This document shows positions 1-64,000 of a DNA stretch of 64,000 bases, one piece after another (position 1 is the stretch's first letter; the number at the start of each line of letters is the position of its first letter). Source of the stretch: Pomphorhynchus laevis. Taxonomy: Eukaryota; Acanthocephala; Palaeacanthocephala; Echinorhynchida; Pomphorhynchidae. The notes under the pieces were generated by a model. It was not told the DNA's origin, made no database searches, and saw only the letters and a list, made by a program, of their open reading frames with translations. The stretch lies in assembly GCA_012934845.2 (NCBI GenBank), contig WNNJ02002601.1, positions 1 through 64,000 on the forward strand, given 5' to 3'. The position numbers were made by a program, and so were the translations under genes.

Positions 1-13
1 TATATATAATTTT

Positions 14-16
<3 letters not shown>

Positions 17-101
<85 letters not shown>
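17..101. repeat. (TA)n microsatellite, left edge of palindromic satellite
   Basis: About 85 bp of uninterrupted TA. It joins the satellite inside the unit's own short TATA stretch (the normal unit reads ccgtatatttaag), so it looks like an expansion or join at a pre-existing TA site. Confidence 0.95.
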
Positions 102-103
<2 letters not shown>

Positions 104-2038
104 AGTAAGTGTTCGAATCGAGCATATTCTTAAGTCTGCAAACTCTCGTCACTCCTAGACGGTCATGTGATAGCCGGCAGCCATCGTCAGTAAGATGAAC
201 TATCACACGCCGTTTCGGCTGCCTCTGTGACATTGTGAAAATGCATTTCCGACATCTAGCTTAAATTGTTGGTGGCGTTAGCTCTTAAATCCAATAATTT
301 GCAATGCAGACCATCATAAACAACCAGAGGATCAAACTTTCGGATGCTTGACTGTAAGAAACCGAGATTGAGTGGATCAATTCTTTCTATATAATCATAA
401 GAGTTTCGTTTGAATCGGTATTGCTCGAGATTGCGAATAGCAATTCTTTCCGTATATTTAAGTAAGTGTTCGAATCGAGCATATTCTTAAGTCTGCAAAC
501 TCTCGTCACTCCTAGACGGTCATGTGATAGCCGGCAGCCATCGTCAGTAAGATGAACTATCACACGCCGTTTCGGCTGCCTCTGTGACATTGTGAAAATG
601 CATTTCCGACATCTAGCTTAAATTGTTGGTGGCGTTAGCTCTTAAATCCAATAATTTGCAATGCAGACCATCATAAACAACCAGAGGATCAAACTTTCGG
701 ATGCTTGACTGTAAGAAACCGAGATTGAGTGGATCAATTCTTTCTATATAATCATAAGAGTTTCGTTTGAATCGGTATTGCTCGAGATTGCGAATAGCAA
801 TTCTTTCCGTATATTTAAGTAAGTGTTCGAATCGAGCATATTCTTAAGTCTGCAAACTCTCGTCACTCCTAGACGGTCATGTGATAGCCGGCAGCCATCG
901 TCAGTAAGATGAACTATCACACGCCGTTTCGGCTGCCTCTGTGACATTGTGAAAATGCATTTCCGACATCTAGCTTAAATTGTTGGTGGCGTTAGCTCTT
1001 AAAACCAATAATTTGCAATGCAGACCATCATAAACAACCAGAGGATCAAACTTTCGGATGCTTGACTGTAAGAAACCGAGATTGAGTGGATCAATTCTTT
1101 CTATATAATCATAAGAGTTTCGTTTGAATCGGTATTGCTCGAGATTGCGAATAGCAATTCTTTCCGTATATTTAAGTAAGTGTTCGAATCGAGCATATTC
1201 TTAAGTCTGCAAACTCTCGTCACTCCTAGACGGTCATGTGATAGCCGGCAGCCATCGTCAGTAAGATGAACTATCACACGCCGTTTCGGCTGCCTCTGTG
1301 ACATTGTGAAAATGCATTTCCGACATCTAGCTTAAATTGTTGGTGGCGTTAGCTCTTAAATCCAACAATTTGCAATGCAGACCATCATAAACAACCAGAG
1401 GATCAAACTTTCGGATGCTTGACTGTAAGAAACCGAGATTGAGTGGATCAATTCTTTCTATATAATCATAAGAGTTTCGTTTGAATCGGTATTGCTCGAG
1501 ATTGCGAATAGCAATTCTTTCCGTATATTTAAGTAAGTGTTCGAATCGAGCATATTCTTAAGTCTGCAAACTCTCGTCACTCCTAGACGGTCATGTGATA
1601 GCCGGCAGCCATCGTCAGTAAGATGAACTATCACACGCCGTTTCGGCTGCCTCTGTGACATTGTGAAAATGCATTTCCGACATCTAGCTTAAATTGTTGG
1701 TGGCGTTAGCTCTTAAATCCAATAATTTGCAATGCAGACCATCATAAACAACCAGAGGATCAAACTTTCGGATGCTTGACTGTAAGAAACCGAGATTGAG
1801 TGGATCAATTCTTTCTATATAATCATAAGAGTTTCGTTTGAATCGGTATTGCTCGAGATTGCGAATAGCAATTCTTTCCGTATATTTAAGTAAGTGTTCG
1901 AATCGAGCATATTCTTCAGTCTGCAAACTCTCGTCACTCCTAGACGGTCATGTGATAGCCGGCAGCCATCGTCAGTAAGATGAACTATCACACGCCGTTT
2001 CGGCTGCCTCTGTGACATTGTGAAAATGCATTTCCGAC
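102..2038 (-). repeat. 357-bp satellite, left arm (units on minus strand)
   Basis: Five full units and one partial unit, repeating every 357 bp (equivalent positions 387, 744, 1101, 1458, 1815). Units are nearly identical. Visible differences include T/A near 1003, C/T near 1365, and a T-to-G change (sense strand) that removes a TAA codon. Each unit holds a 67-codon ORF (ATG start, MSQRQPKRRVIVHL...) and, in another frame, a longer reading frame ending ...LRANATNNLS. The second frame is interrupted by TAA in five of the six copies here and open only in the innermost copy (1684-1926). Whether either ORF is translated is unknown, and I recognise no family. Confidence 0.95.
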
Positions 2039-2062
2039 AATCTCGGTTTCAATCTCGGTTTC
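2039..2062. repeat. Palindrome centre with 12-bp tandem duplication
   Basis: The left arm stops in ...ttccgac and the right arm begins in a different part of the unit. At the join the 12-mer aatctcggtttc occurs twice in a row (2039-2050 and 2051-2062). A normal unit has it once, before cttacag. The micro-duplication looks like a repair scar at an inverted join. Confidence 0.85.
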
Positions 2063-4166
2063 TTACAGTCAAGCATCCGAAAGTTTGATCCTCTGGTTGT
2101 TTATGATGGTCTGCATTGCAAATTATTGGATTTAAGAGCTAACGCCACCAACAATTTAAGCTAGATGTCGGAAATGCATTTTCACAATGTCACAGAGGCA
2201 GCCGAAACGGCGTGTGATAGTTCATCTTACTGACGATGGCTGCCGGCTATCACATGACCGTCTAGGAGTGACGAGAGTTTGCAGACTTAAGAATATGCTC
2301 GATTCGAACACTTACTTAAATATACGGAAAGAATTGCTATTCGCAATCTCGAGCAATACCGATTCAAACGAAACTCTTATGATTATATAGAAAGAATTGA
2401 TCCACTCAATCTCGGTTTCTTACAGTCAAGCATCCGAAAGTTTGATCCTCTGGTTGTTTATGATGGTCTGCATTGCAAATTATTGGATTTAAGAGCTAAC
2501 GCCACCAACAATTTAAGCTAGATGTCGGAAATGCATTTTCACAATGTCACAGAGGCAGCCGAAACGGCGTGTGATAGTTCATCTTACTGACGATGGCTGC
2601 CGGCTATCACATGACCGTCTAGGAGTGACGAGAGTTTGCAGACTGAAGAATATGCTCGATTCGAACACTTACTTAAATATACGGAAAGAATTGCTATTCG
2701 CAATCTCGAGCAATACCGATTCAAACGAAACTCTTATGATTATATAGAAAGAATTGATCCACTCAATCTCGGTTTCTTACAGTCAAGCATCCGAAAGTTT
2801 GATCCTCTGGTTGTTTATGATGGTCTGCATTGCAAATTATTGGATTTAAGAGCTAACGCCACCAACAATTTAAGCTAGATGTCGGAAATGCATTTTCACA
2901 ATGTCACAGAGGCAGCCGAAACGGCGTGTGATAGTTCATCTTACTGACGATGGCTGCCGGCTATCACATGACCGTCTAGGAGTGACGAGAGTTTGCAGAC
3001 TGAAGAATATGCTCGATTCGAACACTTACTTAAATATACGGAAAGAATTGCTATTCGCAATCTCGAGCAATACCGATTCAAACGAAACTCTTATGATTAT
3101 ATAGAAAGAATTGATCCACTCAATCTCGGTTTCTTACAGTCAAGCATCCGAAAGTTTGATCCTCTGGTTGTTTATGATGGTCTGCATTGCAAATTATTGG
3201 ATTTAAGAGCTAACGCCACCAACAATTTAAGCTAGATGTCGGAAATGCATTTTCACAATGTCACAGAGGCAGCCGAAACGGCGTGTGATAGTTCATCTTA
3301 CTGACGATGGCTGCCGGCTATCACATGACCGTCTAGGAGTGACGAGAGTTTGCAGACTGAAGAATATGCTCGATTCGAACACTTACTTAAATATACGGAA
3401 AGAATTGCTATTCGCAATCTCGAGCAATACCGATTCAAACGAAACTCTTATGATTATATAGAAAGAATTGATCCACTCAATCTCGGTTTCTTACAGTCAA
3501 GCATCCGAAAGTTTGATCCTCTGGTTGTTTATGATGGTCTGCATTGCAAATTATTGGATTTAAGAGCTAACGCCACCAACAATTTAAGCTAGATGTCGGA
3601 AATGCATTTTCACAATGTCACAGAGGCAGCCGAAACGGCGTGTGATAGTTCATCTTACTGACGATGGCTGCCGGCTATCACATGACCGTCTAGGAGTGAC
3701 GAGAGTTTGCAGACTGAAGAATATGCTCGATTCGAACACTTACTTAAATATACGGAAAGAATTGCTATTCGCAATCTCGAGCAATACCGATTCAAACGAA
3801 ACTCTTATGATTATATAGAAAGAATTGATCCACTCAATCTCGGTTTCTTACAGTCAAGCATCCGAAAGTTTGATCCTCTGGTTGTTTATGATGGTCTGCA
3901 TTGCAAATTGTTGGATTTAAGAGCTAACGCCACCAACAATTTAAGCTAGATGTCGGAAATGCATTTTCACAATGTCACAGAGGCAGCCGAAACGGCGTGT
4001 GATAGTTCATCTTACTGACGATGGCTGCCGGCTATCACATGACCGTCTAGGAGTGACGAGAGTTTGCAGACTGAAGAATATGCTCGATTCGAACACTTAC
4101 TTAAATATACGGAAAGAATTGCTATTCGCAATCTCGAGCAATACCGATTCAAACGAAACTCTTATG

Positions 4167-4168
<2 letters not shown>
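2063..4168 (+). repeat. 357-bp satellite, right arm (units on plus strand)
   Basis: The same 357-bp unit in opposite orientation (equivalent positions 2187, 2544, 2901, 3258, 3615, 3972). The 67-codon ORF is present in all copies. The second reading frame is open in the five outer copies (2636-2878, 2993-3235, 3350-3592, 3707-3949 and 4064 onward) and closed by TAA only in the innermost copy near 2288. This is the mirror image of the left arm. Unit length is 3 x 119, so the frame is kept from unit to unit, but each frame has a stop. Confidence 0.95.

Positions 4169-4213
<45 letters not shown>
4169..4213. repeat. (TA)n microsatellite, right edge of satellite
   Basis: About 45 bp of TA growing out of the unit's gattatatag motif. 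Immediately beyond it the sequence is Ty3/gypsy RT, so the array ends abruptly inside another repeat. Confidence 0.95.
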
Positions 4214-4215
<2 letters not shown>

Positions 4216-6360
4216 CTTTATGAAAAAGAGTTTACAGCTTTCGAGGCTGCTGGGTACCTTGATAATTACAAACTTTCGGACTTACAAACGGTGTAGCTGT
4301 GTTCCAGCGCATCACGAACAATTTAATTGACATAATTGTTTTATGGTGTCTTAATATTTCGACGAGATTTTAATCGCAGGAAAGAATAGAGAGTAGCATG
4401 ATTCGAATCTCTGAAATTTTTTTGCCATGGCGAGAAATTACCATCTAACATTCAACAAAACCAAAAGCGTGTTTGCATCCGAGTCGATAAGTATTTTGGG
4501 TCAATGATCAAGAACGAAATGATTAAGCCCATCCACGACAAATCATACCAATCTTTAACTCAAGGATCTGATTGATGCAGCCAGTCTTTATTTTTTGGGT
4601 ATGTTAATAATTATTGTCACTGGATACATGGTTTTGCACGCCTCGTTCGATATTTCGCCACAGATACGAATTGTTTAATGTGCGAATTGATAATGAAGAG
4701 TTTTAAGAATGTTAAAACAGCCGTAATATTTTCCTGCCGTTCATGCATAGATGAAAATTTACCATTTGAATTAGAGATAGATGAGTCAATAGTAGCGATA
4801 GCGACTACTTTTAGTCAGTGTGGTAAACCAGCTGCCTTTTTATCCATATTATTGTCCCAACATAAAAAACGCCATCCATCTATTGAATTAGAAACTGGTC
4901 ATTATTGAAGCCCTTATATAATGGCTTCACTATCTTATTGGACGACTATTTCGCTTTCGATCGATCAAAAATCAGTGAGTTATATGATGGTTTTTGAATA
5001 GATGACATTTATATGGCAGTTATATGATGGTTTTAAGGGTGACATCTGAATAGGATCAAAAACGAACAAATTGAACGCTGACGATTGCAGTTATCACGAT
5101 TTTGCATTAAAATTATTTATTGTCCCGGCATTGACAACCTAGCAGCGGACGTTTTATCACTACTAGCATGCATAGACGTAAGGACTTCTCAATCCGACTT
5201 AATAAAATTTTCCCTTTCGCTTTGCTATCCTCTACAGACAAGATTGTGTCATTATGTGAGAGCGAAGAATTTGCTATTTCTTAATTATATACGTTAAGTC
5301 GTAAACTGCTGCTCAACGTGTGCAAAGATAAAGGCGATAATCTATCGTTCTTCCTCCAGCGTTCTAATAAAAAGCGAATTCAATCGTCTGAACACTCGTT
5401 ACTCTACTTCAAGGGTCCACTACAGTACGATAAATGCAAATTATATACTTACGGTCATCGACGAATTTTCAAGGTTTTCGTGGGCATTTCTGTGTTGCGA
5501 TACCTCTGCCGAAATGTTTGTAACATGCTTAAAGCATCTTTTTTACCTTTTTAGAACACTGAAATATTTACACGTAGACAGAGGAAGCACTTTTGTGTCG
5601 CGCGAATTCAGTGTCCGCATCTTCACTCGAAATTGCTACAAGTCAAACATCAGCATACAATTCTCGTGGCAATTGACAATGCCACCAGTCAAATGGAACT
5701 GAATGTGGCGTGGAATTCAGTAATCGACGTTGGACGCAAAATTATCGATATATATTTTTGTGCATTGGTTTTGTCTTCTGTGCTGACTCAATTCGGTGCT
5801 AGCTGTGTATGTCCACCAACGCAACGCCTTACGAACTTTTGTTCAAGTACGACCGAGGATTATCGACATGTCGATTGTTTTACCAAGCTGGTTGTTAACT
5901 TCAGGGCCAGTTTTAGTGGCCCTAAAGCGATATTTGACTCCTTGCCCCAAAGATCAACCGTCTTTGTTGTTGCCCCTATTTGAAGATAAAACGCCATTTA
6001 CAGTTAACAACAACGCTGACCTAAACGAATTGCTACACTCAGCATCGACAACATCAACTCAAACTTTAACTATTGAACTTCAATGAAGCTTCACGCCAAA
6101 CTACTGACGGAAATAGCATTGAAGAATCAAATCAACTCAATCAAACTTGGATATTGATGGGCCAACGAATATGACTACAGTCAACACATTTAACTAATAT
6201 GTGGAGGAGAGGTAAAAGACAACGATGTCAACCTTTTTACCTTGCAAACTACTACGAAGAGGAAGAATGCGACGTATAGCTAATTAAATCTAGTCTACGT
6301 GAATATATATAACTGTTTTGTTGTTTTGTAGATTGTTAAATAAAACCTCTTCGGCTAATT
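4214..6360 (+). pseudogene. Decayed Ty3/gypsy pol (RT, RNase H, integrase)
   Basis: Broken frames read in order as a gypsy polyprotein. Near 4220 is an EKEFTAFEAAG-type RT stretch; near 4350-4380 is the RT active-site region, with the YxDD box read as YFDE; 4430-4500 reads FNKTKSVFASESISILG. 4678-4908 is the RT/RNase H junction (LPFELEIDESIVAIATTFSQ). 5085-5180 is the RNase H end (IIYCPGIDNLAADVLS). The integrase core follows, with FKGPLQYDKC near 5415 and a YLHVDRGSTF motif near 5565. Stops and frameshifts are frequent. The 5' part is missing because the satellite begins mid-RT. 6195-6360, with an AATAAA, may be LTR or 3' UTR, but I found no second copy to prove it. Resembles the element at 32.6-36.4 kb in family, not in close identity. 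Confidence 0.8.
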
Positions 6361-7636
6361 TTCATTCGCTTTACGACAGTCCTTGTACAGAAACTCAGGC
6401 TGAAATAAACAAAAGTGGATCGTATAGCGATACTGTTACGTAGAACTTGGGAGAATTAACATGATACGACGTTCTTCATAATATATTTAGCAGTATGAGT
6501 GATAAAGACATCAGGTGAGCATGTAACATGGAAAAGGAGGTGGAACATCTGATAAGTTCTGATCAATGATCATCTCATACGAAATGATTCTACATCTTGT
6601 AGACGCGTTGTTTGTAAGCGTTACTTTGATGTTAAAATGTTAATGGACATAAATCAAATCAGTTAGTGAATGTTTAATAGAAATTTAATAAATTTTTGAT
6701 AGAAAATAAAATCAAACACGCCTTACTGTCTTTAGAGGTAAATCACATCGTCTATAAACACCAATTGTTCCATTTAATACAGTGATTGCACAAACTGTAA
6801 GGGATGATACGTATGTGACTCTAGTATTATAATCCACTGTGAATAACAATTTCGCTAGGTGGCCGTCTAGAGGTCCCTGTTTGCAATATCGGTATCCTTT
6901 CCTGTTGAGTGACGAAAGAGCAGTCATTTTTATTGCTCGTCTAAGCTTCTTAATTGCCTATGATATAATTAATTGTGACTATTTTTTTAGATGACAAAAC
7001 AATTAAGCATGATGCCATAAAAATCGTAGAAAACTTTAGCATATCATCTTGATTTTTATAATGAACATACTATTTAAACAAGTATGAAAAATTGATAATA
7101 ATTTTTTAGGTCGATTTGTTTTAAATCAGCTGAATATGTATTGGGTGCGTTGATTTAAAAGACAAATTACTATTGATATGGTCGATTAGCTAAAGTAATG
7201 AAGTTCATGCAATTTGTGATACCCTGAGCATTCATTTGGTAACATTTGTATTTTAATATGAAATATAAAGCTTACTAAGAAGGTCATTTTGCACTAAATG
7301 GATGGCATACTGTCTTTATTACCAGGACAAATTGGTAAGAATATAAATTGTCGATATGATTTTTATAAAATAATTCAGAAAACGTGCATTTCTAATGTAA
7401 TTCATCTAAGACTGTGACGATGAATTTAAATTTAATTAGGAAAATCATTTATAAAATATTTTAAATGGCATATCGACATTATAATGTGTGCCCATGTAAT
7501 TATATTTGAACATTGCCTTATGGTTATAAGAAATATTCAAAAAGGAGTAATTATACTGTGAATAATCAATTAATTAATAACTACTTATGGTTACAATAAA
7601 GATGGATGTCGAGATGACAATGACCGTTAATTACAA
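6361..7636. other. AT-rich intergenic region
   Basis: No convincing gene. A 71-codon minus-strand ORF (6712-6927, ATG start) is present, but I recognise no domain and see no splice context. The last ~100 bp is the proximal promoter of the protease gene. Confidence 0.6.
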
Positions 7637-7642
7637 TATAAA
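7637..7642 (+). promoter_or_regulatory. TATA box of the cathepsin-like gene
   Basis: TATAAA lies 45 bp before the chosen ATG (7687). The same TATAAA plus a conserved downstream stretch (aaagttta...atacggtttgc) recurs before the duplicated exon 1 (8097-8102), which suggests the duplication copied the core promoter too. Confidence 0.55.
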
Positions 7643-7686
7643 TTGTATTTTTTGTAAAAGTTTACAAATACGGTTTGCGTTTAAAA

Positions 7687-10600
7687 ATGGGTTATAAAAG
7701 GCAAAACTTACTTTCAATCCTAACAGTATTATGCACAATTTGCGTCGCCGCAAATGCTCAAACATCGAACGACCCCGATGATATTATTGACAAGATGGTT
7801 TTGAAGGTAATGCAGTCGAATGGAAAGCTTGAATCAGCAGTTAACTCCAATGAAATCAAGAAGCTATATCGGTCTTTTAAGAATAAGTATCGTAAGTAAA
7901 ATTTTAAATCCTCATTCTTTACTCATTGGATTTAATGAACTTAATGGTTCATTATGTTTATGATAAACATCGATCTACATATTATTAAATGTAATTTCTT
8001 ACGTATCAGTCATTTAGTGCTGGTCTTACCCATTCATCCACGTTAATTTTGTTTTACATTGACGCTCACGAGTTAAATTAAAAGGCTATCGAGCAATATA
8101 AATTTTATTTTGCAAAAGTTTATAAAATACGGTTTGCATTTAAAAAATGATTAATGACAGTCAAAACTTACTTTCAATCTTTAAATTATGATGTACCAGT
8201 TGCATAGCATATGCTCAAACATTGTCGACTCTGAAGATAGTATTGCCAATATGGTTTCGAATGTTTTGGTCTGCTACTATAACTATATATATAAATATAC
8301 TAAATTCATTTTAGGATAAAGTTAATATTAAATTCGTTTTTATCATTGATTGTATACTTATTTTATTCCTTAACAATATAATATTTCATATCTTATTTAT
8401 TTTGGAAATATTTATATAATATCACAAAATTATATATTTATTTAAAAGTTTAAAATAATAAATATAAGGCAAGCGATTCTCAACAATTGTTCATTTGATA
8501 TCCAGGATTAATTAAAAATTTTAAATGATTCTAGGAAAACCCTGTGTATAAATGATTATATAATTGATTCATTGAAATAATATATACATAATTGAAATAT
8601 ATAACAAATATATACTTTGAAAAAGTATATAATTGCGTCATTGCCTACTTATAATCAAATTAATAAATATTAAAATTAAGTTAATTAAAAAATTGAAGTA
8701 AATTAATTATTAATTATATAAAAACTAACCATATAAATAAATTATTATGTCGAAATAAAGATAAATTAATAATTATTTAATTTAATTAAATCACGAATAA
8801 AATTACATTGAAAATACATTGAAATAAATATACCATTACATCATTGTCTACATATAACTTAATTGGTAAAAAATAAAAAAAATCAAATTAATTAAAAAAT
8901 TCAAGTAAAAATATTATTAATTAAATAAATTAATTATTTTTTTATTATATAAATAAAATAAATTATTATATATTAATAATAAATACTATATTTATAAATT
9001 ATAATATTAGAATTAATAATATATTTTTAAATATACATGTAACATATAAACGCCTAGATCAATTTCGTCATAAATATCTAGCCTTTGTAATTTTCCATTG
9101 TAAATTATGGGCAAAAGAAGTAATAAAGAATTTTATTGTCATTCCATAAATCAATATTTTGCAGTTGATTTTTAATGCTCTGGATGTTTTGCATTATATT
9201 TTTAAGTTTTTAATTTTTGAGGACCCAATAATAAACTTCAAAGCTCGCAATCTGGAAATATTAAAGAATTTGAGAATAATGTAAAAAAGATCATCTTGAA
9301 CAATCTAAAATTTGAAAACAACACAATATCTTTCAAAACAGGTCTCAATCAATATACTGATATGGTAAGTAAATATATCCCAAACTTAATTTCAAATTAA
9401 TTTGAATTTTAAAATTAATACATTTGAATTTCATTTAAGCATGGTGGATTATTATGCATATTGCTAGAATTATTATAAACTCAAGGAATCTTAATTAATT
9501 AAGATTAATATTAAGATTAATCTTAATTAATATTAACATTAATACTATTTTAATGGAACTATTTTAATGGCACGTTTTTAATGGAACGATCGTTATGTAA
9601 TAAATTTAAAATTATTATCATAAATAATTAGATTATAATTTCACATTATTTTGCTTTTGTCTCGAATTTTAATTTCAATTTTATAATATTAAAATAATTT
9701 CTAGTGATGCTTTTAATTGTATTGTTTAACCATGACAAGTATCCATCGGATATTCTCCACATCGGGTACACACAGATGGATACGTTCTACAATAAAAAAA
9801 AATTTATAATACGTCGGAGTTAACTGATCTAATTATTTATGTTTTTTCGCAATAAATTGGTATTTGAAACAATTCCACATCCTTGAAATACTCTAAAACA
9901 CGTCGATTCGAGTTCTTACTTTTAAAACATTAATCAAAATGGAACAAATTTTCTTCGATTTGAAATGCAGATGCATTTGGAAATTTTTAAATTAATCTTA
10001 ATATTCTTTAAATTTTTGTGCTGTTTCTATGAACTATAATAAATATAATGTAATTGCAAAACACTAGTTACATTTATCCGAATAAAATTGTACTGTTAAC
10101 TTCTTATATTGTCGTTTTTGAAATTGGCACATTTTAAACCATAAAATATTCGTACCTTAAAAATAATTTCTAATAATGTAATTTGCGATAAAATAGGACT
10201 CGTCTTTAAATGCTGATTTTATTTTTTCATTAAATAATTATGTAAATAATTTACATTCTCATATATTAAATGCGTTTGTGTGAATTTCAGACCCTTGATG
10301 AAAGATTTAAGTATACCGGACTGATGCTACCAAAATCACAAAGTAACGTTACTTATTTTAAACCACCGAAGGTTGATAAAGCAAAGTTGACTGCAGCAAG
10401 TGTTGACTGGACTAGATATTGTCCTCCGATAGAAAACCAAGATCAATGTGGAAGTTGCTGGGCATTTGGAGGAGTAAGTTAATATGCTTGAATTTGTGAC
10501 TGAATTTGACATAAAGATGTGTCAGAAAATCCACGGAGTTGTTTTTTACATTTGCTGCAAATTCAAATTTATAATAGTTACTTTTTATTTTTGTAACATT

Positions 10601-13600
10601 CGAATAATTCTTTACATAAAGATGGCTAGAAGAACGATGATAAGGAAAATCACCCTCATAATATTACATATGAAGACAATTAAATTCTTTATGATCGTTA
10701 TACATGCTTTCAGTGATCATGTAATTTTTTAGAGAAAAATTGCATTTATCCCTCAGTCCAACAAACAAATCTTATAAGCAATAAAGTATTTGAACATACT
10801 GAAATATACCAGAGTCCGGTATCTACCCGATGCATAAAAATCAAATTCCTAAAACAAAATGATATTTTACTTTAATGGTACTCGTACGAATAATGTTATT
10901 GATATTTTGACGCATTTTGCATCTTAACAAGAAAAATCAAAGTTTATAATTTTTGCTTCATGATATGTTAAGCTCTACTACTTAAAGTTTCTTTACCAAT
11001 TTATTTAAATGCATATCAAAAATTGATAGATATTTAATTATATTTAATATTTATTTTCTGAATTTCAATGATGGTGATTTACTAATAGCAAATCATACCT
11101 GATCCGAATTAGCGTTTTCAAAAGATTTGTCACAATGCATATTACTAATTTATATTTTTATATTTATATTTTTTTATATTCAATTTATATTTACTAATTT
11201 CATTTTTCTTTCAATACAAATACAATTTCAATTAAATGTTCCTTTTACCATTTAGTACGTATTTTTACATAATAGTATTTACACGACATCTTCAAACATT
11301 AGATAAAGTATATATGTCTTACCATATCGATGATTTTTTCGGATTTGCTTGAAATGCATTCAAACGTATTCTAGAGATGACAACATAGGCCTTGTGTATT
11401 TGAGTAATCTAGAAAACCAAAATTCTAAGCTCATTTTGCCAAAACTATCTATTAAGTAGTTTCAACTTATCGTTTAATAATCTAAACAATAAGTTACAAA
11501 ATGCTCTGAAAGAATCGTGCTACTATTGATTGAAGTTTTGCTAGATTAATAAATAGCGCCTTTTATTAAATAGCCGTACTATAAAGTTTTACTAAAAATA
11601 ACAGTTGCTCTCTTGATCCATTATTTAATCAATTTTCAAAATTTCAAAAAATACAATTTTATTTTCAGTTTCTATAACATTCCAGTGTAAAAAGTAATGA
11701 GCGTCACGCTCGGTAATCAATACTTTGCGATTCTTTTAAAATTCAATTTATAAAAATTATAAAATTCAGTTTAAAAACCTCGAAACAATCAGTTACAAAA
11801 CCTCTAAACAATCAATTAGTGCCTTTTAATGCACATATTGAATTGTATTAGTAAGCAAGTGGAACATAGAATTGAACATAAATTTGTAATGACAAGGTTT
11901 TTTATGAAATTTAAAAACCTAATGCAATTTTAAATTTTTAATACCAAAGTTCAAATTTTAATTTCAAATTTTTCTACTAGGCTGCAGTAGTTGAAGCTTT
12001 GTATGGCAAAAAGTCAGGCCAACCTGTTTCAGTATCCAAACAAGAACTTGTTGATTGTGTACCTATGACCGAATCATCTGGTTGTAGTGGTGGATTTATG
12101 GATTCTGTTCTCAAAATGGCTAAAAATCAAGGACTTACCGAAACACGTTCGTATCCTTATACAGCAAAGGTATTTAGGCATTTAAATTCATATTTATGTA
12201 AATAACATATATTTCTGTAATTTATGTTTATTGCAGGATGGTTGCTGTAGACGAAGTAGTAGACAACCGGCCGTAAAAATAAGCTCATATAATAAAGTTA
12301 ATAAAAAAGATGTAATTAACGCACTTGCTACGTCACCTGTAACAATTGGGATTTCTCTCGGCGAACCCTTCTTTGCGTATAGATCAGGTACATTTTTGTA
12401 TTGATTAAGTAATCAATTGGGCATAACAATAATTTTGTCGTAAATTTAGTTTCGTTAATTTTTTGATAAAATGTTTATTGCGTTCTTATTTTTAGTCGCT
12501 ATAAGAATACCTTTCAGTCAAAGCATTTTAGATTAAATAGAAAATAAGGAATAAAAAGCCTGTATTTTAATGCATAAGATATTATGCATGAGATATTTAC
12601 TGAGTGTGACCTCCAAGCTTTATTTTAATGACGTCCAAGCTTTATTTTAATGACCTTCAAGCTTTATTTTGATGACCTCCAAGCTTAATTCTAATACGTA
12701 AAAATTCTGATTTTTATTTTCGTGTTTAAAATTAAGATTTTGTATAATTTAAATTTTAAAATTGAAAACAAAGTTTGAAACTTTTAAAATAATTATTTAT
12801 CGTCCATAAAATTTTTAATTCAAATATCAAATATTTACAATATAGGTTAATAATCGTTTTATTAGTAAAATTAATTTAATGTTCGTATATACCTTCTTTA
12901 TCATTAATATTGGTTTTATTAAGAATGAGGCAACCTGGTTAAATTTGTTAACTTATTGGCTAAAAATATAAAAATATTTTATTATAATTATAAAATATTA
13001 ATTATATAATTAATATCCGGTTTATTACCGGATATTAATCCGGTAATATTGTTGTATTTTCTATAGAAAATACCGTTTCTATGGAAATTATTATACTATT
13101 CTCGAAAGCTATTGTATAATTATTGTTTAAGAAATGATCTATAATAGCGCTACGCCAAATCCGATTCATTTTTAAACATAATATTTATGTTGGTATCTAC
13201 GTTTAGCCAAACCGTGCCTTGTTTGTCCTATATAAACCTCATCACCACCCCACATGGTATTTGATACACAACACCAAAATTGATTTAGTAAGAATAAGGC
13301 TTTCTGGATAAATGTGCTCACTAATTGAATAAAAATTATTAAAATTAAATACACATATATCATCAATGTATCGAAACATATATTTCATATATTTATATTG
13401 TTTAGATTAAGTTTTTACACAGTTATGAACAAATTCATATTCTATAAAGCTTAAAAACAAGTCAGCTATAATTGGGCTACTATTACCACCCATTGGAACA
13501 CCTTTTACTTGTCTAAATATAGATGTCCCTACTTTTAAATAATTTTGATTTATCAAAATATTTAAGGATTCTATTAATTCAATTTTATCCATATATTTAT

Positions 13601-14575
13601 ATTTATTTGATGTTTTAATTTTTGTTAAAATTTATTCCTTTTGTGTGTTCTAAAAATTCTTTTGTGAAATTAATACTAAAATAGTGTTTTACACCTGTAT
13701 TATTGATTGTTTAATTTTTGTTAGATAGCCGTTAAAGTTGTTATAAAATACTTATTTATACATTGACGGAATATAGTAGGTTCATTCCCTTATCTTGGGG
13801 GGTTTGCTAACAATGCCTTACATTTCCTGATGGCTGAAACTTGTCAAATTTTGCAATTATAAAAAATTATGCTTAGACCTTCAAACTAATCTCTAATTCT
13901 GTTTAAAGCAGATATTACAATGAAGTGAACGATATTTCGCAAATTCAGTTTATTTTTAAGCGAGCAATGTTTGCAATTGCATGATTATATCATACGAATA
14001 AATGCATTCGAAATGTTCAATTGTTCACATATTTGTGTATTGTAAATCACAATTAAGTGATGTGATACTACTGAGCCTCGCAGCCAATTTCAACGACAAT
14101 TTATGTGGAATGTATAGAATTGTCTTTTTACTAAATCAAAATAGATGATGTCATTTACTTTTCTTAATGAGTGTATATATTGTTTACTAATGATTTGTTC
14201 CAAATTGTCACAATTTTGAATGTTTAGGCGTGCTAGATGACAGACAATGTATGGGATATAATGGTCAAGCACATGCTGCTGGTCACGCAGTAACTGTTGT
14301 TGGTCATGGCACAGAAAACGGAAAGCAATATCTGAAAATTAGAAATAGGTAAGTTTAAAAAGTAACTTTTATTGATTAAGATTTATTAAAAAGTATTCTT
14401 GTTTTTCTATACTTTTCTCGTTTTGTTCTGTTTATATTTGTACATATTCATATTTATATTTTTACATTTAAATTTTAGCTGGGGAAACACTTGGGGTGAA
14501 AATGGATATCTCAAATACGCACTGGATACTTTCTATACTTGCGATTTGGATTTGAGTTATATAGCTACCATCTAA
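7687..14575 (+). CDS. Cathepsin L-like cysteine protease (papain family C1A), seven exons
   Basis: Exons as I model them: 7687-7891, 9222-9364, 10291-10473, 11981-12169, 12237-12387, 14228-14348, 14479-14575. All junctions are GT-AG and phases agree (1,0,0,0,1,2), giving 362 residues. Order: signal peptide (about residues 1-24, cut after VAANA); inhibitor_I29-like propeptide with EFENN...KKIILNN (ERFNIN-like) and GLNQYTDM (GxNxFxD-like); mature enzyme from about VDWTRY. Catalytic set is complete: oxyanion Gln166 and Cys172 in NQDQCGSCWAF, His310 in AGHAVTVVGHG, Asn330 in NSWG. SGCSGGFMD and SYPYTAKDG are typical of the family. Expected role: secreted or lysosomal endopeptidase, activated by propeptide removal. 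Odd points: LKIRNSWG replaces the usual YWIVKNSWG, and the length slightly exceeds the usual 330-340. The ATG chosen is the first in frame; an upstream in-frame TTG at 7675 is not needed. Exon 2's acceptor is the least certain. Confidence 0.85.
8085..8262 (+). pseudogene. Degenerate duplicate of cathepsin promoter and exon 1
   Basis: Lies inside intron 1, about 460 bp after the real exon 1. It repeats the TATA box, the spacer, an ATG (8147), the core CAAAACTTACTTTCAATC, the ATGCTCAAAC of the signal-peptide end and a rough copy of the following acidic segment. A TGA comes 14 codons after the ATG, so it cannot code. A local tandem duplication that decayed. Confidence 0.75.
8263..9221. other. 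Rest of intron 1, very AT-rich
   Basis: Simple A/T-rich sequence with imperfect AATTAAT runs. No coding signal or recognisable repeat family. Confidence 0.6.
12607..12694 (+). repeat. 22-bp minisatellite, four copies (intron 5)
   Basis: Four head-to-tail copies of tgacctccaagctttattttaa with one to four changes each, within intron 5 of the protease gene. Confidence 0.85.
12862..12955 (-). mobile_element. Naiad-type PLE RT fragment in intron 5 (piece 1)
   Basis: Antisense match to the RT stretch seen intact at 29020-29115 (codons for ILNKTNINDKEGVYLDM). Ends next to a canonical PLE endonuclease relic. Confidence 0.7.
13040..13285 (-). pseudogene. GIY-YIG endonuclease fragment of a different PLE
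   Basis: Read on minus across two frameshifts: GVVYQIPC, then DEVYIGQTRHGLAKRRYQHK, then AIIDHFLNNNYTIAFEN. This VYQIPC...VYIGQT...H...N pattern is what canonical, C-terminal-endonuclease PLEs carry, and it differs from the endonuclease at 30244-30672. It sits between two pieces of Naiad-type RT. Confidence 0.65.
13287..13770 (-). mobile_element. Naiad-type PLE RT fragment in intron 5 (piece 2)
   Basis: Antisense RT with the motif VKGVPMGGNSSPIIADL (ORF 13407-13592), nearly identical to copies at 21.6 and 29.3 kb. At about 13625 the order jumps: sequence equivalent to 29560-29625 is spliced in, and sequence equivalent to 29400 follows it again. A rearranged dead copy tolerated in the intron. 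Confidence 0.85.
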
Positions 14576-14754
14576 TTATCCCGATTTTCACCGATTATCA
14601 CTTTATTATAATTCTAGTTTTAGTAACAAACAATAGATTAATTGGAAATTTGTACATAAACGTGCCAATAATCAATAGGTCACTCAAGTGACACTGTTAG
14701 ACAACAGTTGGATAGTTTTAGTGTTAACTTACAATTCTTAAATAATAAGAACTG

Positions 14755-14760
14755 AATAAA
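14755..14760 (+). terminator. Poly(A) signal of the cathepsin-like gene
   Basis: AATAAA 180 bp after the TAA stop, followed within about 15 bp by the TG/T-rich stretch tgtattgtgttcttg, as expected for a cleavage site. Confidence 0.6.
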
Positions 14761-16561
14761 TGTATTGTGTTCTTGTTTAAAGGTTTTAATTTCTTATAAA
14801 TGACAAAGTTTGTATTGAAAACGCCTCCGATATGAAGGCAATAATCTAAATTTACATTTACAAAATTCGGTAGTCATTGTCATAATGCGGATAAAATAGA
14901 TAAAACTTTTTTTAATTTTTTTGTTTAATATAGATTCAGTTAACCGAAACTTGATCTTTCACTAACTTTGGTCCTTAACAGACATCTCAATATTTTTTCT
15001 TAATCTGCTGGCATCGTTATGATGCCATCAGATTATTATGTCCTAATTCACTATTATTATGTCCTAATTCAATTATTATGCCATAATTCCTTCCGTGTAC
15101 ACCATGCCCTTAATTTGTCAAACGAGTTTGTAGCCAGACGTGGGGTAATACAGGAAAATCCGTTATGCAGGAAGAAATCCGTTATGCAGGAAGGTAATGC
15201 ATGAATATCACTGTGCTATTCTTATTTTATGTAATCGACATTCCAATGAAATTTAGAGAAATCTATCTCGAAAGATCCAACCAATTCTATACACTACCGA
15301 CCTCGTTACACTCTCGTGATGTGGACAACATACCTAATTGTCAATCGAGTCTTTCGTACAAAAGTCATTTAGTATAGAAGGTCCGTAATGCCGTGCCATT
15401 TTTGTTCTATTTTGCACAAAAATGAAAATTCTATAATTATGTAAAATTAGTAAAATTACTAATTATTAATTAATTAAATTACTAATTAGTTATAATTACT
15501 AAAATTATAAAATTAGTAAATCAAAGCTTAAACCGGTATTCTTTCTCTTGAGAAAGAATAATTTTAATAAGAATTGTTCTCACTTCATTGACATTTACTG
15601 ATATGCAATGAAAGTATTGATCTGTTGTGAATTAATTGACAAAGCTCGAAAAGTCTAGTGATTTCCAAAACAATCGTTAGCATGTAGATTTGTTATATCA
15701 GAAATATTATGCGTCTGTGGAGAGCTGTGATACCTTCGTGCCACTGTAATCCGTACGCTATATTCCATGCTGCTATAACAAAACATGAAGCACAAATAAG
15801 TAGCAGAATAAAATGCATAAATAGCTTATTCAACATTTTACAATTGATGTGGAAAATTAAAAACTTTATTAATTGTTGTAAAATCAAATATGGCCATTAA
15901 ATTACGATTCAAATAGTCAATAAATTCTTAATCTGCTTTTTGTTTCCGGGATAGACAAAACGAGAGAAGACTTGAATTTTTATAAAATAATTCAAGAAAT
16001 ATGTTAAACTTTTAACTTAGTATCAGACATTTTTTAAATCCTAAATGAATTTTAAAATATCGAAAACAGACATGTACACAAATAATTTTAAAATAAATAA
16101 AATAAAATAAAAGATACTTAACTGTTATAAATTGATAATAGATATTAACGATATACCTTCTTGCAAATCGATTAAAATTTTATTAATTGCAATAAAATTA
16201 CAATTTTTAATGAAATATTTTAAAAAAATAAAAAGGGTTAATACAAATATTTTCAATTAAATCCTGAGGATAATTGCAGTAGCTATTGAACTGTAAATTT
16301 TTCAACAAAAATTCGAAGATAATAAATGCGGTTATAAATTATAAATTTTAAATAAAAATTCCTAAGATGATTTCAAATAAGATATTCCTAAGATGATATA
16401 TCAATTTGTCGAAAATATAAATTATCTTATCTAGGTTCAAATAAAACTTTAAATTTACAATTGAATATTTTTTACTTAAAAAGAATTTTCATAACGCTGA
16501 ATTGTAATATTTATAAAAATTAATATAGTAATGTAATAAATTTTTTAAACTTTTAAATATT
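14761..16561. other. AT-rich intergenic region
   Basis: No gene supported. Short ORFs (15019-15204, 15693-15900) overlap on both strands and have no recognisable domain. The sequence becomes increasingly A/T-rich to the right. Confidence 0.6.
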
Positions 16562-17560
16562 AATAAAGAGTATATTTGCCATACGATTTGCTGTTTAGTG
16601 CACAAAGGCTAAACTGTTTATTAATGTAAAAAGTTTAGCTTATCATATTATAATATAATATAATAATATTATAATATATATTATAATATTATAATATAAT
16701 ATAATATTGTACAGTGCACAGAAAAAAATATAAAATTTTAATATAAAAATATAATAATATATTTAAAAAAATATAAAAAAGTTTAATATAAACTTTTAAA
16801 ATAATAAAGAGTATATTTGCAATACGGTTTGCTGTTTAGAGCACAAAAGCTAAACTTTTTATTCATGTAATAAAATAAAAACTAAACTTTTTATTAATTC
16901 AATAATATGATATATTGTACAGTGCACAAAAGAAAAATATAAAATTTTAATATAAAAATATAATAATATATTAAAAAAATATAATTTATAATTATAAATT
17001 ATAATTTATATAATTTTAATTTTGACGCAATACATTTTACTGACAAATTAACAACAGTACAACTTTCTATAAATTTAATATATTCTATAAAATTTTAATA
17101 TAATACACGATATTGTCGCAATACGATTTAATATCCAGTGCACAGAAGTTAATTTATAGGTTAATTGATAAGTTAATCTATTTTATAATATCTTAATATT
17201 ACAAAATCATTGTTGCAATACGATTTATTTGCTAGGGCATAGAAGCTAAACTTTTGACTTATATAATATATTCGACATTTAATATTATAAAATATATTGT
17301 TGCAATAAGATTTACTTTCCAGCGCGTATGAGCTACAATTAATATATAAATTAATAAATTTATTAATTAAGTATTAATAATTATTAATTAATATATTAAT
17401 AAATTTTATTTAAAAAAATATTTTAGTATTATTTAAGGTGATTATCATATTATTATATTATCAAATTATCATAATATTTATGATTTATTGTACAGGGCAC
17501 AACAGAAAAACTCACTATTAATGTAATATGTTTTATAAAATATACTGTGAAAAATGATTT
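16562..17560 (+). repeat. Degenerate tandem/dispersed repeat with TTGCAATACGATTT core
   Basis: A motif like tttgcaatacgatttgctgtttagtgcacaaaagctaaact recurs at about 16576, 16815, 17116, 17212, 17298 and, weakly, 17489. The first two belong to a clear ~240-bp tandem duplication that also repeats attgtacagtgcacaraa plus an A/T tail (16706-16765 and 16913-16980). Later copies are shorter and more diverged. No coding capacity. Confidence 0.7.
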
Positions 17561-17582
17561 ATGTCTGGTAAACAGAACATAC

Positions 17583-17700
17583 CATTAATCAGATCAGCAA
17601 ACTGAGTTTACGTATTTTATATTATTTATAAATTAAAAAATAATGCTAAATAAAAATTTAAATTATTAAATAATAATTGAATAATTTACCAAGTGCATCC
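17583..17700 (+). repeat. Relic of PLE terminal module (pLTR-like)
   Basis: Starts gatcagcaaactgagtttacgtat and continues with the taatgctaaataaaaattta segment found at 18730, 20793 and 28331. Cut off by the GC-richer island at 17745. Confidence 0.65.
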
Positions 17701-17744
17701 GGAGTAATAGTAGAAAAGTTATAAAATTAATAGTTTAAAAGTAG

Positions 17745-18560
17745 AAATTAAGGTCACTACTTTAATAACCTGGCAAACCGGCACGTCAAAGATGTATATC
17801 CCGTCCGCTAGTCACCGAGACGTTCCCTGGAGATGTCCAGTAAACTATCCGCATGTTGCGTCGTTTTCTCGGGGCTTCAAATTTTGGAAGGGAAGTGACA
17901 TCTCGTCGGTGATTGACCGCGCTCACAGGAATGACGTCCACAAAGTGCAGCTAAACTGAATCCATCGCCAACATCGTTATTCTGACTCTGCCAAGCTGCA
18001 ACAATACTCAATTCGCCCGCCGTTCAAATGTCAGATGCCAGACGGTTATCGTTGTCAAACTTGGAAAGCCATTGCCGATCGATACTCTCAACACGACAAA
18101 AATGGAATGATCATTTGCTCATAGTACGGCATTTGAACCATGGTTGGACTGCGGAAGCAGTTATAAAGCGTGATCTTTTCATGATCGCCAAGTAGCACCT
18201 GCAACAGTGGCGTATCAACTGTCTCGTTTAGGATCGGGAAGGCAGTCCAATTCCTGCATATCACGATGATCATACAAAGTTTCTTCGCGTAGTGAAGCAC
18301 AGCGGTGAGCTCAATGCAGGCAATGTCGGGCTTCACAATTATTAGGTGAGAATTGAGCAAATCAAACGCCTTATTATCTGGTGTGTGGGTCGAAATCAAC
18401 TGGCACTCTGTTTATTCTAGTGCTGTACAAGTCCACTATGAAGTCTGCCATCATCACATATTTCTTCTATCGAAATGCGTTTTACTCTCATTGTCTGGGA
18501 AATCTTAACGTAAGCGGCTAGTCGACCGTTAATAGTATTAAAGGCGGCTCAAAAGCCGTG
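17745..18560 (-). pseudogene. Possible decayed LINE endonuclease region
   Basis: An island of higher GC in AT-rich DNA, with one open stretch of about 103 codons on minus (18088-18399, TTG at its left edge, so probably part of a longer frame). It reads KPDIACIELTAVL...WTAFPILNETVDTPLLQ...HEKITLYNCFRSP, similar in layout to the KPDIIxITET...YRSP region of apurinic-type LINE endonucleases. Flanking frames are broken. The match is by eye and moderate; it could be something else. Confidence 0.35.
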
Positions 18561-18724
18561 TATTGTTGAGACACAAACATGTTGACTAATTCCCAAACTA
18601 ATTGAATAATTTCATATAAGATTTAATATAATAATTTATTATAATATTTTATTTATATAAATATAAACCCAAATTTATTGCTTTTCTAGTCGCATTTCTT
18701 AACGTAGATTCTGATCATAAAAAC

Positions 18725-19727
18725 AATTCAGATCAGCTAACTGAGTCTACGTATGTTATATTATTTATAAACAAAAAATATGCGAATAATGTAACATATT
18801 CTTTAATATTATAAAAGTTATATAATTATATAATATTTTATACAATTTATTATTAAATTTATTATTATTTTATTGTAATTATTAATTTGTTATCTTTAAG
18901 ATATAAATAATTTTTAATTATTAATTTTTAACTTTTAATCTACGTTTTATTGTAAATTTTAATTTGTTATCTTCACGAGATAAATGAATAATATCTAGAT
19001 TTATATGCCAGAATGTATATTTAAATAATTAAATAATAATCAATTATAAATAATTTGATAATTTTATAAAGGATTTTATATAACTTATATTACGTTGAAA
19101 TTTAAAATTGAAATTTAAAATAAAAGTCAATCTTTATGAATTGACTAATACATAATAGACGATGTATCAGAATAATAAATAGAAATCATCAAGAGAAACT
19201 GCTATGTAATCTGGTTTCGGCCATATTCATTGACATAACTATTTTATATTAATTATAAATAAAAAATAAAGCTAAATAAATTCAAATAATTAAATAATAA
19301 AGGCCTTGAATAAAAGGCATTAAATAATACTTAAAGGCTTTAAATAATTACAAATAATTATAAATAATAAATAATTATAAGATTTTACATTATTAAGATA
19401 AAAAACGTTATAATTAAAAATTAAAAATAAAAGTCAATTTTTTGAATTGACTTATAAATAACAGACGTTGTAACAGACGTCGTAGGAGGAACTACTAGGC
19501 TATAAGGTTTCATCCACTATTTCACAATATTTGTTATTTATATATTAAAATAATGCTGAATAAAAATTAAATAATTATAAATAATTAATAATTATGATAT
19601 AAGATTTGGTATAATTTATATTAAGTTAAAATTTAAAAATGAAATTTAAAATAAAATTCAATTGTTATAAATTGACTAATTAAAAGGAGAAGGTGTATCA
19701 ACATAAGGATTGGAGGATCACAAAACG
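18725..19727 (+). repeat. Tandem array of degenerate PLE terminal modules
   Basis: Three successive modules (18725-19232, 19233-19527, 19528-19727). Each carries, in order, a taatgctaaataaa-like stretch, attaagttaaaatttaaaa, gaattgactaataaataacagac, gtatcagaataa and, in the first two, aggaactrctatgctat...ggtttc. These are the parts of the 28331-28690 PLE end. PLEs are known to leave tandem pseudo-LTR arrangements. Confidence 0.7.
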
Positions 19728-20321
19728 TACGTGACGATAAGAATGTTAACGCAATAAGAGAGAACGGTTTTTAGAGATCACAATTATATGTATTATTTTG
19801 GATTACTAACGTTTTTTGTAAGACCCATTTGTGGTAATATAATTTGCAGCATGTAAAAAATAAATTGTTTCAAAATGTGACAGAAATGGATTAAATCATC
19901 ACTGATCGCCTCTGAGCACCTCGCTCAAAAAAATTAGTTGAGCAGTAATAAATTAATTTGAATTATTAAATATTTAGAATTTCATAAATACGTACCGCAA
20001 AAGTCGTAATATACTTCTTGAGCAAGATCGGGATACGTTTTTATTATTAATACATACAATTACATCATTCTTACATATTCCTGACAAAAACGCAGGTGAA
20101 TTCACATTTACACTATAAACAAAAACCGGACTTGATGTACTGATACAAAATCCAAATTGTTCTGATCTTCGTTTTCGGACTACAATCTATTAATAAAATA
20201 CTTTCAAATTTTGCCAAAAAGTTCATAATTAATAATAAAATAATTTAGTAGATGCGTATTTTAAATAGATTTAGCATTATTATTTATTAAAGTTAATTCA
20301 ATATTTTTCCATATATATTTG

Positions 20322-20700
20322 CATAAACATTCATGCATACCATAATTCGATATACCATATCGTAAAGATGACATATTTAAATTTACAAGAAACATTTTTT
20401 GCATGAGCATTCATGCATACCATATAATATAAAATATAATACATTAAATAATGAAATTTTAAGAATTGAAACAATTTGTAACGATATTGGCTTTCTTCAA
20501 AATCATTTAAATTAATAGATGCATTATTTAATTCTTATTTTAAATCTAAATTATTCAAAAATCTTAAGATCAAAATATTTTTTATAATTTTTAATTAACA
20601 CATATACATTCGTGCATACCATATAATATAATACATTAAATAATATAATTTTAAGAATTTCAAATTCATTAAAATGATTTTTAATAGATGCATATTTTAA
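20322..20700 (+). mobile_element. PLE RT 3'-end fragments, sense orientation
   Basis: Two partial copies (20322-20523 and 20590-20700) of the RT C-terminal coding stretch (FLHEHSCIPYNIKYN...ILRIATICNDIG). Both are broken. Confidence 0.75.
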
Positions 20701-20784
20701 ACTATATAATATTATATATATTATATATTTATTTTATACTATTTAATCAAATTTAGTCAAATTAAATTTAATCAAATTTATTCA

Positions 20785-22400
20785 ATAATTAAATCAGCTC
20801 ACTAAGTCTACGTATTAAAAAATAAACAAAACATAATAATGCTAAATCAAAATTTAATAATTAAATAATAAAATTAATAATGTTTTTAGATTTTCTATAA
20901 TTTATATCAAGTTAAAATAAAAAATTGAAATTTAAAATAAAAGTCATTTTTATGAATTGACTAATAAATAACAGACGTTGTATCAGAATAAGAATTAGAG
21001 GTCATCAGGAGGAACTGCTATGCTATCAGGTTTCGGCCCCTAACTCCTCTACCCAACATAGCAGCGGGGCCAAATACGTGTTAAGGACGTATTTCCTCTG
21101 ATGAAATTTGAAGCATATTGCGAAGCATATGCTTCAAATACGAAGCATATTGTTTATTATCTATCCATAAATATTTTTCGCTTAAGAGTTTAATTTTATT
21201 CTTTATATTATTAACTATTATATTAGTAACTATTTTATGTTTCAAGATTTTTTAATATATCTATTAAATTATGTAAATGATTTTGAAAACCAATATCGTC
21301 ACAAATTCTTGAAATTCTTAAAATTTCATTATTTAATGTATTATATTTTATATTATATGGTATGCATGAATGCTCATGCAAAAATATGTTTCTTGTAAAT
21401 TTAAATATGTCCATCTTTACGATATAAATTAATAGTAGTTTTAGTTAATGTTAATTTAATGTTCATATCTAGATATACACCTTTTTTATCATTAATATTG
21501 GTTTTGTTAAGAATAAGGCTTTCTGGATAAATTTGTTCACTAATTGAATGAAAAATTATTAGAATTAAATACACATATATCATCAATGTATCGAAACATA
21601 TATTTCATATATTTATATTGTTTAGATTTAGTTTTTACACAGTTATGAACAAATTCATATTCTATAAAGCTTAAAAACAAGTCAGCTATAATTGGGCTAC
21701 TATTACCACCCATTGGAACACCTTTTACTTGTCTAAATATAGATGTCCCTACTTTTAAATAATTTTGATTTATCAAAATATTTAAGGATTTTATTAATTT
21801 AATTTTATCCATATATTTATATTTACTTGATGGTTTAATTTTTGTTAGATGGGCGTTATAATTATTATAACATATATATGTATATCTTTTTCCGAATATA
21901 AGATTAATTAATTTTACTAACGCTTCGTTAATAACTACTAAATCTAGATTTGTATAAAGCGTACTAATATCGTATGTTATGAAAATTTATTCCTTTTGTC
22001 TGTTCTAAAAATTCTTTTGTAGAATTAATACTGAAATAGTGTTTTATACCAGTATTAATTTCGATTACCTTGCAATATTTTTTAAAGTTTGCTTTAATTG
22101 CTTTAAAGTTTGCTATGTTGGGTAGAGGAGTTAGGGGCCGAAACCTGATAGCATAGCAGTTCCACCTGATGACCTCTAATTCTTATTCTGATACAACATC
22201 TGTTATTAATTAGTCAATTCATAAAAATGACGTTTATTTTAAATTTCAATTTTTTATTTTAACTTGAATTTAAATTATAGAAAATCTAAAAACAATTATT
22301 AATTTTATTATTTAATTATTACTTTTTGATTTAGCATTATTATGTTTTGTTTAGTTTATAATTATATTAAATACGTAGACTCAGTTAGCTGATTTGATTT
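20785..22400. mobile_element. PLE insertion bounded by inverted terminal modules
   Basis: Left: terminal module in antisense (20793-21110). Middle: antisense RT (ORFs 21401-21586 and 21540-21812; PMGGNSSPIIADL and RYIDDICVF intact, frameshifted between them). Right: from 22108 the same terminal module in sense orientation, ending acgtagactcagttagctgattt (about 22395), the reverse complement of the left start. RT upstream of the palm is missing. An incomplete, inverted compound insertion. Confidence 0.8.
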
Positions 22401-22449
22401 GTAGTCTTTGTAATTAATATTCGTTTTATTAATAATATTTTATATCTTT

Positions 22450-22585
22450 ATATAATTTAGACATAATTTTTACACAGTTATGAACAAATTCATATTCTAT
22501 AAAGCATAAAAATAAGTCAGATATAATTAGGCTACTATTACCTCCTATTGGAATATTTATTGCTTGACTAAAAATATATGTTAAT
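22450..22585 (-). mobile_element. PLE RT fragment, antisense
   Basis: Diverged antisense copy of the PMGGNSSPIIADLFLSFIEYEF segment. It faces the sense copy 100 bp to the right. Confidence 0.7.
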
Positions 22586-22649
22586 GATTAATGATTAATG
22601 AAATTAATTAATTATTAATGTTAATTGATGATTCTAAAAATGAACAATA

Positions 22650-23157
22650 ATTTATTAATTTAATTAATTTTAAATAATCAAAATTTTTTAAAAGTAGGGA
22701 GATCTATATTTAGACAAATAAAAAGTGTTCCAATTGGAGGTAATAGTAGCCCAATTATAGCTGACTTGTTTTTAAGCTTTATAGAATATGAATTTGTTCA
22801 TAACTGTGTAAAAACTAAATCTAAACAATATAAATATATGAAATATATGTTTCGATACATTGATGATATTTGTGTATTTAATTCTAACAATTTTTATTCA
22901 ATTAGTGAGCACATTTATCCAGAAAGCCTTATTCTTAACAAAACCAATATTAATGATAAAGAAGGTGTATATCTAGATATGAGCATTAAATTAACATCAA
23001 TTAAAACTACTTTTAATTTATATCGTAATGATGACATATTTAAATTTACACGAAACGTATTTTTGCATGAGCATTCATGCATACCATATAATATAAAATA
23101 TAATTCATTAAATAATGAAATTTTAAGAATTGCAACAATTTGTAACGATATTTAAAC
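22650..23157 (+). pseudogene. PLE reverse transcriptase fragment, sense
   Basis: Open frame from about 22650 through the TAA at 23153-23155, encoding the RT palm to the start of the thumb: VPIGGNSSPIIADLF, RYIDDICVFNSNNFYSIS, VYLDMSIKLT, FLHEHSCIPYNIKYN. It is cut before the GIY-YIG and fingers. RT motif C (YIDD) is intact. Ends 50 bp before a LINE. Confidence 0.8.
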
Positions 23158-23208
23158 GATATGTAACGATATTTGTAACATATTAAACTAGCTATCGGGC
23201 CAACAATA

Positions 23209-24072
23209 ATGACGAGTTCACTCCATTTTCGTGATCGCCGTCATCCGGAAGATTTTCAATCTCGCAACACACCTATTTGTGATCAACAAGACTACCATAT
23301 ACCTAACTTGCGTCTCTTATATACAAATATATTTAGTATATCAACTATGTTATCCGAACTTTCCTTTGTTGTCAAGCAAAAAAATGCGGATATTGTAGCA
23401 CTCACGGAAACCTGGCTTAATCCACAAATATGTGATGATGAAATTAGTCTAGATGGATACTCTCTTGTTCGTATGGATCGATTATCTTCAAGAGGTGGTG
23501 GAGTCATCATCTTCGCGGGAGATTCTTTGTCGGTAAGACTAATCGATGCATGCGCTGACGAGGTGTCCCTAAATGAGTACATTTGGGTCGAACTAACAGC
23601 GACAGATAATCGTCATTTCATCGTGGGCTTATTCTATCGATCACCTCGTTCATCCACAGTGTTAATCTGTAACTCATTGCGAAAACATTTAAGAACTAAG
23701 TCATCGGCGATAGTTCTTGGTAATTTCAATATGCCCCACGTTGACTGGATAAACTTCGTGTCTCTACCTGGTTGTGACCCTGAATCAGCAAATCTTCTCG
23801 ACGCTATTAATGACTTGAACCTTAATCAGCTAATTCACGAATTCACACGCGCTCGTGGACATAGTGCGTCTCTACTTGATATATGCCTATCGGTTGATGC
23901 CTCTATCATTGACCGGATTAATTATGATCCATTAATCAGTTCTAGTGACCATCGTGTGATTGATATTGTAGTTTCGTTCAGATGCCCTTGTTCAATCAAA
24001 ACAGTTCCACAAGTCAATCCAATGAAGGCTAACTTTTTCAGTATGGAACGTATACTCAGTACGGTTGCATAG
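23209..24072 (+). CDS. LINE A endonuclease domain (APE type)
   Basis: 287-codon ORF from ATG. APE endonuclease layout: LRLLYTNIFSI near residue 36, ADIVALTETWL near 60-70 (catalytic Glu), GGGVIIFAGDS, VGLFYRSP, then VLGNFNMPHVDW where most families have GDFN, then LLDICLS and ISSSDHRVI (catalytic Asp-His). Would nick target DNA for target-primed reverse transcription. The D-to-N change in GDFN should weaken catalysis. The frame is closed by TAG at 24070; a TGA follows at 24103, and the same frame then runs on to 24687. A dead copy. Confidence 0.8.
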   Translation: MTSSLHFRDRRHPEDFQSRNTPICDQQDYHIPNLRLLYTNIFSISTMLSELSFVVKQKNADIVALTETWLNPQICDDEISLDGYSLVRMDRLSSRGGGVIIFAGDSLSVRLIDACADEVSLNEYIWVELTATDNRHFIVGLFYRSPRSSTVLICNSLRKHLRTKSSAIVLGNFNMPHVDWINFVSLPGCDPESANLLDAINDLNLNQLIHEFTRARGHSASLLDICLSVDASIIDRINYDPLISSSDHRVIDIVVSFRCPCSIKTVPQVNPMKANFFSMERILSTVA

Positions 24073-24138
24073 CCCAATCCTTTTATCATTGGTACTAACC
24101 CTGCATGAAACCATCTCAAACGTACTCTGATTGAGTTA

Positions 24139-25225
24139 TTGACATTCTTCTCACCAATTCAACATAAGAAAACGAGCATCCGTATTCCAATTTGGTTTGA
24201 TTCTGAAATTAAGCATGCAATCAGATCACGGGATATCTCATTTTCTGCGTACAAAGATGGTAGACTATCCTTTGATAAATACCATTTATTGAGAAACAAG
24301 GTAACTTATATTAAGAGACTAAAGAGGAAGAATTTCATTTCTTATATATGTCGGGCTGCATCCTCGAACCCTAAGCAGTTATTCAATCACCTACTGCGTC
24401 GTAATACTGCGCCAGATAAATTTTACAGCATTGTGAACAACGCGGGTGATTTAATTGTTGACCCTATCGAAGTTGCAGAGCTCTTTTCCGCTCATTTTGC
24501 AATTCAAGAAGCAAAGTTAGATTATGACTATTTGTCCCATTACACTCCCAGATTCATTCGATCATGTCTTAATGACATATTAGCGAAGAGGACGTCCGTA
24601 CAGAGCTACTCAAGCTTCCACGTACTCGCGTTTCCGGACCGGATGTCCTTCCATCTATACTTTTCCGTGAGCTGGCTACAGTGTTGACAAGTCCGCTATG
24701 TGCTATATTCCAGAGTTCTATATACTCTGGAAGTTTACCGGATGACTAGAAAAGATCCATAATCTGCCCTGTGTTCAAAAAGGGTGATCGCAATCAGACT
24801 AACAATTATCGTCCCATAAGTCTAACTTCTATTGCGTGCAAAGTAATGGATAAGATTCTGCTTCGTACAGTAAGTTCACATCTAGAAGACAATAACATCA
24901 TCAACGATGCCCAGTACGGTTTCAGACCTCACCGTTCTACGGTAACTAACCTTGTATTCTCCCGGAATAGTTGGTCGAATGCGGTTCAAGCAGGAACGGG
25001 AGTGGACACGCTCTTCTTCGATTTATCAAAGGCTTTTGATAGGGTCGTACACCGTATTCTTATCAATCAACTATCGCTATGTGGGATTGACAGTCGCGTT
25101 AAAACTTGGATACAGTCATTCCTAACTGATCGTTACTTTGCCGTTCGCATCAAAGGTTGTATATCTAAGTGGTCAGCAATCACCTGTGGTGTACCACAAG
25201 GCTGCGTTCTGAGTCCAATGCTTTT

Positions 25226-25227
<2 letters not shown>
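24139..25227 (+). pseudogene. LINE A pre-RT region and RT fingers/palm
   Basis: 24139-24687 is the linker before RT (IRIPIWFDSEIKHAIRSRD). A frameshift near 24590 moves to the frame reading TELLKLPRTRVSGPDVLPSI. A TAG near 24748 interrupts, then 24771 onward gives KKGDRNQTNNYRPISLTS, QYGFRPHRST, TLFFDLSKAFDRV (motif A) and CGVPQGCVLSPMLFN. The next codons would be the IYIND box, where the (TA)n begins. Confidence 0.8.

Positions 25228-25312
<85 letters not shown>
25228..25312. repeat. (TA)n expansion inside the LINE A RT gene
   Basis: About 85 bp of TA exactly where a related LINE (62.1 kb) has codons for LFNIYINELP. The native ATATATATA codons probably seeded the expansion. It splits RT between the GVPQG and YADD motifs and shifts the frame. 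Confidence 0.9.
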
Positions 25313-25314
<2 letters not shown>

Positions 25315-26136
25315 GATATGATTGATGTCATATCCAGTGAGTGCGCTCTATATGCCGATGATTTAAAGATTTTGCGTCCAATACAAAGCACGCACGATGT
25401 AATTGAGTTGCAACGCGACGTAGACTCAATCATCAAATGGTGTCGGGCAAAGGGACTGGTTTTGAATCCTAACAAGTGTGGTCATATGCACATAGGTCCC
25501 ATAAAAATCGTAGGGACATATGCGATAGAAGATGTAAACATCGAAAAGGTTTCATGTTTTAGTGATCTGGGCGTGATCGTAAGTGAATATATGAAGACAC
25601 TAGTCCACGTCCAATATGTCGCATCCAAATGTCGACGTATGCTAGGTATGTTAAGACGCTCGTTTGGCCAACTCGATCCAGTTAGTTTTCGCATTGCCTA
25701 CTCTGCCCTTATAAAATCGCACATGTTATACGCGTCCCCTGCAATACACCCACAGCTCCGTGGCGAATTGGAAATATACGAACGGATATTACGACAAGCA
25801 ACTCATCTTGTGTCCTCAGTGCGTGGTGTCAACTATACCCAGAGACTGGCATTGTTGAATGTACACACTGTTGAACGTTCGCTGTCTGACGCCGACCTAG
25901 TGTATGTATGGCGGTCACTGTCTATACCTGGACATGTTTCGAAGTCTATGTTTACAATTCGTCCACCGGGTCGACTACGAGGCCACAGACTTATGATAAA
26001 GCTCAGGCTCCATCCCAAAACAAATTGTGTTACGATAAGTGATCGCATAGCTGACCTGTGGAACAATCTTCATGCATCGACAATCGACAGCGGTTCCGTC
26101 CAGAAGTTCAAGGCAATTATTAAATCACGAAAATGA
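25313..26136 (+). pseudogene. LINE A RT palm (YADD), thumb and C-terminus
   Basis: 272-codon frame: ALYADDLKIL (motif C, catalytic YADD near residue 12), GLVLNPNKCGHMHIG, CFSDLGVIVSEYM, YSALIKSHMLYASP, IYERILRQATHLV, RGHRLMIKLR and a C-terminus ending FKAIIKSRK. CR1/Jockey-group layout. The ATG is not a true start, because the frame is the continuation of the RT broken by (TA)n. Confidence 0.85.
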
Positions 26137-26400
26137 CAGTTTCACCTTTTATTTCTTTCTTTTCTGTTTTTTTTTATGTTTTTAGCTGTGATCCAGCCAA
26201 TTTGAGCTTATGCTCCTGGGCTGTTGTAACAATAATAATGAACAGTTTAAATAATAAACTGTTGTGACAGTTTCACCTTTTATTTCTTTATTTTCTGTGT
26301 TTTTTTATGTTTTGAGCATATTGGCTGTGATCCAGCCAATTTGAGCTTATGCTCCTGGGCTGTTGTAACAATAACAATTTTTTTAATAATAATAATTTAT
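26137..26400 (+). repeat. LINE A 3' UTR, present twice in tandem
   Basis: The block tttcaccttttatttcttt...ctgtgatccagccaatttgagcttatgctcctgggctgttgtaacaata occurs at 26139-26240 and again at 26270-26380. It holds a GGCTG-tgatc-CAGCC hairpin and a GAGC-ttat-GCTC hairpin, then an (AAT)n tail. Two tails suggest a second truncated insertion at the tail of the first. Confidence 0.8.
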
Positions 26401-27280
26401 TAGGATTCCTCAAATGGGCCTTAAAACATTGTAAAATTGTCCAAGAAAATGAAAACACTGTCAAATTATCAGTCATTAGGATCAAGATCTTGACATTGAG
26501 ACCGGTTGCAACAATGTGGAGCGAGGTGATCTGAGGCTCATAGATACGCCACGTATGACGATACAACCAATTGTTCTTCGCAACCTTGCAATTTCGGCGG
26601 TGTATGAGCTGTAGTTTTTCAGAGCTAGCTTACGTGCAATACCTTGGAGACAACGGTTAGCATCGACACCAATACCTGACGAACATGACAAAATGAATGG
26701 CAAGAAAATTGAATGTTCAATTTCGCGAATTCTTTCTTCGTATTTTGCTATTTTTCGTGCTTGGTGGAAATCAAACGATGAACTTGACGATCTGGAGGCA
26801 TTTGAGGGCGCATGTATGTTAAATATATATCCAAGAAAGTGCGATGGGTAGTACCTCCAAAAAGACCGTTACATACTATGTCTAGGCAAGCACACCTGTC
26901 CGTAGTTGTACTCGATGCTTGAAAGGTGACATGTGAATTGAGTGGTTGAAGTGATGGCTCGATATGCACACCGGATGATACTTTTGTAATTTCCTTAGCA
27001 ACATAATCACGTACACAATTATGTCTGACGGTCGGGAGGTAACCATGTTTACATGACAGAGCGTGAGATAAGGAATTCAGTTGACCACATGAGCAATTTT
27101 TAGGAACGTCTCTGACGATCTGTCCATACCTAGCGGCAATAGCGTTTTTAAATACTGTGTTATTCAGTACTGCGCCATTCGAGTTCGAGGGATAAGCCGT
27201 GAGCCAGGCAGAAGCGCCGCTAACTGTTGCATGATCCAATGCGTTTTGTAAGTGCTCGTTCAATTCAGAGTAGATTGACT
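26400..27280 (-). pseudogene. RT-RLE family, copy A: zinc knuckle plus RLE-like domain
   Basis: Minus strand. 27263-26748 encodes SGASAWLTAYP, AIAARYGQI, CSCGQLNSLSHALSC (C-x-C...H...C knuckle), PTVRHNCVRDYVAKEI, EPSLQPL, CLDIVCNGL and THRTFLDIYL. After a frameshift, 26703-26482 gives PFILSCSSGIGVD...SLRSPRS. The order of zinc knuckle, RHNxxRD, EPxLxP, LDI and FxD parallels the C-terminal half of R2-type LINE proteins. 3' end aatcctaataaattattatt. RT is absent. Confidence 0.65.
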
Positions 27281-27356
27281 GTCTGTGTAATTAGAATTGG
27301 GCTTTATTTGAATACAATAATTCATGATAATTTTTTTATGTGATACATATTTTCAT

Positions 27357-28235
27357 TTACAAGAAAGGGGGTTCCTGCAAATGGGCCCATACATAACTTT
27401 CACTGTCAAAGTTGTAATTGATTTTTAAAACAAGGCGTTCACTATCATATGTGCTGCCTTCTCTGTTTCCTCTTGGACTTCGAAGGCAGAAATATGCTGT
27501 TCGAGCAATTTCAAAGGAAACGCAGCGTTCGATATTTGTGATGACATGCGCATATTTCGTAATGCCTCGTTGTGTGCGAACTGATGCGATTCGTCTGAAC
27601 AAGTTGCCTGTCTCTTTCCCAATGCCACCAGAAGAGGAGAAAATTAGCGGAATGAACCTGCCGGGCTCGATCGCTTTAATTCTTTCTGAATATTTGGAAT
27701 GTTTGCGTGATTCATTGTGCTGAAAGGATGCGTCCACTGATCGGTTGACGAACGACTGAGCAAAGATGTTAAACACGTTGACGTCAAAGAACGTCCGCTC
27801 TAATCGCTCTTTCCACAGGCCCAAACAGGATATGTCCAGCCTTGCCCCGGCGGCTCGACTTGTTGATGTTGCGACGAATTTTAGGGTGTCAGGGACCGGT
27901 AGTAGGTTTGGTTCTATTACTACATCACGGCAAATGGTCAATATTTCTTTTGAAATTTTATCTCGGACGGAGTCGTGTTTGATTGACGGTAATCCTCCCG
28001 ATCTGCATGAGAGTGCGTGGCTCATCGTGATTTCTTCACCACAAGAGCATGATTTGCCGATCAAGTTACTTGGGGTTTGCCCATAGCGAGCAGAAATGGC
28101 GTCTGTGAACTCCTTTGATGACATACAAAAGCGTTCGTTTTTCATAGGGAGGGCGCTGAGCCATGAAGATGCCCCGTCTCTTTGAGCATGATTGAAGGCG
28201 GTCAGAACAATGGTGTCCATAAGGTAAAGTGCCTC
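27357..28235 (-). CDS. RT-RLE family, copy B: open 287-codon zinc knuckle/RLE-like ORF
   Basis: Uninterrupted from ATG (28220) to TAA. GASSWLSALP (16-25), ARYGQ (44-48), zinc knuckle Cys58-x-Cys60...His68...Cys72, KHDSVRD (81-87), IEPNLLP (102-108), ARLDI (126-130), RTFFDVNVF (142-150), SKYSERIKAIEPGRFIPLIF (175-194), then SSSGGIG and CLRSPRG. By analogy to R2, Asp129 and Asp146 could be PD-(D/E)xK acidic residues; this is inference. The copy is 5'-truncated (no RT), so the ATG is probably just an internal Met. The best-preserved C-terminus of the family in the window. It is in tandem with copy A. Confidence 0.65.
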   Translation of the reverse strand, partial: EALYLMDTIVLTAFNHAQRDGASSWLSALPMKNERFCMSSKEFTDAISARYGQTPSNLIGKSCSCGEEITMSHALSCRSGGLPSIKHDSVRDKISKEILTICRDVVIEPNLLPVPDTLKFVATSTSRAAGARLDISCLGLWKERLERTFFDVNVFNIFAQSFVNRSVDASFQHNESRKHSKYSERIKAIEPGRFIPLIFSSSGGIGKETGNLFRRIASVRTQRGITKYAHVITNIERCVSFEIARTAYFCLRSPRGNREGSTYDSERLVLKINYNFDSESYVWAHLQEPPFL

Positions 28236-28330
28236 TGACAGGCTATGACGATGTATGTTTTTACGTCGCGCCGTAATTTAATCGATCGTTTTTGATTGTA
28301 TGTTTTTCGATAACATACATGATAATAATA
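28236..28330. other. Spacer with (TAA)n at the PLE insertion point
   Basis: Ends in gataataataatt just before the PLE terminal module. Naiad-type PLEs are reported to favour microsatellites, which fits. Confidence 0.5.
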
Positions 28331-28690
28331 ATTAAATCAGCTAACTGAGTCTATGTATTTAATATAATTATAAAATAAACAAAACATAATAATGCTAAAT
28401 CAAAATTTAATAATTAAATAATAAAATTAATAATTGTTTTTAGATTTTCTATAATTTAAATCAAGTTAAGTAAAATATATAAATAAAATTTTAAATAAAC
28501 GTCATTTTTATGAATTGACTAATAAATAACAGACGTTGTATCAGAGCAAGAATTAGAGGTCATCAGAAGGAACTGCTATGCTATCAGGTTTCGGTCCCTA
28601 ACTCCTCTACCCAACATAGCAGCGGGGCCAAATACATGCTAATGATGTATTTCCTCTGAAATAATTATCTAGTATCTTATTCTAATACAA
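28331..28690 (-). promoter_or_regulatory. PLE terminal module (pseudo-LTR / 3' UTR) with foldable core
   Basis: In element sense it follows the RT stop. It contains a short hairpin AAATACAT-loop-ATGTATTT (28630-28652), an 8-bp pairing CTGCTATG/CATAGCAG (28573-28580 with 28615-28622), ccgaaacc, then an AT-rich tail ending in actcagttagctgattt. Related modules lie at 19.0-19.7, 20.8-21.1, 22.1-22.4, 32.3, 50.5 and 54.4 kb. Confidence 0.7.
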
Positions 28691-28696
28691 AGTATA

Positions 28697-29383
28697 TTAT
28701 TTCTTATCCATCCATAAAAATATGCCACTTAAGAGTTTTAATTTATTCTTTATATTATTGTGTTGATTTATATATTTTACTATTTTCTGCTTGATGTTAT
28801 TTTTATAGTAACCTAGTTTAAAATATGTATCTATTAAATTATTTAAATGATTTTGAAGAAAGCCAATATCATTACATATTGTTGCAATTCTTAAAATTTC
28901 ATTATTTAATGTATTATATTTTATATTATATGGTATGCATGAATGCTCATGCAAAAATATGTTTCTTGTAAATTTAAATATGTCATCTTTACGATATAAA
29001 TTAATATTAGTTTTTGTCAATGTTAATTTAATGTTCATATCTAGATATACACCTTCTTTATCATTAATATTGGTTTTGTTAAGAATAAGGCTTTTTGGAT
29101 AAATGTGCTCACTAATTGAATAAAAATTATTAGAATTAAATACACATATATCATCAATGTATCGAAACATATATTTCATATATTTATATTGTTTAGATTT
29201 AGTTTTTACACAGTTATGAACAAATTCATATTCTATAAAGCTTAAAAACAAGTCAGCTATAATTGGGCTACTATTACCACCCATTGGAACACCTTTTACT
29301 TGTCTAAATATAGATGTCCCTACTTTTAAATAATTTTGATTTATCAAAATATTTAAGGATTTTATTAATTTAATTTTATCCAT
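28697..29383 (-). CDS. Naiad-type PLE: RT palm, thumb and C-terminus
   Basis: 228-codon frame (the true frame extends upstream to about 29550, through YDISTLYTNLD, motif A). VKGVPMGGNSSPIIADLF is motif B, MFRYIDDICVF is motif C (YIDD), and VYLDMNIKLT, FLHEHSCIPYNIKYN and a short C-terminus ending FLWMDKK follow. No endonuclease follows the RT. Makes cDNA of the element. Confidence 0.85.
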   Translation of the reverse strand: MDKIKLIKSLNILINQNYLKVGTSIFRQVKGVPMGGNSSPIIADLFLSFIEYEFVHNCVKTKSKQYKYMKYMFRYIDDICVFNSNNFYSISEHIYPKSLILNKTNINDKEGVYLDMNIKLTLTKTNINLYRKDDIFKFTRNIFLHEHSCIPYNIKYNTLNNEILRIATICNDIGFLQNHLNNLIDTYFKLGYYKNNIKQKIVKYINQHNNIKNKLKLLSGIFLWMDKK

Positions 29384-29534
29384 ATATTTATATTTACTTG
29401 ATAGTTTAATTTTTGTTAGATAGGCGTTATAATTATTATAACATATATATGTATATCTTTTTCCGAATATAAGATTAATTAATTTTACTAACGCTTCGTT
29501 AATAACTACTAAATCTAGATTTGTATAAAGCGTA

Positions 29535-30250
29535 CTAATATCGTATGTTATGAAAATTTATTCCTTTTGTCTGTTCTAAAAATTCTTTTGTAGAATTAAT
29601 ACTGAAATAGTGTTTTATACCAGTATTAATTTCGATTACCTTGCAATATTTTTTAAAATGTGCTTTAATTACTTTAAGTATTTTATTCATATAGACAGAA
29701 AGTGGTTTTAATGTACATTTAAACGCACTACATATGAACCTAGGTTTTATTGGATTTTTATGTAATTTTGGATTCCAATATAATATAGGTATAGTTTTAT
29801 TATCTGATTCAACCTTTATACCCTTTTTATCCATTATAGAACAGTGACTTGTAATAATTGTTTCTAAACTCAACTCACTACATTCATATATTGTATTTAT
29901 ATTTAAATCATTATAATTAACTTCTTTTATCAGTATATCATAATAAAGCTTTTTGCATATGAAGACAAAGTTATTACTAGCTTTATCAATAGTCGTTATT
30001 ATATAGTTATTCTTTAATTTAGTAAGTTCTTTATACATATCTTTATTAATTTTATCTTTCCTTTTATAATTGTTTGTTATTTTCATTTTATTTTTAATTT
30101 TATCAAATATATAATCTTTCCAAATTTTTATCTTAGATATATTCGAGCTTTCACTATTAATCAGCTTACTAAAGTAATCATTTAAGTTATTATATAACGA
30201 ATTGTAAATTATATTTTTGTCGTTGTTATTATTTAATCTATATTCATACC
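29535..30250 (-). pseudogene. Naiad-type PLE: linker and RT N-terminal region
   Basis: Frame from about 30250 (YEYRLNNNNDKN) through ORF 30086-29535: NNYIITTIDKASNNFVFICKK, PILYWNPKLHKNPIKPRFIC (the PKxHK...R.I motif of PLE RTs) and KCTLKPLSVYMNKIL. It is out of frame with the upstream endonuclease (about 30250) and with the downstream palm (about 29550). The downstream break is an 8-nt deletion relative to the copy at 54.98 kb. Confidence 0.8.
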
Positions 30251-30672
30251 CTTGTGTTGCCTAATAGTTTTTGATTTAATATTGAAATGTTTTCTTCTAT
30301 AATATGTTTTAAAATAAATAATTTACAGTTTTTAATATCATGTCCTATAAATCTCATATGTTTATGAAATATAGTTTGACTATTATGCTGTATATTATAT
30401 ATGTGTTGCCTAAACCCAGTTTTCAACATTTGATATGTTTTTCCTATATACTGCAATCCACATGTACATTGCATTAGATACACTACATCTGTGGTATTGC
30501 AGTTACAATTATTATTAATATTTAATGAAAAACATTTGTTTGTCGTATTACTTACGATACAATTATTATTATTTATAACATCACAAACTATACAATTTTT
30601 TCTGTTACATTTAAAAGATCTAAAATTGAAATCATTAGTACTTACGTATTTTTCCAATATGGTTGAGTACAT
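30244..30672 (-). CDS. Naiad-type PLE: N-terminal GIY-YIG endonuclease
   Basis: 142 codons from ATG 30672; a TGA lies 5 codons upstream in frame, so the start is well placed. Cysteine pairs FKCNRKNCIVCDVI (residues 20-33) and CNCNTTDVVYL come before the GIY-YIG core VVYLMQCTCGLQYIGKT (63-79). Then RQHIYNIQHNS and HKHMRFIGHDI, with His residues suiting a CCHH zinc site, and EENISILNQKLLGN. The endonuclease lies before the RT, the reverse of canonical Penelope and the hallmark of Naiad-type PLEs. Expected role: nicks target DNA. Confidence 0.8.
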   Translation of the reverse strand: MYSTILEKYVSTNDFNFRSFKCNRKNCIVCDVINNNNCIVSNTTNKCFSLNINNNCNCNTTDVVYLMQCTCGLQYIGKTYQMLKTGFRQHIYNIQHNSQTIFHKHMRFIGHDIKNCKLFILKHIIEENISILNQKLLGNTRV

Positions 30673-30950
30673 GTAACTTTTAAGTCATAATTTTTAACGT
30701 TGCTTTTTCGGTGTCGCCACCTAGTTTAGTTGACTCAGACTAAACTTACAACGGGCCATCCAGCAGCATCTGACAGGGGGCTGCCCTGCTTAAGGCGGTT
30801 GCAGGCTGGAACAAGATCTATAAAGATCTACCACCTTCACTCCACGCGCTACGCGACCTAGCTATTGGCCATTACCTGGTCTCTTAAACGTGATCACGTG
30901 AAGCAGTTTACATTTTAAAGTGTAAACACCTTGGGATGCAAACTTCTCCC
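30673..30950 (-). promoter_or_regulatory. Naiad-type PLE 5' UTR
   Basis: GC-richer leader before the endonuclease ATG with several hairpins: GTTTACA...TGTAAAC (about 30909-30930), CACGTGATCACGTG (about 30889-30902) and GATCTttatAGATC (about 30820). Probably the promoter and leader; the 5' edge is not defined. Confidence 0.45.
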
Positions 30951-31009
30951 TTTTTTAAGAATTAATAATTCATCAAACTTGTTTGGAAAATAAGAAAAAA
31001 TAAAAGTCG

Positions 31010-31165
31010 TAACCAATAATACATAGTTTCAGTATTTCTGACAGAGGTCATATAAACTAGGTCATAGTTTAAACATTTAAACTAGGTCATAGTATTTCTG
31101 ACAGAGGTCATATAATACATAGTTTCAGTATTTCTGACAGAGGTCATTTAAACTAGGTTACTATA
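31010..31165 (+). repeat. Short tandem repeat, about 50-75 bp units
   Basis: Three copies of catagt(ttca)gtatttctgacagaggtcat with interspersed ttaaactaggtcatag. Non-coding, between PLE pieces. Confidence 0.8.
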
Positions 31166-31204
31166 AAAATACAGTCATAGAAAATACTTAAATGTATAAA
31201 TCAG

Positions 31205-31600
31205 CACAATAATATTAAAAATAAATTTAAAATCATTAACGAAAAATATTTATGGATGAATAATAAAGAATATACTTTGTATTATAATAAGATATTTTAT
31301 AATCAAATTTTATCAGAGGAAATACGTCATTAACAAAACCAGCATTAATGATAAAAAAGGTGTATATCTAGATATGAACATTAAATTAACATTAACTAAA
31401 ACTACTATTAATTTATATCGTAAAGATGACATATTTAAATTTACAAGAAACATATTTTTGCATGAGCATTCATGCATACCATATAATATAAAATATAATA
31501 CATTAAATAATGAAATTTTAAAAATTGCAACAATATGTAGTGATATTGGCTATCTTCAAAATCATTTAAATAATTTAATAGATACATTTCAATAATAATG
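31205..31600 (+). mobile_element. PLE 3' UTR joined to a truncated RT end (sense)
   Basis: 31205-31328 matches the sequence after the PLE RT stop (ending atcagaggaaatacgtcat). It is followed directly by the RT 3' coding segment (31330-31590, MNIKLTLTKTTINLYRKDDIFKF and onward). The order terminal module, then truncated body, is the arrangement expected of a pseudo-LTR insertion. Confidence 0.75.
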
Positions 31601-31673
31601 ATTTTCTTAACAAAAATAATACATAGAATTAAATAGAATTCAAACAAAAATAGAAAAAAAGAGACGTTAAAAA

Positions 31674-31800
31674 TCAGAAATCACCGTCTTCCGGAAAAAA
31701 CTTGTCTACTTCTTCCATCATATTCATGACCTCAGGTCCAGTGGGATCTAAGCCCCACAGCCAATCCAACACACCGCCTTTTGACTGAACTACCCAGGGT
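31674..31800 (-). other. Exon-like coding segment of unknown gene, between PLE pieces
   Basis: Minus strand. The sequence attcttttaataag, an acceptor-like pyrimidine stretch plus AG, is followed by an open 41-codon segment, TLGSS... or PWVVQSKGGVLDWLWGLDP... depending on frame, ending EEVDKFFPEDGDF and TGA. Base composition and codon use differ from the AT-rich surroundings. PLE RT fragments flank it on both sides. I recognise no domain. It could be a terminal exon carried or trapped by PLE insertions, or a processed fragment. Confidence 0.4.
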
Positions 31801-31804
31801 CTTA

Positions 31805-31980
31805 TTAAAAGAATAATATTTTTTGCATGTACATTCATGCCTATCATGTAATATAAAATATAATACATTAAATAATCAAATTTTAAGAATTGCAACAATA
31901 TGTAACGATATTGGCTTTCTTCAAAATCATTTAATTTAATAGATGCGTATTTTTTAATATATTTTAAATATTTATATTAT
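31805..31980 (+). mobile_element. PLE RT 3' fragment, sense
   Basis: Diverged copy of the HEHSCIPYNIKYN...ATICNDIGFLQNHL coding end; broken. Confidence 0.65.
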
Positions 31981-31999
31981 ATAAAATATTTCCCGCAGA

Positions 32000-32320
32000 A
32001 GTTTTAAAAGACATTTTATAATATTTAAATGAAGTTTTTAAATGCTTTTTTAAACTTCTCCAGGAAGCTTAACCGCAGCTGCGCCGTATCACAATAGACG
32101 CCTAGTCACCAATGTGCGTTTTGACCTTAGTTTACTGATCCCTACAGGATGGTTTCATCAGTGTGACCATATGGCTACGCAATTTCGACTTGCACTACTT
32201 TGTAGTAAACTTCCGAAAGGAATTAGCTAAACACGCTCCTCAAACGATTGTTTGGCCTTACATCTAAAACACTAATTTAAAAGACGAGACTAAACAGGAC
32301 AGCACGTATGCTATCCAAAT
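32000..32320. other. Unassigned segment
   Basis: Moderate GC. One frame reads RRLVTNVRFDLSLLIPTG with stops; I cannot assign it to a family. Confidence 0.3.
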
Positions 32321-32440
32321 TTCATCAGAGGAAATACGTCATTTCTATGTATTTGACCCCGCTGCTATATTGAGTGGAGGAATAAGTGTCGAAACCTGCA
32401 ACATAGTTGTTCCTCCTATAAATATTTGTATAAATATTTG
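32321..32440 (+). repeat. PLE terminal-module fragment, sense
   Basis: Carries the hairpin AAATACGT...ATGTATTT (32332-32354), gaccccgctgctat, gtcgaaacctgcaacatag and a GGAGGAA/TTCCTCC pairing. More diverged than the 21 and 28 kb copies. Confidence 0.7.
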
Positions 32441-32638
32441 AAAAGTAGCATACGGCTATTGGCTTTTTAGTTGGGATTAAAAACTTGCAGTTTCGTCAAA
32501 AAAATTCAACAGAAATTTCATAAAGATAGTAATCTATAAAATTAATAATATATTTATTATTTAATAAATATATCAGTTATAATAATATTTTTTGAAAATT
32601 GACATTATTATTGGAAGTTAAATTACTACGTAGCTCTC

Positions 32639-32725
32639 TGTGACAAGAAAACGACCTTAAAGGGTTTTATTCAACATCTAGAAAACAAAGAGTTTATGTT
32701 TTCAATTACAAACAAGATCACGACA
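32639..32725 (-). repeat. 3' LTR of gypsy element
   Basis: 87 bp, nearly identical to 36285-36370. Unusually short for Ty3/gypsy. Confidence 0.9.
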
Positions 32726-32726
32726 T

Positions 32727-33023
32727 TCATTCCTCCAGAGAATAATTGCCCAAGTACTTCGGGGTCCGTCTATTCCTCCCTGAACGACGGAATGTGAATG
32801 ATTCGATTTCATTTGGAGAATCTCCTACGTCATGTCGTTCATTAGTTTGATCAGCAGCTATCTCCGCTTTGCAAACTTCGTTTTCTTGGATTAGCGGATC
32901 AATTTCTCCTGACTTGCTGAATACGTAGTCGCCCCCAACTTCCTTCAACTGTCCCATAATTTCGCTTTCCTTCGCTAAATCATCATCGAGTGGCGGGGCT
33001 CTCGCTAAATGTTGCGTAGACAC
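32727..33023 (-). pseudogene. Gypsy pol C-terminal tail
   Basis: 98-codon frame with an acidic middle and a basic end (FTFRRSGRNRRTPKYLG), as in the tails of Ty3/gypsy integrases without a chromodomain. Out of frame with the integrase core. Confidence 0.65.
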
Positions 33024-33079
33024 CCAACTTTCATAACCATTTGCGTGCCGTACAAGAGCATAATTTTGGTTGGAATGAA

Positions 33080-33640
33080 TTAATTTAGCCCGGTCGACAT
33101 TTCATTGTGTGACAATGAAATGTGTGACATTTCATTCGAAGCAGTGTAGAGTAAAGATCGTAAAGAGTGAAGAGCTTCTGGTAAAACCAATTGCCAATTT
33201 GATATTGGTAGCTTCATTCCGTCCAATCTCAGAGCTATCGCTTTCCATATGATGCTGTTGAATCTTTCGACCTGACCATTAGAAGTCGGATGATATGGAT
33301 TTGAATGTGTTAACGAAATTCCATGCTGAAGCAGATATTGTCGGAAAGCAAACGATGTGAATGAAGATCCTCGATCGGTATGTATGCTATTTGGGGTGCC
33401 AAATATCGAGAACAGTTGATCCAAACATTTCATTACGACAGTCGTAGATGTATCACAACATGCGAATCCAAATGGAAATCGACTGTATTCATCAACAACT
33501 GTAAGCAGGAAGCGATTTTTATTTGTACTAGGCAAGGGCCCTTTAAAATCTAAAGATAGCCTTTCAAATGGTTGATCAACTTTCCTGCTGGAGGATTGAA
33601 GAACTTTGGTTTTAATCTTGCGCAGCTTTGACACCTATTC
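33080..33640 (-). pseudogene. Gypsy integrase core
   Basis: 184-codon frame. LSLDFKGPLP gives the first catalytic Asp, IHTDRGSSF the second, and NPYHPTSNGQVERFN the Glu of the DDE triad. The zinc-binding HHCC region lies upstream in a broken frame. Integrates element cDNA. Confidence 0.85.
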
Positions 33641-34842
33641 GAAACCAATCTCACATCGTCGATCGAAAAAGGTAAATTTCAACTTCGAATAAAGTGCCAA
33701 TGTCGAGAGATACCTGGATGACGCATTTTCGAATGAAGATCGGTAAGCTCATTGAGATGATTTGGAGAAGTGACAGCGCTAATGACATGTCTTGAGAGAG
33801 CATCGGCTGCTTCATTATTCACACCCCGCCGATAAGAAATATCGAATTGATATTCAGATAGTTCGAGCCTCCATCTAGTTAATTTATCGTTTTTAACTTT
33901 GCCGCGAGACGACTGCGAGAAAACGAACGAAATTAAACGTTGATCGGTAATGACTGTAAAATGACGACCTGCCAGATAATGACGCCAGAACTTGATAGCT
34001 TCGATTATCGCTAGCGCTTCCTTTTCGACAGAAGAATACTTCTTTGCGCTTTTATCGAGGGTCCTGGAAAAGAAGGCGATCGGTTTAGATTTTTGCGACA
34101 GAGTGGCACCTATAGCAAAGTCTGACGCATCTGTCTATACAACAAAGGGAAGTGAAAAGTCAATCTTTGTTAACGTCGCATTGCTTAACCTTTCCTTGAT
34201 TATGGAAAACGCATTTACAGTTTCCTTGGATAGAGAGAATGATGTTGTTTGTGTAAGGGGATGCACGATCTTAGAATAATGATTTATCCATTTTGAATAA
34301 TGCGAGAATAACCCCAATACACTTTTTAAACTAGAAATATCCTTAAGTATCGCCAGATCAATTACTGCTTTGACCCTATCAGGATCCGGACAAATAGCTT
34401 GTTCACTCAATTGGTAACCAAGAATTCTTATTGTGGAGACACAAAATTGACATTTGGATCTGTTGAGAGTAATATTATAACGTTTAGCTACGTCTACGAA
34501 ACGTTGAAGGTTATGGTTATGCGCTTCGATTGTACTTCCAGCGATTACAATATCATCAGGTATGCGAAGGTGTCTTTTAATTTTTCGGTCTCAATGATCT
34601 TCGAGATTATTCGCTGGAACACCGCAACACCATTTGTAAGACCAAACGGCATGCGACAGAACTGATATAGACGTCCATTTGCTTCAAATGCGGTTTAACA
34701 TTTTTCATCAGCCCTGATTGGAATTTGGTGGTACGCGCTCTTAAGATCCAAAACACTGTAGTACTTGTAGGAAGCGAGCGTGTCGATTAAGTCGTCAATC
34801 CTTGGTAATGGGTGAGCGTCCAAACAAGTAAACCGGTTGATG
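33641..34842 (-). pseudogene. Gypsy RT and RNase H, multiply broken
   Basis: Fragments across frames: LDLKSAYHQIPI, RMPFGLTNGVAVFQR, then the YxDD box (about 34550) broken by a single-base loss, ILGYQLSEQAICPDP (34410), and RNase H pieces up to ADALSRHV near 33790. At 34842 a small deletion closes the upstream protease/RT frame just after RMVID. Confidence 0.8.
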
Positions 34843-34843
34843 G

Positions 34844-35713
34844 TCAATCAATTACCATTCGAGTTGCTTTACGTTTATCTTCCACAAGCACAACTTGAGC
34901 GCGCCAAGGAGATATACTATGTTCGATAATATCATCCTTTAAAAGACGTTGAACCTCGCATTCAATGAAGTCTGAATCTTCTGGAGTTCTTCGCCGTGAC
35001 GCAATAGCTATAGGTTTCACATAGGAAGACAAATATGAGAATATTGATGAGGGATCTATACTCATGGCAGAAGCAGATGCAACAACGATTAAAGGGTTCT
35101 CGGTACCGTCAAATCGCATCGTAATTGCAGAATGACGTTTCATAAAAGGCATCCATAATATTATTTGAGCGACAAGGTTAGGCAAAGTAAAGAATTTAAC
35201 GTTCTCGTATATCCGTCCAACTAGTGTAATTGTAGCGTAAACAAACTTTCGCAAGTTTACCTTAAAAACAGACGATGTCATGCGGACAGGCATGTTTGCC
35301 GAATGTGTTTTCAGATTGCAGTTAGCAACAACGTCCTCGCGCATAATATTAATAGAGCTGCCTGTGTCCATCAACGCATGTAGACTCAATCCACCCATTT
35401 GTACGATATGTTGTAGTAGATGTGATCTTTCGTTGTTTGAGCAAAATGTTCCAGCTATAACAAATGTAGATGGAACATGTTTCGATCGACAAACCTTGGC
35501 AAAAAGACCTTGTTTGTCACAGTTTCGACAACGAGCGTTACGTGCAGGACACGATGTACGATTGTGGTATGGCTTGCCGCAAACATAGCAGTTCCGATTC
35601 CGATGGATTGTTGAACACATATCCACTTGAGTAGCATCCACAAAACATCCGTCGGTTAGACACACGCTGTCAACATTACTGACTGACGGATGTTCTTCTG
35701 CTGATTCCAACAT
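34844..35713 (-). CDS. Gypsy zinc knuckles, protease and RT N-terminus
   Basis: 289-codon frame. CCHC knuckle CYVCGKPYHNRTSC near residue 42, a second, degenerate knuckle CRNCDKQGLFAKVC near 62 (His lost), aspartic protease ALMDTGSSINIM near 112-123 (DTG active site), then FIECEVQRLLKDDIIEHSISPW at the RT start. Follows gag with a short gap, in another frame. Confidence 0.8.
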   Translation of the reverse strand: MLESAEEHPSVSNVDSVCLTDGCFVDATQVDMCSTIHRNRNCYVCGKPYHNRTSCPARNARCRNCDKQGLFAKVCRSKHVPSTFVIAGTFCSNNERSHLLQHIVQMGGLSLHALMDTGSSINIMREDVVANCNLKTHSANMPVRMTSSVFKVNLRKFVYATITLVGRIYENVKFFTLPNLVAQIILWMPFMKRHSAITMRFDGTENPLIVVASASAMSIDPSSIFSYLSSYVKPIAIASRRRTPEDSDFIECEVQRLLKDDIIEHSISPWRAQVVLVEDKRKATRMVID

Positions 35714-35725
35714 TGGTTTTCTATT

Positions 35726-36262
35726 TTATCTAGAGAAAGTCGTTGCTTGTTTGTGGGCGGTTTTGATTGCCCGAGCCAACTTGTACGCATCATACTTTTC
35801 CAACACTGTACTCTCCAACAAACGTTCTCTGATTGCCGTCGAAGAAATGCCAGCGACGAATGTGTCTCGTAGAAACATGTCCCGGTGTTCGTCTGCATTG
35901 AGCGCTTTAAACTGTACCTGTTTTCCGAGGGATTCCAAAACTCTGATAAACTGGTCGATTGATTGATCAGACTCTTGTACTGCGCTACGTAGTTGATGTC
36001 GCAAATAAACGTCGCTACGATCTTTGACAAATGCCGATGAGAGGGATTCGATTGCTGTAGCATATGTAACACATCCATCGATCAAATCGTAAATCGACGA
36101 TGATACATGATTGACAAGAAGATTTAGTTTCTGTTCGTCAGTGATAGATTCAATTGATCCAAGGAAAGCGTCAAATCGCTTGAACCATTGACGCCACTCG
36201 CGTGCAGTATTCTCTTGATCCGGCGATAGATCGAGCACTGACGGCTTAAGTAACTTATCCAT
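35726..36262 (-). CDS. Gypsy Gag
   Basis: ATG at 36262 lies 22 bp after the 5' LTR. 178 codons: WRQWFKRFDAFLGSIESITDEQK, YDLIDGC, SLSSAFVKDRSDVYLRHQL and FIRVLESLGKQ, the usual retrotransposon Gag capsid pattern. Forms the virus-like particle shell. The zinc knuckles are on the next ORF, after the TAG/frame change. Confidence 0.8.
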   Translation of the reverse strand: MDKLLKPSVLDLSPDQENTAREWRQWFKRFDAFLGSIESITDEQKLNLLVNHVSSSIYDLIDGCVTYATAIESLSSAFVKDRSDVYLRHQLRSAVQESDQSIDQFIRVLESLGKQVQFKALNADEHRDMFLRDTFVAGISSTAIRERLLESTVLEKYDAYKLARAIKTAHKQATTFSR

Positions 36263-36271
36263 CTCCAAACA

Positions 36272-36283
36272 ATGTTGAATAAA
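36272..36283 (-). promoter_or_regulatory. Possible self-priming primer-binding site
   Basis: In element sense TTTATTCAACAT starts 1 nt after the 5' LTR. Its exact complement ATGTTGAATAAA lies within the LTR (36312-36323). This resembles the Tf1/sushi arrangement, in which the RNA 5' end folds onto the primer-binding site. No obvious tRNA 3'-end complement was recognised. Confidence 0.5.
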
Positions 36284-36284
36284 T

Positions 36285-36370
36285 TGTGACAAGAAAACGA
36301 CCTTAGAAGGTTTTATTCAACATCTAGAAAACAAAGAGTTTATGTTTCAATTACAAACAAGATCACGACA
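36285..36370 (-). repeat. 5' LTR of gypsy element
   Basis: 86 bp, in element sense TGTCGTGATC...TTGTCACA. Confidence 0.9.
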
Positions 36371-36375
36371 CTCTC

Positions 36376-37560
36376 ATACAAAATAATGTACCTTTTGTTA
36401 AGGTGAATGCTATGCTTTTTCAAATTTCTAAATTCAGCTTCAACGCCTATTATGTGGCTCTGACCACACTTGAAAATATTAGCGGCAAGAAGTTAGCATC
36501 ATTTTTTATTCTTCTGATTCTCTCTAAATATTTTGTTTTTCCTTTATTAGTAATGCTCCAAAATCTCTCTTGTTCCCGTAAATTTATAAGGAGCAAGCGT
36601 GTTAAATACACAGCCAAAATTACGATCAAATCCATCACCAAATACCCCTATTGCAGAGGCGTTTAATCTCGCTTCAGTATCACGTGAAATAGTTCTCTTT
36701 TTAAAGTTAAAAGTTACATCCACTTGATGTAACTTTGGTTTAATGGTAACTCAAGAACAACATTTCTTTAAGCTGTTCACAATCACGTTTTCTGACAGCG
36801 TCGTGTCGGGCTATTAAAATGGAACCTTTTGCATGACTGCAAATTTAAAATAGTTCGTAGTTCCCAGCAAAATCATATAGCTTGTTTCTCTTCCGATTCT
36901 AATTCGTATCAAGCCAGCAATACATTCTGAAACTGAATCTTACTCAGGTTGAACTTTTCGTTTTAATAGAAAAGTTATCAGCCACGTTGAAACGCCTTTT
37001 TAATAAGAGTATTTTTGATAGATTTATGTATTTCTTCAGAGTGCTTATGTAAAACTCGAATTTGGACTGACAATTAGATTTTTGTGTTGCAATTTCATTG
37101 CTTGTGTGTTATGATTGATCCGATCATTCCTTCCGTTGCAGACACTTGCCATATTCTAGGCAAGTGTCTGCATTGAGATTTAGAACATCAAGTCATCCCA
37201 TTCTCAGTCGTAATTATATCACATTCCTCAAAGCTGATGTAACGCCCTTTTCACTATGATTTTTGTCAAAAACGTAAAGCTTATTAACTGCTCTATCAGA
37301 ATAAATCATTTATTTGGCATTTTCATGTTCTTTTTATATACGTCACTTATGCTTTTAAAAAATTGGAACCCTATATACGCTTCTTGTGGCTTAATTTCAA
37401 CAATTTGCCAATTTTGATATCCACTTTTTTATTTTTTCTTTTTATTTTACATACATTCCTCTAAGTCGATATTTCACACCGGAGCTCCTAGAATTGTCAA
37501 TCCATCATTAACTATTTTTATGTCTAAATGTTCAAAATTTTTTATAGCGTGATCTTTGTC
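36376..37560 (-). pseudogene. RT-RLE family, copy E (RT thumb to RLE-like end)
   Basis: Minus strand, frames broken but order clear. FEHLDIKIVNDGLTILGAPV near 37530-37460 (RT thumb region), IKPQEAYIGF, KGVSTWLITFLLK near 36990, ILIARHDAV near 36800, ARLNASAIGVFGD near 36670, FNTLAPYKFTG near 36600, then KYLERIRRIKNDANFLPLIFSS near 36490. This shows that the RLE-like end continues from an RT. The gypsy inserted after TLFCM; the remaining tail with AATAATAAT lies left of 32634. Confidence 0.6.
37138..37171. repeat. Perfect 13-bp inverted repeat (hairpin)
   Basis: GCAGACACTTGCC, an 8-nt loop, then GGCAAGTGTCTGC, inside the decayed copy E. No terminator role is implied. Confidence 0.85.
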
Positions 37561-37569
37561 TTCTTTATA

Positions 37570-38346
37570 TATATTATTATAACAAACAGAAGCAAATGAG
37601 CTACAAGCTCGTGTCGCTTACAAAACATGATAAAATAAAATAAAAAACGTCAACAAAAAAATTCAATCAAATAGTAGCTGCAAATTCCTTCTTTCGGCTT
37701 CGATGTCTTTCTTGATAGCATCACTAGATATACTACTAGAGATATCAAGGCACTTATGTGCATTCCATCCGTTAATTACCCTGGTTGTAAATCGATGGTG
37801 AAAATAAATTCTTGAAGTTGACTTTATTAATTTCCACAAATGCCCACGAGTTTCTCGTCTATTATTCACGGATAATAAGCTAGAAAGACCACCAAAGCCA
37901 TCGAAAACAATTTTGACTGCAGTTGATAAATCAATGGCCGATCTGCGATATTTCAATGTGCCGACACGTAGAGATGTCAAGCGTTTAGCATATCTTAAAT
38001 TGGAGAAATTCGGAATCATTCGTGACCCTTTACGTAACAAGTTCTCAATGTCACGGGATTCCCTTAAAGTCTGTGGATAAGTTATAGGTAAACCGTATTC
38101 AAGGATGGGAAGAATATAAGAGCAAAATAGTCGCTTAAACATTGATGGACTTATCCGATCAAAAGACTTGAAAAACATCCATAAAATACGATAGCCTCGA
38201 TTACAAATATATCTAGTGTGGACATTAGTTTTTAAGCTACTGGTCATCATCACACCAAGATCTTTGAATTCACCCACTCGGCCTATCTGAATCGAACCTA
38301 TCTGATACGATGAGTTTAGTAAAAACCAATGGACATATGCGCACAT
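37570..38346 (-). pseudogene. LINE B RT C-terminal part and 3' UTR
   Basis: 227-codon frame: GRVGEFKDLGVMMTSSLKTN, ILPILEYGLPITYPQTL, LLRKGSRMIPNFSNLRYAKR, RGHLWKLIKS, IDAERRN... end. The 3' UTR carries cGAGC-ttgta-GCTC and ends in ttataataatat near 37570. Confidence 0.8.
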
Positions 38347-39390
38347 TTAGAGGGGTTAACTCTCAAACCATTTCCGCTGACCATTTTTCTAGACATGTCA
38401 GATCATCTTGAAGGATCTTAATGTCCCTTCCGTCTATAATACGCCGCCATATCTTAACATCGTCAGCATACATTACGACATCAGAACGAATTACAGACGG
38501 AAGATCATTGATATATACAATAAAAAGAAGTGGGGAGATAACATCACCCTGTGGAACGCCAGAATAAATAACGAATGAGGTGGACATATATGCACCTACA
38601 CGTACTTTGAAAGAGCTTGAACTTAAGTAATTTGCAATCCAGGCGACACATATGACAAACAATAAGTGACCTCAATTTGTGAATGTGTCGATCATGCGGA
38701 ACTGAATCAAAAGCATGAGAGAAATCTACAAAAAGTACATCAGATTGAACTCGTTCATCTAATGAAGACTGCCATGCGTAGGAAGAAACCAAAAGATTAC
38801 TTATTGTTGATCTATTTGATCTTGAAACCGTGTTGTGAGTCAGTGAGTTTACCGTTGCTTTCCAAATCAGAGGATATGTTTTTGACTATTAGCTTTTCAA
38901 GCAACTTACAAATAATACATGTCAAGGCTACTGGGCGATAGTTCTTACACACTTGTCGATCTCCCATTTTATACACTGGAACTACAATAGACTCCTTCCA
39001 ACGCGAAGGAATTCGAGATTGGAGAATAGAAAACTGAAACATACGAAAAACATATAAATATATTTGAGGAGCAACTTTATTTAAAATAATTGAGGGAAGT
39101 CCGTCCGGACCGGCAGCGATGTTCGGTTTTAATTTACAGAGAAGCTTTAAAACATCTTCAGCACAAAACGACAGATTAGATCGGTCGAATGCATCTGAAC
39201 CCTTTTCTGATTCAGAACTACACAATGTCCGCGAAGAGCAAAACATCGATGAGAACTCCTGGGCAAATAAGTTTGCCATGACACTTTTACACGTGACCTC
39301 GCCTTGAGAATCATCCCTCAACGATACTAGTGGAATATTCAAGCCCCTGATTTTGCGAATGTAAGAGAATAGAGGCTTGCCATCCATAGA
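38347..39390 (-). pseudogene. LINE B RT fingers and palm
   Basis: 38812-39387: NIAAGPDGLPSIILNK, VVPVYKMGDRQVCKNYRPVAL, SQHGFK. 38544-38792: VLFVDFSHAFDSVPH (motif A). 38363-38662: YSGVPQGDVISPLLFIVYIND and VVMYADDVKIW (motif C). Three frames, so at least two frameshifts. Confidence 0.85.
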
Positions 39391-39865
39391 ACTCAGCTTT
39401 TCTCCTCAAACTGACGACGCCTCATCCTCTTGAGAGCGGTAAATCTATCTCAGGTCCTCATCATAAGTATGATTAGACACAATATCCTGACTTGGCATAG
39501 TTTGACAATCTTCACTCGATAGATCATTCGTCAGAGTTACATCTTTAAGTGCTGCCCAACTCCAACCGACGGAGTGAACCATCATTGGATTCTCTGGACG
39601 TATCAGCAGCAAATATGATATCGGAATTATTCGGTGTGATCCTTGAGATATTTCGCAATAAAATCGAAGCACTGCAATATCCACAAATAAATTTCTTATC
39701 ACACATAGCCGATTGCTCGGACTCCTGAATTGAGACGGTTGTCCGGACATCACAACCCAAGGAGTCACAACAAACTTGTTGTGTTGTGTACTTCGAAGGA
39801 TGTTTCGTCTTTTCCATTGTCGCGACTGTCTTCTCTTGTTTTCGTTTACGAGATTTTGATCCCAT
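39391..39865 (-). pseudogene. LINE B ORF1 zinc-finger fragment fused to pre-RT region
   Basis: 39865-39545 begins MGSKSRKRKQEKT and has CCDSLGCDVRTTVSIQ...CDKKFICGYC, similar in layout to the PHD-like finger at the start of LINE C ORF1 (45497). About 100 bp later the sequence is already the linker before RT. The whole endonuclease is missing: an internal deletion. Confidence 0.6.
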
Positions 39866-40059
39866 TTGTAGGTTGTTTGTTTGGATTTCGTTGAATTTAC
39901 GTCTATGTATTTATTTTAGATCTCAAACTTTTTTAATTAGTGAAAGTGTAATTATAATTGATCCTTCTCTAATCCTTTTTCTGAAATCGTTCTTTGTATT
40001 TACTTTAGATTTTTTTTTGTTTTTTTTTTGTTTTTAAAAATATATATATATTATTAATT
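39866..40059. other. LINE B 5' UTR or flank, T-rich
   Basis: T-rich with runs of T8-T9. No gene. Confidence 0.4.
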
Positions 40060-41200
40060 ACAACATATGGTTCCCTCAAATGGGCCAATATACATTTAAC
40101 ATTGTTATTTATTATTATTTATACTAAAACATTAGAATCATCCATCCGTTCGGATCCACGACTATATGGGTGACCCCTAGTCGACCGACACCCTCTGATT
40201 GCATGTGAGGCAGCACGACACAGCAGCAAACTTATGGACCTTCTGAGGCCACACAGGCATTCAGCATAGCTTTTATTCCCACGTGATGAACGCAATCGAG
40301 CAATTGTCCAGAGCAAAACCATGGCGTCGGGTCCCGCAGCACCAGAAGCCGTGAACACCAGCGGCATAAATCTACTCCTTTCGATATCGATGATACGTTC
40401 CGCGTATTTTGATCTTTTTCTCGCTTCATGCAAATCAAATGCAGCATTTCTCGTAGACGCACACGATGGAGCAAAATGGTTGAAAACCGTAACGTCAAAG
40501 AACGTTCGCTCATATCTGGCGTCAGAAAGCCCAATGCAGACGATGTCGAGTCGCGCGTCGTCACTTCGACAAGTGACCCGATGATCAAAACAGTGATCAC
40601 TATCTACCCGTTGTAATATCGGTTCGACACCAACCCCAGTACACACCTGTGATATTTCGGTGGCCAAGAAATCGCGTAAGGCGTTATGCCTTGTTATTAC
40701 AACACCTCCTCGCTTGCACGAAAGCAAATGTGGGAGTTTCGCATCATCACCACACACACTTGTCCTTGGGAATCCCGATAGGGTCAAAGCCATATCGCAA
40801 CGCAAGAGCATCTCTGAATTCATGTGGACACAAATGACTAAATTCAGCTTTCACTGGAACTGCACTAAACCAAGAGGAAGCACCCTGTCCCAGTGCAAAT
40901 TCCAGAGCTTGATGCATTGAGGCGGGTAAGATTGATCGAATGTATGCCAAACGCTCATCCACAACTTTTTGTCGTTCTCGATTCAACTCTTTTGTCAAGT
41001 TATTCTAAGCATCCCTTAGAAGATCACCTTGTAGCCCACTATCAAATGTTTTACAAAAAATTTTCGAGCTTTCGAACTCGGTCAAAGCTGCGCCTACTGG
41101 ATCAACAATGCCCATTCCACCCTTTGAAATTGATGACGAAATCAACGCGTGCATAACTAAGTGTAGATCTTGATCGAAAAGTGAGGGAGCCAAACCACTG
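40060..41200 (-). pseudogene. RT-RLE family, copy C
   Basis: Minus strand: SISKGGMGIVDPVGAAL (41193-41005), MHQALEFALGQGASSWFSAVP (40998-40747), then after a frameshift VCGDDAKLPHLLSC, VITRHNALRDFLATEI, VEPILQRV, DARLDIVCIGL, RTFFDVTVFNHFAPS, SKYAERIIDIERSRFMPLVF (40600-40320) and CRSTRG. The 3' end is aaatgtatattggcccatttgagggaacc, like copies A and B. Truncated on its 5' side by the tail of LINE C. Confidence 0.65.
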
Positions 41201-41204
41201 AATT

Positions 41205-41298
41205 AATAATATTAATAATAATAATAATACAAATTTATTTAATGTGGCAAATGCGTACAAGCTGCACGCTTACAAGTCCACAAACAAAAATGAAAAAG
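41205..41298 (-). terminator. LINE C 3' UTR with hairpin and (TTA)n tail
   Basis: GCGTGCA-gct-TGTACGC (7 bp with one G.T) then atttgccacattaaataaatttg and TTATTATTATTATTAATATTATTAAT. The sister copy at 59.2 kb has the same end. Confidence 0.8.
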
Positions 41299-44208
41299 TC
41301 AAGCAGATAAATTGTTTAAATGGGATCGGATTTGTCGTTTGAAGCACTGCAGGGAAGTTGATTGGCGTATATGAATGGACAGATTATTCCACGATAGAGG
41401 AGCAGCCACAAGGAAGGAGCGGAGTCCAAAGGAGGTAGAGTAGTTTGGGACATGTAAAAGAAGGGAATTACAGGAACGCAAGGAACAGTAAACAGGACGA
41501 GAATTATCAAGAAAAGGAAGGTTGAGAAATGAAGGGGTATGAAAAGTTACAAGGCGGAAAGCAACGATAAGAAGACGAATTTAAACACGACAATAAATTG
41601 TAGGCAAATCGAGAGAAGCAAGATGGTAGGTTGTATGATCAAAACGACGAAGACGAAGGAGAATTCGGACAGCTGCGTTGACGATGCGTTGTAGGGGAAG
41701 AAGAGTGGATTTAGGTGAGTTGGAAAATAGACTAAGACAATAATCGAGTCTAGAAAAAAGGAGAGATGATATGAGAGTCATACAAGAAGGGAAATCGATC
41801 AATCTATGAACTTGACGGAGGTTGCGGAGTATCAAGGTAGATGAGTGTACTTTATCTCTAACGAAAGGTTTAAGTGAAAGTCGGTTGTCAAAATGGAAGC
41901 CTAGGAAAACGAGATTATCAACGATAGGAAGAATTGTAGAATTTAATGATACGGAGGGAGGTTCAAAGCCGAGGCGTCGAGGTAGGATCCACATAATTTT
42001 GGATTTATCAGGATTCAGAGAAAGGCGAAGGGAAGAAAGATGATTGGAAATTGAGACAAGACAGTCGGAAGCGGAAACACTAAGATCGTGAATACGATAA
42101 ACAGGTGCATGAGCATAGATGAGAATGTCATCAGCATATCGCATAACATGGAAGTTAAATTTATGAGAAATCGAAGACAAATCACCAAGAAGAAGAGAGG
42201 AAAGTATAGGGCCTAATACGGAGCCTTGTGGAACACCGGACGGAATGGACGAAGGATGGGAAAGAGAAGAGTTAGAATATACGCGAAATGTACGGTTTGA
42301 TGGATATGAAGAAAATCATGATACAGTGGGTAAAGAGAAGCCATAATGATGACGAATGCGATGGAGAAGAATCGAGTGATCGACGATGTCAAAAGCAGAC
42401 GATAGATTAAGAGAAACTATGACACTACATAATTTATGATCGCGCGATATGAGTAAGTCGTTATAAACTTTAAGACATGTAATTTCGGTAGAGTAATTAG
42501 AGCGAAAAGCGGCTTGGAAGGGAGGAAATAAGTTAGAGGAATAGAGATATGTATTAACTTGCTTAAGAACAAGACGCTCAAGGAGTTTAGAGAGGGTTGG
42601 GAGAAGTGAAATAGGACGGTACGAAGATGGTAGTGAGGAGTCGAGAGATTGCTTTTTGATGAGAGGACGAACAGTGGCGCATTTCCAGATGGAAGGAAAT
42701 GTACGGCTACAGATGGACGAGTTGAACAATGTGGTTAGGAAGGGTAAGATAGAGTAGCAGATAATTTTAAGCAAGTGAGTGGGAATTGGGTCAGAAGGAG
42801 AGGTTTTATTAGGTAATGACAGCAGTACCGAAGAAACTTCATCAGACGAAACGGGAAGAAGGTGAAATAGTTCAGGGAGGGAAGTATTTAAAGATAAGAG
42901 TGGGTACAAGGGGGCTATGGGTAGTAGGGAAAGTAAATTAGATAACTTAGTTTGTAGATAAGAAGAAAATTCATCAGGATTTATATTACAAGGGGTAGAT
43001 GATCGTGAAAGAATTGAGTTTAAGATTTTCCAATGAGATTTAGAGTTGGAAGATGACTCGAGTTGATTTCACCAAAAGAGAGTACGTTTAGTACGTATAA
43101 GAATGAGATGTGAACGGCGTTGAGAAAAGTAGGAATCACGAAGATTTGGAGGGAGTGAGTTGGGTGAACGTTTAAGAAAGCGTTTATACATACGAAAAGA
43201 GTGACGAAGTCGACGCTTAGAAAGAATACAGTCAGAATCGAACCAGGGAGCATGGCGCAAGTGCTGGGAACGTCGAAGTCGACTAGGCAGAAGGTTATTG
43301 AGGATCGACGTAAGTTCAGAATCAAACAGAATGCAGAGATCATCGGGAGAGATATAGTTAAGAGGAAGTGAAAAGAGTGAAGAATTGAGTAAGGCTGTGC
43401 AGAGAACAGGGATATCGAGAAGCTTCCAGGGTCGACTTGGTGTAGATAAAGGTAAAGGCGGAGAAGGAGGATGGGGACGAGTAAGAGTAAGAGTGACAAG
43501 GAAATGATCGGACAAACCAGGATCAGTAATTGACAAGGAGGTATAGTCATTGAAGCAGTTAGGAACAGCAATGATGTCGAGAGCACCGCCGAGAATATGA
43601 GTTGGGCTTGTTGAAAGTAATTTATAGTTAAAATCAGAAAAAATATTAGTTAAAGTGATAGAGTCAGAGTCAGACGGGCAATCAAGACGAATGTTAAAGT
43701 CACTGAGAACAAAAGAAGGAGTATAAGACAATGAACAGTGAGACATTAGATCTGCAAGGTCGTTAAAGAAGATACGTGATGGGGCAACTGAACCTGGACG
43801 GTATACAATCACAAGTTCCAGAGGGAAAGGCGTTGATAATCTGCATATGAGTAATTCGAACGAAGTGTAACGGATGTTAACGTTGATTTTACGTAAAGAC
43901 ATTGGGTGACGAGCAATGGCAACAATACCGCCATGGTTAGACGCAGTAGATGTATGAGATGTAATTTGACGAGCTGATTCAACTAGAGAACAACCAGAGC
44001 GACATAGACGACGAATAGCAAGATCGTCGGAGTCAGAGTGCCAGGATTCGGTAATGCAGAGAATATCGATAGATAATTGATCGAAGATATCGAGAAGCAT
44101 ATCAGCTTTATGAAGAATGGAGCGAGTATTGAATAGACTAAGACGAAAAGTATGCTTAGGAGCGAGATCGACTAGCGAAGAAGACAAGGGGGAGAGATGG
44201 GACGCCAT
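41299..44208 (-). pseudogene. LINE C ORF2: APE endonuclease plus RT, three in-frame stops
   Basis: One frame of about 970 codons from ATG 44208 to TGA near 41299, broken only by TGA at about 43066, TGA at about 42313 and TAA at about 41578. Endonuclease: SLFNTRSILHKADML, DILCITESWH, GGIVAIARHPM, VIVYRPG, VLSDFNIRLD, GALDIIAV, GLSDHFLV (catalytic E, D, SDH present). RT: SPSDPIPTHLLK, VRPLIKKQSLDSSLPSSYRPISLLP, FQAAFRSNYST, SVIVSLNLSSAFDIVDH (motif A), FHVMRYADDILIYAHA (motif C), SLNPDKSKIMWI, then VFLGFHFDNRLSL. The strand is pyrimidine-rich. Young but dead; the sister copy (58.5 kb) lacks the TAA. Confidence 0.85.
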
Positions 44209-45497
44209 CGAATTTTTGGCCTTGTGTGAAGAACGTGAAAATTTCCGTTGATTTTACGTATAGATAAAGATGACTCACCGTTTGTTTCAAGGCGATGTTT
44301 TTCAATGCGAGCTAAATTGAGCTGGGCAATATCAGAAGGGGAGCGGTCAGGAAAGATACGACAAGTAGATGAAGTGGTAAGAAGTTTAAAACGTTGGGAG
44401 AGTACCGAAGAGGCATGTGAACTATGTCGGAAAACAATTTTTAAGAGTGGAGGACTGAGATGATTGGATTTAGTGGATTTGTTTAAACGAATAAAGGATA
44501 CAGGAGCGATATTATTGAAGAGTGATGGGTTATCATCAGGAAGTATGGTTGCTAGGATAGACCTGAAAGCAGATACATCATCATCGAGGCGAGATTGTGG
44601 AGAAGCAGATTCGGAAAGCTTTAAGTTTGATATGATTATACAGCGATCGCGCGAAGGAAAACGATTTCGTGAAAGTGGTGGACGGACAGAGCTGGTAGGA
44701 GTCGAGGTAGATGAGCAGATAGAAGTGGAAATGACAGGGGTGCTTGATAAAGAATTAATATTGGTTGGAGCAAGTGTGACAGGAGCGGGGTGTTGAATCG
44801 GTTGATCAGAGATGTGACTGGATATGATTTTAAATGAAGGATGTAAATTATTTGGAAGTGTTACGTGGGAGGTAGAGTAAGGAGAATTAAAATAGGTTAG
44901 GGCATGAGTGACAGGAATGGAGTTTTGAATCAGTTGATCGGAAATGTTACTGGAAATGATTTTGATGGAAGGGTGTAAATTATTGAGAGGTGATACAGGG
45001 GAGGTCGAGTAAGGAGTACGTGAGGAGAATAAAGAAGTTTGAGATTTATTTAGATTGGGGGAGGAATAGGAAAGAGGAGGTACGAGATGAAAAGCTTTAC
45101 CGTTAGCATTGTTAGAATGAGAAAGATTAATGGAAGTTTGGTACGTAGTTGAACGAGGAGTGTGTGAGAGAGTAGGTTTAATAATGGGATTATATGATGC
45201 GAAGTCAGGTGTTGATGCGAGGGAAACATCTAAAACAGCATTGGTTTGAGTGGTCGTGTGTGATACAGGAGTAGATGAGCAGGATAACTGTAGTAGTCGT
45301 ACTGATGTACAAAAACCGCAAGTGAAATGTTTACGTTTATACACCGAGTGGTCGGATATTTTAACACGAACAAGTGTCCATACATCGCAATCTTTGGAAT
45401 CGGATCCAACTTCAAAGCTGGTATAACCATCATTGCATTCTGATGTGGAAGATTCTTGATCAGGAACAGGGATCTGAGATCGCGCTTTTTTAGGCAT
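44172..45497 (-). CDS. LINE C ORF1 protein with N-terminal zinc finger
   Basis: 441 codons, ATG start, uninterrupted. N-terminal half-finger pattern CDVWTLVRVKISDHSVYKRKHFTCGFC (residues about 35-63, PHD-like), a long Ser/Thr/Pro-rich low-complexity middle (about 80-275), and a more ordered end (RCIIISNLKLSESAS, FNNIAPVSFIRLNK, SPPLLKIVFRHSSHASSVLS, RTKIRW-like) that resembles an RRM/nucleic-acid-binding fold. It overlaps ORF2 by 37 bp in a different frame. RNA-binding chaperone role expected for LINE ORF1p. Confidence 0.7.
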   Translation of the reverse strand: MPKKARSQIPVPDQESSTSECNDGYTSFEVGSDSKDCDVWTLVRVKISDHSVYKRKHFTCGFCTSVRLLQLSCSSTPVSHTTTQTNAVLDVSLASTPDFASYNPIIKPTLSHTPRSTTYQTSINLSHSNNANGKAFHLVPPLSYSSPNLNKSQTSLFSSRTPYSTSPVSPLNNLHPSIKIISSNISDQLIQNSIPVTHALTYFNSPYSTSHVTLPNNLHPSFKIISSHISDQPIQHPAPVTLAPTNINSLSSTPVISTSICSSTSTPTSSVRPPLSRNRFPSRDRCIIISNLKLSESASPQSRLDDDVSAFRSILATILPDDNPSLFNNIAPVSFIRLNKSTKSNHLSPPLLKIVFRHSSHASSVLSQRFKLLTTSSTCRIFPDRSPSDIAQLNLARIEKHRLETNGESSLSIRKINGNFHVLHTRPKIRWRPISPPCLLR

Positions 45498-46149
45498 GAC
45501 CTTTTATCGATAGATTGAGCTCAATCCGCGAGCGTAGCGAGCGGAACTGACAGGAATAATCTGGAATGTGTGTTTAAGATCTTAAAATTTTTTGTTCTTT
45601 ATCTTCATATAAAGATATATGAAGATGATTGAAGACGAGGGATTATAACGATAAATGCGCCAAAGGTCGATATAAGAACGATATTGGGAATGCTGGAAGC
45701 TAGATCGGCAAATAGAGGATAAGCAGAAGGCTTGTCACATAATCGGTGCTGGCAATGCACATAATTGGAATGTTCAATTACACTGCATCCAACCGTATAC
45801 TTTAAAGAGAATTGTGCGATACCGACAAACCACCATTTTTAATCTATATGTTTTGACGCTCAATATGATGTCTAAATATGATCTTTGGATCAATGTGATA
45901 TAAAATAGGATGTTGTGTTATAAATGATTAATGTATTATATCGTTATTTTGATGTATCAAATATACGAACTTAATAGCAATAAATTAAATAACTATTCGT
46001 CTGCTTTGATTAGGTTATATGTTACTCTTGATTAGTACTTCTAATCGATTATAAGTACTGTTTTCGTCTGATGACCCTTTATTTGTATCTTTTTTATTTA
46101 CAAATCATTACTGAAATGAGTTATTTAATAAATAGAACAATATCTGTCT
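45498..46149. other. LINE C 5' end and unassigned flank
   Basis: About 40 bp of 5' UTR with gctcgctacgctcgcgg (element sense), then AT-rich DNA. No gene supported. Confidence 0.45.
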
Positions 46150-46169
46150 ACAGAAACATTTTTCAAGTA

Positions 46170-46430
46170 AGTGTTGAGTTCGTCTTATAGACTTTTGTAA
46201 ACTCCTAGAGAGTAGCAAATCGATCTAAAATAGTTTTATCTGTTAATTACAGTGATGTTATTCCTTATGTTTTGATTTAAATAATGACATAATAGGTCAT
46301 TCTGACCTATAAATTAAAACATAAGAATAACATCACTGTATAAAGATAAAACTTTTTAGATCTTTGCATTAGGAGTTTACAAAAGTCTATAAGACGAACT
46401 AATAGGTCATTCTGACCTATAAATTTTGCT
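46170..46430. repeat. Fold-back element with ~95-bp inverted arms
   Basis: 46178-46278 (gttcgtcttatagacttttgtaaactcct...) returns as its reverse complement at 46311-46402. Two copies of the small palindrome TAGGTCA-ttc-TGACCTA follow the arms (about 46292 and 46410). MITE-like; no ORF. Confidence 0.8.
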
Positions 46431-46662
46431 CATTATTCTATGAACTGAACTATTAAACAACCAGTTAAAATTGGTAAAATTATTAACTATTTTATTGATA
46501 TTCACACACATTTGAGATATTTATCTTCATCTAAATCGCGATTAAGGTGGCACAAATATTTTAAACGTAGACAATGTTGTCACCGTTCACTGCTACTAAT
46601 TTGGTAGGCTATATATAATTAAAACGCTAAATTATAATTTTACATTCTTTCTTTCTCCTTAG

Positions 46663-46969
46663 TCACCCAATGCTAAACTGATCAGCGATGAAAACGATCG
46701 TCATTTAATATGCATGTTCTCATTTACCGGAGATAATGATAATGATCTATCATTTCGATCTGGAGAAGAACTTTATCTTTTGGATTCAAATCACGTAATA
46801 CACAGAAGTCTGCTTTATGATATTGACGATTTCTTAATTTTGCTATATTTGCACTTTGTATATATTGTGTAATTTGAATTATAATGTTTCTAATCAGCGA
46901 TTTACAAATTACAATGCGGGATTAAATTACGGCTCAATCATTATTGACCCCGGCATAAAAGCTGACTGA
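46663..46969 (+). CDS. Two exon-like segments, SH3-like domain
   Basis: ctttctttctccttag acceptor, then a 44-codon exon (46663-46794): HLICMFSFTGDNDNDLSFRSGE ends in ELYLLDSNH, matching the ALYDYxxxxDxDLSFxxGexLxxLD pattern of SH3 N-terminal halves. GTAATA donor, 103-bp intron, acceptor taatcag, then 24 codons (46898-46969) in the same phase, ending GSIIIDPGIKAD and TGA. The second exon lacks the SH3 WW and ALPxNY signature, so it is less sure. No upstream exon was found; may be the 3' end of a host gene or a gene fragment. Confidence 0.4.
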
Positions 46970-47270
46970 TGTAAATCGAATCATGCTAAATTTCCTTTGA
47001 AATAATATTTAAATACTTTATTATTTTGCAGTTTATTAAAATTTCCAATAATCGTTTTTTAATAAAAACGTTTTTTAGAAAATTAATTTATGAAAATTAA
47101 GTATCTTTCTTAAATATAATTGAATTAATCTCATTAACTTTAAATCAAAATAGCAATAGATTTCTTAAATGAAATAATCAGAGGTGAACTGTAAATAATG
47201 TTTATTATTTAATAAAATATAATATTATTAATTAATATTACAATACAATTTTAATTGCTTATAATTTACG

Positions 47271-47440
47271 GCCTGAATAATGGTGTGAAGACTAAGAGGA
47301 TCCAGAAGAATAATTAAGATTTCATTGTCAGTATTATCTTAAACTGTTGAAATTTGAGGCCTGAATAATGGTGTGAAGACTAAGAGGATCCAGAAGAATA
47401 ATTAAGATTTCATTGTCAGTCTTATCTTAAACTGTTGACC
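47271..47440 (+). repeat. 88-bp tandem duplication
   Basis: gcctgaataatggtgtgaag...taaactgttga occurs twice, 88 bp apart, with a single clear difference. Confidence 0.9.
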
Positions 47441-47469
47441 CTTGTTATCTGTTATTTATTTTTTATTAT

Positions 47470-47785
47470 TAATAAAATCTTTATTATTATTTTAAAACGT
47501 TTAGAGTTAGACCACATTTTGCTGAAGCAGTATGAATTCTAGTAATCATATATTGTAAATCAGCTGCAATTTCCGCTAAAAGAGCGACATCGTCAGCATA
47601 TGTGAGATCAGTGAGTAAACAATTGTTGGGGTAAATTCGGATTCCTTCTGGTTGCTCGTCTAAACATTCTCTGAGTTATTCATCGATTGTAAGATTAAAC
47701 ACTTCCGGAGACAAAACTCCACCTTGTCTAACTCCTGAGCAAGGCGGAAAGGGTATTCCCACATGAACATTCTCGCGTACAACAT
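47470..47785 (-). pseudogene. RTE-like LINE RT fragment
   Basis: Minus: CSGVRQGGVLSPEVFNLTIDE, a stop, LRECLDEQPEGIRIYPNN, LLTDLTYADDVALLAEIA (motif C YADDVALLA, typical of RTE-like RTs), IHTASAKCGLTLN. Tail side AT-rich with aataaaatctttatta. Truncated on both sides. Confidence 0.7.
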
Positions 47786-48050
47786 CTTTACGTACAACAA
47801 TTTACATTTTTAGTCATTGACGTGTAGTCCGTAACAGAGAGCAGTGTCCTTAAAGATTTTCCGTATATATTTTGTAGATCATATGCCGTTCCAATGCAGT
47901 TTGTATCATCTGCTTACCATTTCTGTATTACTGTTATACAACTTTGATGTTCAATCAAAGGCATCGTTGCTAGAGTATAGAATGATATTGCTAATGGGTA
48001 ATTTTGAGTTATTCCTTCCCTTGGTAGTATTTTGAACTTATTTAGTGAAG
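47786..48050 (-). pseudogene. RT-RLE family, RT palm fragment (copy F)
   Basis: Minus: EGITQNYPLAISFYTLATMP, LIEHQSCITVIQKW, a stop where the Y of YADD is expected, ADDTNCIGTAYDLQ, then (other frame) CYGLHVND and KCKLLYVK. The GDPLA...PLI...QVWYADDA...GYxxN layout is that of RTs I associate with the GASSWLSALP family. Abuts the RTE fragment. Confidence 0.5.
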
Positions 48051-48377
48051 GTGTTACATTTTGTTCAAATATATATTATTTGCAACATATTCTAGGATTG
48101 TACAAATTCGAGCGATATTGTATAAAGCGGCCTTTCGATTGATTTAATTGATTGATTTTTGACATGATTTGATTCTAAACAAAAACTTTGCTTGATTCGT
48201 GGATAACGTATTCCGCACCCGATTTTTGACCTGAACATAATCGATTTTCTCTTCAAACATCTAACACAATGGGCTGTACAAGCCAGCGATGGTATTACAT
48301 ATTATACGCCTTGAATCCGTTTCAACATTATCGGCGGATACGTGGTTGTTTGTCGATGGCTATTAGTTGACATGCAG

Positions 48378-48511
48378 TGAGCGCTGTTAAAATTTTAGGA
48401 TTTCATTGGTATCGTGGGCATACGATGTACTACACAAGACATTATTTGGCAAGATTTTTTGAGCTTAATCTAAATTGTGATCAAGTTGAAGAGAATGCTC
48501 AGCTTTTAAGG
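48378..48511 (+). other. Exon-like segment, unknown
   Basis: acatgcag acceptor, an open 44-codon stretch (AVKILGFHWYRGHTMYYTRH...DQVEENAQLLR) and a GTATGT donor. It reads like protein, but no domain is recognised and no partner exon was found. Confidence 0.25.
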
Positions 48512-48599
48512 GTATGTCGCGTCTGGGTTTACATTGAGGTTACTTTCGAAACGCGTTTTCCAATATAGCCATTCTCTCTGCGTAAAAATCGTCTGGCCT

Positions 48600-50220
48600 G
48601 ATAATGAGCTGAGGCGGAGTCAGAAACTTGTTAATCTAACAACTGTTCCATAAACTGTTATTATACGAATACCACGGAGGTTTTATCGAACAATTTATAA
48701 CAAAGTAAATAAGTTAGTTTATTTCATAACATCGGCGGATACCTATAAGCTACACGACATAAGCTATTAATAGTTAAGGAATTTGGAAGGATGGAGATAT
48801 AAGATGAATTTGAGAATTGCCCTAACGATTGTCAAGAGATCTTAAGTTTTTATAAGTTTTAATCAATCTGAATTTAATAAATCTAATTTCTTCGAATGTA
48901 TACTGTGAAAACCAAACGCGTTTCAACAACATCGATACTGTGACAATCTACAACGGATATCAATATACTACCGACCTATAATATCGATAATAAATAGCGA
49001 TATAATTTAATATAATTAATTGCATTAAATAATATTATTTAAGAATTATAATATATTATAAATAATATATTATTTATAATATTTACAAAATACAATATTT
49101 ATTAATAAGACTATTCAAATAATTTAAAGATGGGAAAGTTAAAACATTTACTTACAGATATTATATAGCTTTCATTTATCAAGGAATTAATAGGAGAAAT
49201 TGAGGTAATAGCTGTCATTGGCTTATTTTTATTAAGTGACATTATCATTATTAATAAACCTGTGTAAACCCAATTGCTTTACTATTTATTCTATGAATAT
49301 CACTGCATTGTTTTTGTGAATGCTTGTTATGCTTAAAGCTTTAGCCTTAAGCATAACTCGACATTATCACCAAATACGGATCAATCATATGTTGGTGTTA
49401 TCAGGATATAACGAAGACGATTGATATAATTGAGCAACGACTAAATCAGATCACAAAACTAATAAAAATTAATATAAAATTAAAAATAGAAATATTTTTG
49501 CCTTTGAATGTATTTTTATAACTCACATCTGAATTGATAAACAATAAAGCATGTTTTAGAAAAAGACTAAATTAGGAAGATTGTTATGTTATAAGGATTT
49601 TGCACATATTCCTATAAATATTCTATTTATGTATTTCTATGATGTAAGAAGTAATATAATACATGCTAATGATCTACTTTCGCATCATTTACTATATTGT
49701 TGTATTGATATTAAGGATTCGTTAGAATAAACATATATCATAATTTAAAAAACGATCCATATATAAAGAGAATTTTCGACAATATTTAACTAATAACCAG
49801 GATAATCCAGAGTTTAGTCTTAAATTACATTAGTATATTATATATTATTTTAGTCTTAATCATATTATGGTTCAAGACCTAATAAACTCGTTATAAACTC
49901 GAAACGCGTTAGCTATAATTTAAGACAAAACTGAATTATCATGGTTATTAGTTGAAAGGTATTATCATGGAATTATCATGGTTATTAGTCGAAAACATTT
50001 CTCTATATTTATAAAACTGAATCCGATATTGAATATGGATCCCATATATATTGTTCAATGTTTTATTTATTTAATTATTTTATTTATTGAATTATTTTAT
50101 TTTTTTGTTTTATTTAATTTAATTATTCAATGTTTTGTTTATGAATGCACAAATTCGACCGCCGTTTAGGATCCATGTAGGATTCAATAATATATGTTAT
50201 TTGCAAAATTATGAATAATT
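48600..50220. other. AT-rich region
   Basis: No gene or known repeat seen. Short ORFs such as 49978-50169 are low-complexity I/F/L/Y. Confidence 0.6.
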
Positions 50221-50340
50221 AGATATAGCAACAGCAGATTATTTGACGTTTCGATTGCTCGAAGGCTAACCTTTACCAATTGTTTGTAATTTGTAAGCAA
50301 GCACAACCACAACGTCAAACAATCTGCTGTTGCTATATCT
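50221..50340. repeat. Fold-back repeat with 30-bp arms
   Basis: AGATATAGCAACAGCAGATT... (50221-50250) pairs with 50311-50340, with one mismatch over 30 bp and a 60-bp loop. MITE-like remnant. Confidence 0.85.
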
Positions 50341-50479
50341 AGTCACTCATAATTATACAATATTATAATTATACAATATTATATACATATTGTATAGCGA
50401 TTATATATTATAAAGATTCGGGAATTAATTGGAACAGATTCCATACAAATACCATATCAGTTCATGTTAATCTGCTATG

Positions 50480-50570
50480 TTATTAGTTTTCGACCAACAT
50501 AGCAGCGGGGCCATATACATGCTAGTGATGCATTTACTTTAATGAAATTTTATTTCATTAAAATTTATTA
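50480..50570 (-). repeat. PLE terminal-module fragment
   Basis: Antisense ctgctatgttattagttttcgaccaacatagcagcggggccatatacatgctagtgatgcattt; solo copy without RT. Confidence 0.7.
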
Positions 50571-51545
50571 AAATCTTATTCAATCTGTAATCAATAAGGT
50601 TTCAATAAAAAATATTTATTTATCCTTAAGTTTAAACTTTATATGAATTTAAAATTTATTACAATTGAAATATACGACGACACTGCACGCTTATTAAATT
50701 ATATCTATAATTTCCTCAATAATTAAAAAAATATTTAATTAAATGTAATACCTTCAATTTGAAAACATTTTCCTAATGATTACTATTAATTATCTGTTAT
50801 CTATAATTTGTTTCCTAATTTTAAGTTGATATATTTAAGATAAGATATAAGATTATAAGATTACACCTAAAATTTAAGCTGATATACCTAAGAAAAGATT
50901 AAAATATAAGTTCATATACAATTATATGATCGTATATGACCGTGAGCAGACAAAACAGCCGCATAGCTATAGTCTTCTATGTTATAATAATTATATATCT
51001 AGATATATATAATATGTTATAATATAATATTAAATTACTATAGGATTAAGATAAGATTACATTTTGCAAGTTTTGTGTAAATCATTTCTGATTTCAAAAT
51101 CAGCGTTAGACAGATAGATCAATTGTGCAATTATTGTTACTGCATGCTACTTAAATCCAATCTACAAGCCAACAGGTGTACGCTACATTTCAGTATTGGT
51201 GAACCTTATCAGCTACTGATATAATACCTACGTTTCACGTTTTGATCCTTTTAATGTTGGTTGACGATCACTCTACTCGTCTGCTTTATTGGTAATTTTG
51301 TAAATGAAATACTTTTATTTCGTATTTTGGAAGTTTTTTTCAAATTAAATCAGCCTTACATTGCATGTATTACTTTACAAAATTAAATCGGATAAAAGTA
51401 ACAATTTTATTCTTAGTAAAAAGATTATGAAAAAATCAGTTCAATAATTTCATTCGTCTACACTCATCATCATAAACTAAATTTTTACTTACAAGTTCTT
51501 CGGTAAAAATTCACTTATTATTTACATCATGAGCATTGCTCAAAT
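50571..51545. other. AT-rich region
   Basis: Imperfect local repeats (taagataagattacac...ctaagaaaagatta near 50830-50930). No gene. Confidence 0.5.
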
Positions 51546-51790
51546 TTACACTATTAAAGGAAGAAAAAAGTAATAAACAATTAATCGATATTCAATAAAG
51601 CGTCTTTTAAATAGCTTAATTAAACTTAAACTGAGAGTCTGTTCGCTCAAACGGTTCAATGAATTTACAATTTTTTGTTCAAATGAAATTTTTAAAACTT
51701 GGCTATTGAGATAAAGGAAATAACTCCGCAAATTCCGAGTATATCGAATAATATGCAGTCCACACACAAAAAGTGATGTTCTTTGTGAAC
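51546..51790 (-). pseudogene. LINE C-terminal fragment
   Basis: IIRYTRNLRSYFLYLNSQVL...FEQKIVNSLNRLS...IKLFKRRFIEY aligns by eye with the C-terminus of LINE D (RALRGHSFYLSRQ...FGQRIINSWNRLS...ELFKRQI). Confidence 0.6.
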
Positions 51791-51863
51791 TATCCTCCCA
51801 CGCGGAGGATGAATAGGTTTTTATAAATATACGTTTAAGTTCCGAATGAATCGCTAGATGTAG

Positions 51864-52064
51864 TCATTTTAGTACTGTATCAAATGCGGCAGTGTTAATG
51901 TGTTTTGAATCATCTTTAGGCCTAAGCCAGGATACATCTTTTACCATGTGATAATCAATTTGAATTATGACATATGTAGCCAGATTACTAACATATGTAC
52001 ATAAAAGTTCACAATATGATTTGCTGACTGCACAGCTCCCGACGCACGGATCATCAGTTGCCAT
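51864..52064 (-). other. 66-codon ORF, unknown
   Basis: ATG start, MATDDPCVGSCAVSKSYCEL...DVSWLRPKDDSKHINTAAF. Upstream of the LINE fragment on the same strand, but no family is recognised. Could be a chance ORF. Confidence 0.25.
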
Positions 52065-52229
52065 TATTCACATTTGTCTTACATGATCCTTGATTTATCG
52101 TCCCAACCACTATCATTACAGCATCTCTTTATGAAACTTACTGCCGAGACGCAACTTATTTCCAATAGGTTAATGATCAATAAGCTCATTATTGCTCATT
52201 AGTGTGGGGGACACCATCATGGACAGGGT

Positions 52230-53800
52230 ATCAATAAGAAAGAGCACCATTAACATTGAATTAATAAGAGTGGTTAAAAAAAATTATTTTAAGAGACAAA
52301 TGCGTGCCGAAGCACGTTTACATGACGACGAAGAAAAGACAAGCAAAAATCTAAATCATGTGTCGAGAATGTAGGAACGGAGAAAGTATTTGAAAGTGAT
52401 AAAGGAGGGAGCGCAGCAGACGTCAAGAGGGAGCTGATTCCAAGCGAGTGGGGCGTCGACGAGGAAGAATTGGAGACCGTAGTTGTTAGCGTAATTAAAA
52501 TTGTGGAGTAAGAGGAAATGACGGGAACGCAGCGACTGATAGGTGGAGTGCGTATCGTCTAATAAAGGGAGGATGATGAACGATAGGGAGTCGACAGGCG
52601 ATGATGCGAAAAGTAACGAGAAGGCGGAGTTTTATGCGAATGGGGATGGTGGAAGAGAGAAATGGACAAGATGTGTGGATGTGTGGTCAAAGCTACGGAG
52701 ACGTAAGAGCACTCGAACGGCGGAGTTGATGATGCGTTGTAGGGGTAGGGATGGAGTTTGGAGAATTGGCGAAAAAGCTTAGGCAGTAATCGATTTTAGG
52801 AAAGTGAAGCGATGAACAAAGATACATACAAGAACGGAAGTCGATAAGGGGGCGGATACGGCCGATGTCACGGTGAATTAAGTTAGACGAGCAGACCTTG
52901 TCACGGACGAACGGTTTAAGGGAAACGTAATCATCGAAATTGAATCTTAAGAAAGTGAGATTGTGGACTATGGGGATGATTGATGAGGCAAAAGATACGG
53001 GCGAGGAGATATGTTAAGTTTACTTGGGAGGATTCACATTATTTTGGACTTGTCTGGGTTTAGAACGAGATGAAGATGGGAGAAACGTTTATAGATAGCA
53101 GAAGGACAGTTGTAGCCAGAAATTGCGATATTGTGTATGCGATTGGCGGTGAATGACCATATATGAGGATGTCATCGGCGTATTGCATGACGTTAAATGA
53201 GTAAGGTTTGATAAGCGGAGTTAGATCGTCAAGCAGAAGAGAGAAAAGCAGGGGACCAATGACTGATTTTTGTGGGACCACGCGGTAAATAGGGATGGGA
53301 GTGGAAGATGATGAATTGGAACAGACGCGAAAATAGCGGTCGAAGAAATATGAGGCAAACCATGCTACGGAGGAAGAAGAAAAGCCGTAATCATAACGAA
53401 GGCGAGATGGGAGGATTGAGTGGTCGACGTTGTCGAAGGCGGAGTATAGGTCGTAGGAGATTAGAACACCATATAGAGCCTTGTCACGATAAATAAGTAG
53501 CTCGTTGTAAATTTTCATGCATACGATATCGGTGGAGTGATTATAGCGTAAAGCAGATTGGAAAGGAGAATATATATTTGATTAAGAGAGATAAACGTTG
53601 ATCTGTATTAAAATAAGGAGTTCTACGAGCTTAGAAAGAGTATGGAGGAGTAAATTGGGGTGATTGATTGAAAGAAGTGAGGGGGTGAGCGATTATTTCT
53701 CAAGGAGGGGACGAACCGTGGCGGATTTCTAGGCTAAAGGGAAGATACGACTGCGGATGTCGAGTTAAGCAAAGTGGTAAGAAAATAGGATATCGATGAG
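52230..53800 (-). pseudogene. LINE C-related element, diverged, RT to 3' end
   Basis: 53518-53060: YNELLIYRDKALYGVLISYDLYSAFDNVDHSIL (motif A), RVVPQKSVIGPLLFSLLLDDL, FNVMQYADDILIYGHS (motif C). Broken C-terminal frames continue to about 52300. 3' hairpin CGTGC-ttcg-GCACG followed by catttgtc, at 52301-52322, homologous to the LINE C 3' hairpin but with different stem bases. Same pyrimidine-rich sense strand. Frameshifts throughout. Confidence 0.75.
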
Positions 53801-53894
53801 CATATGGATTGCTCATCGATATGGATGAGCATATCGATGAGCATATGGGAACCCCTGCCTTCCCATACGACTGCGTATGGGAAGGCAGGGGTTC
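53790..53894. repeat. Cluster of perfect hairpins
   Basis: First hairpin: ATATCGATGAGCA / TGCTCATCGATAT (53790-53802 with 53810-53822). Second: a perfect 21-bp stem 53849-53869 with 53874-53894 around loop actg. Between them gatgagcatatcgatgagcatat repeats the first arm. Located at the border of the LINE and PLE remnants. Confidence 0.9.
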
Positions 53895-53989
53895 GGCGGG
53901 TGCGGTTTTGTTGGGCTAGGACATGAGGACAAGTGAGACTTCGGCGGGTGTGACATCCTCTCGATGTTTAAACGCCCTGAACTATTGAA

Positions 53990-55330
53990 TAGCAAAGTAT
54001 ATTGTTTATTATCCATCTAAAAAATATCTATTAAATTATTAAAATGATTTTGAAGAAAGCCAATATCGTTACAAATTGTTGCAATTCTTAAAATTTTATT
54101 ATTTAATGTATTATATTTTATATTATATGGTATGCATGAATGCTCATGCAAAAATATGTTTCTTGTAAATTTAAATATGTCATCTTTACGATATAAATTA
54201 ATAGTAGTTTTAGTTAATGTTAATTTAATGTTGATTTAATTTAAATTTACCTGGATAAATTTGTTCACTTAGTGAGTAGAAATTATTAGAGTAAAATTTA
54301 CATATCATCAATATATCGAAAGATATTTCATATCTTTATATATTTTAAATCGATGCATTAGAATAAGGAATAGAGGTAATCAAGAGAAACTGAAAGATTA
54401 TCAGGTTTCGGATTCTATTTCACGACTTATGAATTGATGAATTGATGCATTATTCTAATGCATCAATTCGATGTATTAGAATAAGGCTACCTGGATAAAT
54501 TTGTTCTCTTATTGAATAAAAATTGCTAGAATTAAATACACATATATCATCAATATATCGAAACATATATTTCATATCTTTATATAATTTAGATTTATTT
54601 TTTAAACAGTTATGAACAAATTTATATTCTATAAAGCTCAAAACTAAGTCACCTATAATTGGACTATTATTACTCCTATTGGAACATTTTAGATGCCCCC
54701 AAGTCTTCTATGAACTCAATTTTATCCATATATTTATATTTACTTCATGATTGAATTTTCTTTAGATTGGGGTATATCATACATACGTATAACATATATC
54801 TATATATTTCAGAATATAAAGTTAATTAACTTTTCTAACTGTTCAAGGTAGGAGATTCCCAGCCCGCCGTGGTCGATTGAAAGAGTGGCTTGTTCCCAGC
54901 TTGATTGAGAAATTGTAATAAGTGTTTCTAACGCGTCCTTAATATCTGCTAAATCTAGATTTGTATAAAGCGTACTAAAATCGTACGTATTTATATTCTG
55001 AAAATTTATTCCTTTTAATTGTTCTAAAAATTCTTTTGTAGAATTAATACTGAAATAGTGTTTTATACTAGAATTAATTTCGATTATCCTATAATATTTT
55101 TTGAAGTGTTCTTTAATTACTTTAAGTATTTTATTAATATAAACAGAAAGTGGTTTTAATGTACATTTAAACGCACTACATATGAACCTAGGTTTTATTG
55201 GATTTTTATGTAATTTTGGATTCCAATATAATATAGGTATAGTTTTATTATCTGATTCAATTTTTATACCCTTTTATCCATTATAGAACAGTGACTTGTT
55301 TCTAAACATAAAACACTTCTGATTTCATCA
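53990..55330 (-). pseudogene. Naiad-type PLE, rearranged copy
   Basis: Antisense pieces: RT end (53990-54260), terminal module (54350-54420), RT palm again (54440-54840, RYIDDICVFNSSNFYS), then RT N-terminal side (54915-55280, ...PRFICSAFKCTLKPLS). Near 54980 this copy keeps 8 nt missing from the 21.9 and 29.5 kb copies, so motif A is in frame here. Other breaks are present. Confidence 0.8.
54845..54912 (-). pseudogene. Small RT-RLE fragment inside the PLE (copy G)
   Basis: GC-richer insert reading SSWEQATLSIDHGGLGISYLEQ on minus in one frame, like the GGMGI region of copy C. About 68 bp. Confidence 0.35.
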
Positions 55331-55334
55331 GTAT

Positions 55335-55577
55335 ATCATAATAAATGTGTTTCATGAGCTGTTGATGTTGAAGGCAACAGCTAGTGCAGGTCCGGATGGT
55401 TTACTTTCAATTTACCTAGGGAGCTTAGCTGGAATAATATGTACACCGCTACTCGGTATTTGCTGCTTTAGGCATATTACCTCCGGATTAGAAAAGCTTC
55501 ATTAGTTGTCTGGTACATAAGAAATGTGATATATTAGCTATAAGTAATTATAGACCAATCAACCTATCCAGCATATG
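55335..55577 (+). pseudogene. LINE RT fragment
   Basis: SAGPDGLLSIYLGSLAGIICTPL, LPPDW-like, SNYRPINLSS across frames. A deleted relative lies at 57545-57670. Confidence 0.65.
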
Positions 55578-56396
55578 TTATTATTATTATGTAGACAACG
55601 TTACGAGCATAGCTCACAGTTGCTGACAAATCGATAGTCAAAATAAAAGAAAAAGAGAAAATCAAAAACAAATCAGTTAACAATTTAAAATAATCTGTCG
55701 TTTAAAGAGCTCACGAGTTCCCGCATTTACAATATCATCGCTTAAACGATTCCATGAATTTATTATTCGTTGTCCAAATTGAATCGTCCTAGAATGTACT
55801 ATTCGTTGGCGACTAAGATAAAACGAGTGACCTCGCAAAGCTCGAGTTGATCGAATGTTGAAGAGCCCACGCAACACATGGTGTTCATTGTGAAATACCT
55901 CCCATACAAGACACAGATCCCGCGAGTCACGAATATCACATAATGACTGCATATTTAAAGACCGAAGACGGTCCTCGTAAGGAAGTTCTCTCAAAGAATG
56001 TACTAATTTTGTTACCCTACGTAGCACCTTCTCAAGTCGATTAATCTCATCTCTGGTTCGAGGGTATGAACATTGAGAAGCATATAACAAATGACTTAGT
56101 ACAAAAGCGTTTGCAAGAACTCTAAAAGAACGTGGACTCACATAGCTGAATGATCGGCGAAGGAAACCAACCATACGCATGGCCTTCGAACAAATGTACT
56201 CAGTGTTTTGGCGAGTGGAGAAATCATCCGTTATCAATACGCCAAGATCTTTATAGCTCGAAACCAATTTAATCACTCGATCCCCGAGATGATATATCGG
56301 CACTGGAACAATATTACGTGATCGAATGTGCATGCAAGTGCACTTCGAGGCATTAACAGACAGACCATTAGAACGTGCCCACTTAAGAACCTTATT
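55578..56396 (-). pseudogene. LINE D C-terminal part and 3' end
   Basis: 218-codon frame extended upstream to LKWARSNGLSVNASKC. YKDLGVLITDDFSTRQNTEYICSK, FVLSHLLYASQCSYPRT, RLEKVLRRVTKLVHSL, RGHSFYLSRQR, NSWNRLSDDIV. 3' UTR has GAGC-tat-GCTC (about 55597-55607), then tacataataataataac. 5'-truncated. Confidence 0.8.
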
Positions 56397-56429
56397 GTTT
56401 TTTTATAACGTTTATTAATGATTTAAATT

Positions 56430-57195
56430 GTAGACCACATGGAAGAGAATGATATTTTATCTCGAACACAGCATGATTTTCGTGTAGGCCACTCCACAAC
56501 GACACACCTGATAGCAGCCCGTGATTATTGGACTAATACTTTGATTTCGGTGCGCCGGTTGATGTCATATTATACATGTTGGGGATAATCGGTCAACTTC
56601 GACGCACTTTCATTGCACTCAATCAATTTGCCCTACGTCCGCTAATCTTTGCTCATGTGTTGAGCCGTCTTCTATATGCTGCGCCGTGTGTGTATCCCCA
56701 AAATTCAAAAGAACATATTAGTTCAGAGAGGGTACTTCATAGAGCTACCAAGCTAGCACCGCAACTGAAATTTTTGTCGTACCCTGATCGATTAAAAGCA
56801 CTTAGACTTGAGACTGTCACGTGGACCCGCCGGTACATCGATATGAGTATGGTCTGGCAAATTCTGAATGATTTGGATCATCCACTTCGAGATTGCCTTC
56901 ATTTGCGCTCATCCAATATCCTCCGAGGACATGGTTTAACCCTGCGACGTGAAAGGATAAGAAAATCACGAGCTGTCCAATTTGATCGGCGAGTTGTATC
57001 TCTGTGGAATAGGCTTGGAGAGTCAACAGTGTGCAGTAGCAATATCAACGAATTCAAAAAGAAATTACGGATGGAGGATGCCATGGGGAAAGCTGCTTTT
57101 CCGTATTTGTGATACTTTTATTATATTTTCTTTTCTGCAGTGAACCAGCCAATTAAGCCAGGCTTTTATGTGCTGTTGAAACATTAATAATAATA
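56430..57195 (+). pseudogene. LINE E with internal deletion
   Basis: 56430-56560 gives ENDILSRTQHDFRVGHSTTT (RT), then a jump to the C-terminal region (56576-57112: MLGIIGQLRRTFIALNQ, VLSRLLYAAPCVYPQ, RVLHRATKLAPQL, LRGHGLTLRRERIRK, SLWNRLGES). YADD is deleted. 3' end ...accagccaattaagccaggc...gctgttgaaacattaataataat, similar to LINE A. Confidence 0.75.
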
Positions 57196-58350
57196 TTCTT
57201 CGAATTTTTTAAGGCTTCTGACACAGTAATGCGTTTACGTTTGCCAAATAATGTGTCCAATATGTATATAAACCGTCGTATAGCGCGATGGTCACGATTT
57301 CTTATCTGATGGTTACTGCTACGTCAAGGTAAATGGTTTTCTATCTGATCGGTTCCGCATTCGGAAGGGAGTTCCCCAGGGTATCGTGTTAGGCTCAATC
57401 TTGTTATGTATATACGTCAATTATTTAATATATCGTATTGATTTAGTTTCGATATGTTGATGACTTTAAAATACAGTGTCCTATTTTCTATGATATTGGT
57501 TATAAACAACTTTTACAAGAAATTACTTTAACACATTTATATCATAATAAATGTGTTTCATGAGCTGTTGATGTTGAAGGCAGCTGGAATTATATGTACA
57601 CCGCTACATAATATTTTCTCGGTATTTGCTGCTTTAGGCATATTACCTCCGGATTACACGTTTAAATGGTCACGTAGTGTTGGACTATCTGTGAATGTAG
57701 AAATGTGTTTATTCATGTGTATTAGGCTGACAAAAATTCAGTGTCTACGCCATAACTACCTGGATAACCAATCCATTAGCCAATCATATTAATACAATGA
57801 CCTGGGTGTTTGGGTAAGAGCTGATATGTTCACAAGTGCGCATACTATGTATGTTTGCTCTAAAAGTAAATGGACGATAGGCTTGATTCGTCGTTCGCTG
57901 ATCAATGTAGATGGTAAAAGCTTTCGAGTTATGCAACATGCACTTATTCTGAGTATATTGATGTACGCTTAATCGTCTTGCTATCCAACTACAATCGAAA
58001 CCAATAATTGTTTGGAGTCCGTGTTTCGATCTGTCATAAAATTTGTTAGGTCTCTTAAGCATCTTTGTTACACAGATCGTCTAATGCACTTAGGCTTCTA
58101 TGGTCTGCGTTACCTGGTGATGGGGTAGACTTATGTCTTGTATAGAAAATTCTACACATTCGAAAGCATTCCCTTCGCATCTATTGCCTCTAAGGGGTCA
58201 GCAGTTCCTCCGGGGACATTCCTTGTTGCTGAAATTGACTAGAATGTGCCATAGAAGCTACGAGTTTAAATGGACCGCGCTACAAAACTGTGAAGCAAGT
58301 TTAGGAGCGCTACAGTTCTTTCAACACGCACTACACGTTTAAAGCGCAAT
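57196..58350 (+). pseudogene. LINE F, scrambled RT
   Basis: 57196-57480: FKASDTVMRLRLPNN, FRIRKGVPQGIVLGSIL, VDDFKIQCPI. 57545-57670 repeats an earlier RT segment. 57780-58350: NDLGVWVRADMFTSAHTMY, RRSLINVDGKSFRVMQHALI, LKHLCYTDRLMHLGF. Many stops. Confidence 0.65.
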
Positions 58351-58369
58351 TGGCTAACGACTATTTTAC

Positions 58370-59272
58370 TATCTCATCTATTATAATGCACCTGTTTATC
58401 GTATTCACGATCTTAGTGTTTCCGCTTCCGACTGTCTTGTCTCAATTTCCAATCATCTTTCTTCCCTTCGCCTTTCTCTGAATCCTGATAAATCCAAAAT
58501 TATGTGGATCCTACCTCGACGCCTCGGCTTCGAACCTCCCTCCGTATCATTAAATTCTACAATTCTTCCTATCGTTGATAATCTCGTTTTCCTAGGCTTC
58601 CATTTTGACAACCGACTTTCACTTAAACCTTTCGTTAGAGATAAAGTACGCTCATCTACCTTGATACTCCGCAACCTCCGTCAAGTTCGTAGATTGATCG
58701 ATTTCCCTTCTTGTATGACTCTCATATCATCTCTCCTTTTTTCTAGACTCGATTATTGTCTTAGTCTATTTTCCAACTCACCTAAATCCACTCTTCTTCC
58801 CCTACAACGCATCGTCAACGCAGCTGTCCAAATTCTCCTTCGTCTTCGTCGTTTTGATCATACAACCTACCATCTTGCTTCTCTCGATTTGCCTACAATT
58901 TATTGTCGTGTTCAAATTCGTCTTCTTATCGTTGCTTTCCGCCTTGTAACTTTTCATACCCCTTCATTTCTCAACCTTCCTTTTCTTGATAATTCTCGTC
59001 CTGTTTACTGTTCCTTGCGTTCCTGTAATTCCCTTCTTTTACATGTCCCAAACTACTCTACCTCCTTTGGACTCCGCTCCTTCCTTGTGGCTGCTCCTCT
59101 ATCGTGGAATCATCTGCCCATTCATATACGCCAATCAACTTCCCTGCAGTGCTTCAAACGACAAATCCGATCCCATTTAAACAATTTATCTGCTTGACTT
59201 TTTCATTTTTGTTTGTGGACTTGTAAGCGTGCAGCTTGTACGCATTTGCCACATTAAATAAATTTGTATTAT
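58370..59272 (+). pseudogene. LINE C, 5'-truncated sister copy
   Basis: 58502-59197 (231 codons) is nearly identical to 42100-41299 on minus: SKIMWILPRRLGFEPPS, VFLGFHFDNRLSL, RQVRRLIDFPSC, and a C-terminus ending FKRQIRSHLNNLSA. It keeps CAA where the other copy has TAA. It starts just after the YADD motif. 3' hairpin GCGTGCA-gct-TGTACGC and a short TTATTA tail are preserved. Confidence 0.85.
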
Positions 59273-59712
59273 TATATACCAGTGTCTAATACACATTTAA
59301 ATAATATCAATTATTTTTATTTTTTCTTTTTTGCTTAATTATGATGCAATTTGTAAAGAGTCATAGCTTATGATGTTGTCTACTTAATAAATAAAGATAA
59401 TTTATGTTTCAGCAAGCTCTTAATCGGTTTGCACCAAAATAAGATAAGCCTTTAAAAATAAAAGATTAAGTTTTTTTTATAAAAAATGTTAATATTATGA
59501 ATTTATTATGATGATTGCACTTTTCATAGTATATTATTGGATATACCCTTTTCATAGGATAATTGTTTATTCCTTCATACTCTGCAATTGAAACGAGATA
59601 AAAATTCATCTTACTGATCATAGCTTCCGAGCACAAAACAAGTCTTATAGTCATTCAGTCATTTTAATATGTTATTGAATTTCAGACGCTTTTCCCGATT
59701 TTCTTTGATTAA
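59273..59712. other. AT-rich spacer
   Basis: No supported gene. Minus ORF 59466-59654 contains an acceptor-like tttcaattgcag but no recognised domain. Confidence 0.5.
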
Positions 59713-60252
59713 TTATAATTTGAAAATAAAATCTTTGATAACCTGAAGGAAATCTGTTATACAAACAAGTAATCTATTAGCTTGATGTTTTTCAAATGAT
59801 AAATCGTAGTATGAGTGTATAAGACAATCGGTAAAAACTAATGTCAAATCACCCGGATTTATATGATCGTTGCTTGTCACAACCACTTGAGATGTATTAT
59901 TGTAAGAAATCTTGCTTAAATCACTATCTGAGCCGGATAATGGCATATTATAATGCTTGTAAGACGGTAAATCTAAGTTATAATTATGAATTCCTTTGAG
60001 CGCTTTTATTAAATTGACTAAAATGTTCACTTTTAACGGTTTTTTTGTAGGTTTGCTATATAAGCTATCGCTTGTTATATTAAGCTTAAGGCGGTCAGCC
60101 TCGTTTGGATATTCAAAAAGCGAACAACTTTTGTCTCTATGTGGTTCAAACAGCTTCATTAGGTTCATGGGCACAACACACATTATTTCTTCTGTTCTGA
60201 ACACATTGTTTTCTGTTCGACGTTTTGCAGCCATTTGCTTACATAAAATCAT
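59713..60252 (-). CDS. Hypothetical 179-residue protein
   Basis: Uninterrupted ORF from ATG 60252 (a second Met at codon 7, MAAKRRTENN, is also plausible). Not low-complexity: MCVVPMNLMKLFEPHRDKSC, LNLVNLIKALKG-like helix, SGSDSDLS, then LVFTDCLIHSYYDLSFEKHQ and a hydrophobic C-terminus. No signal peptide or membrane span seen, and no family recognised. Longest non-transposon ORF outside the protease. It could be a host exon or an accessory ORF of an unrecognised element. Confidence 0.45.
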   Translation of the reverse strand: MILCKQMAAKRRTENNVFRTEEIMCVVPMNLMKLFEPHRDKSCSLFEYPNEADRLKLNITSDSLYSKPTKKPLKVNILVNLIKALKGIHNYNLDLPSYKHYNMPLSGSDSDLSKISYNNTSQVVVTSNDHINPGDLTLVFTDCLIHSYYDLSFEKHQANRLLVCITDFLQVIKDFIFKL

Positions 60253-60379
60253 GCATTACAGATTTTTAATTATAATAACGGCGCGAATTTCATTTCCACG
60301 TCAACACACACTTATTTATCAGACGATGAATAGGACCGGCATAACATATATGTATATATATGAAATATTAAAAAAATAA

Positions 60380-61140
60380 AAATAAAAAAAATTCTTAGGA
60401 AACAATGCCTTAATTCATGCATCAGAAAAAGGCGCATCAACCTGGTTATCTTCAAGGATTAGCGAAGATAGGCAGTATTGTCTAAATAATCATCAGTTTT
60501 ATGATGTGCTTGCCGCTAGATATGGATGCCAATTAAAAGACGCTCCGACAAACTACACACTATCTTGCAAAAACAGGAGGATTTACAATTGTTCGACATA
60601 ATGTGATGCGCGACATTATAGCAGGTATGTTATCTGCAACATGTAAGGCTATTGAAATTGAGCCGGTCCTACTTCCTGTTGAGTCTTCTTACAATTTTGA
60701 TAGAATAACAACGTGTAAGGATATGAATGCACGCCTTGATGTTGCATGCAGTGGTTTATACGGGGATTCGACAGAGCGGTCTTTTCTGGACATTTGCGTT
60801 TATAACGTTCATGCTCCATCGTATGCCAATCGAAGCCCTCATAGTTTGTTTGAGTATCATCACAACAGAAAGCAGGCAAAATATTTAGAGCGAGTATCTA
60901 GGATCGATCGTGCTTCGTTTATTCCGGTTATTTTTTCATCGTCTGGCGGAATCAGTAGAGTCACATGCATTACTTAAGAGAATAGCGTCAATACAGGCTT
61001 TAAGAGGGGACAATAGTGATTGTATCGCTTCGTTACGTCGAAAGATCGGGTTTGGTCTAATAAAATCAAATTCTTGGTTTTGTCGATGCGGTCGTCAGAG
61101 GTCTGAAGAGATATAGTTAGAATATATTTATAATGAGGCC
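60380..61140 (+). pseudogene. RT-RLE family, copy D
   Basis: SEKGASTWLSSRIS, FYDVLAARYG, YTLSC, IVRHNVMRDIIAGML, IEPVLLPV, NARLDVACSGL, RSFLDICVYNVHAPSYANRS, AKYLERVSRIDRASFIPVIF (60603-60977), then after a frameshift LLKRIASIQALRGDN. The C-x-C half of the zinc knuckle is deleted before TLSC. Confidence 0.65.
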
Positions 61141-61227
61141 AAACTTTTTGTCGAGTATTTGACTATTTGATTTGTGCTAGTTCAATGTAATTTTGTGTAA
61201 TAATTATTTTCTTTCAAAAAAATATTA

Positions 61228-61365
61228 TTATTACTAGAATGTCAGCGAGCGTAGCTCAATAGACACCTTCACAATTTAAAATATAAAAAGGAAACTAGCA
61301 ACAAAGTAATTAAAAATTAGTCAGTTTCTTCAAAGTAGATACAAATCCACGTCTGCTTGTTTGCT
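61228..61365 (-). terminator. LINE G 3' UTR with hairpin and (AAT)n tail
   Basis: GAGC-tac-GCTC at 61248-61258, then gctgacattctagtaataataat. Same design as LINEs A, B and D. Confidence 0.7.
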
Positions 61366-61686
61366 TTACCACTTCCGCCGGTAAACTGTTCCAAGCTGGA
61401 ATGACACGCACGGCAAAATTAATGTTTCTTTTTTACACCAGTGTTTACGTTGTAATATAAGTGGATGACCACGTAATCTTGAGTCATTTCGCATACGAAA
61501 TAGACTTCTAACGGGATTCTCAGGATTGCTCATCGCCCGCCACACTACAACCAGGTCATTTAGTGCTTGAAGTGAAGATAACGAAGGTATATTAAGGCGA
61601 CTTAACCGTTCCTTATAAGTAAGGTTATGAAGGCCCGCTACCCGTTTTGAAGAACGTCGCAATACCTGTTCAATACGAAACTCTTC
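61366..61686 (-). pseudogene. LINE G C-terminus
   Basis: RRSSKRVAGLHNLTYKERLS, LNDLVVVWRAMSNPE, RLRGHPLILQRKH. Frameshifted from the RT at about 61685 and again at about 61430. Confidence 0.75.
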
Positions 61687-62979
61687 TTATTTGTTAACTG
61701 GGTATGATGCTGGAGAACAATAGTTAAGAACACTTGAACAGAGAGTAGTGAATAAAAGTTTAAATGACCCAATTTCTAATTTACTAAAACATCTGGAAAT
61801 CATACCAGAAATTCGAGTTGCTCTAGCACATATTTGCTCTGTATTTTTCCTCGTGCCTAGATCATCCGAAACGACGACGCCCAAGTCTCTATGTTGACGA
61901 ACCATAGGAATTGGTTGTAAGTTAATTGAGTAGCTGGTTGTCGAAAACTTATTCACTATGTGCATGTATGCACATTTTGTCACATTAATACTTAAACAGT
62001 TCTCAGCTGACCAATACGTCAATGTATCGAGATCAGACTGTAATATTTGTCGGTCAAGGTCATTAATAACACAGCGATAGACCTTAAGATCATCGGCGTA
62101 CAACAACGCTTTTGACAGCAGTAATGATGGGAGTTCGTTAATATATATATTAAATAAAATTGGTCTTAAAATCGATCCTTGTGGTACACCACTACATATA
62201 GAAGTCCAATCTGACAAAGTCCCACTTACTCTGACTGCTGCAGTTCTATCTAATAAATACGCACAAATCCAATTAACAATTATATAATCAAAGCGAAGTC
62301 CTATAAGTTTGCCAATAAGTATTTTATGATTGATTGTATCGAAAGCACGCGAGAAGTCCACGAATACCACGTCGGTGTTGACACCAGCATCAAAATCACT
62401 GGACCAATCATCTCTAACAATTAGATCTGAACATGTTGATCTACTCGAACGGAATCCATGTTGGGCAGAATGTAAACGGTTATTTATCGAAATATGGCCG
62501 TTGATGTGTAACAAAATCAAACGCTCTAGTACCTTACAGCAAATACATGTCAAACTAACTGGTCTAAAATTGCTTGCGCATGACCTATCACCTTTTTTAT
62601 ATACAGGGCAAACTATCGATTTTAGCCAGTCGAGGGAAATCTTTGATTTGCATATGGAAAATATGAATATTCGATGTAGTGGACCGCAAATGCGGGAAGC
62701 TAATTCCTTAAGTAGGATGGATGGCAATCCGTCAGGACCAGCAGAATGACACCGTTTTAATCGTCGAAGTTGCTCATATGCACGAGCGATATAAATATGT
62801 GACGTCAAGTTAGATGATTTATTATTCTGACGAAGGGTGCCGTGTACAGTAACTAATTCATCTATTCTAGGAAAGAATGTCTCTACAAATGTACTAGCGA
62901 CCATATAATCGTCGACAACTACTTTATTTTTCACACGAACGGAAAATATTTGCATCTCGATCGATTTTTGGATGCACAA
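61687..62979 (-). CDS. LINE G reverse transcriptase
   Basis: 430-codon uninterrupted frame, the longest intact RT in the window. CHSAGPDGLPSILLKEL, VCPVYKKGDRSCASNFRPVSL, HGFRSSRSTCSDLI, VVFVDFSRAFDTINH (motif A), CSGVPQGSILRPILFNIYINE, KALLYADDLKVYR (motif C), CLSINVTKCAYMHIV, RQHRDLGVVVSDDLGTRKN. All RT motifs present. CR1/Jockey group. Confidence 0.85.
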   Translation of the reverse strand: MCIQKSIEMQIFSVRVKNKVVVDDYMVASTFVETFFPRIDELVTVHGTLRQNNKSSNLTSHIYIARAYEQLRRLKRCHSAGPDGLPSILLKELASRICGPLHRIFIFSICKSKISLDWLKSIVCPVYKKGDRSCASNFRPVSLTCICCKVLERLILLHINGHISINNRLHSAQHGFRSSRSTCSDLIVRDDWSSDFDAGVNTDVVFVDFSRAFDTINHKILIGKLIGLRFDYIIVNWICAYLLDRTAAVRVSGTLSDWTSICSGVPQGSILRPILFNIYINELPSLLLSKALLYADDLKVYRCVINDLDRQILQSDLDTLTYWSAENCLSINVTKCAYMHIVNKFSTTSYSINLQPIPMVRQHRDLGVVVSDDLGTRKNTEQICARATRISGMISRCFSKLEIGSFKLLFTTLCSSVLNYCSPASYPVNK

Positions 62980-63262
62980 TATTTAAAAAATAAACTTGGC
63001 TCATACTTAATATTATGAACGAGTGATTTCTCAAAGTAGAGTTTCTTAGATCTTTTAAGTGCCGTAAATCTGTTTTTTTTTGCGTTTCGGTATAATTGAT
63101 ATTCTCCTTTAGATTGACGATATCGACATAAAGGATCTTACACTCCTTAAGAAGATTTCCTAACTCTACGTCAAACCACGGATTATTGTATTTACGGGAG
63201 CGTGAAGCACGTAAAGGCGCATATCTGTCGAGAAGAGAAGCAAGAGTATCTAGAAAAAACCT
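62980..63262 (-). pseudogene. LINE G linker between endonuclease and RT
   Basis: DTLASLLDRYAPLRASRSRKYNN-type linker, broken by stops and frameshifts near 63100-63000. Confidence 0.6.
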
Positions 63263-64000
63263 CTATGCACATTCAAATCCGACCACAAATGAGTCAAGCC
63301 AAACAACGCGATCAAGGTGCCTACCGATTGCGCTATAATCGGCCTTGAAAACGTTAAGCTCGATTTGACAAGTGCTTATGGAAGGCAGAACGAACAGAAA
63401 GCGAATTAACATACTGCAATGGTCACTATTCCCTAAAGCTTGTATGTAGTCAATATTTATCGGTAAATCATGGTTAGACAAACATAAATCTAATAGACTT
63501 CTAGAAGAGCCTCTGAAACGAGTGTCTTGATTTACGTACTGAAAGTAATTCAGCTTGTTTAATAAATCAAGTAGTTCAGAAGATTCCCAATCACAGCCGC
63601 TGCTCAAACGGGAATAAGTAGACCAGTTTATTCGTGGCATATTAAAGTCCCTAAGTAAGATTAAATTTTCGTAAGAGGCAAACCGTTCTAAATCTTTCCG
63701 GAGGCGTTTGGTGGATGCCATAGGACTTCTGTACACAAGTCCAATGACAACAGAGGAATCAGGGCTTTCGAAACGACACCATAGGGATTGGTAACTAATC
63801 TCCTTATTATCGTGATATAGGCAACTAGTAGTAATACTATCTCGCGCGTATATGACTACACCGTCACCTCTGACATTAGCACGATCACAACGGTATGAGC
63901 TGTAACAGGGAATTGCAATTTCTGAGTCATCAATATTAGAATTCAACCAAGATTCACTAAATGCCAGGATACTAGCATTACTTTCTTCATCAAGTAGTGA
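63263..64000 (-). CDS. LINE G endonuclease (APE type), cut by window edge
   Basis: Open to 64000. ILAFSESWLNSN (Glu region), DGVVIYARDS, VVIGLVYRSPMAS, ILLRDFNMPRINW (RDFN instead of GDFN; Asp kept), SRSLLDLCLS, LGNSDHCSML (Asp-His kept). The 5' end of the element lies beyond the window. Confidence 0.8.
   Translation of the reverse strand, partial: SLLDEESNASILAFSESWLNSNIDDSEIAIPCYSSYRCDRANVRGDGVVIYARDSITTSCLYHDNKEISYQSLWCRFESPDSSVVIGLVYRSPMASTKRLRKDLERFASYENLILLRDFNMPRINWSTYSRLSSGCDWESSELLDLLNKLNYFQYVNQDTRFRGSSRSLLDLCLSNHDLPINIDYIQALGNSDHCSMLIRFLFVLPSISTCQIELNVFKADYSAIGRHLDRVVWLDSFVVGFECA

Follow-up and report, generated by a model that had tools for sequence, protein, structure and literature searches.

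Copies A and B in the Pomphorhynchus laevis window (the whole 64,000-nt stretch of DNA that was analysed) are, with high confidence, dead, 5'-truncated remains of a large one-ORF LINE (non-LTR) family, and the element from which they descend is very probably a restriction-like endonuclease (RLE) LINE whose mechanism would be like that of the R2-group LINEs. One correction to the original prediction is that the window copies are fragments and not the element itself. It had placed copies of such a family at 26400-28235, and both A and B lie there on the minus strand, where tblastn locates copy A at 26485-27308 in two frames and copy B at 27417-28307 (Table 1).

Copies in the window and their neighbors

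The motif set said to be shared by the copies is largely present, with copy B reading all but one of the motifs (KHDSVRD instead of RHNxxRD), while copy A reads CLDI and copy C has SVCG in place of CxCG. Copy A is 96-99% identical at the amino acid level to the A-type frame in locus L012. At E<=10 Pfam matched neither copy B nor copy C and gave a single chance-level match on copy A (0.15), and copy B alone found no match in the PDB by sequence. Two further copies, F and G, had been credited with upstream RT parts; one RT-only piece was found, but F and G were not both identified. There is also a weak 58-aa match to the element at 36616-36789 (E 2.3e-5).

Table 1. Element features in the window and the LINE tail that copy A abuts.
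Feature	Position	Strand	Description
3' tail of CR1-like LINE	26160..26399	+	ends in TTG/TTA-type repeats; copy A lies tail-to-tail against it
Copy A	26400..27311	-	A-type family; C-terminal part and 3' end; 5'-truncated, decayed
Copy A 3' motif	26407..26419	-	GCCCATTTGAGGA
Copy B	27355..28311	-	B-type family, 5'-truncated; 18 B-type DNA rows, 90-96% identity
Copy B ORF, 306 aa	27357..28277	-	linker end, knuckle, RLE, C-terminal helices
Copy B 3' motif	27374..27386	-	GCCCATTTGCAGG
Copy B KxxKY-type motif	27690..27704	-	Lys and Tyr in RLE helix 2, both invariant 59/59
Copy B second catalytic-type Asp (FFDV; Asp146)	27783..27785	-	invariant 59/59
Copy B first catalytic-type Asp (RLD; Asp129)	27834..27836	-	invariant 59/59
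Copy B conserved Glu (EPxL)	27912..27914	-	end of RLE strand 1; invariant 59/59
Copy B zinc knuckle	28005..28049	-	CX1CX7HX3C
Copy C	40073..41202	-	linker and RLE, two frames, 3' motif GCCCATTTGAGGG; tblastn 40158-41202
RT-only fragment, same element type	47863..48402	-	tblastn E 3e-11 with L031 protein
Copy E	60404..61101	+	knuckle and RLE, matched in three frames

The open 306-aa frame of copy B, with its five catalytic-type residues, could suggest that the window holds short non-autonomous elements, or else a domesticated endonuclease gene, and we regard this as extremely improbable. In seven of nine B-type loci homology to copy B begins at window position 28311 and shared element sequence continues upstream, where the B-type loci carry the linker and RT; copy B is therefore cut at this point rather than defined by it, and its closest B-type relatives (82-91% identity) have one to four stops. 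DNA matches begin likewise at 27311 because copy A is cut there, and other copies run on upstream. The shared match starts at 27311 and 28311 had raised the idea of fixed-length non-autonomous elements, which was rejected on these upstream extensions.

The surroundings contain other mobile elements. A CR1-like LINE (labeled from reading) occupies 23179-26399 (+), with an APE-type N-terminal reading, GNFNMPHVDW, a long IY-coding microsatellite within its RT, and a 3' tail that is present twice (26160-26236 and 26290-26384). Reading frames at 28697-30260 (-), 22664-23155 (+) and 54809-55273 (-) are taken by us to be Penelope-like RT, with a Pfam RVT_1 match of 3.9e-7 for 28697-29557. A putative broken Gypsy-like LTR element with integrase, RNase H and CCHC-like readings lies at 33080-36316 (-), and an L2-type LINE (again labeled from reading) lies in split frames at 41581-45503 (-) and 58358-59197 (+); frames like those of the latter recur in several fetched loci.

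Architecture of the whole element and its endonuclease domain

DNA and protein searches covered the same genome (249 Mb, 3242 contigs). Of the 41 rows that the DNA search returned, one is the stretch itself, 21 are A-type (95-98% identity), 18 are B-type (90-96%) and one is a short piece (85%). A protein search with copy B, in which 129 of 9568 first-look candidates were scored so that counts are lower bounds, gave at least 132 matches, at least seven of them in open frames of 1028 aa or more. The element is seen whole in locus L031, whose 1046-aa frame starts with Met at L031:1899 and runs from an N-terminal cysteine cluster through RVT_1 (Pfam, 2.9e-16), the linker GVSSWLSALP and the knuckle CPCG...H...C to the RLE motifs RHDAVRD, EPRLQP, RLDI, FFDV and KNSKY. 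Locus L030 is 99.5% identical to L031 over 3122 bp, and its linker reads GASSWLSALP. The A-type copies in L009, L012, L014 and L016 each match L031 residues 1-1015 in one stretch at 35-37% identity, with open frames of up to 988 aa (L012) or 816 aa (L014, L016), and L017 has a 1074-aa frame that matches L031 at 43%; the genome thus houses several lineages that are deeply divergent from one another. Locus L029 holds a 1447-aa open frame that is two element parts in tandem; these parts, at L029:597-4940 (-), are of different lineages, and a 1294-bp piece is repeated 4586 bp away. Among near-identical long copies of the L031 family (L032-L054, L080, L090) the common TACACCATCTAAA start is preceded by two or more different 5' leaders, and comparison of these leaders suggests 5' UTR exchange.

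The predicted order of RT, CCHC knuckle and restriction-like nuclease is borne out beyond this genome: 234 family proteins were fetched, 129 of which have at least 900 aa, and 117 of these 129 contain RT then RLE by pattern, the remaining 12 missing one of the two. The RVT_1 match stands alone in the 1046-aa L031 frame (Pfam, E<=1), so that no upstream APE, as in the APE LINEs (CR1, L2, L1), was detected in that frame, and no CCHH fingers or Myb were matched by Pfam at E<=1 in L031. By profile search and by Foldseek the best match of the RT is the R2 RT, with LINEs ranked first by Foldseek and spliceosome chains after them. The RT is LINE-like, then, with no other endonuclease seen upstream by Pfam, and on these two points the original prediction withstood refutation.

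The end domain appears to be an R2-type RLE and is presumed to cut the target. An AlphaFold model of copy B (27420-28238) has a pLDDT of 90.4, and its predicted fold matches the linker, knuckle and RLE of R2 far better than anything else listed, which speaks against the unrelated fold named beforehand as a refutation. Asp129 and Asp146, numbered from the Met at residue 20 of the copy B ORF, had been proposed as catalytic candidates and prove to be the two invariant Asp residues; on the same numbering Glu103, Lys173 and Tyr177 complete the R2-type set. All five (E, D, D, K, Y) are invariant in 59 of 59 aligned family proteins, which are 27-38% identical to L031, copy B being 56%. The KxxKY motif has been described for R2 in the accessible text of PMC5678591. 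The knuckle reads CX1CX7HX3C-X8-RH in 207 of the 215 family proteins matched by pattern.

The residue before the first Asp separates the family from R2. Among the 215 pattern-matched proteins of the 234 it is most often L (195 proteins), followed by V (10), P (4), A (3) and S (3), giving the family an RLD where the R2 clade has (K/R)PD. This RLD in place of PD, together with insertions beside CR1-like tails, would fit a C-terminal domain that is an inactive nucleic-acid-binding remnant, with entry through nicks made by other enzymes such as those of APE LINEs. We consider an inactive remnant very unlikely, as the five active-site residues are invariant at such low overall identity and the predicted fold is R2-like, and as MoTeR and FoTeR, in the description accessible in PMC12857005, likewise do without the proline. 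Prp8 offers a related comparison: it resembles the family in having an RT, a linker and an RLE with matching Lys/Tyr placement, and differs in being a splicing factor without a CCHC motif, whose active-site residues coordinate no metal in the crystal, according to the accessible portion of PMC5678591.

Insertion sites and the 3' signal

The L031 family has spread recently. An L031 DNA query gave 44 rows at 98-100% identity from 40 scored candidates; 13 of the 44 span query position 1 to at least 3137, and once contig edges and the second pieces of broken copies are discounted, the truncated copies begin at a graded series of points between 21 and 2177. Query position 3142, where 35 of the 44 rows stop, was rejected as the common 3' end because L031 itself departs there, and the real common end lies about 30 nt beyond. 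Thirty junction pairs were fetched, to which L030 and L031 were added. The 3' UTR is common to all 30 copies fetched as far as TTTTTCTC or a close variant of it, and a run of at least six A follows in 29 of the 30 and in L030 (copy C2358 has four A, and L031 departs before the run). In these 30 copies with a run (29 fetched and L030) the flank after it begins with T in 29.

Mapping of insertion sites, which the original prediction had called for, revealed a preference for TTA-rich repeats rather than a single gene target. A perfect (TTA)n 9-mer occurs within the 40 nt of 5' flank nearest the element in 7 of 15 truncated copies (the number after removal of seen duplicates), against 1 of 15 on the opposite strand and a background for either strand of 0.7% of 20,000 windows (binomial 6e-12). 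The 9-mer is found in 12 of 30 3' flanks versus 1 of 30, although among the 12 a single duplicated flank accounts for six and a second one for two. Target duplications are clear in about 3 of 15 cases, namely C305 (15 nt exact), L030 (17 nt, part of it A run) and C2602 (14 of 15 nt, by eye), so that the RLE-LINE hallmarks of common 3' end, 5' truncation and target duplication are all represented. Copy A, the C534 copy and the A-type copy in L017 all lie tail-to-tail against the same CR1-like LINE 3' tail, with the junction in its TTG/TTA-type repeat. Half of the flanks (15 of 30) had no match in the fetched sample, and a AATACAAC flank motif looked recurrent. Flank comparison speaks against insertion at one 28S site, the flanks of the 30 junction pairs being different and AT-rich, and Rfam at gathering scores found neither an rRNA match nor a known 5' ribozyme family in the window, L029, L030 or L031.

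A shared 3' end had been predicted, and GGCCCATTTG does stand at the end of copies A, B and C. If one mismatch is tolerated, the related motif GCCCATTTGNGGG has 29 matches in the 266 kb of DNA that were fetched, and 27 of the 29 adjoin the C-terminal coding end of a same-strand element (-60 to 450 nt). The loci were chosen for holding elements, and the comparison is accordingly with positions in the same loci, of which 4.9% of random ones would qualify; mononucleotide shuffles gave 0.2 matches. The motif is common to A-type and B-type elements, copy C of the window and the elements in L013, L017, L024, L028 and L029, and the young L031 family lacks it. A stable 3' RNA hairpin was rejected as fact, with none of six folds having a z-score below -2 (best -1.97), and a 3' hairpin with CCC/GGG pairing around AUUUGN is a possible structure whose inner stem hardly varies. 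A scan for the ATTTG hairpin found it at 7 of 48 ends, with a truncated query.

By analogy with R2, the protein would bind the 3' end of its own RNA, with recognition perhaps through the GCCCATTTG motif, and the RLE would nick one strand at a TTA-rich repeat, from which the RT would prime cDNA synthesis (target-primed reverse transcription). A second cut about 15 bp away would produce the target duplication, and early arrest of cDNA synthesis would leave 5'-truncated copies. Read from the junctions, this is the pattern that would be expected of target-primed reverse transcription of an A-tailed RNA into TTA-rich repeats.

Relationship to known RLE LINEs and wider distribution

The family shares with R2 (R2Bm 8gh6, R2Tg 9dou/9nl3, Platysternon R2 9nl2) a single ORF, the order of RT, linker, CCHC knuckle and RLE, the RLE fold as predicted here, the RH, E, D, D and KxxKY residues, and profile similarity in the RT and C-terminal parts, with the linker GASSWLSALP as counterpart of the R2 KXRINALP. 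It differs in its knuckle (CX1CX7HX3C against CX2-3CX7-8HX4C), apparently in an N-terminal Cys cluster (PHD or SAND in some relatives) where R2 has CCHH/Myb, and in its frequent TTA-rich sites as opposed to one rDNA site. Nor does its RT fall inside the R2 clade: in the RT tree 19 family rows form a branch of their own (100/100, stem 4.27), 21 R2 rows (3 PDB, 18 relatives of an R2 query) form another (82/84), and seven other LINE-type RT rows of the same genome form a separate one (99/86). Four rows were left out of this tree (two own-genome ORFs without part of the RT and two gappy R2 relatives), and one long branch of odd composition (L019 of this genome) was flagged in it.

We give even chances to the explanation that the family is a metazoan branch of a catalogued RLE clade (the CRE group, R4/Dong, NeSL or HERO) of which only the copies are new, a reading that rivals the novelty of the family and not its mechanism. 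Dong, which sits in TAA repeats, counts in its favor, as does the "Odin" clade within the CRE group. CRE-group elements also have spliced-leader targets. The CRE group (SLACS, CRE1/2, MoTeR, FoTeR), compared by its printed description in the accessible text of PMC12857005, is like the family in RLE motif order and knuckle spacing: the L031 arrangement CX1CX7HX3C-X8-RH(D/N)-X19-E is close to the SLACS/CRE rule C[X1-3]C[X7-8]H[X3-4]C[X9-10]RHD/N.X19-33.E, and MoTeR and FoTeR, having lost the PD proline, carry RAD. The same text gives the group telomere targets. In favor of a catalogued clade, microsatellites are targeted by some HERO families and other RLE elements in the accessible part of PMC4640811. 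Against a catalogued clade, the D-X15..17-D of the family exceeds the X12-14 spacing given in print for SLACS/CRE (PMC12857005, same portion), a difference that is not decisive.

Two other groups come close. BLAG of the German cockroach, a non-site-specific R2-like element, is likewise a one-ORF RLE LINE of about 1000 aa with dispersed insertion in the available text of PMC7650587, which gives it no Myb motif (L031 had no Pfam match to Myb either), but the family lacks the Blag motifs between zinc finger and RT: the three motifs printed in that text gave no phmmer match at E<=10 in 59 family proteins, and in the reverse profile search motif 2 scored -1.3 bits. R2-like elements of Porifera (PMC13188248, accessible portion) are R2-homologous, lie off the 28S site and come from sponges, as does a family member in Corticium candelabrum; those in that tree are described with a predicted Myb, of which L031 has none by Pfam, and this description would set them apart.

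In a protein database search L031 matched 163 of 7992 scored candidates at E<=0.001, and in another the end region of a sponge member matched 562 of 1736. The expectation of similar proteins in many invertebrate genomes was not confirmed by names, because the sponge Corticium candelabrum is the only animal species named among the 120 matches listed per search. One listed match of the end-region search is named as an alphaproteobacterial MAG, which we take for misbinned DNA. Among the 120 matches listed for L031, 12 have PHD and one has SAND, and scanning of such proteins places these domains close to the N-terminus. In eight scanned relatives, as in copies B and C, the end domain escaped detection by the local Pfam copy, and the relatives are therefore likely to be listed as uncharacterized proteins, one such name appearing among the matches listed. 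PF27108 is annotated for some relatives but was not among the results from the local Pfam copy, and it could be a more recent model that covers part of the family proteins.

Only tentatively do we propose that these elements could be a major unrecognized RLE LINE lineage, present in sponges and probably other animals and lying outside R2, CRE, R4, NeSL and HERO. Its marks would be RLD active sites, the RT motifs DAxNAFN and EGxTQGDPLAM, chromatin-reader domains (PHD, SAND) that replace one another at the N-terminus and, in most of the lineages seen, the 3' GCCCATTTGNGGG signal, and it would be specialized for TTA repeats, the 3' tails of other LINEs among them, with one LINE type feeding on the debris of another. 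In the open-licence PMC literature, as far as its accessible text goes (PMC3636483 and PMC2881922 included), we found no description matching the lineage.

Recognition of the end domain as an R2-type nuclease points to a likely function for a large protein family, and it adds to the RLE LINEs, a class now developed for gene insertion, a deep and naturally variable branch that differs in the position of the active-site proline, in knuckle spacing, in N-terminal modules and in target. The near-identical copies of a young family allow target choice and the 3' signal to be measured directly.
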